DNA of 64,000 bases, from positions 248,001-312,000 of the forward strand of contig JAPYKE020000516.1 in the NCBI GenBank assembly GCA_028554795.2, written 5' to 3'. Below are positions 1 to 64,000 of the stretch, piece after piece. Each line of letters begins with the position of its first letter. The first letter of the stretch is position 1. The stretch comes from Sinohyriopsis cumingii (lineage: Eukaryota > Mollusca > Bivalvia > Unionida > Unionidae). A model generated the notes under the pieces. That model was given only the letters and a program-made list of their open reading frames with translations. It ran no database searches and was not told where the DNA came from. Both the position numbers and the translations under genes were made by a program.

Positions 1-585
1 ATAATTCAAATGATCTGTTTGAACATTTATAGTGTATTTTTAAGAGTGTTGGTTACCAATTATTAAGCTCATTGATTCAGTGGAATCAGATATCAGCTGA
101 TGCTTCAATACCGCACTCTCTCAAAGTACCAAATTGAAATATGTTACCATACATAGGCATATTCATGATGAAAATAACATTTTGGGATATTTTCAGTGCA
201 CACAGCCAGAAATGTGCCTTACAGATTCACTATAGGTACAATTGTCAGCCTATATGATGTACTGAATGTGAACTTTTGATCCCAAACATTCTAAAATGTA
301 TTGATATTTGTTCATGTGGGATATGTAACCATGTTAAGATCACTTATACAAAGTTAAGTACAAATAATCTGTTTGAATATTTCTTATGTAATCTTTAAAG
401 TGTCAGTTAACAAATATTATTAGTAATTAATAATGCATGATAAAGCAAGATGGATCATTAGAATTCCCATAACATCATATTGGCCACAATGACACACTAC
501 GCCAATCAATATCTTAACCAAACTGAACAATAAAATAGAATTCATTCTGTGTTCAACTTAACATCATTTTGCTCTTTTCTTACAT

Positions 586-628
586 CCAAGGGTAAATATA
601 CCTGGGGAAAGCATATTTTATCCCTTGG
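586..628. repeat. Conserved imperfect hairpin in the A unit
   Basis: The arms ccaaggg and cccttgg are perfectly complementary, and the adjoining taaatat and atattttat extend the pairing with one bulge, around a loop of about 12 bases. The site recurs in every A copy at the same unit position. A T-to-G change in the right arm (catattgtatcc) marks copies 5-9, 11 and 12. No function is implied; dyads are common in satellites. Confidence 0.6.
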
Positions 629-1315
629 ACCTGTATTTCATTCACAGACAGTGTAAAATGATTAAGTAGAGAACTTGAGTAGGTTCTATTATAAAGTTTT
701 CATCACAGTCCTCTAACTAAATACCTTATAACTATGTTTATAAACAATTACTAAAGGCTATACAAGCAGATATGTGTTACTCAGGAAGTGACCTCATCAT
801 AAACACATAAATTAACTGCTTGGAGCCGTAATACATAGTCTGAATGGCCAATACAAAATATAATTTTGTCTTCATGTATTTAAAATGAAGGTCTCATTTT
901 GACTTACAAAAATATTTTCTCAGACAAAATGTGACAAATATCCAACATTGGAGCTTGTATATGGTGTAGGAATATATACCTACTGATAACATTTAATATC
1001 ATTCCAAAAAATATTATATATGTGCATTTTGGGAGGAAACTTTATTAAAATTTTTAAATAAAAATTAATTTTTTACTTTTAATTTCATTCTTATATTTTC
1101 ACAGTCAATATACCTAACATATTCAAATTTCATGTGTCTATCATTACTAATAAAGATTTTATACCAATTTAACTTTACTCCAATACTGCACTGACAGGAT
1201 ATAGAACATAATTAATTTTACTATATGTTCTCTACATTTGTTTCTCAGTACTGACCTTTCCACTGTGTGACAATCAATGCAAATCATATGTTAATCTAAA
1301 ATACCTTCAAAGATG

Positions 1316-1330
1316 ACTTCACGGTGAAGT
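1316..1330. repeat. 15-nt dyad acttcac-g-gtgaagt
   Basis: Seven-base perfect inverted arms flank one central base. It lies in the core shared by A and B units. It is intact in nearly all copies and broken in copy 14 (C to T near 43124) and in the first B unit (A to T near 50837). Its role is unknown. Confidence 0.5.
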
Positions 1331-1935
1331 TCTTGTCAAAGGTTGACCTGCTCTTTTTTGAGATACTGGACTGTCAACATAGCAGCATGTAAACAGAACA
1401 CAGATTTCACTTCCGAATCATCACCAAGGCCTTATTACTCACTGAGCGCTGTCGCCAAAATACACACAGACAACAACACCCTGAGCTCATATTATCAAGA
1501 ATAAATGGTTACCTTTAAATCCCTACCAAAATGCATAAATAAAACTCTTCTATCTCCACCAAAATAAGAGTGGAACAAATATTCAAAAAATAGACTAGAA
1601 ATACATTCGTGGGTACTGAACTGGAAGTATTAATTGTGATGTAATTCCTGACAGGCTCCATGTTTTAAGCCAATTTTAGTCAAACTTTTATATTTGCATG
1701 CTATACCTATTTCAACTTTATACATGAAGTCTTTTTGAAATTCCTTGCAAACAAAACATGTGACACCTGTCAGAAAGTATGTAGTGCTGGTGTTCCACAG
1801 GGTGCAAGGTCTAGTCCAAGTGCTCTTGAGAAGCCAAAACTAAATTTGCTATATCTTCCTTAATTATAGAAATTTTTCAATGCAGTAAAAACCAAATTGT
1901 AATACAAGACAAGCCCTGTCTGAAAATATGTTTGA

Positions 1936-1957
1936 AATTTATCAATATTGATAAATT
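1936..1957. repeat. 22-bp perfect palindrome
   Basis: The 22 bases centred on aatatt read the same on both strands (arms aatttatcaat and attgataaatt overlap at the centre). It is followed within 60 bases by more AT-only symmetry (tttaaat-aaac-atttaaa). I found it unchanged in every A and B copy I inspected, including the most diverged edge copies. Such sites can extrude as cruciforms; whether this one matters for replication or recombination cannot be told from sequence. Confidence 0.85.
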
Positions 1958-2925
1958 AAATTTTAATCGCAATTTAAATAAACATTTAAATTTTAAAAAG
2001 TAAATCGTTATTGAAAACTTATACAAGTTTTAAAACACAGATTGACAAATTTTAGACAGAAAAGTTGACTAATGAATGGTCTTTAAAACCAATGGTAGTC
2101 TGTGTTTGTACAACTGATAACATTTTTCCCAGGGATAGTGGAGCAACATAGCTCATAGTGATTTTGGCAGTAAACCGCTATATGCCTGTCCAGATACATA
2201 TTGGTGTACACACTAAAGAAACAATGCCAGGTGCTATGTTCCACATTTATTGTGTCAGGTACTTAGGCAGTTGTTTCCATAACTAATAGCACATTCCGAT
2301 TTAAAGTTCTGATGGGACCACTACCATGTTTTATAGCAAAAATGCATTCCATTTCAATGTCGATAACTACAAAAGGTGACAATGGGATAGGAAAATAGTT
2401 TCTAGGGAGGCTCTACCTTACTAAAAAATGGTGCTGATCTCTCTCGTGAAGACCTAAGCCAAGTCTCTGAGGTGCTATATATCAGTGTGGTGATATAAAC
2501 TAGTCTTGGCCACTTATGGCAGTACACTGCACATGCCCTTATAAAACCTTGCTATCACCGCCGGACTATTGGAGAGCTTAAAGCTGTTCCAACTCTAACA
2601 CACTGTTCCAGATACCAGGCTAAACCGGAAAAGATACAATATGTTTCACTTAATTCTAGAAAACAGTAAGATCTAGGTAAATGAAGTTAAAATGTGTTAG
2701 ATATGGTGATTTCAAGATAACATTAAGGTTGCAAGCATGGGGGAAAATATTAAACTTGACAGAGTGACACTCAGAAATGTGAAGCAATGGCCATGCATTA
2801 AAGTGATAAATTCATCCTAAAAATATATCAGGTTTCTAGAAGCATATTTAACCATTTACAGCTTAAATAACTAATCAGGTAGACTATGTATCATAAAGTT
2901 TAAGGCAATGTTGAGGCAGTGAGGT

Positions 2926-3280
2926 TTGATCATTGGTGCAAACATTAGTACATACCAGTATACAGGAAAGTCAAGTGACAATGTACTAAATTAGAATATA
3001 TTACTATAAGCAATCTTATTCATGAGGGAAATAACAATTTTGCATATTGCAAGTGAATACAGCCAAATGTGGTCACACAGATCAACTATAGGTACCAATA
3101 AATCCTATATCATCAACTAAATGTGAAAATCTGATCCCAAAACTTGTAAACAAGGATGGAAAATTGCATATGTGGGACATATACAATGTACTTGTTAAGA
3201 TCAAATGTGCAAACATAATTCAAATGATCTGTTTGAACATTTATAGTGTATTTTTAAGAGTGTTGGTTACCAATTATTAA
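2926..3280. repeat. Diverged ~355-bp internal repeat, left half
   Basis: This block aligns with the next 355 bp at a constant offset of about 355. Matching landmarks are ttcatgaggg / ttcatgatga, acagccaaatgtg / acagccagaaatgtg, actataggtac in both, ctgatccc / ttgatccc, tgtgggacat / tgtgggatat, gttaagatca in both and ctgtttgaacat / ctgtttgaatat. Identity is far below that between array copies, so this duplication is much older than the array. It spans the copy 1-copy 2 seam only because of the phase I chose. Confidence 0.85.
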
Positions 3281-6200
3281 GCTCATTGATTCAGTGGAAT
3301 CAGATATCAGCTGATGCTTCAATACCGCACTCTCTCAAAGTACCAAATTGAAATATGTTACCATACATAGGCATATTCATGATGAAAATAACATTTTGGG
3401 ATATTTTCAGTACACACAGCCAGAAATGTGCCTTACAGATTCACTATAGGTACAATTGTCAGCCTATATGATGTACTGAATGTGAACTTTTGATCCCAAA
3501 CATTCTAAAATGTATTGATATTTGTTCATGTGGGATATGTAACCATGTTAAGATCACTTATACAAAGTTAAGTACAAATAATCTGTTTGAATATTTCTTA
3601 TGTAATCTTTAAAGTGTCAGTTAACAAATATTATTAGTAATTAATAATGCATGATAAAGCAAGATGGATCATTAGAATTCCCATAACATCATATTGGCCA
3701 CAATGACACACTACGCCAATCAATATCTTAACCAAACTGAACAATAAAATAGAATTCATTCTGTGTTCAACTTAACATCATTTTGCTCTTTTCTTACATC
3801 CAAGGGTAAATATACCTGGGGAAAGCATATTTTATCCCTTGGACCTGTATTTCATTCACAGACAGTGTAAAATGATTAAGTAGAGAACTTGAGTAGGTTC
3901 TATTATAAAGTTTTCATCACAGTCCTCTAACTAAATACCTTATAACTATGTTTATAAACAATTACTAAAGGCTATACAAGCAGATATGTGTTACTCAGGA
4001 AGTGACCTCATCATAAACACATAAATTAACTGCTTGGAGCCGTAATAAATAGTCAGAATGGCCAATACAAAATATAATTTTGTCTTCATGTATTTAAAAT
4101 GAAGGTCTCATTTTGACTTACAAAAATATTTTCTTTGACAAAATGTGACAAATATCCAACATTGGAGCTTGTATATGGTGTAGGAATATATACATACTGA
4201 TAACATTTAAAATCATTCCAAAAAATATTATATATGTGCATTTTGGGAGGAAACTTTATTAAAATTTTTAAATAAAAATTAATGTTTTACTTTTAATTTC
4301 ATTCTTATATTTTCAAAGTCAATATACCTAACATATTCAAATTTCATGTGTCTATCATTACTAATAAAGATTTTATACCAATTTAACTTTACTCAAATAC
4401 TGCACTGACAGGATATAGAACACAATTAATTTTATTATATGTTCTCTACATTTGTTTCTCAGTACTGACCTTTCCACTGTGTGACAATCAATGCAAATCA
4501 TATGTTAATCTAAAATACCTTCAAAGATGACTTCACGGTGAAGTTCTTGTCAAAGGTTGACCTGCTCTTTTTTGAGATACTGGACTGTCAACATAGCAGC
4601 ATGTAAACAGAACACAGATTTCACTTCCGAATCATCACCAAGGCCTTATTACTCACTGAGCGCTGTCGCCAAAATACACACAGACAACAACACCCTGAGC
4701 TCATATTATCAAGAATAACTGGTTACCTTTAAATCCCTACCAAAAATGCATAAATAAAACTCTTCTATCTCCACCAAAATAAGAGAGGAACAAATATTCT
4801 AAAAATAGACTAGAAATACATTCGTGGGTACTGAACTGGAAGTATTAATTGTGATGTAATTCCTGACAGGCTCCATGTTTTAATCCAATTTTAGTCAAAC
4901 TTTTATATTTGCATGCTATACCTATTTCAACTTTATACATGAAGTCTTTTTGAAATTCCTTGCAAACAAAACATGTGACACCTGTCAGAAAGTATGTAGT
5001 GCTGGTGTTCCACAGGGTGCAAGGTCTAGTCCAAGTGCTCTTGAGAAGCCAAAACTAAATTTGCTATATCTTCCTTAATTATAGAAATTTTTCAATGCAG
5101 TAAAAACCAAATTGTAATACAAGACAAGCCCTGTCTGAAAATATGTTTGAAATTTATCAATATTGATAAATTAAATTTTAATCGCAATTTAAATAAACAT
5201 TTAAATTTTAAAAAGTAAATCGTTATTGAAAACTTATACAAGTTTTAAAACACAGATTGACAAATTTTAGACAGAAAAGTTGACTAATGAATGGTATTTA
5301 AAACAAATGGTAGTCTGGGTTTGTACAACTGATAACATTTTTCCCAGGGATAGTGGAGCAACATAGCTCATAGTGATTTTGGCAGTAAACCGCTATATGC
5401 CTGTCCAGATACATATTGGTGTACACACTAAAGAAACAATGCCAGGTGCTATGTTCCACATTTATTGTGTCAGGTACTTAGGCAGTTGTTTCCATAACTA
5501 ATAGCACATTCCGATTTAAAGTTCTGATGGGACCACTACCATGTTTTATAGCAAAAATGCATTCCATTTCAATGTCGATAACTACAAAAGGTGACAATGG
5601 GATAGGAAAATAGTTTCTAGGGAGGCTCTACCTTACTAAAAAATGGTGCTGATCTCTCTCGTGAAGACCTAAGCCAAGTCTCTGAGGTGCTATATATCAG
5701 TGTGGTGATATAAACTAGTCTTGGCCACTTATGGCAGTACACTGCACATGCCCTTATAAAACCTTGCTATCACCGCCGGACCATTGGAGAGCTTAAAGCT
5801 GTTCCAACTCTAACACACTGTTCCAGATACCAGACTAAACCGGAAAAGATACAATATGTTTCACTTAATTCTAGAAAACAGTAAGATCTAGGTAAATGAA
5901 GTTAAAATGTGTTAGATATGGTGATTTCAAGATAACATTAAGGTTGCAAGCATGGGGGAAAATATTAAACTTGACAGAGTGACACTCAGAAATGTGAAGC
6001 AATGGCCATGCATTAAAGTGATAAATTCATCCTAAAAATATATCAGGTTTCTAGAAGCATATTTAACCATTTACAGCTTAAATAACTAATCAGGTAGACT
6101 ATGTATCATAAAGTTTAAGGCAATGTTGAGGCAGTGAGGTTTGATCATTGGTGCAAACATTAGTACATACCAGTATACAGGAAAGTCAAGTGACAATGTA

Positions 6201-6430
6201 CTAAATTAGAATATATTACTATAAGCAATCTTATTCATGAGGGAAATAACAATTTTGCATATTGCAAGTGAATACAGGCAAATGTGGTCACACAGATCAA
6301 CTATAGGTACCAATAAATCCTATATCATCAACTAAATGTGAAAATCTGATCCCCAAAACTTGTAAACAAGGATGGAAAATTGCATATGTGGGACATATAC
6401 AATGTACTTGTTAAGATCAAATGTGCAAAC
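3215..6430. repeat. A unit copy 2 (diverged, B-like variants)
   Basis: 3,216 bp, with one extra A in accaaaaatgc near 4740. It has many private changes (tttgac near 4136, taaaatcatt near 4209, aatgttttac near 4283, ataactgg near 4716, gaccattgg near 5780, aggcaaatg near 6277). Three variants are shared only with copy 14 at the far edge: caaagtcaata (near 4314), gaacacaatt (near 4420) and the extra A. The last two also occur in B units. This is the most unusual copy of the interior. Confidence 0.97.
3281..3635. repeat. Diverged ~355-bp internal repeat, right half
   Basis: Partner of the preceding block. The first 50 bases match poorly, and the alignment is clear from about 3332 onward. The pair recurs in every A copy and is absent from B units. 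It suggests that the 3.2-kb unit grew from, or absorbed, a simpler satellite with a monomer near 355 bp. Confidence 0.8.
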
Positions 6431-9400
6431 ATAATTCAAATGATCTGTTTGAACATTTATAGTGTATTTTTAAGAGTGTTGGTTACCAATTATTAAGCTC
6501 ATTGATTCAGTGGGAGCAGATATCAGCTGATGCTTCAATACCGCACTCTCTCAAAGTACCAAATTGAAATATGTTACCATACATAGGCATATTCATGATG
6601 AAAATAACATTTTGGGATATTTTCAGTGCACACAGCCAGAAATGTGCCTTACAGATTCACTATAGGTACAATTGTCAGCCTATATGATGTACTGAATGTG
6701 AACTTTTGATCCCAAACATTCTAAAATGTATTGATATTTGTTCATGTGGGATATGTAACCATGTTAAGATCACTTATACAAAGTTAAGTACAAATAATCT
6801 GTTTGAATATTTCTTATGTAATCTTTAAAGTGTCAGTTAACAAATATTATTAGTAATTAATAATGCATGATAAAGCAAGATGGATCATTAGAATTCCCAT
6901 AACATCATATTGGCCACAATGACACACTACGCCAATCAATATCTTAACCAAACTGAACAATAAAATAGAATTCATTCTGTGTTCAACTTAACATCATTTT
7001 GCTCTTTTCTTACATCCAAGGGTAAATATACCTGGGGAAAGCATATTTTATCCCTTGGACCTGTATTTCATTCACAGACAGTGTAAAATGATTAAGTAGA
7101 GAACTTGAGTAGGTTCTATTATAAAGTTTTCATCACAGTCCTCTAACTAAATACCTTATAACTATGTTTATAAACAATTACTAAAGGCTATACAAGCAGA
7201 TATGTGTTACTCAGGAAGTGACCTCATCATAAACACATACATTAACTGCTTGGAGCCGTAATAAATAGTCTGAATGGCCAATACAAAATATAATTTTGTC
7301 TTCATGTATTTAAAATGAAGGTCTCATTTTGACTTACAAAAATATTTTCTCTGACAAAATGTGACAAATATCCAACATTGGAGCTTGTATATGGTGTAGG
7401 AATATATACCTACTGATAACATTTAATATCATTCCAAAAAATATTATATATGTGCATTTTGGGAGGAAACTTTATTAAAATTTTTAAATAAAAATTAATT
7501 TTTTACTTTTAATTTCATTCTTATATTTTCACAGTCAATATACCTAACATATTCAAATTTCATGTGTCTATCATTACTAATAAAGATTTTATACCAATTT
7601 AACTTTACTCCAATACTGCACTGACAGGATATAGAACATAATTAATTTTACTATATGTTCTCTACATTTGTTTCTCAGTACTGACCTTTCCACTGTGTGA
7701 CAATCAATGCAAATCATATGTTAATCTAAAATACCTTCAAAGATGACTTCACGGTGAAGTTGTTGTCAAAGGTTGACCTGCTCTTTTTTGAGATACTGGA
7801 CTGTCAACATAGCAGCATGTAAACAGAACACAGATTTCACTTCCGAATCATCACCAAGGCCTTATTACTCACTGAGCGCTGTCGCCAAAATACACACAGA
7901 CAATAACACCCTGAGCTCATATTATCAAGAATAAATGGTTACCTTTAAATCCCTACCAAAATGCATAAATAAAACTCTTCTATCTCCACCAAAATAAGAG
8001 AGGAACAAATATTCTAAAAATAGACTAGAAATACATTCGTGGGTACTGAACTGGAAGTATTAATTGTGATGTAATTCCTGACAGGCTCCATGTTTTAAGC
8101 CAATTTTAGTCAAACTTTTATATTTGCATGCTATACCTATTTCAACTTTATACATGAAGTCTTTTTGAAATTCCTTGCAAACAAAACATGTGACACCTGT
8201 CAGAAAGTATGTAGTGCTGGTGTTCCACAGGGTGCAAGGTCTAGTCCAAGTGCTCTTGAGAAGCCAAAACTAAATTTGCTATATCTTCCTTAATTATAGA
8301 AATTTTTCAATGCAGTAAAAACCAAATTGTAATACAAGACAAGCCCTGTCTGAAAATATGTTTGAAATTTATCAATATTGATAAATTAAATTTTAATCGC
8401 AATTTAAATAAACATTTAAATTTTAAAAAGTAAATCGTTATTGAAAACTTATACAAGTTTTAAAACACAGATTGACAAATTTTAGACAGAAAAGTTGACT
8501 AATGAATGGTCTTTAAAACCAATGGTAGTCTGTGTTTGTACAACTGATAACATTTTTCCCAGGGATAGTGGAGCAACATAGCTCATAGTGATTTTGGCAG
8601 TAAACCGCTATATGCCTGTCCAGATACATATTGGTGTACACACTAAAGAAACAATGCCAGGTGCTATGTTCCACATTTATTGTGTCAGGTACTTAGGCAG
8701 TTGTTTCCATAACTAATAGCACATTCCGATTTAAAGTTCTGATGGGACCACTACCATGTTTTATAGCAAAAATGCATTCCATTTCAATGTCGATAACTAC
8801 AAAAGGTGACAATGGGATAGGAAAATAGTTTCTAGGGAGGCTCTACCTTACTAAAAAATGGTGCTGATCTCTCTCGTGAAGACCTAAGCCAAGTCTCTGA
8901 GGTGCTATATATCAGTGTGGTGATATAAACTAGTCTTGGCCACTTATGGCAGTACACTGCACATGCCCTTATAAAACCTTGCTATCACCGCCGGACTATT
9001 GGAGAGCTTAAAGCTGTTCCAACTCTAACACACTGTTCCAGATACCAGACTAAACCGGAAAAGATACAATATGTTTCACTTAATTCTAGAAAACAGTAAG
9101 ATCTAGGTAAATGAAGTTAAAATGTGTTAGATATGGTGATTTCAAGATAACATTAAGGTTGCAAGCATGGGGGAAAATATTAAACTTGACAGAGTGACAC
9201 TCAGAAATGTGAAGCAATGGCCATGCATTAAAGTGATAAATTCATCCTAAAAATATATCAGGTTTCTAGAAGCATATTTAACCATTTACAGCTTAAATAA
9301 CTAATCAGGTAGACTATGTATCATAAAGTTTAAGGCAATGTTGAGGCAGTGAGGTTTGATCATTGGTGCAAACATTAGTACATACCAGTATACAGGAAAG

Positions 9401-9645
9401 TCAAGTGACAATGTACTAAATTAGAATATATTACTATAAGCAATCTTATTCATGAGGGAAATAACAATTTTGCATATTGCAAGTGAATACAGCCAAATGT
9501 GGTCACACAGATCAACTATAGGTACCAATAAATCCTATATCATCAACTAAATGTGAAAATCTGATCCCCAAAACTTGTAAACAAGGATGGAAAATTGCAT
9601 ATGTGGGACATATACAATGTACTTGTTAAGATCAAATGTGCAAAC
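6431..9645. repeat. A unit copy 3
   Basis: 3,215 bp, family I. With copy 4 it alone has gggagcag (near 6512) where the others have ggaatcag. It shares catacatt (near 7237) and caataacacc (near 7904) with copy 10, and ctttaaaacc / gtctgtg with copy 1. Confidence 0.97.
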
Positions 9646-12600
9646 ATAATTCAAATGATCTGTTTGAACATTTATAGTGTATTTTTAAGAGTGTTGGTTA
9701 CCAATTATTAAGCTCATTGATTCAGTGGGAGCAGATATCAGCTGATGCTTCAATACCGCACTCTCTCAAAGTACCAAATTGAAATATGTTACCATACATA
9801 GGCATATTCATGATGAAAATAACATTTTGGGATATTTTCAGTGCACACAGCCAGAAATGTGCCTTACAGATTCACTATAGGTACAATTGTCAGCCTATAT
9901 GATGTACTGAATGTGAACTTTTGATCCCAAACATTCTAAAATGTATTGATATTTGTTCAGGTGGGATATGTAACCATGTTAAGATCACTTATACAAAGTT
10001 AAGTACAAATAATCTGTTTGAATATTTCTTATGTAATCTTTAAAGTGTCAGTTAACAAATATTATTAGTAATTAATAATGCATGATAAAGCAAGATGGAT
10101 CATTAGAATTCCCATAACATCATATTGGCCACAATGACACACTACGCCAATCAATATCTTAACCAAACTGAACAATAAAATAGAATTCATTCTGTGTTCA
10201 ACTTAACATCATTTTGCTCTTTTCTTACATCCAAGGGTAAATATACCTGGGGAAAGCATATTTTATCCCTTGGACCTGTATTTCATTCACAGACAGTGTA
10301 AAATGATTAAGTAGAGAACTTGAGTAGGTTCTATTATAAAGTTTTCATCACAGTCCTCTAACTAAATACCTTATAACTATGTTTATAAACAATTACTAAA
10401 GGCTATACAAGCAGATATGTGTTACTCAGGAAGTGACCTCATCATAAACACATAAATTAACTGCTTGGAGCCGTAATAAATAGTCTGAATGGCCAATACA
10501 AAATATAATTTTGTCTTCATGTATTTAAAATGAAGGTCTCATTTTGACTTACAAAAATATTTTCTCAGACAAAATGTGACAAATATCCAACATTGGAGCT
10601 TGTATATGGTGTAGGAATATATACCTACTGATAACATTTAATATCATTCCAAAAAATATTATATATGTGCATTTTGGGAGGAAACTTTATTAAAATTTTT
10701 AAATAAAAATTAATTTTTTACTTTTAATTTCATTCTTATATTTTCACAGTCAATATACCTAACATATTCAAATTTCATGTGTCTATCATTACTAATAAAG
10801 ATTTTATACCAATTTAACTTTACTCCAATACTGCACTGACAGGATATAGAACATAATTAATTTTACTATATGTTCTCTACATTTGTTTCTCAGTACTGAC
10901 CTTTCCACTGTGTGACAATCAATGCAAATCATATGTTAATCTAAAATACCTTCAAAGATGACTTCACGGTGAAGTTGTTGTCAAAGGTTGACCTGCTCTT
11001 TTTTGAGATACTGGACTGTCAACATAGCAGCATGTAAACAGAACACAGATTTCACTTCCGAATCATCACCAAGGCCTTATTACTCACTGAGCGCTGTCGC
11101 CAAAATACACACAGACAACAACACCCTGAGCTCATATTATCAAGAATAAATGGTTACCTTTAAATCCCTACCAAAATGCATAAATAAAACTCTTCTATCT
11201 CCACCAAAATAAGAGAGGAACAAATATTCTAAAAATAGACTAGAAATACATTCGTGGGTGCTGAACTGGAAGTATTAATTGTGATGTAATTCCTGACAGG
11301 CTCCATGTTTTAAGCCAATTTTAGTCAAACTTTTATATTTGCATGCTATACCTATTTCAACTTTATACATGAAGTCTTTTTGAAATTCCTTGCAAACAAA
11401 ACATGTGACACCTGTCAGAAAGTATGTAGTGCTGGTGTTCCACAGGGTGCAAGGTCTAGTCCAAGTGCTCTTGAGAAGCCAAAACTAAATTTGCTATATC
11501 TTCCTTGATTATAGAAATTTTTCAATGCAGTAAAAACCAAATTGTAATACAAGACAAGCCCTGTCTGAAAATATGTTTGAAATTTATCAATATTGATAAA
11601 TTAAATTTTAATCGCAATTTAAATAAACATTTAAATTTTAAAAAGTAAATCGTTATTGAAAACATATACAAGTTTTAAAACACAGATTGACAAATTTTAG
11701 ACAGAAAAGTTGACTAATGAATGGTATTTAAAACAAATGGTAGTCTGGGTTTGTACAACTGATAACATTTTTCCCAGGGATAGTGGAGCAACATAGCTCA
11801 TAGTGATTTTGGCAGTAAACCGCTATATGCCTGTCCAGATACATATTGGTGTACACACTAAAGAAACAATGCCAGGTGCTATGTTCCACATTTATTGTGT
11901 CAGGTACTTAGGCAGTTGTTTCCATAACTAATAGCACATTCCGATTTAAAGTTCTGATGGGATCACTACCATGTTTTATAGCAAAAATGCATTCCATTTC
12001 AATGTCGATAACTACAAAAGGTGACAATGGGATAGGAAAATAGTTTCTAGGGAGGCTCTACCTTACTAAAAAATGGTGCTGATCTCTCTCGTGAAGACCT
12101 AAGCCAAGTCTCTGAGGTGCTATATATCAGTGTGGTGATATAAACTAGTCTTGGCCACTTATGGCAGTACACTGCACATGCCCTTATAAAACCTTGCTAT
12201 CACCGCCGGACTATTGGAGAGCTTAAAGCTGTTCCAATTCTAACACACTGTTCCAGATACCAGACTAAACCGGAAAAGATACAATATGTTTCACTTAATT
12301 CTAGAAAACAGTAAGATCTAGGTAAATGAAGTTAAAATGTGTTAGATATGGTGATTTCAAGATAACATTAAGGTTGCAAGCATGGGGGAAAATATTAAAC
12401 TTGACAGAGTGACACTCAGAAATGTGAAGCAATGGCCATGCATTAAAGTGATAAATTCATCCTAAAAATATATCAGGTTTCTAGAAGCATATTTAACCAT
12501 TTACAGCTTAAATAACTAATCAGGTAGACTATGTATCATAAAGTTTAAGGCAATGTTGAGGCAGTGAGGTTTGATCATTGGTGCAAACATTAGTACATAC

Positions 12601-12860
12601 CAGTATACAGGAAAGTCAAGTGACAATGTACTAAATTAGAATATATTACTATAAGCAATCTTATTCATGAGGGAAATAACAATTTTGCATATTGCAAGTG
12701 AATACAGCCAAATGTGGTCACACAGATCAACTATAGGTACCAATAAATCCTATATCATCAACTAAATGTGAAAATCTGATCCCCAAAACTTGTAAACAAG
12801 GATGGAAACTTGCATATGTGGGACATATACAATGTACTTGTTAAGATCAAATGTGCAAAC
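9646..12860. repeat. A unit copy 4 (recombinant I/II)
   Basis: 3,215 bp. The left half is family I (gggagcag, ggtacaattg, catattttatcc, cctactg). From about 11259 (gggtgctg) the right half carries family II bases: aacatatac near 11664, gggatcac near 11960 and ttgatt at 11507. The change-over lies between about 10975 and 11259. A G in ttcaggtggg (near 9960) is shared only with copy 14. Private: ccaattctaac near 12237 and gaaacttgc near 12808. Confidence 0.97.
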
Positions 12861-15800
12861 ATAATTCAAATGATCTGTTTGAACATTTATAGTGTATTTT
12901 TAAGAGTGTTGGTTACCAATTATTAAGCTCATTGATTCAGTGGAATCAGATATCAGCTGATGCTTCAATACCGCACTCTCTCAAAGTACCAAATTGAAAT
13001 ATGTTACCATACATAGGCATATTCATGATGAAAATAACATTTTGGGATATTTTCAGTGCACACAGCCAGAAATGTGCCTTACAGATTCACTATAGGTATA
13101 ATTGTCAGCCTATATGATGTACTGAATGTGAACTTTTGATCCCAAACATTCTAAAATGTATTGATATTTGTTCATGTGGGATATGTAACCATGTTAAGAT
13201 CACTTATACAAAGTTAAGTACAAATAATCTGTTTGAATATTTCTTATGTAATCTTTAAAGTGTCAGTTAACAAATATTATTAGTAATTAATAATGCATGA
13301 TAAAGCAAGATGGATCATTAGAATTCCCATAACATCATATTGGCCACAATGACACACTACGCCAATCAATATCTTAACCAAACTGAACAATAAAATAGAA
13401 TTCATTCTGTGTTCAACTTAACATCATTTTGCTCTTTTCTTACATCCAAGGGTAAATATACCTGGGGAAAGCATATTGTATCCCTTGGACCTGTATTTCA
13501 TTCACAGACAGTGTAAAATGATTAAGTAGAGAACTTGAGTAGGTTCTATTATAAAGTTTTCATCACAGTCCTCTAATTAAATACCTTATAACTATGTTTA
13601 TAAACAATTACTAAAGGCTATACAAGCAGATATGTGTTACTCAGGAAGTGACCTCATCATAAACACATAAATTAACTGCTTGGAGCCGTAATAAATAGTC
13701 TGAATGGCCAATACAAAATATAATTTTGTCTTCATGTATTTAAAATGAAGGTCTCATTTTGACTTACAAAAATATTTTCTCTGACAAAATGTGACAAATT
13801 TCCAACATTGGAGCTTGTATATGGTGTAGGAATATATACATACTGATAACATTTAATATCATTCCAAAAAATATTATATATGTGCTTTTTGGGAGGAAAC
13901 TTTATTAAAATTTTTAAATAAAAATTAATTTTTTACTTTTAATTTCATTCTTATATTTTCACAGTCAATATACCTAACATATTCAAATTTCATGTGTCTA
14001 TCATTACTAATAAAGATTTTATACCAATTTAACTTTACTCCAATACTGCACTGACAGGATATAGAACATAATTAATTTTACTATATGTTCTCTACATTTG
14101 TTTCTCAGTACTGACCTTTCCACTGTGTGACAATCAATGCAAATCATATGTTAATCTAAAATACCTTCAAAGATGACTTCACGGTGAAGTTCTTGTCAAA
14201 GGTTGACCTGCTCTTTTTTGAGATACTGGACTGTCAACATAGCAGCATGTAAACAGAACACAGATTTCACTTCCGAATCATCACCAAGGCCTTATTACTC
14301 ACTGAGCGCTGTCGCCAAAATACACACAGACAACAACACCCTGAGCTCATATTATCAAGAATAAATGGTTACCTTTAAATCCCTACCAAAATGCATAAAT
14401 AAAACTCTTCTATCTCCACCAAAATAAGAGAGGAACAAATATTCTAAAAATAGACTAGAAATACATTCGTGGGTGCTGAACTGGAAGTATTAATTGTGAT
14501 GTAATTCCTGACAGGCTCCATGTTTTAAGCCAATTTTAGTCAAACTTTTATATTTGCATGCTATACCTATTTCAACTTTATACATGAAGTCTTTTTGAAA
14601 TTCCTTGCAAACAAAACATGTGACACCTGTCAGAAAGTATGTAGTGCTGGTGTTCCACAGGGTGCAAGGTCTAGTCCAAGTGCTCTTGAGAAGCCAAAAC
14701 TAAATTTGCTATATCTTCCTTAATTATAGAAATTTTTCAATGCAGTAAAAACCAAATTGTAATACAAGACAAGCCCTGTCTGAAAATATGTTTGAAATTT
14801 ATCAATATTGATAAATTAAATTTTAATCGCAATTTAAATAAACATTTAAATTTTAAAAAGTAAATCGTTATTGAAAACATATACAAGTTTTAAAACACAG
14901 ATTGACAAATTTTAGACAGAAAAGTTGACTAATGAATGGTATTTAAAACAAATGGTAGTCTGGGTTTGTACAACTGATAACATTTTTCCCAGGGATAGTG
15001 GAGCAACATAGCTCATAGTGATTTTGGCAGTAAACCGCTATATGCCTGTCCAGATACATATTGGTGTACACACTAAAGAAACAATGCCAGGTGCTATGTT
15101 CCACATTTATTGTGTCAGGTACTTAGGCAGTTGTTTCCATAACTAATAGCACATTCAGATTTAAAGTTCTGATGGGATCACTACCATGTTTTATAGCAAA
15201 AATGCATTCCATTTCAATGTCGATAACTACAAAAGGTGACAATGGGATAGGAAAATAGTTTCTAGGGAGGCTCTACCTTACTAAAAAATGGTGCTGATCT
15301 CTCTCGTGAAGACCTAAGCCAAGTCTCTGAGGTGCTATATATCAGTGTGGTGATATAAACTAGTCTTGGCCACTTATGGCAGTACACTGCACATGCCCTT
15401 ATGAAACCTTGCTATCACCGCCGGACTATTGGAGAGCTTAAAGCTGTTCCAACTCTAACACACTGTTCCAGATACCAGACTAAACCGGAAAAGATACAAT
15501 ATGTTTCACTTAATTCTAGAAAACAGTAAGATCTAGGTAAATGAAGTTAAAATGTGTTAGATATGGTGATTTCAAGATAACATTAAGGTTGCAAGCATGG
15601 GGGAAAATATTAAACTTGACAGAGTGACACTCAGAAATGTGAAGCAATGGCCATGCATTAAAGTGATAAATTCATCCTAAAAATATATCAGGTTTCTAGA
15701 AGCATATTTAACCATTTACAGCTTAAATAACTAATCAGGTAGACTATGTATCATAAAGTTTAAGGCAATGTTGAGGCAGTGAGGTTTGATCATTGGTGCA

Positions 15801-16075
15801 AACATTAGTACATACCAGTATACAGGAAAGTCAAGTGACAATGTACTAAATTAGAATATATTACTATAAGCAATCTTATTCATGAGGGAAATAACAATTT
15901 TGCATATTGCAAGTGAATACAGCCAAATGTGGTCACACAGATCAACTATAGGTACCAATAAATCCTATATCATCAACTAAATGTGAAAATCTGATCCCCA
16001 AAACTTGTAAACAAGGATGGAAAATTGCATATGTGGGACATATACAATGTACTTGTTAAGATCAAATGTGCAAAC
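12861..16075. repeat. A unit copy 5 (odd member of dimer)
   Basis: 3,215 bp, family II throughout (ggtataattg, catattgtatcc, ctctaattaaat, catactg, cattcagat). It has ttaatt at the 11507-equivalent site and a G at 15403 (atgaaacc), a pattern repeated exactly 6,430 bp later in copy 7. Private: aaatttcc near 13800 and tgctttttgg near 13885. Confidence 0.97.
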
Positions 16076-19000
16076 ATAATTCAAATGATCTGTTTGAACA
16101 TTTATAGTGTATTTTTAAGAGTGTTGGTTACCAATTATTAAGCTCATTGATTCAGTGGAATCAGATATCAGCTGATGCTTCAATACCGCACTCTCTCAAA
16201 GTACCAAATTGAAATATGTTACCATACATAGGCATATTCATGATGAAAATAACATTTTGGGATATTTTCAGTGCACACAGCCAGAAATGTGCCTTACAGA
16301 TTCACTATAGGTATAATTGTCAGCCTATATGATGTACTGAATGTGAACTTTTGATCCCAAACATTCTAAAATGTATTGATATTTGTTCATGTGGGATATG
16401 TAACCATGTTAAGATCACTTATACAAAGTTAAGTACAAATAATCTGTTTGAATATTTCTTATGTAATCTTTAAAGTGTCAGTTAACAAATATTATTAGTA
16501 ATTAATAATGCATGATAAAGCAAGATGGATCATTAGAATTCCCATAACATCATATTGGCCACAATGACACACTACGCCAATCAATATCTTAACCAAACTG
16601 AACAATAAAATAGAATTCATTCTGTGTTCAACTTAACATCATTTTGCTCTTTTCTTACATCCAAGGGTAAATATACCTGGGGAAAGCATATTGTATCCCT
16701 TGGACCTGTATTTCATTCACAGACAGTGTAAAATGATTAAGTAGAGAACTTGAGTAGGTTCTATTATAAAGTTTTCATCACAGTCCTCTAATTAAATACC
16801 TTATAACTATGTTTATAAACAATTACTAAAGGCTATACAAGCAGATATGTGTTACTCAGGAAGTGACCTCATCATAAACACATAAATTAACTGCTTGGAG
16901 CCGTAATAAATAGTCTGAATGGCCAATACAAAATATAATTTTGTCTTCATGTATTTAAAATGAAGGTCTCATTTTGACTTACAAAAATATTTTCTCTGAC
17001 AAAATGTGACAAATATCCAACATTGGAGCTTGTATATGGTGTAGGAATATATACATACTGATAACATTTAATATCATTCCAAAAAATATTATATATGTGC
17101 ATTTTGGGAGGAAACTTTATTAAAATTTTTAAATAAAAATTAATTTTTTACTTTTAATTTCATTCTTATATTTTCACAGTCAATATACCTAACATATTCA
17201 AATTTCATGTGTCTATCATTACTAATAAAGATTTTATACCAATTTAACTTTACTCCAATACTGCACTGACAGGATATAGAACATAATTAATTTTACTATA
17301 TGTTCTCTACATTTGTTTCTCAGTACTGACCTTTCCACTGTGTGACAATCAATGCAAATCATATGTTAATCTAAAATACCTTCAAAGATGACTTCACGGT
17401 GAAGTTCTTGTCAAAGGTTGACCTGCTCTTTTTTGAGATACTGGACTGTCAACATAGCAGCATGTAAACAGAACACAGATTTCACTTCCGAATCATCACC
17501 AAGGCCTTATTACTCACTGAGCGCTGTCGCCAAAATACACACAGACAACAACACCCTGAGCTCATATTATCAAGAATAAATGGTTACCTTTAAATCCCTA
17601 CCAAAATGCATAAATAAAACTCTTCTATCTCCACTAAAATAAGAGAGGAACAAATATTCTAAAAATAGACTAGAAATACATTCGTGGGTGCTGAACTGGA
17701 AGTATTAATTGTGATGTAATTCCTGACAGGCTCCATGTTTTAAGCCAATTTTAGTCAAACTTTTATATTTGCATGCTATACCTATTTCAACTTTATACAT
17801 GAAGTCTTTTTGAAATTCCTTGCAAACAAAACATGTGACACCTGTCAGAAAGTATGTAGTGCTGGTGTTCCACAGGGTGCAAGGTCTAGTCCAAGTGCTC
17901 TTGAGAAGCCAAAACTAAATTTGCTATATCTTCCTTGATTATAGAAATTTTTCAATGCAGTAAAAACCAAATTGTAATACAAGACAAGCCCTGTCTGAAA
18001 ATATGTTTGAAATTTATCAATATTGATAAATTAAATTTTAATCGCAATTTAAATAAACATTTAAATTTTAAAAAGTAAATCGTTATTGAAAACATATACA
18101 AGTTTTAAAACACAGATTGACAAATTTTAGACAGAAAAGTTGACTAATGAATGGTATTTAAAACAAATGGTAGTCTGGGTTTGTACAACTGATAACATTT
18201 TTCCCAGGGATAGTGGAGCAACATAGCTCATAGTGATTTTGGCAGTAAACCGCTATATGCCTGTCCAGATACATATTGGTGTACACACTAAAGAAACAAT
18301 GCCAGGTGCTATGTTCCACATTTATTGTGTCAGGTACTTAGGCAGTTGTTTCCATAACTAATAGCACATTCAGATTTAAAGTTCTGATGGGATCACTACC
18401 ATGTTTTATAGCAAAAATGCATTCCATTTCAATGTCGATAACTACAAAAGGTGACAATGGGATAGGAAAATAGTTTCTAGGGAGGCTCTACCTTACTAAA
18501 AAATGGTGCTGATCTCTCTCGTGAAGACCTAAGCCAAGTCTCTGAGGTGCTATATATCAGTGTGGTGATATAAACTAGTCTTGGCCACTTATGGCAGTAC
18601 ACTGCACATGCCCTTATAAAACCTTGCTATCACCGCCGGACTATTGGAGAGCTTAAAGCTGTTCCAACTCTAACACACTGTTCCAGATACCAGACTAAAC
18701 CGGAAAAGATACAATATGTTTCACTTAATTCTAGAAAACAGTAAGATCTAGGTAAATGAAGTTAAAATGTGTTAGATATGGTGATTTCAAGATAACATTA
18801 AGGTTGCAAGCATGGGGGAAAATATTAAACTTGACAGAGTGACACTCAGAAATGTGAAGCAATGGCCATGCATTAAAGTGATAAATTCATCCTAAAAATA
18901 TATCAGGTTTCTAGAAGCATATTTAACCATTTACAGCTTAAATAACTAATCAGGTAGACTATGTATCATAAAGTTTAAGGCAATGTTGAGGCAGTGAGGT

Positions 19001-19290
19001 TTGATCATTGGTGCAAACATTAGTACATACCAGTATACAGGAAAGTCAAGTGACAATGTACTAAATTAGAATATATTACTATAAGCAATCTTATTCATGA
19101 GGGAAATAACAATTTTGCATATTGCAAGTGAATACAGCCAAATGTGGTCACACAGATCAACTATAGGTACCAATAAATCCTATATCATCAACTAAATGTG
19201 AAAATCTGATCCCCAAAACTTGTAAACAAGGATGGAAAATTGCATATGTGGGACATATACAATGTACTTGTTAAGATCAAATGTGCAAAC
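16076..19290. repeat. A unit copy 6 (even member of dimer)
   Basis: 3,215 bp, family II. It carries T at 17635 (ccactaaaat), G at 17937 (ccttgatt) and ataaaacc near 18615; all three recur 6,430 bp later in copy 8 and differ from copies 5 and 7. Confidence 0.97.
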
Positions 19291-22200
19291 ATAATTCAAA
19301 TGATCTGTTTGAACATTTATAGTGTATTTTTAAGAGTGTTGGTTACCAATTATTAAGCTCATTGATTCAGTGGAATCAGATATCAGCTGATGCTTCAATA
19401 CCGCACTCTCTCAAAGTACCAAATTGAAATATGTTACCATACATAGGCATATTCATGATGAAAATAACATTTTGGGATATTTTCAGTGCACACAGCCAGA
19501 AATGTGCCTTACAGATTCACTATAGGTATAATTGTCAGCCTATATGATGTACTGAATGTGAACTTTTGATCCCAAACATTCTAAAATGTATTGATATTTG
19601 TTCATGTGGGATATGTAACCATGTTAAGATCACTTATACAAAGTTAAGTACAAATAATCTGTTTGAATATTTCTTATGTAATCTTTAAAGTGTCAGTTAA
19701 CAAATATTATTAGTAATTAATAATGCATGATAAAGCAAGATGGATCATTAGAATTCCCATAACATCATATTGGCCACAATGACACACTACGCCAATCAAT
19801 ATCTTAACCAAACTGAACAATAAAATAGAATTCATTCTGTGTTCAACTTAACATCATTTTGCTCTTTTCTTACATCCAAGGGTAAATATACCTGGGGAAA
19901 GCATATTGTATCCCTTGGACCTGTATTTCATTCACAGACAGTGTAAAATGATTAAGTAGAGAACTTGAGTAGGTTCTATTATAAAGTTTTCATCACAGTC
20001 CTCTAATTAAATACCTTATAACTATGTTTATAAACAATTACTAAAGGCTATACAAGCAGATATGTGTTACTCAGGAAGTGACCTCATCATAAACACATAA
20101 ATTAACTGCTTGGAGCCGTAATAAATAGTCTGAATGGCCAATACAAAATATAATTTTGTCTTCATGTATTTAAAATGAAGGTCTCATTTTGACTTACAAA
20201 AATATTTTCTCTGACAAAATGTGACAAATATCCAACATTGGAGCTTGTATATGGTGTAGGAATCTATACATACTGATAACATTTAATATCATTCCAAAAA
20301 ATATTATATATGTGCATTTTGGGAGGAAACTTTATTAAAATTTTTAAATAAAAATTAATTTTTTACTTTTAATTTCATTCTTATATTTTCACAGTCAATA
20401 TACCTAACATATTCAAATTTCATGTGTCTATCATTACTAATAAAGATTTTATACCAATTTAACTTTACTCCAATACTGCACTGACAGGATATAGAACATA
20501 ATTAATTTTACTATATGTTCTCTACATTTGTTTCTCAGTACTGACCTTTCCACTGTGTGACAATCAATGCAAATCATATGTTAATCTAAAATACCTTCAA
20601 AGATGACTTCACGGTGAAGTTCTTGTCAAAGGTTGACCTGCTCTTTTTTGAGATACTGGACTGTCAACATAGCAGCATGTAAACAGAACACAGATTTCAC
20701 TTCCGAATCATCACCAAGGCCTTATTACTCACTGAGCGCTGTCGCCAAAATACACACAGACAACAACACCCTGAGCTCATATTATCAAGAATAAATGGTT
20801 ACCTTTAAATCCCTACCAAAATGCATAAATAAAACTCTTCTATCTCCACCAAAATAAGAGAGGAACAAATATTCTAAAAATAGACTAGAAATACATTCGT
20901 GGGTGCTGAACTGGAAGTATTAATTGTGATGTAATTCCTGACAGGCTCCATGTTTTAAGCCAATTTTAGTCAAACTTTTATATTTGCATGCTATACCTAT
21001 TTCAACTTTATACATGAAGTCTTTTTGAAATTCCTTGCAAACAAAACATGTGACACCTGTCAGAAAGTATGTAGTGCTGGTGTTCCACAGGGTGCAAGGT
21101 CTAGTCCAAGTGCTCTTGAGAAGCCAAAACTAAATTTGCTATATCTTCCTTAATTATAGAAATTTTTCAATGCAGTAAAAACCAAATTGTAATACAAGAC
21201 AAGCCCTGTCTGAAAATATGTTTGAAATTTATCAATATTGATAAATTAAATTTTAATCGCAATTTAAATAAACATTTAAATTTTAAAAAGTAAATCGTTA
21301 TTGAAAACATATACAAGTTTTAAAACACAGATTGACAAATTTTAGACAGAAAAGTTGACTAATGAATGGTATTTAAAACAAATGGTAGTCTGGGTTTGTA
21401 CAACTGATAACATTTTTCCCAGGGATAGTGGAGCAACATAGCTCATAGTGATTTTGGCAGTAAACCGCTATATGCCTGTCCAGATACATATTGGTGTACA
21501 CACTAAAGAAACAATGCCAGGTGCTATGTTCCACATTTATTGTGTCAGGTACTTAGGCAGTTGTTTCCATAACTAATAGCACATTCAGATTTAAAGTTCT
21601 GATGGGATCACTACCATGTTTTATAGCAAAAATGCATTCCATTTCAATGTCGATAACTACAAAAGGTGACAATGGGATAGGAAAATAGTTTCTAGGGAGG
21701 CTCTACCTTACTAAAAAATGGTGCTGATCTCTCTCGTGAAGGCCTAAGCCAAGTCTCTGAGGTGCTATATATCAGTGTGGTGATATAAACTAGTCTTGGC
21801 CACTTATGGCAGTACACTGCACATGCCCTTATGAAACCTTGCTATCACCGCCGGACTATTGGAGAGCTTAAAGCTGTTCCAACTCTAACACACTGTTCCA
21901 GATACCAGACTAAACCGGAAAAGATACAATATGTTTCACTTAATTCTAGAAAACAGTAAGATCTAGGTAAATGAAGTTAAAATGTGTTAGATATGGTGAT
22001 TTCAAGATAACATTAAGGTTGCAAGCATGGGGGAAAATATTAAACTTGACAGAGTGACACTCAGAAATGTGAAGCAATGGCCATGCATTAAAGTGATAAA
22101 TTCATCCTAAAAATATATCAGGTTTCTAGAAGCATATTTAACCATTTACAGCTTAAATAACTAATCAGGTAGACTATGTATCATAAAGTTTAAGGCAATG

Positions 22201-22505
22201 TTGAGGCAGTGAGGTTTGATCATTGGTGCAAACATTAGTACATACCAGTATACAGGAAAGTCAAGTGACAATGTACTAAATTAGAATATATTACTATAAG
22301 CAATCTTATTCATGAGGGAAATAACAATTTTGCATATTGCAAGTGAATACAGCCAAATGTGGTCACACAGATCAACTATAGGTACCAATAAATCCTATAT
22401 CATCAACTAAATGTGAAAATCTGATCCCCAAAACTTGTAAACAAGGATGGAAAATTGCATATGTGGGACATATACAATGTACTTGTTAAGATCAAATGTG
22501 CAAAC
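19291..22505. repeat. A unit copy 7 (odd member of dimer)
   Basis: 3,215 bp, family II, matching copy 5 at the diagnostic sites (ttaatt near 21153, atgaaacc with G at 21833). Private: aatctatac near 20264 and gaaggcctaag near 21742. Confidence 0.97.
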
Positions 22506-25500
22506 ATAATTCAAATGATCTGTTTGAACATTTATAGTGTATTTTTAAGAGTGTTGGTTACCAATTATTAAGCTCATTGATTCAGTGGAATCAGATATCA
22601 GCTGATGCTTCAATACCGCACTCTCTCAAAGTACCAAATTGAAATATGTTACCATACATAGGCATATTCATGATGAAAATAACATTTTGGGATATTTTCA
22701 GTGCACACAGCCAGAAATGTGCCTTACAGATTCACTATAGGTATAATTGTCAGCCTATATGATGTACTGAATGTGAACTTTTGATCCCAAACATTCTAAA
22801 ATGTATTGATATTTGTTCATGTGGGATATGTAACCATGTTAAGATCACTTATACAAAGTTAAGTACAAATAATCTGTTTGAATATTTCTTATGTAATCTT
22901 TAAAGTGTCAGTTAACAAATATTATTAGTAATTAATAATGCATGATAAAGCAAGATGGATCATTAGAATTCCCATAACATCATATTGGCCACAATGACAC
23001 ACTACGCCAATCAATATCTTAACCAAACTGAACAATAAAATAGAATTCATTCTGTGTTCAACTTAACATCATTTTGCTCTTTTCTTACATCCAAGGGTAA
23101 ATATACCTGGGGAAAGCATATTGTATCCCTTGGACCTGTATTTCATTCACAGACAGTGTAAAATGATTAAGTAGAGAACTTGAGTAGGTTCTATTATAAA
23201 GTTTTCATCACAGTCCTCTAATTAAATACCTTATAACTATGTTTATAAACAATTACTAAAGGCTATACAAGCAGATATGTGTTACTCAGGAAGTGACCTC
23301 ATCATAAACACATAAATTAACTGCTTGGAGCCGTAATAAATAGTCTGAATGGCCAATACAAAATATAATTTTGTCTTCATGTATTTAAAATGAAGGTCTC
23401 ATTTTGACTTACAAAAATATTTTCTCTGACAAAATGTGACAAATATCCAACATTGGAGCTTGTATATGGTGTAGGAATATATACATACTGATAACATTTA
23501 ATATCATTCCAAAAAATATTATATATGTGCATTTTGGGAGGAAACTTTATTAAAATTTTTAAATAAAAATTAATTTTTTACTTTTAATTTCATTCTTATA
23601 TTTTCACAGTCAATATACCTAACATATTCAAATTTCATGTGTCTATCATTACTAATAAAGATTTTATACCAATTTAACTTTACTCCAATACTGCACTGAC
23701 AGGATATAGAACATAATTAATTTTACTATATGTTCTCTACATTTGTTTCTCAGTACTGACCTTTCCACTGTGTGACAATCAATGCAAATCATATGTTAAT
23801 CTAAAATACCTTCAAAGATGACTTCACGGTGAAGTTCTTGTCAAAGGTTGACCTGCTCTTTTTTGAGATACTGGACTGTCAACATAGCAGCATGTAAACA
23901 GAACACAGATTTCACTTCCGAATCATCACCAAGGCCTTATTACTCACTGAGCGCTGTCGCCAAAATACACACAGACAACAACACCCTGAGCTCATATTAT
24001 CAAGAATAAATGGTTACCTTTAAATCCCTACCAAAATGCATAAATAAAACTCTTCTATCTCCACTAAAATAAGAGAGGAACAAATATTCTAAAAATAGAC
24101 TAGAAATACATTCGTGGGTGCTGAACTGGAAGTATTAATTGTGATGTAATTCCTGACAGGCTCCATGTTTTAAGCCAATTTTAGTCAAACTTTTATATTT
24201 GCATGCTATACCTATTTCAACTTTATACATGAAGTCTTTTTGAAATTCCTTGCAAACAAAACATGTGACACCTGTCAGAAAGTATGTAGTGCTGGTGTTC
24301 CACAGGGTGCAAGGTCTAGTCCAAGTGCTCTTGAGAAGCCAAAACTAAATTTGCTATATCTTCCTTGATTATAGAAATTTTTCAATGCAGTAAAAACCAA
24401 ATTGTAATACAAGACAAGCCCTGTCTGAAAATATGTTTGAAATTTATCAATATTGATAAATTAAATTTTAATCGCAATTTAAATAAACATTTAAATTTTA
24501 AAAAGTAAATCGTTATTGAAAACATATACAAGTTTTAAAACACAGATTGACAAATTTTAGACAGAAAAGTTGACTAATGAATGGTATTTAAAACAAATGG
24601 TAGTCTGGGTTTGTACAACTGATAACATTTTTCCCAGGGATAGTGGAGCAACATAGCTCATAGTGATTTTGGCAGTAAACCGCTATATGCCTGTCCAGAT
24701 ACATATTGGTGTACACACTAAAGAAACAATGCCAGGTGCTATGTTCCACATTTATTGTGTCAGGTACTTAGGCAGTTGTTTCCATAACTAATAGCACATT
24801 CAGATTTAAAGTTCTGATGGGATCACTACCATGTTTTATAGCAAAAATGCATTCCATTTCAATGTCGATAACTACAAAAGGTGACAATGGGATAGGAAAA
24901 TAGTTTCTAGGGAGGCTCTACCTTACTAAAAAATGGTGCTGATCTCTCTCGTGAAGACCTAAGCCAAGTCTCTGAGGTGCTATATATCAGTGTGGTGATA
25001 TAAACTAGTCTTGGCCACTTATGGCAGTACACTGCACATGCCCTTATAAAACCTTGCTATCACCGCCGGACTATTGGAGAGCTTAAAGCTGTTCCAACTC
25101 TAACACACTGTTCCAGATACCAGACTAAACCGGAAAAGATACAATATGTTTCACTTAATTCTAGAAAACAGTAAGATCTAGGTAAATGAAGTTAAAATGT
25201 GTTAGATATGGTGATTTCAAGATAACATTAAGGTTGCAAGCATGGGGGAAAATATTAAACTTGACAGAGTGACACTCAGAAATGTGAAGCAATGGCCATG
25301 CATTAAAGTGATAAATTCATCCTAAAAATATATCAGGTTTCTAGAAGCATATTTAACCATTTACAGCTTAAATAACTAATCAGGTAGACTATGTATCATA
25401 AAGTTTAAGGCAATGTTGAGGCAGTGAGGTTTGATCATTGGTGCAAACATTAGTACATACCAGTATACAGGAAAGTCAAGTGACAATGTACTAAATTAGA

Positions 25501-25720
25501 ATATATTACTATAAGCAATCTTATTCATGAGGGAAATAACAATTTTGCATATTGCAAGTGAATACAGCCAAATGTGGTCACACAGATCAACTATAGGTAC
25601 CAATAAATCCTATATCATCAACTAAATGTGAAAATCTGATCCCCAAAACTTGTAAACAAGGATGGAAAATTGCATATGTGGGACATATACAATGTACTTG
25701 TTAAGATCAAATGTGCAAAC
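22506..25720. repeat. A unit copy 8 (even member of dimer)
   Basis: 3,215 bp, family II, matching copy 6 at T 24065, G 24367 and ataaaacc. I saw no private change in a reading by eye, so it may be nearly identical to copy 6. Confidence 0.97.
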
Positions 25721-28700
25721 ATAATTCAAATGATCTGTTTGAACATTTATAGTGTATTTTTAAGAGTGTTGGTTACCAATTATTAAGCTCATTGATTCAG
25801 TGGAATCAGATATCAGCTGATGCTTCAATACCGCACTCTCTCAAAGTACCAAATTGAAATATGTTACCATACATAGGCATATTCATGATGAAAATAACAT
25901 TTTGGGATATTTTCAGTGCACACAGCCAGAAATGTGCCTTACAGATTCACTATAGGTATAATTGTCAGCCTATATGATGTACTGAATGTGAACTTTTGAT
26001 CCCAAACATTCTAAAATGTATTGATATTTGTTCATGTGGGATATGTAACCATGTTAAGATCACTTATACAAAGTTAAGTACAAATAATCTGTTTGAATAT
26101 TTCTTATGTAATCTTTAAAGTGTCAGTTAACAAATATTATTAGTAATTAATAATGCATGATAAAGCAAGATGGATCATTAGAATTCCCATAACATCATAT
26201 TGGCCACAATGACACACTACGCCAATCAATATCTTAACCAAACTGAACAATAAAATAGAATTCATTCTGTGTTCAACTTAACATCATTTTGCTCTTTTCT
26301 TACATCCAAGGGTAAATATACCTGGGGAAAGCATATTGTATCCCTTGGACCTGTATTTCATTCACAGACAGTGTAAAATGATTAAGTAGAGAACTTGAGT
26401 AGGTTCTATTATAAAGTTTTCATCACAGTCCTCTAATTAAATACCTTATAACTATGTTTATAAACAATTACTAAAGGCTATACAAGCAGATATGTGTTAC
26501 TCAGGAAGTGACCTCATCATAAACACATAAATTAACTGCTTGGAGCCGTAATAAATAGTCTGAATGGCCAATACAAAATATAATTTTGTCTTCATGTATT
26601 TAAAATGAAGGTCTCATTTTGACTTACAAAAATATTTTCTCTGACAAAATGTGACAAATATCCAACATTGGAGCTTGTATATGGTGTAGGAATATATACA
26701 TACTGATAACATTTAATATCATTCCAAAAAATATTATATATGTGCATTTTGGGAGGAAACTTTATTAAAATTTTTAAATAAAAATTAATTTTTTACTTTT
26801 AATTTCATTCTTATATTTTCACAGTCAATATACCTAACATATTCAAATTTCATGTGTCTATCATTACTAATAAAGATTTTATACCAATTTAACTTTACTC
26901 CAATACTGCACTGACAGGATATAGAACATAATTAATTTTACTATATGTTCTCTACATTTGTTTCTCAGTACTGACCTTTCCACTGTGTGACAATCAATGC
27001 AAATCATATGTTAATCTAAAATACCTTCAAAGATGACTTCACGGTGAAGTTCTTGTCAAAGGTTGACCTGCTCTTTTTTGAGATACTGGACTGTCAACAT
27101 AGCAGCATGTAAACAGAACACAGATTTCACTTCCGAATCATCACCAAGGCCTTATTACTCACTGAGCGCTGTCGCCAAAATACACACAGACAACAACACC
27201 CTGAGCTCATATTATCAAGAATAAATGGTTACCTTTAAATCCCTACCAAAATGCATAAATAAAACTCTTCTATCTCCACCAAAATAAGAGAGGAACAAAT
27301 ATTCTAAAAATAGACTAGAAATACATTCGTGGGTGCTGAACTGGAAGTATTAATTGTGATGTAATTCCTGACAGGCTCCATGTTTTAAGCCAATTTTAGT
27401 CAAACTTTTATATTTGCATGCTATACCTATTTCAACTTTATACATGAAGTCTTTTTGAAATTCCTTGCAAACAAAACATGTGACACCTGTCAGAAAGTAT
27501 GTAGTGCTGGTGTTCCACAGGGTGCAAGGTCTAGTCCAAGTGCTCTTGAGAAGCCAAAACTAAATTTGCTATATCTTCCTTAATTATAGAAATTTTTCAA
27601 TGCAGTAAAAACCAAATTGTAATACAAGACAAGCCCTGTCTGAAAATATGTTTGAAATTTATCAATATTGATAAATTAAATTTTAATCGCAATTTAAATA
27701 AACATTTAAATTTTAAAAAGTAAATCGTTATTGAAAACATATACAAGTTTTAAAACACAGATTGACAAATTTTAGACAGAAAAGTTGACTAATGAATGGT
27801 ATTTAAAACAAATGGTAGTCTGGGTTTGTACAACTGATAACATTTTTCCCAGGGATAGTGGAGCAACATAGCTCATAGTGATTTTGGCAGTAAACCGCTA
27901 TATGCCTGTCCAGATACATATTGGTGTACACACTAAAGAAACAATGCCAGGTGCTATGTTCCACATTTATTGTGTCAGGTACTTAGGCAGTTGTTTCCAT
28001 AACTAATAGCACATTCAGATTTAAAGTTCTGATGGGATCACTACCATGTTTTATAGCAAAAATGCATTCCATTTCAATGTCGATAACTACAAAAGGTGAC
28101 AATGGGATAGGAAAATAGTTTCTAGGGAGGCTCTACCTTACTAAAAAATGGTGCTGATCTCTCTCGTGAAGACCTAAGCCAAGTCTCTGAGGTGCTATAT
28201 ATCAGTGTGGTGATATAAACTAGTCTTGGCCACTTATGGCAGTACACTGCACATGCCCTTATAAAACCTTGCTATCACCGCCGGACTATTGGAGAGCTTA
28301 AAGCTGTTCCAACTCTAACACACTGTTCCAGATACCAGACTAAACCGGAAAAGATACAATATGTTTCACTTAATTCTAGAAAACAGTAAGATCTAGGTAA
28401 ATGAAGTTAAAATGTGTTAGATATGGTGATTTCAAGATAACATTAAGGTTGCAAGCATGGGGGAAAATATTAAACTTGACAGAGTGACACTCAGAAATGT
28501 GAAGCAATGGCCATGCATTAAAGTGATAAATTCATCCTAAAAATATATCAGGTGTCTAGAAGCATATTTAACCATTTACAGCTTAAATAACTAATCAGGT
28601 AGACTATGTATCATAAAGTTTAAGGCAATGTTGAGGCAGTGAGGTTTGATCATTGGTGCAAACATTAGTACATACCAGTATACAGGAAAGTCAAGTGACA

Positions 28701-28935
28701 ATGTACTAAATTAGAATATATTACTATAAGCAATCTTATTCATGAGGGAAATAACAATTTTGCATATTGCAAGTGAATACAGCCAAATGTGGTCACACAG
28801 ATCAACTATAGGTACCAATAAATCCTATATCATCAACTAAATGTGAAAATCTGATCCCCAAAACTTGTAAACAAGGATGGAAAATTGCATATGTGGGACA
28901 TATACAATGTACTTGTTAAGATCAAATGTGCAAAC
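25721..28935. repeat. A unit copy 9
   Basis: 3,215 bp, family II. It has odd-type ttaatt and ccaccaaaat but even-type ataaaacc (near 28262), so it is a mosaic where the dimer pattern ends. Private: ggtgtctag near 28553. Confidence 0.97.
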
Positions 28936-31900
28936 ATAATTCAAATGATCTGTTTGAACATTTATAGTGTATTTTTAAGAGTGTTGGTTACCAATTATTA
29001 AGCTCATTGATTCAGTGGAATCAGATATCAGCTGATGCTTCAATACCGCACTCTCTCAAAGTACCAAATTGAAATATGTTACCATACATAGGCATATTCA
29101 TGATGAAAATAACATTTTGGGATATTTTCAGTGCACACAGCCAGAAATGTGCCTTACAGATTCACTATAGGTACAATTGTCAGCCTATATGATGTACTGA
29201 ATGTGAACTTTTGATCCCAAACATTCTAAAATGTATTGATATTTGTTCATGTGGGATATGTAACCATGTTAAGATCACTTATACAAAGTTAAGTACAAAT
29301 AATCTGTTTGAATATTTCTTATGTAATCTTTAAAGTGTCAGTTAACAAATATTATTAGTAATTAATAATGCATGATAAAGCAAGATGGATCATTAGAATT
29401 CCCATAACATCATATTGGCCACAATGACACACTACGCCAATCAATATCTTAACCAAACTGAACAATAAAATAGAATTCATTCTGTGTTCAACTTAACATC
29501 ATTTTGCTCTTTTCTTACATCCAAGGGTAAATATACCTGGGGAAAGCATATTTTATCCCTTGGACCTTTATTTCATTCACAGACAGTGTAAAATGATTAA
29601 GTAGAGAACTTGAGTAATTTCTATTATAAAGTTTTCATCACAGTCCTCTAACTAAATACCTTATAACTATGTTTATAAACAATTACTAAAGGCTATACAA
29701 GCAGATATGTGTTACTCAGGAAGTGACCTCATCATAAACACATACATTAACTGCTTGGAGCCGTAATAAATAGTCTGAATGGCCAATACAAAATATAATT
29801 TTGTCTTCATGTATTTAAAATGAAGGTCTCATTTTGACTTACAAAAATATTTTCTCTGACAAAATGTGACAAATATCCAACATTGGAGCTTGTATATGGT
29901 GTAGGAATATATACCTACTGATAACATTTAATATCATTCCAAAAAATATTATATATGTGCATTTTGGGAGGAAACTTTATTAAAATTTTTAAATAAAAAT
30001 TAATTTTTTACTTTTAATTTCATTCTTATATTTTCACAGTCAATATACCTAACATATTCAAATTTCATGTGTCTATCATTACTAATAAAGATTTTATACC
30101 AATTTAACTTTACTCCAATACTGCACTGACAGGATATAGAACATAATTAATTTTACTATATGTTCTCTACATTTGTTTCTCAGTACTGACCTTTCCACTG
30201 TGTGACAATCAATGCAAATCATATGTTAATCTAAAATACCTTCAAAGATGACTTCACGGTGAAGTTGTTGTCAAAGGTTGACCTGCTCTTTTTTGAGATA
30301 CTGGACTGTCAACATAGCAGCATGCAAACAGAACACAGATTTCACTTCCGAATCATCACCAAGGCCTTATTACTCACTGAGCGCTGTCGCCAAAATACAC
30401 ACAGACAATAACACCCTGAGATCATATTATCAAGAATAAATGGTTACCTTTAAATCCCTACCAAAATGCATAAATAAAACTCTTCTATCTCCACCAAAAT
30501 AAGAGAGGAACAAATATTCTAAAAATAGACTAGAAATACATTCGTGGGTACTGAACTGGAAGTATTAATTGTGATGTAATTCCTGACAGGCTCCATGTTT
30601 TAAGCCAATTTTAGTCAAACTTTTATATTTGCATGCTATACCTATTTCAACTTTATACATGAAGTCTTTTTGAAATTCCTTGCAAACAAAACATGTGACA
30701 CCTGTCAGAAAGTATGTAGTGCTGGTGTTCCACAGGGTGCAAGGTCTAGTCCAAGTGCTCTTGAGAAGCCAAAACTAAATTTGCTATATCTTCCTTAATT
30801 ATAGAAATTTTTCAATGCAGTAAAAACCAAATTGTAATACAAGACAAGCCCTGTCTGAAAATATGTTTGAAATTTATCAATATTGATAAATTAAATTTTA
30901 ATCGCAATTTAAATAAACATTTAAATTTTAAAAAGTAAATCGTTATTGAAAACTTATACAAGTTTTAAAACACAGATTGACAAATTTTAGACAGAAAAGT
31001 TGACTAATGAATGGTATTTAAAACAAATGGTAGTCTGGGTTTGTACAACTGATAACATTTTTCCCAGGGATAGTGGAGCAACATAGCTCATAGTGATTTT
31101 GGCAGTAAACCGCTATATGCCTGTCCAGATACATATTGGTGTACACACTAAAGAAACAATGCCAGGTGCTATGTTCCACATTTATTGTGTCAGGTACTTA
31201 GGCAGTTGTTTCCATAACTAATAGCACATTCAGATTTAAAGTTCTGATGGGATCACTACCATGTTTTATAGCAAAAATGCATTCCATTTCAATGTCGATA
31301 ACTACAAAAGGTGACAATGGGATAGGAAAATAGTTTCTAGGGAGGCTCTACCTTACTAAGAAATGGTGCTGATCTCTCTCGTGAAGACCTAAGCCAAGTC
31401 TCTGAGGTGCTATATATCAGTGTGGTGATATAAACTAGTCTTGGCCACTTATGGCAGTACACTGCACATGCCCTTATGAAACCTTGCTATCACCGCCGGA
31501 CTATTGGAGAGCTTAAAGCTGTTCCAACTCTAACACACTGTTCCAGATACCAGACTAAACCGGAAAAGATACAATATGTTTCACTTAATTCTAGAAAACA
31601 GTAAGATCTAGGTAAATGAAGTTAAAATGTGTTAGATATGGTGATTTCAAGATAACATTAAGGTTGCAAGCATGGGGGAAAATATTAAACTTGACAGAGT
31701 GACACTCAGAAATGTGAAGCAATGGCCATGCATTAAAGTGATAAATTCATCCTAAAAATATATCAGGTTTCTAGAAGCATATTTAACCATTTACAGCTTA
31801 AATAACTAATCAGGTAGACTATGTATCATAAAGTTTAAGGCAATGTTGAGGCAGTGAGGTTTGATCATTGGTGCAAACATTAGTACATACCAGTATACAG

Positions 31901-32150
31901 GAAAGTCAAGTGACAATGTACTAAATTAGAATATATTACTATAAGCAATCTTATTCATGAGGGAAATAACAATTTTGCATATTGCAAGTGAATACAGCCA
32001 AATGTGGTCACACAGATCAACTATAGGTACCAATAAATCCTATATCATCAACTAAATGTGAAAATCTGATCCCCAAAACTTGTAAACAAGGATGGAAAAT
32101 TGCATATGTGGGACATATACAATGTACTTGTTAAGATCAAATGTGCAAAC
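28936..32150. repeat. A unit copy 10 (family I island)
   Basis: 3,215 bp. It returns to family I in its left half (ggtacaattg, catattttatcc, ctctaactaaat). Private: cctttatttc near 29567, gagtaatttc near 29616 and ctaagaaatgg near 31358. It shares gcatgcaaac (near 30323) and gagatcat (near 30420) only with copy 11. Confidence 0.97.
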
Positions 32151-35100
32151 ATAATTCAAATGATCTGTTTGAACATTTATAGTGTATTTTTAAGAGTGTT
32201 GGTTACCAATTATTAAGCTCATTGATTCAGTGGAATCAGATATCAGCTGATGCTTCAATACCGCACTCTCTCAAAGTACCAAATTGAAATATGTTACCAT
32301 ACATAGGCATATTCATGATGAAAATAACATTTTGGGATATTTTCAGTGCACACAGCCAGAAATGTGCCTTACAGATTCACTATAGGTATAATTGTCAGCC
32401 TATATGATGTACTGAATGTGAACTTTTGATCCCAAACATTCTAAAATGTATTGATATTTGTTCATGTGGGATATGTAACCATGTTAAGATCACTTATACA
32501 AAGTTAAGTACAAATAATCTGTTTGAATATTTCTTATGTAATCTTTAAAGTGTCAGTTAACAAATATTATTAGTAATTAATAATGCATGATAAAGCAAGA
32601 TGGATCATTAGAATTCCCATAACATCATATTGGCCACAATGACACACTACGCCAATCAATATCTTAACCAAACTGAACAATAAAATAGAATTCATTCTGT
32701 GTTCAACTTAACATCATTTTGCTCTTTTCTTACATCCAAGGGTAAATATACCTGGGGAAAGCATATTGTATCCCTTGGACCTGTATTTCATTCACAGACA
32801 GTGTAAAATGATTAAGTAGAGAACTTGAGTAGGTTCTATTATAAAGTTTTCATCACAGTCCTCTAATTAAATACCTTATAACTATGTTTATAAACAATTA
32901 CTAAAGGCTATACAAGCAGATATGTGTTACTCAGGAAGTGACCTCATCATAAACACATAAATTAACTGCTTGGAGCCGTAATAAATAGTCTGAATGGCCA
33001 ATACAAAATATAATTTTGTCTTCATGTATTTAAAATGAAGGTCTCATTTTGACTTACAAAAATATTTTCTCTGACAAAATGTGACAAATATCCAACATTG
33101 GAGCTTGTATATGGTGTAGGAATATATACCTACTGATAACATTTAATATCATTCCAAAAAATATTATATATGTGCATTTTGGGAGGAAACTTTATTAAAA
33201 TTTTTAAATAAAAATTAATTTTTTACTTTTAATTTCATTCTTATATTTTCACAGTCAATATACCTAACATATTCAAATTTCATGTGTCTATCATTACTAA
33301 TAAAGATTTTATACCAATTTAACTTTACTCCAATACTGCACTGACAGGATATAGAACATAATTAATTTTACTATATGTTCTCTACATTTGTTTCTCAGTA
33401 CTGACCTTTCCACTGTGTGACAATCAATGCAAATCATATGTTAATCTAAAATACCTTCAAAGATGACTTCACGGTGAAGTTGTTGTCAAAGGTTGACCTG
33501 CTCTTTTTTGAGATACTGGACTGTCAACATAGCAGCATGCAAACAGAACACAGATTTCACTTCCGAATCATCACCAAGGCCTTATTACTCACTGAGCGCT
33601 GTCGCCAAAATACACACAGACAATAACACCCTGAGATCATATTATCAAGAATAAATGGTTACCTTTAAATCCCTACCAAAATGCATAAATAAAACTCTTC
33701 TATCTCCACCAAAATAAGAGAGGAACAAATATTCTAAAAATAGACTAGAAATACATTCGTGGGTACTGAACTGGAAGTATTAATTGTGATGTAATTCCTG
33801 ACAGGCTCCATGTTTTAAGCCAATTTTAGTCAAACTTTTATATTTGCATGCTATACCTATTTCAACTTTATACATGAAGTCTTTTTGAAATTCCTTGCAA
33901 ACAAAACATGTGACACCTGTCAGAAAGTATGTAGTGCTGGTGTTCCACAGGGTGCAAGGTCTAGTCCAAGTGCTCTTGAGAAGCCAAAACTAAATTTGCT
34001 ATATCTTCCTTAATTATAGAAATTTTTCAATGCAGTAAAAACCAAATTGTAATACAAGACAAGCCCTGTCTGAAAATATGTTTGAAATTTATCAATATTG
34101 ATAAATTAAATTTTAATCGCAATTTAAATAAACATTTAAATTTTAAAAAGTAAATCGTTATTGAAAACTTATACAAGTTTTAAAACACAGATTGACAAAT
34201 TTTAGACAGAAAAGTTGACTAATGAATGGTATTTAAAACAAATGGTAGTCTGGGTTTGTACAACTGATAACATTTTTCCCAGGGATAGTGGAGCAACATA
34301 GCTCATAGTGATTTTGGCAGTAAACCGCTATATGCCTGTCCAGATACATATTGGTGTACACACTAAAGAAACAATGCCAGGTGCTATGTTCCACATTTAT
34401 TGTGTCAGGTACTTAGGCAGTTGTTTCCATAACTAATAGCACATTCAGATTTAAAGTTCTGATGGGATCACTACCATGTTTTATAGCAAAAATGCATTCC
34501 ATTTCAATGTCGATAACTACAAAAGGTGACAATGGGATAGGAAAATAGTTTCTAGGGAGGCTCTACCTTACTAAAAAATGGTGCTGATCTCTCTCGTGAA
34601 GACCTAAGCCAAGTCTCTGAGGTGCTATATATCAGTGTGGTGATATAAACTAGTCTTGGCCACTTATGGCAGTACACTGCACATGCCCTTATGAAACCTT
34701 GCTATCACCGCCGGACTATTGGAGAGCTTAAAGCTGTTCCAACTCTAACACACTGTTCCAGATACCAGACTAAACCGGAAAAGATACAATATGTTTCACT
34801 TAATTCTAGAAAACAGTAAGATCTAGGTAAATGAAGTTAAAATGTGTTAGATATGGTGATTTCAAGATAACATTAAGGTTGCAAGCATGGGGGAAAATAT
34901 TAAACTTGACAGAGTGACACTCAGAAATGTGAAGCAATGGCCATGCATTAAAATGATAAATTCATCCTAAAAATATATCAGGTTTCTAGAAGCATATTTA
35001 ACCATTTACAGCTTAAATAACTAATCAGGTAGACTATGTATCATAAAGTTTAAGGCAATGTTGAGGCAGTGAGGTTTGATCATTGGTGCAAACATTAGTA

Positions 35101-35365
35101 CATACCAGTATACAGGAAAGTCAAGTGACAATGTACTAAATTAGAATATATTACTATAAGCAATCTTATTCATGAGGGAAATAACAATTTTGCATATTGC
35201 AAGTGAATACAGCCAAATGTGGTCACACAGATCAACTATTGGTACCAATAAATCCTATATCATCAACTAAATGTGAAAATCTGATCCCCAAAACTTGTAA
35301 ACAAGGATGGAAAATTGCATATGTGGGACATATACAATGTACTTGTTAAGATCAAATGTGCAAAC
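32151..35365. repeat. A unit copy 11 (recombinant II/copy-10 type)
   Basis: 3,215 bp. It is family II up to ctctaattaaat (T near 32867), then copy-10-like from cctactg (near 33130) onward (gttgttg, gcatgcaaac, caataac, gagatcat, gggtactg, aacttatac). The exchange point therefore lies between about 32868 and 33130. Private: taaaatgataa near 34951 and ctattggtacc near 35239. Confidence 0.97.
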
Positions 35366-38300
35366 ATAATTCAAATGATCTGTTTGAACATTTATAGTGT
35401 ATTTTTAAGAGTGTTGGTTACCAATTATTAAGCTCATTGATTCAGTGGAATCAGATATCAGCTGATGCTTCAATACCGCACTCTCTCAAAGTACCAAATT
35501 GAAATATGTTACCATACATAGGCATATTCATGATGAAAATAACATTTTGGGATATTTTCAGTGCACACAGCCAGAAATGTGCCTTACAGATTCACTATAG
35601 GTATAATTGTCAGCCTATATGATGTACTGAATGTGAACTTTTGATCCCAAACATTCTAAAATGTATTGATATTTGTTCATGTGGGATATGTAACCATGTT
35701 AAGATCACTTATACAAAGTTAAGTACAAATAATCTGTTTGAATATTTCTTATGTAATCTTTAAAGTGTCAGTTAACAAATATTATTAGTAATTAATAATG
35801 CATGATAAAGCAAGATGGATCATTAGAATTCCCATAACATCATATTGGCCACAATGACACACTACGCCAATCAATATCTTAACCAAACTGAACAATAAAA
35901 TAGAATTCATTCTGTGTTCAACTTAACATCATTTTGCTCTTTTCTTACATCCAAGGGTAAATATACCTGGGGAAAGCATATTGTATCCCTTGGACCTGTA
36001 TTTCATTCACAGACAGTGTAAAATGATTAAGTAGAGAACTTGAGTAGGTTCTATTATAAAGTTTTCATCACAGTCCTCTAATTAAATACCTTATAACTAT
36101 GTTTATAAACAATTACTAAAGGCTATACAAGCAGATATGTGTTACTCAGGAAGTGACCTCATCATAAACACATAAATTAACTGCTTGGAGCCGTAATAAA
36201 TAGTCTGAATGGCCAATACAAAATATAATTTTGTCTTCATGTATTTAAAATGAAGGTCTCATTTTGACTTACAAAAATATTTTCTCTGACAAAATGTGAC
36301 AAATATCCAACATTGGAGCTTGTATATGGTGTAGGAATATATACATACTGATAACATTTAATATCATTCCAAAAAATATTATATATGTGCATTTTGGGAG
36401 GAAACTTTATTAAAATTTTTAAATAAAAATTAATTTTTTACTTTTAATTTCATTCTTATATTTTCACAGTCAATATACCTAACATATTCAAATTTCATGT
36501 GTCTATCATTACTAATAAAGATTTTATACCAATTTAACTTTACTCCAATACTGCACTGACAGGATATAGAACATAATTAATTTTACTATATGTTCTCTAC
36601 ATTTGTTTCTCAGTACTGACCTTTCCACTGTGTGACAATCAATGCAAATCATATGTTAATCTAAAATACCTTCAAAGATGACTTCACGGTGAAGTTGTTG
36701 TCAAAGGTTGACCTGCTCTTTTTTGAGATACTGGACTGTCAACATAGCAGCATGTAAACAGAACACAGATTTCACTTCCGAATCATCACCAAGGCCTTAT
36801 TACTCACTGAGCGCTGTCGCCAAAATACACACAGACAACAACACCCTGAGCTCATATTATCAAGAATAAATGGTTACCTTTAAATCCCTACCAAAATGCA
36901 TAAATAAAACTCTTCTATCTCCACCAAAATAAGAGAGGAACAAATATTCTAAAAATAGACTAGAAATACATTCGTGGGTGCTGAACTGGAAGTATTAATT
37001 GTGATGTAATTCCTGACAGGCTCCATGTTTTAAGCCAATTTTAGTCAAACTTTTATATTTGCATGCTATACCTATTTCAACTTTATACATGAAGTCTTTT
37101 TGAAATTCCTTGCAAACAAAACATGTGACACCTGTCAGAAAGTATGTAGTGCTGGTGTTCCACAGGGTGCAAGGTCTAGTCCAAGTGCTCTTGAGAAGCC
37201 AAAACTAAATTTGCTATATCTTCCTTAATTATAGAAATTTTTCAATGCAGTAAAAACCAAATTGTAATACAAGACAAGCCCTGTCTGAAAATATGTTTGA
37301 AATTTATCAATATTGATAAATTAAATTTTAATCGCAATTTAAATAAACATTTAAATTTTAAAAAGTAAATCGTTATTGAAAACATATACAAGTTTTAAAA
37401 CACAGATTGACAAATTTTAGACAGAAAAGTTGACTAATGAATGGTATTTAAAACAAATGGTAGTCTGGGTTTGTACAACTGATAACATTTTTCCCAGGGA
37501 TAGTGGAGCAACATAGCTCATAGTGATTTTGGCAGTAAACCGCTATATGCCTGTCCAGATACATATTGGTGTACACACTAAAGAAACAATGCCAGGTGCT
37601 ATGTTCCACATTTATTGTGTCAGGTACTTAGGCAGTTGTTTCCATAACTAATAGCACATTCAGATTTAAAGTTCTGATGGGATCACTACCATGTTTTATA
37701 GCAAAAATGCATTCCATTTCAATGTCGATAACTACAAAAGGTGACAATGGGATAGGAAAATAGTTTCTAGGGAGGCTCTACCTTACTAAAAAATGGTGCT
37801 GATCTCTCTCGTGAAGACCTAAGCCAAGTCTCTGAGGTGCTATATATCAGTGTGGTGATATAAACTAGTCTTGGCCACTTATGGCAGTACACTGCACATG
37901 CCCTTATGAAACCTTGCTATCACCGCCGGACTATTGGAGAGCTTAAAGCTGTTCCAACTCTAACACACTGTTCCAGATACCAGACTAAACCGGAAAAGAT
38001 ACAATATGTTTCACTTAATTCTAGAAAACAGTAAGATCTAGGTAAATGAAGTTAAAATGTGTTAGATATGGTGATTTCAAGATAACATTAAGGTTGCAAG
38101 CATGGGGGAAAATATTAAACTTGATAGAGTGACACTCAGAAATGTGAAGCAATGGCCATGCATTAAAGTGATAAATTCATCCTAAAAATATATCAGGTTT
38201 CTAGAAGCATATTTAACCATTTACAGCTTAAATACCTAATCAGGTAGACTATGTATCATAAAGTTTAAGGCAATGTTGAGGCAGTGAGGTTTGATCATTG

Positions 38301-38579
38301 GTGCAAACATTAGTACATACCAGTATACAGGAAAGTCAAGTGACAATGTACTAAATTAGAATATATTACTATAAGCAATCTTATTCATGAGGGAAATAAC
38401 AATTTTGCATATTGCAAGTGAATACAGCCAAATGTGGTCACACAGATCAACTATAGGTACCAATAAATCCTATATCATCAACTAAATGTGAAAATCTGAT
38501 CCCCAAAACTTGTAAACATGATGGAAAATTGCATATGTGGGACATATACAATGTACTTGTTAAGATCAAATGTGCAAAC
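35366..38579. repeat. A unit copy 12
   Basis: 3,214 bp, family II apart from gttgttg near 36694. Private: ttgatagag near 38125, aatacctaat near 38234, and aacatgatgg near 38516 where the others have aacaaggatgg, which accounts for the missing base. Confidence 0.97.
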
Positions 38580-41500
38580 ATAATTCAAATGATCTGTTTG
38601 AACATTTATAGTGTATTTTTAAGAGTGTTGGTTACCAATTATTAAGCTCATTGATTCAGTGGAATCAGATATCAGCTGATGCTTCAATACCGCACTCTCT
38701 CAAAGTACCAAATTGAAATATGTTACCATACATAGGCATATTCATGATGAAAATAACATTTTGGGATATTTTCAGTGCACACAGCCAGAAATGTGCCTTA
38801 CAGATTCACTATAGGTACAATTGTCAGCCTATATGATGTACTGAATGTGAACTTTTGATCCCAAACATTCTAAAATGTATTGATATTTGTTCATGTGGGA
38901 TATGTAACCATGTTAAGATCACTAATACAAAGTTAAGTACAAATAATCTGTTTGAATATTTCTTATGTAATCTTTAAAGTGTCAGTTAACAAATATTATT
39001 AGTAATTAATAATGCATGATAAAGCAAGATGGATCATTAGAATTCCCATAACATCATATTGGCCACAATGACACACTACGCCAATCAATATCTTAACCAA
39101 ACTGAACAATAAAATAGAATTCATTCTGTGTTCAACTTAACATCATTTTGCTCTTTTCTTACATCCAAGGGTAAATATACCTGGGGAAAGCATATTTTAT
39201 CCCTTGGACCTGTATTTCATTCACAGACAGTGTAAAATGATTAAGTAGAGAACTTGAGTAGGTTCTATTATAAAGTTTTCATCACAGTCCTCTAACTAAA
39301 TACCTTATAACTATGTTTATAAACAATTACTAAAGGCTATACAAGCAGATATGTGTTACTCAGGAAGTGACCTCATCATAAACACATAAATTAACTGCTT
39401 GGAGCCGTAATAAATAGTCTGAATGGCCAATACAAAATATAATTTTGTCTTCATGTATTTAAAATGAAGGTCTCATTTTGACTTACAAAAATATTTTCTC
39501 TGACAAAATGTGACAAATATCCAACATTGGAGCTTGTATATGGTGTAGGAATATATACCTACTGATAACATTTAATATCATTCCAAAAAATATTATATAT
39601 GTGCATTTTGGGAGGAAACTTTATTAAAATTTTTAAATAAAAATTAATTTTTTACTTTTAATTTCATTCTTATATTTTCACAGTCAATATACCTAACATA
39701 TTCAAATTTCATGTGTCTATCATTACTAATAAAGATTTTATACCAATTTAACTTTACTCCAATACTGCACTGACAGGATATAGAACATAATTAATTTTAC
39801 TATATGTTCTCTACATTTGTTTCTCAGTACTGACCTTTCCACTGTGTGACAATCAATGCAAATCATATGTTAATCTAAAATACCTTCAAAGATGACTTCA
39901 CGGTGAAGTTGTTGTCAAAGGTTGACCTGCTCTTTTTTGAGATACTGGACTGTCAACATAGCAGCATGTAAACAGAACACAGATTTCACTTCCGAATCAT
40001 CACCAAGGCCTTATTACTCACTGAGCGCTGTCGCCAAAATACACACAGACAACAACACCCTGAGCTCATATTATCAAGAATAAATGGTTACCTTTAAATC
40101 CCTACCAAAATGCATAAATAAAACTCTTCTATCTCCACCAAAATAAGAGAGGAACAAATATTCTAAAAATAGACTAGAAATACATTCGTGGGTGCTGAAC
40201 TGGAAGTATTAATTGTGATGTAATTCCTGACAGGCTCCATGTTTTAAGCCAATTTTAGTCAAACTTTTATATTTGCATGCTATACCTATTTCAACTTTAT
40301 ACATGAAGTCTTTTTGAAATTCCTTGCAAACAAAACATGTGACACCTGTCAGAAAGTATGTAGTGCTGGTGTTCCACAGGGTGCAAGGTCTAGTCCAAGT
40401 GCTCTTGAGAAGCCAAAACTAAATTTGCTATATCTTCCTTAATTATAGAAATTTTTCAATGCAGTAAAAACCAAATTGTAATACAAGACAAGCCCTGTCT
40501 GAAAATATGTTTGAAATTTATCAATATTGATAAATTAAATTTTAATCGCAATTTAAATAAACATTTAAATTTTAAAAAGTAAATCGTTATTGAAAACTTA
40601 AATTTTTATACAAGTTTTAAAACACAGATTGACAAATTTTAGACAGAAAAGTTGACTAATGAATGGTATTTAAAACAAATGGTAGTCTGGGTTTGTACAA
40701 CTGATAACATTTTTCCCAGGTATAGTGGAGCAACATAGCTCATAGTGATTTTGGCAGTAAACCGCTATATGCCTGTCCAGATACATATTGGTGTACACAC
40801 TAAAGAAACAATGCCAGGTGCTATGTTCCACATTTATTGTGTCAGGTACTTAGGCAGTTGTTTCCATAACTAATAGCACATTCAGATTTAAAGTTCTGAT
40901 GGGACCACTACCATGTTTTATAGCAAAAATGCATTCCATTTCAATGTCGATAACTACAAAAGGTGACAATGGGATAGGAAAATAGTTTCTAGGGAGGCTC
41001 TACCTTACTAAAAAATGGTGCTGATCTCTCTCGTGAAGACCTAAGCCAAGTCTCTGAGGTGCTATATATCAGTGTGGTGATATAAACTAGTCTTGGCCAC
41101 TTATGGCAGTACACTGCACATGCCCATATAAAACCTTGCTATCACCGCCGGACTATTGGAGAGCTTAAATCTGTTCCAACTCTAACACACTGTTCCAGAT
41201 ACCAGGCTAAACCTGAAAAGATACAATATGTTTCACTTAATTCTAGAAAACAGTAAGATCTAGGTAAATGAAGTTAAAATGTGTTAGATATGGTGATTTC
41301 AAGATAACATTAAGGTTGCAAGCATGGGGGAAAATATTAAACTTGACAGAGTGACACTCAGAAATGTGAAGCAATGGCCATGCATTAAAGTGATAAATTC
41401 ATCCAAAAATATATCAGGTTTCTAGAAGCATATTTAACCATTTACAGCTTAAATAACTAATCAGGTAGACTATGTATCATAAAGTTTAAGGCAATGTTGA

Positions 41501-41801
41501 GGCAGTGAGGTTTGATCATTGGTGCAAACATTAGTACATACCAGTATACAGGAAAGTCAAGTGACAATGTACTAAATTAGAATATATTACTATAAGCAAT
41601 CTTATTCATGAGGGAAATAACAATTTTGCATATTGCAAGTGAATACAGCCAAATGTGGTCACACAGATCAACTATAGGTACCAATAAATCCTATATCATC
41701 AACTAAATGTGAAAATCTGATCCCCAAAACTTGTAAACAAGGATGGAAAATTGCATATGTGGGACATATACAATGTACTTGTTAAGATCAAATGTGCAAA
41801 C
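38580..41801. repeat. A unit copy 13 (edge copy with 8-bp insertion)
   Basis: 3,222 bp. Family I bases return. An 8-bp insertion (taaatttt) sits near 40599-40606, also present in copy 14 and all B units but in no copy to the left; one base is lost near 41404 (catccaaaaat). Further edge-type changes are caggtatagtg near 40719, cccatataaaacc near 41124, ttaaatctgtt near 41166 and aaacctgaaaag near 41209. Confidence 0.97.
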
Positions 41802-44380
41802 ATAATTCAAATGATCTGTTTGAACATTTATAGTGTATTTTTAAGAGTGTTGGTTACCAATTATTAAGCTCATTGATTCAGTGGAATCAGATATCAGCTG
41901 ATGCTTCAATACCGCACTCTCTCAAAGTACCAAATTGAAATATGTTACCATACATAGGCATATTCATGATGAAAATAACATTTTGGGATATTTTCAGTGC
42001 ACACAGCCAGAAATGTGCCTTACAGATTCACTATAGGTACAATTGTCAGCCTATATGATGTACTGAATGTGAACTTTTGATCCCAAACATTCTAAAATGT
42101 ATTGATATTTGTTCAGGTGGGATATGTAACCATGTTAAGATCACTTATACAAAGTTAAGTACAAATAATCTGTTTGAATATTTCTTATGTAATCTTTAAA
42201 GTGTCAGTTAACAAATATTATTAGTAATTAATAATGCATGATAAAGCAAGATGGATCATTAGAATTCCCATAACATCATATTGGCCACAATGACACACTA
42301 CGCCAATCAATATCTTAACCAAACTGAACAATAAAATAGAATTCATTCTGTGTTCAACTTAACATCATTTTGCTCTTTTCTTACATCCAAAGGTAAATAT
42401 ACCTGGGGAAAGCATATTTTATCCCTTGGACCTGTATTTCATTCACAGACAGTGTAAAATGATTAAGTAGAGAACTTGAGTAGGTTCTATTATAAAGTTT
42501 TCATCACAGTCCTCTAACTAAATACCTTATAACTATGTTTATAAACAATTACTAAAGGCTATACAAGCAGATATGTGTTACTCAGGAAGTGACCTCATCA
42601 TAAACACATAAATTAACTGCTTGGAGCCGTAATAAATAGTCTGAATGGCCAATACAAAATATAATTTTGTCTTCATGTATTTAAAATGAAGGTCTCATTT
42701 TGACTTACAAAAATATTTTCTCTGACAAAATGTGACAAATATCCAACATTGGAGCTTGTATATGGTGTAGGAATATATACATGCTGATAACATTTAATAT
42801 CATTCCAAAAAATATTATATATGTGCATTTTGGGAGGAAACTTTATTAAAATTTTTAAATAAAAATTAATTTTTTACTTTTAATTTCATTCTTATATTTT
42901 CAAAGTCAATATACCTAACATATTCAAATTTCATGTGTCTATCATTACTAATAAAGATTTTATACCAATTTAACTTTACTCCAATACTGCACTGACAGGA
43001 TATAGAACACAATTAATTTTACTATATGTTCTCTACATTTGTTTCTCAGTACTGACCTTTCCACTGTGTGACAATCAATGCAAATCATATGTTAATCTAA
43101 AATACCTTCAAAGATGACTTCATGGTGAAGTTCTTGTCAAAGGTTGACCTGCTCTTTTTTGAGATACTGGACTGTCAACATAGCAGCATGTAAACAGAAC
43201 ACAGATTTCACTTCCGAATCATCACCAAGGCCTTATTACTCACTGAGCGCTGTCGCCAAAATACACACAGACAACAACACCCTGAGCTCATATCATCAAG
43301 AATAAATGGTTACCTTTAAATCCCTACCAAAAATGCATAAATAAAACTCTTCTATCTCCACCAAAATAAGAGAGGAACAAATATTCTAAAAATAGACTAG
43401 AAATACATTCGTGGGTACTGAACTGGAAGTATTAATTGTGATGTAATTCCTGACAGGCTCCATGTTTTAAGCCAATTTTAGTCAAACTTTTATATTTGCA
43501 TGCTATACCTATTTCAACTTTATACATGAAGTCTTTTTGAAATTCCTTACAAACAAAACATGTGACACCTGTCAGAAAGTATGTAGTGCTGGTGTTCCAC
43601 AGGGTGCAAGGTCTAGTCCAAGTGCTCTTGAGAAGCCAAAACTAAATTTGCTATATCTTCCTTAATTATAGAAATTTTTCAATGCAGTAAAAACCAAATT
43701 ATAATACAAGACAAACCCTGTCTGAAAATATGTTTGAAATTTATCAATATTGATAAATTAAATTTTAATCGCAATTTAAATAAACATTTAAATTTTAAAA
43801 AGTAAATCGTTATTGAAAACTTAAATTTTTATACAAGTTTTAAAACACAGATTGACAAATTTTAGACAGAAAAGTTGACTAATGAATGGTATTTAAAACA
43901 AATGGTAGTCTGGGTTTGTACAACTGATAACATTTTTCCCAGGTATAGTGGAGCAACATAGCTCATAGTGATTTTGGCAGTAAACCGCTATATGCCCGTC
44001 CAGATACATATTGGTGTACACACTAAAGAAACAATGCCAGGTGCTATGTTCCACATTTATTGTGTCAGGTACTTAGGCAGTTGTTTCCATAACTAATAGC
44101 ACATTCAGATTTAAAGTTCTGATGGGACCACTACCATGTTTTATAGCAAAAATGCATTCCATTTCAATGTCGATAACTACAAAAGGTGACAATGGGATAG
44201 GAAAAGAGTTTCTAGGGAGGCTCTATCTTACTGAAAAATGGTGCTGATCTCTCTCGGGAAGACCTAAGCCATGTCTCTGAGGTGCTATATATCAGTGTGG
44301 TGATATGAACTAGTCTTGGTCACTTATGGCAGTACACTGCACAACATGCCCTTATGAAACCTTGCTATCACCACCAGACT
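41802..44380. repeat. A unit copy 14, shortened at the A-to-B switch
   Basis: Only the first 2,579 bp of the unit are present. After ccaccagact the sequence leaves A and enters the B-only segment. The part from about 43002 is the shared core, and its right end is B-type: gaaaagagtt near 44201, ctatcttactg near 44222, gatatgaac near 44302, cttggtcac near 44315 and acaacatgcc at 44341. Its left part has caaagtc, gaacacaatt and accaaaaatgc as in copy 2. The transition is thus a recombination within homologous core, not a clean insertion. Confidence 0.95.
43002..44380. repeat. Shared A/B core at the array switch
   Basis: This 1,379-bp piece belongs both to A copy 14 and to what would be the end of an incomplete B unit. 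It includes the 8-bp insertion near 43820 and the 22-bp palindrome. Private changes such as aaattataatac, acaaaccctg and tatgcccgtcc (43690-44000) set it apart from both arrays. Confidence 0.9.
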
Positions 44381-45227
44381 GGCTGGAGGGAATCTACTGA
44401 ATTCTTATAGATAGTATAATCTACTGCATATTTTTATTTGTATTCATTCTTTATAATCAGTCTTTTGTCCTTTTGTTTGTTTGTCTGTCACCCAAGTATG
44501 TCTCTGATACTGTGAACTTGCAAATTTTCATGGTGGCTTATTATTTGTAGATGTCATTGATCAGTCCCTTAATACCTACTAATTTAACATCCATGAATAC
44601 AGATTTTATAATAGATATTTCTATTCTAATACAGAAATCATGACTTTGTATCCTTACTAAACTCTTTGTTTACCTAAAGTGATCACTATGTCTTGCTATT
44701 TTTTGTTTTGTTGTCAGGCATGCTGCTTTTGATTAGAATAATATTTAAATCTTGTATTGCTTTAAATGTGTGGTCAGATTCTTTGATTCCTTTTTATTAT
44801 TCTTTTGAATAAATGTTTTGGTAAACTTATATGATTTGTCAGAAGAAAAAAAAACAACGATGCCTGTGGAAGTGACGCATATTTTCTGCATACTTTTACA
44901 CTATACCATTTCTTGTAAGAACATCTTTTTCAGTTACTGATGTCTTATTCTTATGCCTTGTTGCAAGACTAATATAAAGTTATTTTAAAAAAATATAGCA
45001 AGTCAAACATTTTTATATCGTAAGTTAGATTTGAAAAAATGGATGAAAGTCAAGGAATCATTTTCCCCAGAGCACTCATAAAATCAATGTCATTGCAGTT
45101 AACTGTATTGTCAATAGCATCATCATCATCACTGACGGCCTACCAGTAACATTCTGCACTTTCAATCCATTTGTCACAGGTTCTATCTCCCACTTCTTGT
45201 CTTTCATACGAGACTTATACCTATGGC
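44381..45227. other. B-only segment, left part: AT-rich, no gene seen
   Basis: No frame worth calling. It holds a short tttgtttgtttg run near 44474, an A-run near 44847 that varies between units, and a (cat)n run near 45118-45131. The junction with the core at 44381 shows no inverted repeat or target-site duplication. Confidence 0.7.
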
Positions 45228-45326
45228 CTGAGGGGCTTTCATGGCAGAGTGATATAAGATGCTTGTCTTGTGATACAGATCTGAGGGGCTTCCATGGCAG
45301 TGGCACAAAATGCTTGTCATGTGATT
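45228..45326. repeat. Imperfect ~53-bp tandem duplication
   Basis: Two adjacent copies begin with ctgaggggct (45228 and 45281), share catggcag and end with tgcttgtc-tgtgat; the second copy is about 46 bases. The same pair lies at 52939-53037 and 60650-60748, so it predates amplification of the B unit. Confidence 0.8.
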
Positions 45327-48183
45327 ACTTGCCTCCAATGTGTAAATGAGAATGTTGCCAGTTACTTGTGGAACGTCAGTTGTTCTACGTAAGTGGTGTT
45401 TGGTGTCTCAAAAGGACTTGGATTTTCTTCAGCAGTAAAACTGGCTGCCATATAAAGATTCTATTCATCTGAAAATGGTGTAAAGGCCACAATGATCTAC
45501 TGAAACCCCGAGATCTCATGTCTAAATGACTTCAGCTGTTGGAGATAAACGTCAAATCAACAGAGGCTCCATGTGCCCAAGTGTACTAAGGTACTTGCTT
45601 TTACATCACTTGCACATCTCACAGAGTGAGTTTGTGTGACAGATCAAGCAATTTTGGTTGGTGGTCTTTCGGGGTTCTTCCTCCACCTAATACATTGTTA
45701 AAAACTCACCAAAAAAACCCAAATCAAACCACACTAAATCAACCAACTAATCAACTGTGGCCACAGCAGCAAAGGTACTAGTCAATCATTTTTGCCACAG
45801 CTGTATGAGTTTATAACTTTTGACTCAAGTAATTTTTGTAGACCTTAGAATATCGTCAATTATGCCTTTCTGACAGTTACCTAAAAGTCATCATCAGTTG
45901 GTGCAAATAGATTTTTCATGGTGAGCATACGAGATGGAAAAGACTTGAGCAATCCTGCATCATACACTGCCAAAAAGTTTACATTTTAGCTCACTTAAAT
46001 TTTCTCTTAACAATGTTCATTGTTCCAACTAGAACTGTTATAACTTATTCAAGCTATATTCACCAATATCTGGAGATATGCATCTGAAATAAATATTTGT
46101 AACAAAGTATGAGAATGCATCAATGTTTTTCAATGATGAATTTGAATTGAGCAACAACCACAATCAACAAACCAAGAAATAAAATTATTCACATACCTCA
46201 GGCAGAAGTAGGGTATAATCATAATCTGCCAAAAGATTTTAAAATTTTTAAATTTGCCAAATATTTTTTCCAACCATACTGATTCAGTGGACATATCACC
46301 AGAACGGACAGAAACAAACCAGAAGGTTAAAATCGATTTGATACATCTTTTAAGTAGCTAAATTCGTATTGGTTTAGTTAACTGTACACCCTTTATTGTC
46401 TTCCTTTTGATGAAATTTCTTACTGAAGCTAAGAAAATAATGTTGCACACATAAAACAAGAGGCACACTTCAACTTATTCTTGTTTTTATTATACTTCTC
46501 CATTCCAGCCTGTTCTTATGGTCTTGTCCCCCCACATACTGTTTGTCTTGTTTATGATATGTATCTAAATTCCTCACTTACTTTTCCTACTACTATACAA
46601 ATGTTATGTGAACATGCATATCAGTGTGAAACACAGTGGGGAGACTAAATCCAAGATTGAAAACCTCTACATTTCTGGATGTATTCTGCTTGGATTCCAT
46701 ATTTCTGCACAAAACGCAAGAGTTCAGGACTCTCTGTACTAATTCAATTCTCACTGTAAACCTGTGCAAACCCAATGATATTAAAATTCAGTAACTTACA
46801 ATTTTGAGTGCTCATGATCAAATCTGTATCAGTATATACACATCTATGATGACAGCTTTTGTTAAAAGAAGACCATAACAGCTGCACCATTTTCTGGATC
46901 TATACAAATTTGAAATGTGTGCTTTCAATACTGCACCAAAGAGTCAGCTGCTGATTTCAGCAATGAGTCGTCCAAACTCGGGTCTGTAAAGGGACGGAAA
47001 TTATGTTAATAAAACAAAATCCCTCACTTTTTTCAGTTACAAGTAGGACAAGCTCTCAAAAGATTGTTTTTACTAAAATCTTACTTTCATTATCAACCAA
47101 TCAGGGACAGTCAAACCCATATATACTCTGTTTAAATAATCTTCACTGATTTATAGTATGGTTCTTGTTTCACATCTGTAATAATCTGAGTCCTTTAACA
47201 ACTCTCAATGGTTGTAAGCCTTTTTCGACCATGCTGAATAGACACACTGTAAGATAATGTTCAAGTAACAGAAATACCATGGGATAACCAGAGAACAATA
47301 AAACTGAATAGGCAAGTTATCTCCCCTGCAGGGATGCTGCCAGGATTTCAGGATGTACTCTAAGTTTTGTGTGTGTGTGATCTCCAATGAGAAAGTGGTG
47401 GTGGTGGGAATAGTCTAAATATTTGTCACTCTTTCTCACTGTTTCACTCTGTTACGGCTCTACTGAAATCAAAATTCTTGAAGAGATGTCATCTCTAGTT
47501 GTATGGCAATTATTACTGTGATGTCATTGGGCATGGTCACGTGGTTGTTGTGGGGTCTTGGTTGGGATGGCATAAAGACCATAGACTTACTCCATATTTG
47601 ACAGCTAATTATGATGTTGTCAAAAGAATTAATAAATTTCTAACAATTCAGTTGGACTCGGATACTTGATTCATAGTCAATGAACAGTTCTAAAATTGAT
47701 GTCTTTATTTTGGAGCTATGTTCCTCCATCACATTCAAGATTTGGACATACCAAAGGTGAAATTGGTATAGTTGCATCCTAAACTACTATTGTGGCTACT
47801 TCAAATGTTATTTAATGTGAGACTTTAATGCAAGAACTCGTAGCTTCAGTGATTTTTGGGTTAAAACAAATTAATTTCTTCTCAAACAACTCAATTTGGT
47901 GCAGATTACATTGTTTTTTAATGATACAGTGAGAATTTTTGATGTGTAAATATTGTGCAAGAAATGAACAACATCAGATCAGAAAATTACTACCACTGGG
48001 AAAATACTGATTGGAATATACAGAAATAATGATATAATTATTAAAGTAGAATATGTGGTGACAATACGAGCACTAGTTCTACAACTTTGTGCAAAATACA
48101 TCTTGTACAACTATTCTGTTGTTTCTAAAAATACTGTAATATGGCAATAATTTCTGTCCAATTTTACTTTAGTCCTCTGCTTA
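45327..48183. other. B-only segment, middle part: no gene recognised
   Basis: The open frames here (such as minus-strand 46593-46775 and 47205-47387) start at TTG and have no upstream ATG or family likeness, so I leave them out. An A/C-rich, G-poor stretch at 45702-45755 (aaatcaa-like words) resembles a decayed SINE tail. A (tg)6 run is at 47368-47379 and a gtggtggtgg run near 47396. The minus strand near 47310-47325 reads caggggagataactt, a word I associate with dispersed mollusc repeats; this is memory, not evidence. Confidence 0.5.
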
Positions 48184-48196
48184 TTAATAGTTTTAG
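48184..48196. repeat. SINE target-site duplication, left copy
   Basis: ttaatagttttag, identical to 48510-48522. A 13-base perfect duplication flanking a tRNA-headed element is the expected mark of LINE-driven insertion. Confidence 0.9.
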
Positions 48197-48509
48197 TGAT
48201 GTGATTTTTTATTTTTAACGTAGCTTTGACAATTTTTCAGTCATATAGCTACGATGCCTGCAATATGGCAGTTTATAGTGATGTCTAGCACTGGGGCATC
48301 ATGCCGCAGACATGTAGCATGATGTCCCACCAGTCACATTATCCTGACACCAGGCCGACCAGTCCTAACACTAACCCCTTAATGCTGAACGCCAAGCGAG
48401 GCAGCTGTTAGTACCATTCTTTAAGTATCTGGTATGACTCGGCCGGGGATCGAACCCACAACCTCCCGCATCCGAGGCGGACGCTCTAACCACTAGGCCA
48501 CCGGAGCAG
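48197..48509 (-). mobile_element. tRNA-derived SINE, 313 bp, with 13-bp target-site duplication
   Basis: On the minus strand the element begins ctgctccggtggcctagtgg and has a tRNA-like head with an A box (tggcctagtgg, complement of 48490-48500) and a B box (ggttcgatcc, complement of about 48447-48456). The anticodon loop ctcggat gives CGG, so the ancestor may be tRNA-Pro. The acceptor stem and one T-stem pair do not match, so it is not a working tRNA gene. After the head come a GC-richer body of about 140 bases and a 3' part ending in gctacgttaaaaataaaaaa and tcacatca. This body and tail resemble mollusc SINEs I know, but I cannot name the family. SINEs have no protein and depend on a LINE. 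This is an insertion that was later copied with the B unit. Confidence 0.9.
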
Positions 48510-48522
48510 TTAATAGTTTTAG
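48510..48522. repeat. SINE target-site duplication, right copy
   Basis: Identical to 48184-48196 and next to the tRNA-like head of the minus-strand element. Removing one copy and the SINE restores the presumed empty site. Confidence 0.9.
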
Positions 48523-49823
48523 ATTTTACAACACTAAGCACATTTTACATTTTGACAATAACACATCATTACAAATATTTAGATTGCAAGAAGATAGAAG
48601 TTATAATTTTATTAAAAGCACTGGTACCAGTAAGACTAAAGGAGATAGTGGAAAAAAAAGAATCAGGATGAACAGATTAGTAGTGTAGTAAAGAATCCAT
48701 ATAACAGAATGACATCAAGTATTTTTTCATCAATTTCATCATCAGTTAACGATACTGCTTAAAAATGTATTGTACTAGATAATAGACTTTTTTAGTTATC
48801 CTTTTTGCAATACAAATACCAAATGATGGCTTGGAACTAAGTGCCAAAAGGTCTGCAGAAAATACCACCATGATCAAAATATACATAGGAAGAACCAAAC
48901 ACAAACGGGACAAATTTTATCCATCTTGTTTTGAGTTTACACAGATCAGTCAGTCTCTTATGTTTAATGTAATTTAATTTTTGCATACAGAGAGCATGTA
49001 CATCATTTGGTCATACATCTGCATGATATAAAAGTTTGTCTCTTTATTCTTTTGTTGCCACAGTGGTTCTGCACAACTAGAAACCTACATACACTTAATT
49101 ATGTTGTATGGGGATTCTCTGATGTTCCTTATGAGTATTAATCTGTTAATTGTTTCTGAATTTAATATGATCCTCCTCCTCTGTGTACGAATATTATTCT
49201 GTGCTGTCCTTTCATTGCCTGCTGTCTGAAACGCATATGCAAAACTAGCTTGAACAAGTTACTGTTCTTTATGGTTGTGCAATTTTCAACATCTCACATG
49301 TATGGCCCCACGGGTATTCTCTCTTGGATATCTCTGTTCCAAAAAGAACAGTTTTGAACCAGAGGTCTCCTTAGGATTTTAAAACTAAGAGTCCATGGCT
49401 CCCATTTTGAGAAAAGTATGAGTCCCACCAGGAAAAGTTGCAGTCCCCTCTCAGAAAACTATGCAAATTATAAGAACTATTGGTTGCCATACAGTTTAAT
49501 TTCTACATTCTTTATAACACTGACATAGCTCTTGCTTGTTCATCAGAGTGAGTCTGAATTGTTTTGATCCAAGGAAGGTCTTATTCAAAGCACTAAGCTA
49601 AGTATCATACACTTTCTTACACTTGGCTACTGTCCCTTCCAAACTATCAGTTCTAGCAACTTTAGCATTCTCCTGAATCTCATTACAATCTTCGTCAGTT
49701 TGCCACTGAACCCCAATACTCATTCAAGTCTAAGTCTCAACATGTCATGATTCCGAGGTCACGTGCACTGCTTAGTCCGTTACACTCAGAAATGAACACA
49801 ATAATGAAAGCTAAAGTTGTTTA
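48523..49823. other. B-only segment, right-middle part: no gene recognised
   Basis: AT-rich DNA with stops in all frames on both strands and only short runs (an A8 near 48651). A patch at 49355-49470 is less AT-rich and looks like old unique or repeat DNA, but I cannot place it. Confidence 0.5.
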
Positions 49824-50112
49824 TTTGATGTACTGTTATAAATGACCACATGTACATCTCTGGGCATTTCTGCCTCTGAATTCAAGCACTGTAAATATCA
49901 GTAGATTTTCCCACCCAGTTGCCAGTCAAAGCCTTTGATCTTGCTGCTTAGCTACTGCAGCATGTTCTTTTGATGTACTCTTATAATGGTGACTACTGGC
50001 GGGAGGGGCTTTCAACCACTAACTTCTGTCATTGTAAATATCAGCACAGCTAACTGATCAACACATTTTCTCACTATGCAGGTGACTGAAGCAGGACTGG
50101 CAAGTCTTTGAA
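49824..50112. repeat. Imperfect ~145-bp tandem duplication
   Basis: Two adjacent blocks start tttgatgtactgttataa (49824) and tttgatgtactcttataa (49969). They share a ttcaa-cact motif, gtaaatatcag (49891 and 50034), and a gattttcccac / cattttctcac word followed by related 3' sequence. The offset stays at 143-145. Divergence is substantial, so it is much older than the B array. The same pair is at about 57535-57823 in unit B2. Confidence 0.75.
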
Positions 50113-50114
50113 TT

Positions 50115-50556
50115 TTACCGCCCACCTAAATAAAAAAAATTGGCATCCAAATACGCGTGATTATAAGCCTTTCCGAGACCTCTGTCAGTCTTCACTAACA
50201 TGAACTCTGCCAAAGATTCACTTCCTTGAATCAGTGTTTTACTGCCTCTTATGCCATATTTTTCTCTTCCACAATGCTGTATTAGGGTTTTAAGTCCAAC
50301 ATTCCCATAATCTGCTTGTTTAGACATGGGTATCTTGAATAAATATAACCAGCATATTGTCCATCCAACACGTACATCGGATTCGCACTCAACATCAATT
50401 TTGGGCTCAAAATCACACACTGGTATTTCCAGTAACATTTTCCCAATGTCCAACAGACCGATATACATGAAATTCATTGTCATCATAGCTATCACCAGCC
50501 AGTATTTGCCGACTGAAAACGTCGTCTGAAGACAAACCGTCTTGTGATTCAACCAT
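50115..50556 (-). pseudogene. Possible 5' end of a host gene carried in the B unit
   Basis: I do not recognise a protein family. Two overlapping minus-strand frames are open. One starts at an ATG at 50556 in a strong context (accaaaATGg) and runs 47 codons to a TGA at 50413-50415; its product starts MVESQDGLSSDDVFSRQ, is acidic and looks like a natural N-terminus. The other is open from 50552 to 50115 (145 codons) without an early ATG. It contains a hydrophobic stretch at residues 19-36, a second short one at about 64-73, and the words GLKTLIQ and GSKTLIQ, whose five shared codons KTLIQ differ at third positions in four of five. That pattern hints at past coding constraint. A captured first exon with intron behind it, or a decayed gene start, would both fit. 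A chance frame remains possible. Confidence 0.4.
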
Positions 50557-50670
50557 TTTGGTTTCCTGTGTGGCCCTTATTGGAAACACGCATTTGTAAA
50601 ACTTCCACGATATAAGGCTAAAACTCCATAAAATGCTTGTTCCTGGGCCATTGAACCAATCAAATTTAGT
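50557..50670 (-). promoter_or_regulatory. Promoter-like stretch before the possible gene start
   Basis: On the minus strand a CCAAT box in the NF-Y orientation (tgattggtt, complement of 50654-50662) lies about 100 bases before the ATG, with a TATA-like ttatat near 50608-50613 and a second CCAAT word near 50584-50588. The arrangement fits a small animal promoter plus 5' leader, but each word is short and could be chance. The shared A/B core begins about 50 bases further upstream. Confidence 0.3.
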
Positions 50671-50710
50671 TTAACAGCCATTCATGTCGAACTGAAGTAT
50701 CCAGATGGAC

Positions 50711-52090
50711 ATAGAACACAATTAAGTTTACTATATGTTCTTTACATTTGTTTCTCAGTACTGACCTTTCCACTGTGAGACAATCAATGCAAATCATATG
50801 TTAATCTAAAATACCTTCAAAGATGACTTCACGGTGTAGTTCTTGTCAAAGGTTGACCTGCTCTTTTTTGAGATACTGGACTGTCAACATAGCAGTAATT
50901 AAAAAGAACACAGATTTCACTTTCGAATCATCACCAAGGCCTTATTACTCACTGAGCGCTGTTGCCAAAATACACACAGACAACAACACCCTGAGCTCAT
51001 ATTATCAAGAATAAATGGTTACCTTTTAAATCCCTACCAAAAATGCATAAATAAAACTCTTCTATCTCCACCAAAATAAGAGAGGAACAAATATTCTAAA
51101 AATAGACTAGAAATACATTCGTGGGTACTGAACTGGAAGTATTAATTGTGATGTAATTCCTGACAGGCTCCATGTTTTAAGCCAATTTTAGTCAAACTTT
51201 TATATTTGCATGCTATACCTATTTCAACTTTATACATGAAGTCTTTTTGAAATTCCTTGCAAACAAAACATGTGACACCTGTCAGAAAGTATGTAGTGCT
51301 GGTGTTCCACAGGGTGCAAGGTCTAGTCCAAGTGCTCTTGAGAAGCCAAAACTAAATTTGCTATATCTTCCTTAATTATAGAAATTTTTCAATGCAGTAA
51401 AAACCAAATTGTAATACAAGACAAGCCCTGTCTGAAAATATGTTTGAAATTTATCAATATTGATAAATTAAATTTTAATCGCAATTTAAATAAACATTTA
51501 AATTTTAAAAAGTAAATTGTTATTGAAAACTTAAATTTTTATACAAGTTTTAAAACACAGATTGACAAATTTTAGACAGAAAAGTAGACTAATGAATGGT
51601 ATTTAAAACAAATGGTAGTCTGGGTTTGTACAACTGATAACATTTTTCCCAAGGATAGTGAAGCAACATAGCTCATAGTGATTTTGGCAGTAAACCGCTA
51701 TATGCCTGTCCAGATACATATTGGTGTACACACTAAAGAAACAATGTCAGGTGCTATGTTCCACATTTATTGTGTCAGGTACTTAGGCAGTTGTTTCCAT
51801 AACTAATAGCACATTCAGATTTAAAGTTCTGATGGGACCACTACCATGTTTTATAGCAAAAATGCATTCCATTTCAATGTCGATAACTACAAAAGGTGAC
51901 AATGGGATAGGAAAAGAGTTTCTAGGGAGGCTCTATCTTACTGAAAAATGGTGCTGATCTCTCTCGTGAAGACCTAAGCCATGTCTCTGGGGTGCTATAT
52001 ATCAGTGTGGTGATATGAACTAGTCTTGGTCACTTATGGCAGTACACTGCACAACATGCCCTTATGAAACCTTGCTATCACCAACAGACT
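50711..52090. repeat. Shared A/B core in B unit 1
   Basis: 1,380 bp homologous to A-unit positions of about 1202-2567, including the 22-bp palindrome and the 8-bp insertion (near 51532). Fixed B-type differences from interior A copies are aattaagttt, ttctttac, tagcagtaatt, ctttcgaatc, tgttgcc, gtaaattgtt, ccaaggatagtgaagc and the added aac in acaacatgcc. B-only sequence joins on both sides without a visible duplication. Confidence 0.92.
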
Positions 52091-55000
52091 GGCTGGAGGG
52101 AATCTACTGAATTCTTATAGATAGTATAATCTACTGCATATTTTTATTTGTATTCATTCTTTATTGTCAGTATTTTGTCCTTTTGTTTGTTTGTCTGTCA
52201 CCCAAGTATGTCTCTGATACTGTGAAATTGCAAATTTTCATGGTGGCTTATTATTTGTAGATGTCATTGATCAGTCCCTTAATACCTACTAATTTAACAT
52301 CCATGAATACAGATTTTATAATAGATATTTCTATTCTAATACAGAAATCATGACTTTGTATCCTTACTAAACTCTTTGTTTACCTAAAGTGATCACTATG
52401 TCTTGCTATTTTTTGTTTTGTTGTCAGGCATGCTGCTTTTGATTAGAATAATAGTTAAATCTTGTATTGCTTTAAATGTGTGGTCAGATTCTTTGATTCC
52501 TTTTTATTATTCTTTTGAATAAATGTTTTGGTAAACTTATATGATTTGTCAGAAGAAAAAAAAAACGATGATTGTGGAAGTGATGTCGCATATTTTCTGC
52601 ATACTTTTACACTATACCATTTCTTGTAAGAACATCTTTTTCAGTTACTGATGTCTTATTCTTATGCCTTGTTGCAAGACTAATATAAAGTTATTTCAAA
52701 AAAATATAGCAAGTCAAACATTTTTATATCGTAAGTTAGATTTGAAAAAATGGATGAAAGTCAAGGAATCATTTTTCCCAGAGCAGTCATAAAATCAATG
52801 TCATTGCAGTTAACTGTATTGTCAATAGCATCATCATCATCACTGACGGCCTACCAGTAACATTCTGCACTTTCAATCCATTTGTCACAGGTTCTATCTC
52901 CCACTTCTTGTCTTTCATACGAGACTTATACCTATGGCCTGAGGGGCTTTCATGGCAGAGTGATATAAGATGCTTGTCTTGTGATACAGATCTGAGGGGC
53001 TTCCATGGCAGTGGTACAAAATGCTTGTCATGTGATTACTTGCCTCCAATGTGTAAATGAGAATGTTGCCAGTTACTTGTGGAAGGTCAGTTGTTCTACG
53101 TAAGTGGTGTTTGGTGTCTCAAAAGGACTTGGATTTTCTTCAGCAGTAAAACTGGCTGCCATATAAAGATTCTATTCATCTGAAAATGGTGTAAAGGCCA
53201 CAATGATCTACTGAAACCCCGAGATCTCATGTCTAAATGACTTCAGCTGTTGGAGATAAACGTCAAATCAACAGAGGCTCCATGTGCCCAAGTGTACTAA
53301 GGTACTTGCTTTTACATCACTTGCACATCTCACAGAGTGAGTTTGTGTGACAGATCAAGCAATTTTGGTTGGTGGTCTTTCGGGGTTCTTCCTCCACCTA
53401 ATACATTGTTAAAAACTCACCAAAAAAACCCAAATCAAACCACACTAAATCAACCAACTAATCAACTGTGGCCACAGCAGCAAAGGTACTAGTCAATCAT
53501 TTTTGCCACAGCTGTATGAGTTTATAACTTTTGACTCAAGTAATTTTTGTAGACCTTAGAATATCGTCAATTATGCCTTTCTGACAGTTACCTAAAAGTC
53601 ATCATCAGTTGGTGCAAATAGATTTTTCATGGTGAGCATACGAGATGGAAAAGACTTGAGCAATCCTGCATCATACACTGCCAAAAAGTTTACATTTTAG
53701 CTCACTTAAATTTTCTCTTAACAATGTTCATTGTTCCAACTAGAACTGTTATAACTTATTCAAGCTATATTCACCAATATCTGGAGATATGCATCTGAAA
53801 TAAATATTTGTAACAAAGTATGAGAATGCATCAATGTTTTTCAATGATGCATTTGAATTGAGCAACAACCACAATCAACAAACCAAGAAATAAAATTATT
53901 CACATCCCTCAGGCAGAAGTAGGGTATAATCATAATCTGCCAAAAGATTTTAAAATTTTTAAATTTGCCAAATATTTTTTCCAACCATACTGATTCAGTG
54001 GACATATCACCAGAACGGACAGAAACAAACCAGAAGGTTAAAATCGATTTGATACATCTTTTAAGTAGCTAAATTCGTATTGGTTTAGTTAACTGTACAC
54101 CCTTTATTGTCTTCCTTTTGATGAAATTTCTTACTGAAGCTAAGAAAATAATGTTGCACACATAAAACAAGAGGCACACTTCAACTTATTCTTGTTTTTA
54201 TTATACTTCTCCATTCCAGCCTGTTCTTATGGTCTTGTCCCCCCACGTAATGTTTGTCTTGTTTATGATATGTATCTAAATTCCTCACTTACTTTTCCTA
54301 CTACTATACAAATGTTCTGTGAACATGCATATCAGTGTGAAACACAGTGGGGAGACTAAATCCAAGATTGAAAACCTCTACATTTCTGGATGTATTCTGC
54401 TTGGATTCCATATTTCTGCACAAAACGCAAGAGTTCAGGACTCTCTGTACTAATTCAATTCTCACTGTAAACCTGTGCAAACCCAATGATATTAAAATTC
54501 AGTAACTTACAATTTTGAGTGCTCATGATCAAATCTGTATCAGTATATACACATCTATGATGACAGCTTTTGTGAAAAGAAAACCATAACAGCTGCACCA
54601 TTTTCTGGATCTATACAAATTTGAAATGTGTGCTTTCAATACTGCACCAAAGAGTCAGCTGCTGATTTCAGCAATGAGTCGTCCAAACTCGGGTCTGTAA
54701 AGGGACGGAAATTATGTTAATAAAACAAAATCCCTCACTTTTTTCAGTTACAAGTAGGACAAGCTCTCAAAAGATTGTTTTTACTAAAATCTTACTTTCA
54801 TTATCAACCAATCAGGGACAGTCAAACCCATATATACTCTGTTTAAATAATCTTCACTGATTTATAGTATGGTTCTTGTTTCACATCTGTAATAATCTGA
54901 GTCCTTTAACAACTCTCAATGGTTGTAAGCCTTTTTCGACCATGCTGAATAGACACACTGTAAGATAATGTTCAAGTAACAGAAATACCATGGGATAACC

Positions 55001-55907
55001 AGAGAACAATAAAACTGAATAGGCAAGTTATCTCCCCTGCAGGGATGCTGCCAGGATTTCAGGATGTACTCTAAGTTTTGTGTGTGTGTGATCTCCAATG
55101 AGAAAGTGGTGGTGGTGGGAATAGTCTAAATATTTGTCACTCTTTCTCACTGTTTCACTCTGTTACGGCTCTACTGAAATCAAAATTCTTGAAGAGATGT
55201 CATCTCTAGTTGTATGGCAATTATTACTGTGATGTCATTGGGCATGGTCACGTGGTTGTTGTGGGGTCTTGGTTGGGATGGCATAAAGACCATAGACTTA
55301 CTCCATATTTGACAGCTAATTATGATGTTGTCAAAAGAATTAATAAATTTCTAACAATTCAGTTGGACTCGGATACTTGATTCATAGTCAATGAACAGTT
55401 CTAAAATTGATGTCTTTATTTTGGAGCTATGTTCCTCCATCACATTCAAGATTTGGACATACCAAAGGTGAAATTGGTATAGTTGCATCCTAAACTACTA
55501 TTGTGGCTACTTCAAATGTTATTTAATGTGAGACTTTAATGCAAGAACTCGTAGCTTCAGTGATTTTTGGGTTAAAAAAAATTAATTTCTTCTCAAACAA
55601 CTCAATTTGGTGCAGATTACATTGTTTTTTAATGATACAGTGAGAATTTTTGATGTGTAAATATTGTGCAAGAAATGAACAACATCAGATCAGAAAATGA
55701 CTACCACTGGGAAAATACTGATTGGAATATACAGAAATAATGATATAATTATTAAAGTAGAATATGTGGTGACAATACGAGCACTAGTTCTACAACTTTG
55801 TGCAAAATACATCTTGTACAACTATTCTGTTGTTTCTAAAAATACTGTAATATGGCAATAATTTCTGTCCAATTTTACTTTAGTCCTCTGCTTATTAATA
55901 GTTTTAG

Positions 55908-56220
55908 AGATGTGATTTTTTATTTTTAACGTAGCTTTAACAATTTTTCAGTCATATAGCTACGATGCCTGCAATATGGCAGTTTATAGTGATGTCTAGC
56001 ACTGGGGCATCATGCCGCAGACATGTAGCATGATGTCCCACCAGTCACATTATCCTGACACCAGGCCGACCAGTCCTAACACTAACCCCTTAATGCTGAA
56101 CGCCAAGCGAGGCAGCTGTTAGTACCATTTTTTAAGTATCTGGTATGACTCGGCCGGGGATCGAACCCACAACCTCCCGCATCCGAGGCGGACGCTCTAA
56201 CCACTAGGCCACCGGAGCAG
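55908..56220 (-). mobile_element. SINE copy in B unit 2
   Basis: Same 313-bp element at the same unit position with the same target-site duplication (55895-55907 and 56221-56233). It shares taccattttttaag with B3 where B1 has taccattctttaag. It is a copy by unit amplification, not a new insertion. Confidence 0.9.
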
Positions 56221-57825
56221 TTAATAGTTTTAGATTTTACAACACTAAGCACATTTTACATTTTGACAATAACACATCATTACAAATATTTAGATTGCAA
56301 GAAGATAGAAGTTATAATTTTATTAAAAGCACTGGTACCAGTAAGACTAAAGGAGATAGTGGAAAAAAAAGAATCAGGATGAACAGATTAGTAGTGTAGT
56401 AAAGAATCCATATAACAGAATGACATCAAGTATTTTTTCATCAATTTCATCATCAGTTAACGATACTGCTTAAAAATGTATTGTACTAGATAATAGACTT
56501 TTTTAGTTATCCTTTTTGCAATACAAATACCAAATGATGGCTTGGAACTAAGTGCCAAAAGGTCTGCAGAAAATACCACCATGATCAAAATATACATAGG
56601 AAGAACCAAACACAAACGGGACAAATTTTATCCATCTTGTTTTGAGTTTACACAGATCAGTCAGTCTCTTATGTTTAATGTAATTTAATTTTTGCATACA
56701 GAGAGCATGTACATCATTTGGTCATACATCTGCATGATATAAAAGTTTGTCTCTTTATTCTTTTGTTGCCACAGTGGTTCTGCACAACTAGAAACCTACA
56801 TACACTTAATTATGTTGTATGGGGATTCTCTGATGTTCCTTATGAGTATTAATCTGTTAATTGTTTCTGAATTTAATATGATCCTCCTCCTCTGTGTACG
56901 AATATTATTCTGTGCTGTCCTTTCATTGCCTGCTGTCTGAAACGCATATGCAAAACTAGCTTGAACAAGTTACTGTTCTTTATGGTTGTGCAATTTTCAA
57001 CATCTCACATGTATGGCCCCACGGGTATTCTCTCTTGGATATCTCTGTTCCAAAAAGAACAGTTTTGAACCAGAGGTCTCCTTAGGATTTTAAAACTAAG
57101 AGTCCATGGCTCCCATTTTGAGAAAAGTATGAGTCCCACCAGGAAAAGTTGCAGTCCCCTCTCAGAAAACTATGCAAATTATAAGAACTATTGGTTGCCA
57201 TACAGTTTAATTTCTACATTCTTTATAACACTGACATAGCTCTTGCTTGTTCATCAGAGTGAGTCTGAATTGTTTTGATCCAAGGAAGGTCTTATTCAAA
57301 GCACTAAGCTAAGTATCATACACTTTCTTACACTTGGCTACTGTCCCTTCCAAACTATCAGTTCTAGCAACTTTAGCATTCTCCTGAATCTCATTACAAT
57401 CTTCGTCAGTTTGCCACTGAACCCCAATACTCATTCAAGTCTAAGTCTCAACATGTCATGATTCCGAGGTCACGTGCACTGCTTAGTCCGTTACACTCAG
57501 AAATGAACACAATAATGAAAGCTAAAGTTGTTTATTTGATGTACTGTTATAAATGACCACATGTACATCTCTGGGCATTTCTGCCTCTGAATTCAAGCAC
57601 TGTAAATATCAGTAGATTTTCCCACCCAGTTGCCAGTCAAAGCCTTTGATCTTGCTGCTTAGCTACTGCAGCATGTTCTTTTGATGTACTCTTATAATGG
57701 TGACGACTGGCGGGAGGGGCTTTCAACCACTAACTTCTGTCATTGTAAATATCAGCACAGCTAACTGATCAACACATTTTCTCACTATGCAGGTGACTGA
57801 AGCAGGACTGGCAAGTCTTTGAATT

Positions 57826-58267
57826 TTACCGCCCACCTAAATAAAAAAAATTGGCATCCAAATACGCGTGATTATAAGCCTTTCCGAGACCTCTGTCAGT
57901 CTTCACTAACATGAACTCTGCCAAAGATTCACTTCCTTGAATCAGTGTTTTACTGCCTCTTATGCCATATTTTTCTCTTCCACAATGCTGTATTAGGGAT
58001 TTAAGTCCAACATTCCCATAATCTGCTTGTTTAGACATGGGTATCTTGAATAAATATAACCAGCATATTGTCCATCCAACACGTACATCGGATTCGCACT
58101 CAACATCAATTTTGGGCTCAAAATCACACACTGGTATTTCCAGTAACATTTTCCCAATGTCCAACAGACCGATATACATGAAATTCATTGTCATCATAGC
58201 TATCACCAGCCAGTATTTGCCGACTGAAAACGTCGTCTGAAGACAAACCGTCTTGTGATTCAACCAT
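57826..58267 (-). pseudogene. Second copy of the possible host-gene 5' end
   Basis: Equivalent to 50115-50556. The ATG lies at 58267 and the 47-codon frame ends at 58124. The CCAAT word is at 58365-58373. The only change I see in the long frame turns GLKTLIQ into GLKSLIQ (near 57999), a non-synonymous change. With one substitution between two copies, selection cannot be judged. Confidence 0.4.
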
Positions 58268-58421
58268 TTTGGTTTCCTGTGTGGCCCTTATTGGAAACAC
58301 GCATTTGTAAAACTTCCACGATATAAGGCTAAAACTCCATAAAATGCTTGTTCCTGGGCCATTGAACCAATCAAATTTAGTTTAACAGCCATTCATGTCG
58401 AACTGAAGTATCCAGATGGAC

Positions 58422-59801
58422 ATAGAACACAATTAAGTTTACTATATGTTCTTTACATTTGTTTCTCAGTACTGACCTTTCCACTGTGTGACAATCAATG
58501 CAAATCATATGTTAATCTAAAATACCTTCAAAGATGACTTCACGGTGAAGTTCTTGTCAAAGGTTGACCTGCTCTTTTTTGAGATACTGGACTGTCAACA
58601 TAGCAGTAATTAAACAGAACACAGATTTCACTTTCGAATCATCACCAAGGCCTTATTACTCACTGAGCGCTGTTGCCAAAATACACACAGACAACAACAC
58701 CCTGAGCTCATATTATCAAGAATAAATGGTTACCTTTTAAATCCCTACCAAAAATGCATAAATAAAACTCTTCTATCTCCACCAAAATAAGAGAGGAACA
58801 AATATTCTAAAAATAGACTAGAAATACATTCGTGGGTACTGAACTGGAAGTATTAATTGTGATGTAATTCCTGACAGGCTCCATGTTTTAAGCCAATTTT
58901 AGTCAAACTTTTATATTTGCATGCTATACCTATTTCAACTTTATACATGAAGTCTTTTTGAAATTCCTTGCAACCAAAAAATGTGACACCTGTCAGAAAG
59001 TATGTAGTGCAGGTGTTCCACAGGGTGCAAGGTCTAGTCCAAGTGCTCTTGAGAAGCCAAAACTAAATTTGCTATATCTTCCTTAATTATAGAAATTTTT
59101 CAATGCAGTAAAAACCAAATTGTAATACAAGACAAGCCCTGTCTGAAAATATGTTTGAAATTTATCAATATTGATAAATTAAATTTTAATCGCAATTTAA
59201 ATAAACATTTAAATTTTAAAAAGTAAATTGTTATTGAAAACTTAAATTTTTATACAAGTTTTAAAACACAGATTGACAAATTTTAGACAGAAAAGTTGAC
59301 TAATGAATGGTATTTAAAACAAATGGTAGTCTGGGTTTGTACAACTGATAACATTTTTCCCAAGGATAGTGAAGCAACATAGCTCATAGTGATTTTGGCA
59401 GTAAACCGCTATATGCCTGTCCAGATACATATTGGTGTACACACTAAAGAAACAATGCCAGGTGCTATGTTCCACATTTATTGTGTCAGGTACTTAGGCA
59501 GTTGTTTCCATAACTAATAGCACATTCAGATTTAAAGTTCTGATGGGACCACTACCATGTTTTATAGCAAAAATGCATTCCATTTCAATGTCGATAACTA
59601 CAAAAGGTGACAATGGGATAGGAAAAGAGTTTCTAGGGAGGCTCTATCTTACTGAAAAATGGTGCTGATCTCTCTCGTGAAGACCTAAGCCATGTCTCTG
59701 AGGTGCTATATATCAGTGTGGTGATATGAACTAGTCTTGGTCACTTATGGCAGTACACTGCACAACATGCCCTTATGAAACCTTGCTATCACCAACAGAC
59801 T
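58422..59801. repeat. Shared A/B core in B unit 2
   Basis: 1,380 bp. It keeps gtgaag at the 15-nt dyad, unlike B1, and has private changes aaccaaaaaatg near 58973 and tgcaggtg near 59008. Confidence 0.92.
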
Positions 59802-62800
59802 GGCTGGAGGGAATCTACTGAATTCTTATAGATAGTATAATCTACTGCATATTTTTATTTGTATTCATTCTTTATAGTCAGTATTTTGTCCTTTTGTTTG
59901 TTTGTCTGTCACCCAAGTATGTCTCTGATACTGTGAAATTGCAAATTTTCATGGTGGCTTATTATTTGTAGATGTCATTGATCAGTCCCTTAATACCTAC
60001 TAATTTAACATCCATGAATACAGATTTTATAATAGATATTTCTATTCTAATACAGAAATCATGACTTTGTATCCTTACTAAACTCTTTGTTTACCTAAAG
60101 TGATCACTATGTCTTGCTATTTTTTGTTTTGTTGTCAGGCATGCTGCTTTTGATTAGAATAATAGTTAAATCTTGTATTGCTTTAAATGTGTGGTCAGAT
60201 TCTTTGATTCCTTTTTATTATTCTTTTGAATAAATGTTTTGGTAAACTTATATGATTTGTCAGAAGAAAAAAAAAACGATGCCTGTGGAAGTGATGTCGC
60301 ATATTTTCTGCATACTTTTACACTATACCATTTCTTGTAAGAACATCTTTTTCAGTTACTGATGTCTTATTCTTATGCCTTGTTGCAAGACTAATATAAA
60401 GTTATTTCAAAAAAATATAGCAAGTCAAACATTTTTATATCGTAAGTTAGATTTGAAAAAATGGATGAAAGTCAAGGAATCATTTTTCCCAGAGCACTCA
60501 TAAAATCAATGTCATTGCAGTTAACTGTATTGTCAATAGCATCATCATCATCACTGACGGCCTACCAGTAACATTCTGCACTTTCAATCCATTTGTCACA
60601 GGTTCTATCTCCCACTTCTTGTCTTTCATACGAGACTTATACCTATGGCCTGAGGGGCTTTCATGGCAGAGTGATATAAGATGCTTGTCTTGTGATACAG
60701 ATCTGAGGGGCTTCCATGGCAGTGGTACAAAATGCTTGTCATGTGATTACTTGCCTCCAATGTGTAAATGAGAATGTTGCCAGTTACTTGTGGAAGGTCA
60801 GTTGTTCTACGTAAGTGGTGTTTGGTGTCTCAAAAGGACTTGGATTTTCTTCAGCAGTAAAACTGGCTGCCATATAAAGATTCTATTCATCTGAAAATGG
60901 TGTAAAGGCCACAATGATCTACTGAAACCCCGAGATCTCATGTCTAAATGACTTCAGCTGTTGGAGATAAACGTCAAATCAACAGAGGCTCCATGTGCCC
61001 AAGTGTACTAAGGTACTTGCTTTTACATCACTTGCACATCTCACAGAGTGAGTTTGTGTGACAGATCAAGCAATTTTGGTTGGTGGTCTTTCGGGGTTCT
61101 TCCTCCACCTAATACATTGTTAAAAACTCACCAAAAAAACCCAAATCAAACCACACTAAATCAACCAACTAATCAACTGTAGCCACAGCAGCAAAGGTAC
61201 TAGTCAATCATTTTTGCCACAGCTGTATGAGTTTATAACTTTTGACTCAAGTAATTTTTGTAGACCTTAGAATATCGTCAATTATGCCTTTCTGACAGTT
61301 ACCTAAAAGTCATCATCAGTTGGTGCAAATAGATTTTTCATGGTGAGCATACGAGATGGAAAAGACTTGAGCAATCCTGCATCATACACTGCCAAAAAGT
61401 TTACATTTTAGCTCACTTAAATTTTCTCTTAACAATGTTCATTGTTCCAACTAGAACTGTTATAACTTATTCAAGCTATATTCACCAATATCTGGAGATA
61501 TGCATCTGAAATAAATATTTGTAACAAAGTATGAGAATGCATCAATGTTTTTCAATGATGCAATTGAATTGAGCAACAACCACAATCAACAAACCAAGAA
61601 ATAAAATTATTCACATACCTCAGGCAGAAGTAGGGTATAATCATAATCTGCCAAAAGATTTTAAAATTTTTAAATTTGCCAAATATTTTTTCCAACCATA
61701 CTGATTCAGTGGACATATCACCAGAACGGACAGAAACAAACCAGAAGGTTAAAATCGATTTGATACATCTTTTAAGTAGCTAAATTCCTATTGGTTTAGT
61801 TAACTGTACACCCTTTATTGTCTTCCTTTTGATGAAATTTCTTACTGAAGCTAAGAAAATAATGTTGCACACATAAAACAAGAGGCACACTTCAACTTAT
61901 TCTTGTTTTTATTATACTTCTCCATTCCAGCCTGTTCTTATGGTCTTGTCCCCCCACGTAATGTTTGTCTTGTTTATGATATGTATCTAAATTCCTCACT
62001 TACTTTTCCTACTACTATACAAATGTTCTGTGAACATGCATATCAGTGTGAAACACAGTGGGGAGACTAAATCCAAGATTGAAAACCTCTACATTTCTGG
62101 ATGTATTCTGCTTGGATTCCATATTTCTGCACAAAACGCAAGAGTTCAGGACTCTCTGTACTAATTCAATTCTCACTGTAAACCTGTGCAAACCCAATGA
62201 TATTAAAATTCAGTAACTTACAATTTTGAGTGCTCATGATCAAATCTGTATCAGTATATACACATCTATGATGACAGCTTTTGTGAAAAGAAAACCATAA
62301 CAGCTGCACCATTTTCTGGATCTATACAAATTTGAAATGTGTGCTTTCAATACTGCACCAAAGAGTCAGCTGCTGATTTCAGTAATGAGTCGTCCAAACT
62401 CGGGTCTGTAAAGGGACGGAAATTATGTTAATAAAACAATATCCCTCACTTTTTTCAGTTACAAGTAGGACAAGCTCTCAAAAGATTGTTTTTACTAAAA
62501 TCTTACTTTCATTATCAACCAATCAGGGACAGTCAAACCCATATATACTCTATTTTAAATAATCTTCACTGATTTATAGTATGGTTCTTGTTTCACATCT
62601 GTAATAATGTGAGTCCTTTAACAACTCTCAATGGTTGTAAGCCTTTTTCGACCATGCTGAATAGACACACTGTAAGATAATGTTCAAGTAACAGAAATAC
62701 CATGGGATAACCAGAGAACAATAAAACTGAATAGGCAAGTTATCTCCCCTGCAGGGATGCTGCCAGGATTTCAGGATGTACTCTAAGTTTTGTGTGTGTG

Positions 62801-64000
62801 TGATCTCCAATGAGAAAGTGGTGGTGGTGGGAATAGTCTAAATATTTGTCACTCTTTCTCACTGTTTCACTCTGTTACGGCTCTACTGAAATCAAAATTC
62901 TTGAAGAGATGTCATCTCTAGTTGTATAGCAATTATTACTGTGATGTCATTGGGCATGGTCACGTGGTTGTTGTGGGGTCTTGGTTGGGATGGCATAAAG
63001 ACCATAGGCTTACTCCATATTTGACAGCTAATTATGATGTTGTCAAAAGAATTAATAAATTTCTAACAATTCAGTTGGACTCGGATACTTGATTCATAGT
63101 CAATGAACAGTTCTAAAATTGATGTCTTTATTTTGGAGCTATGTTCCTCCATCACATTCAAGATTTGGACATACCAAAGGTGAAATTGGTATAGTTGCAT
63201 CCTAAACTACTATTGTGGCTACTTCAAATGTTATTTAATGTGAGACTTTAATGCAAGAACTCGTAGCTTCAGTGATTTTTGGGTTAAAAAAAATTAATTT
63301 CTTCTCAAACAACTCAATTTGGTGCAGATTACATTGTTTTTTAATGATACAGTGAGAATTTTTGATGTGTAAATATTGTGCAAGAAATGAACAACATCAG
63401 ATCAGAAAATGACTACCACTGGGAAAATACTGATTGGAATATACAGAAATAATGATATAATTATTAAAGTAGAATATGTGGTGACAATACGAGCACTAGT
63501 TCTACAACTTTGTGCAAAATACATCTTGTACAACTATTCTGTTGTTTCTAACAATACTGTAATATGGCAATAATTTCTGTCCAATTTTACTTTAGTCCTC
63601 TGCTTATTAATAGTTTTAGTGATGTGATTTTTTATTTTTAACGTAGCTTTAACAATTTTTCAGTCATATAGCTACGATGCCTGCAATATAGCAGTTTATA
63701 GTGATGTCTAGCACTGGGGCATCATGCCGCAGACATGTAGCATGATGTCCCACCAGTCACATTATCCTGACACCAGGCCGACCAGTCCTAACACTAACCC
63801 CTTAATGCTGAACGCCAAGCGAGGCAGCTGTTAGTACCATTTTTTAAGTATCTGGTATGACTCGGCCGGGGATCGAACCCACAACCTCCCGCATCCGAGG
63901 CGGACGCTCTAACCACTAGGCCACCGGAGCAGTTAATAGTTTTAGATTTTACAACACTAAGCACATTTTACATTTTGACAGTAACACATCATTACAAATA
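59802..64000. repeat. B unit 3, cut by the window end
   Basis: The first 4,199 bp of the unit, closely like B2. One extra base near 62552 (ctattttaaat where the others have ctgtttaaat) shifts later positions by one. The gene-like stretch, 145-bp duplication and core of this unit would lie beyond 64000. Confidence 0.95.
63620..63932 (-). mobile_element. SINE copy in B unit 3
   Basis: Same element and target-site duplication (63607-63619 and 63933-63945). It has a private aatatagcag near 63688 where the others have aatatggcag. Confidence 0.9.

Follow-up and report, generated by a model that had tools for sequence, protein, structure and literature searches.

Two related kilobase-scale satellite arrays that meet within a shared core in a 64-kb stretch of Sinohyriopsis cumingii DNA

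In Drosophila, Stellate and Su(Ste) are tandem clusters of one genome that are related but differently organised, and their units have a module in common. The human macrosatellites D4Z4 and DXZ4 are head-to-tail arrays of kilobase-sized units with high identity, and D4Z4 carries DUX4. A review uses the term macrosatellite, in the excerpt consulted, for monomers longer than 500 bp, for which a composite structure is possible (PMC12692304). Excerpts of that review and of a further one describe the ends of arrays as less homogenised than the rest, and diverged end variants as amplifiable into new satellites (PMC12692304; PMC5615363). An excerpt of another study takes up circles, unequal exchange and conversion in connection with Stellate and Su(Ste) (PMC12400953).

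Here, we describe a 64,000-nucleotide stretch of the bivalve Sinohyriopsis cumingii (contig JAPYKE020000516.1 of assembly GCA_028554795.2, positions 248,001 to 312,000), which we call the window and in which positions are counted from its first letter. Its likeness to the known systems concerns their organisation. With D4Z4 and DXZ4 it has in common the head-to-tail, highly identical kilobase-sized units, whereas no clear gene comparable to DUX4 in D4Z4 was found in its arrays. As with Stellate and Su(Ste), its tandem clusters belong to one genome and are related yet differently built, but Stellate and Su(Ste) are gene arrays. The array-end model, as excerpted (PMC12692304; PMC5615363), would be matched in so far as diverged end variants are amplified to new families; here, however, the new unit also carries 6.33 kb unrelated to the old one, and both arrays have stayed attached to each other. 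Provided that the assembly is correct, a single stretch captures the place where two related satellite arrays join, together with signs of exchange, namely diverged core ends, a homogenised core interior and one hybrid copy.

Layout of the two arrays and their shared core

Self-BLAST and an anchor search showed that the window, with a G+C content of about 34% by letter counts, consists of two tandem arrays lying end to end, in which units with a period of 3,215 bp (A) run into units with a period of 7,711 bp (B) (Table 1). By anchor search, 14 core starts were located from 1201 to 43002 (1201, 4415, 7631, 10846 ... 39780, 43002), spaced by 3214-3216 bp except for a final step of 3222, followed by two further starts at 50711 and 58422 after steps of 7709 and 7711. 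Each A unit is made up of the core and about 1.85 kb of A-specific DNA, each B unit of the core and 6.33 kb of B-specific DNA (6,330 and 6,339 bp with the limits used, under which copy B2 begins a few bases sooner than B1). The window holds 13 full A units and two full B units, the first of these with a hybrid core, and both arrays continue past it. Pairwise comparison of the 13 A-specific parts gave 0-15 substitutions in about 1,852 bp, those of units 5, 7 and 8 being identical, and B1 differs from B2 at 26 of 6,328 sites. With head-to-tail units longer than 500 bp and high identity within each array, A and B are kilobase-scale satellite arrays that are related to each other.

When one A unit was searched against one B unit by sensitive blastn, the 1.38-kb core was the single match, on the same strand. 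This and the self-BLAST bear out an earlier note on this DNA, which had described two macrosatellites of 3,215 and 7,711 bp with one common core in the same orientation. The 13 A cores and the two B cores are 96.8-97.7% identical over 1,376 aligned bases in self-BLAST and are thus clearly more alike than random AT-rich DNA, a possibility that the earlier note had raised against itself. Homology between A and B ends abruptly on both sides of the core, where extension into the flanks was no better than for random stretches (P 0.56 on the right and 0.32 on the left, 1,000 draws each).

Table 1. Features of the window, with positions counted from its first letter
Feature	Position	Strand	Basis
A array: 1.2-kb partial unit followed by 13 complete units (about 3,215 bp each)	1..42997	+	self-BLAST, anchor search, unit comparison
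Core 14, hybrid (A-type left, B-type right)	42998..44380	+	self-BLAST, anchor search, 24 diagnostic columns
Perfect palindrome, 22 bp, AT-rich, inside core 14	43738..43759	.	palindrome search and shuffles
Interval holding the A-to-B switch, core 14	43952..44205	+	last A-type column 43951, first B-type column 44206
B-specific segment, copy B1, 6.33 kb	44381..50710	+	self-BLAST, A-versus-B unit blastn, copy comparison
Target-site duplication, left copy, TTAATAGTTTTAG	48184..48196	.	direct-repeat check
SINE-like insertion, 313 bp, tRNA-Pro-like head at 48434-48508	48197..48509	-	tRNA search, 13-bp flanking repeats
Target-site duplication, right copy, TTAATAGTTTTAG	48510..48522	.	direct-repeat check
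Core 15, B-type (extent of match to A cores)	50707..52082	+	self-BLAST, diagnostic columns
B-specific segment, copy B2	52083..58417	+	self-BLAST; 26 substitutions in 6,328 sites versus B1
Core 16, B-type	58418..59793	+	self-BLAST, diagnostic columns
B-specific segment, copy B3, ends at window edge	59794..64000	+	self-BLAST, copy comparison

Sequence content of the core and of the B-specific segment

No gene was found in the core. One 64-aa frame (40248-40439) contains GVPQG, a reverse-transcriptase motif, and gave a weak match to Pfam RVT_1 (E 0.05, 13.7 bits against a cut-off of 29.6), as one of ten frames searched; it had no PDB match up to E 10. This frame may be a decayed retrotransposon scrap or a product of chance. 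The AT-rich palindrome was the sole perfect palindrome of at least 16 bp in the one A unit and the one B unit examined. Its 20-bp centre is present in 16 of 16 cores, and its length of 22 bp was reached in none of 500 shuffles of the core and none of 100 shuffles of the B unit. The suggestion of the earlier note that the core perhaps promotes amplification found no support; this palindrome is the only oddity found in the core, and nothing points to a role for it. We hold it highly improbable that the core is a portable segment which stimulates recombination or replication, perhaps via its AT-rich interior with the palindrome, makes attached DNA multiply in tandem and lets arrays with different units go on exchanging sequence.

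The B-specific segment contains a SINE-like insertion in which both a tRNA-like head and a target-site duplication, as in tRNA-derived SINEs, were found. The same 13-bp pair, TTAATAGTTTTAG, recurs at 55895/56221 and 63607/63933, so that insertion and duplication are present in three of three B copies. We take the head to be of molluscan appearance; three stretches of its letters had no match in the literature text searched. The element probably goes back to a single insertion and was later copied along with the B unit. Because SINE and target duplication sit in all three copies, the B-specific segment was probably ordinary chromosomal DNA before amplification. An Rfam search of 40000-60000 yielded only two tRNA heads above the curated score, with psbT-asRNA (twice) and mir-21 (twice) far below it.

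The minus strand of B at 50115-50670 has open frames of 153 and 85 aa that overlap each other, neither with a match above the curated cut-off. The former, the longest B frame, is open in B1 and B2 and of borderline length, being equalled or exceeded in 7 of 200 shuffles of the whole segment and in 7 of 500 when only its own 711 bp were shuffled; searches of Pfam, NCBIfam and PDB gave no match to it up to E 1. A gene array was rejected, as no clear gene was found in B or the core, Rfam returned only the tRNA heads and the longest B frame was borderline against shuffles. Weak sub-cut-off matches to CCDC168_N, zinc_ribbon_6, SiaC, Toxin_7 and Fam20C were taken as chance. Pfam was searched with 14 frames (4 + 10), a subset of those in both units. 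A short-period satellite was not found at periods up to 500. Foreign origins were likewise rejected: the B unit had no match in plasmids, 39780-44380 and the B1 segment had none in phages, and exact patterns, a weak test, gave no matches in viral contigs (three patterns) or GTDB contigs (two).

The hybrid core and the uneven divergence of A and B cores

Diagnostic columns were defined by a letter or gap state common to both B cores (15 and 16) and absent from all 13 A cores (1-13), with core 14 left out of the definition. This gave 24 columns, or 18 events once neighbours were merged, between alignment columns 77 and 1456. Up to 43951, core 14 is A-type at 12 of 12 diagnostic columns; at 44206-44376 it is B-type at 11 of 12, the exception being 44374, which is A-like; the switch from A-type left to B-type right within the core of copy 14, as claimed before, was thereby confirmed. 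The B-type part comprises only the last 175 bp or so, or up to about 430 bp if the switch interval is counted. To the left of the switch, core 14 shows 8-12 differences from A cores in 943-951 sites versus 20-21 in 952 from B cores (21 in 952 from core 15), and to the right 9-11 differences from A cores in 170 sites versus 2-3 in 173 from B cores (3 in 173 from core 15). As B1 and B2 differ at just 26 of 6,328 sites, core 14 cannot simply be a copy of core 15, and its origin requires recombination. A plain end duplication without later exchange is thus ruled out, the left part of core 14 differing from core 15 far more than B1 does from B2. An 8-bp stretch (alignment columns 898-905) occurs in cores 13 and 14 as well as in B cores 15 and 16 and is absent from A cores 1-12; in this state the A units nearest the joint agree with B.

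Divergence between A and B cores is unevenly distributed. In seven bins along the core, the mean A-B mismatch was 3.46, 3.92, 0.81, 0.70, 1.87, 0.76 and 6.09%, with A-A mismatch of 0.16-0.81% and B-B mismatch of 0.40-1.27% in the same bins. The divergence thus amounts to about 6% in the right-hand 173 columns and 3.5-3.9% in the left-hand 315, and in columns of about 392-885 to 0.7-0.8%, with 0.2-0.5% for A-A and 0.4-0.8% for B-B. In tests that were picked after seeing the data and that treat sites as independent, the lack of any fixed A-B difference across 493 interior columns (392-884) had a P of 0.0063 as a gap that long among 18 random events, the greater density of fixed events at the right end (8 in 173 columns versus 10 in 1,206) a P of 0.0008, and the presence in the interior of 6 of 24 A-polymorphic columns versus 0 of 18 fixed events a Fisher P of 0.029. 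Since those six A-polymorphic columns fall there, the interior stretch is not frozen by constraint. Within it, core 15 has 0 mismatches in 492 sites to cores 3, 10 and 11, apart from one single-base gap. The low-divergence interior is interrupted by three fixed differences at 43808-43951.

This uneven divergence, with diverged ends and a homogenised interior, is what is new here. It fits an old split of A and B followed by later exchange through the core interior, which, being flanked by homology on both sides, would have been homogenised, the core ends staying different since they abut unrelated DNA. Uneven mutation could be a partial cause. The exchange through the core that had been suggested is supported by both the hybrid core 14 and the homogenised interior. 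The split between the A and B types also seems to predate the homogenisation of the units now seen in either array, because the most diverged core end reaches about 6%, as against 26 in 6,328 for B1 versus B2 and 0-15 in about 1,852 for the 13 A-specific parts.

Possible histories of the joint

At the joint, the DNA that follows the core changes from A-specific to an unrelated 6.33 kb, and the combination of core and 6.33 kb is then repeated as B. We tentatively favour, at somewhat less than even confidence, a history in which a terminal A core and neighbouring DNA were tandemly duplicated into B, with A and B recombining through the core ever since. Array A would have ended on the B side within a unit, just past the core. 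The terminal, diverged core and 6.33 kb of neighbouring single-copy DNA, with the SINE already inside, would then have been duplicated in tandem, so that the core's left border would mark the duplication breakpoint and its right border the place where array A ended, and the new 7.7-kb unit would have expanded into array B. Later unequal exchange or gene conversion through the core would have homogenised the interior and left the ends beside non-homologous DNA different, and hybrid core 14 would represent one such exchange with A units, by conversion or crossing-over. The sharp borders and shared orientation would need no special property of the core, as it is merely the stretch between the breakpoint and the end of array A. 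The A-type left part of core 14 is unexplained by duplication alone, so that conversion from, or a crossover with, A units is needed. Gene conversion tracts measure a few hundred bases or less according to an excerpt of PMC12400953, and because of this the A-type part of about 1 kb points to a crossover rather than a single conversion. We infer that the 6.33 kb originated beside array A; the window itself holds no single-copy locus for it. Of the earlier proposals, that of a chimeric unit, an A fragment joined to 6.33 kb of other DNA, which was then amplified remains the natural one, and that of a core which promotes the amplification has found no support. The process looks like one of a known kind, in which one satellite array gives rise to another and still swaps sequence with it, in an ordinary but well-preserved example.

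The same left joint would result from integration of a circle or from a crossover between two existing arrays. For the circle, core and 6.33 kb would have been joined elsewhere, perhaps multiplied by rolling-circle copying, and a single crossover would have inserted them into an A core. The left junction expected of such an event is matched in form by hybrid core 14, and circles of tandem arrays have been reported in Drosophila (Cohen et al. 2003, cited in an excerpt of PMC12400953). However, nothing specific to circles was seen, and we consider this origin rather unlikely; it predicts an A/B hybrid core to the left of the B block and a B/A hybrid core to the right, and the latter would lie beyond the window, which ends inside B. 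As end duplication and circle integration each predict a different right-hand end of B, the locus would, given a correct assembly, separate them and be a clean test case for new satellites arising by duplication of an array end and its neighbour as against circle integration. Unequal crossing-over within the core could also have joined two pre-existing arrays from different places or chromosome copies. Long coexistence of the two types is suggested by the 6.1% at the right end of the core versus the 26 in 6,328 (B1-B2) and 0-15 in about 1,852 (A) within arrays, but this account leaves unexplained how B acquired the core, and we regard it as unlikely.

The sharp borders on both sides, together with the RVT_1 match of the GVPQG frame (E 0.05, below cut-off), could be taken to mean that the core is a mobile or dispersed element which inserted independently into the two DNA segments ahead of their amplification. 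Yet the core borders, read by eye, showed neither terminal inverted repeats nor target duplications, and the match is well under the cut-off, stems from one of ten frames and has no PDB counterpart up to E 10; we regard a mobile core as improbable. Repeats of 1.38 kb are typical sites for assembly misjoins, and A and B might lie apart in the genome and have been glued at the shared core. Seven private variants in core 14 and the most private substitutions in B1 suit a real edge better than a mixed consensus, and we judge a misjoin very improbable.

Among the observations against the history of end duplication and later exchange, unit 13 is not specially diverged, column 44374 is A-like and the fixed differences at 43808-43951 interrupt the interior. 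In an unrooted comparison, cores 14 and 15 have seven and six private variants and the other 14 cores 0-3, and over the 4.2 kb common to all three copies B1, B2 and B3 have 18, 6 and 12 private substitutions. Five of the seven variants of core 14 lie to the left of the switch interval, one inside it and one in the B part. The excess in cores 14, 15 and B1 is as expected near array ends. Unit 13, which also adjoins the joint, has one private variant in its core and, in alignment columns read by eye, four private substitutions in its A-specific part versus 6, 4, 4 and 4 in parts 1, 4, 9 and 12; part 1, with its six, sits inside the array as far as visible. The A-specific part also contains an old direct duplication of about 300 bp (41565-41866 and 41923-42220 on the plus strand, 71% identical, spacing about 355 bp), given which the A units themselves may have descended from a shorter repeat.
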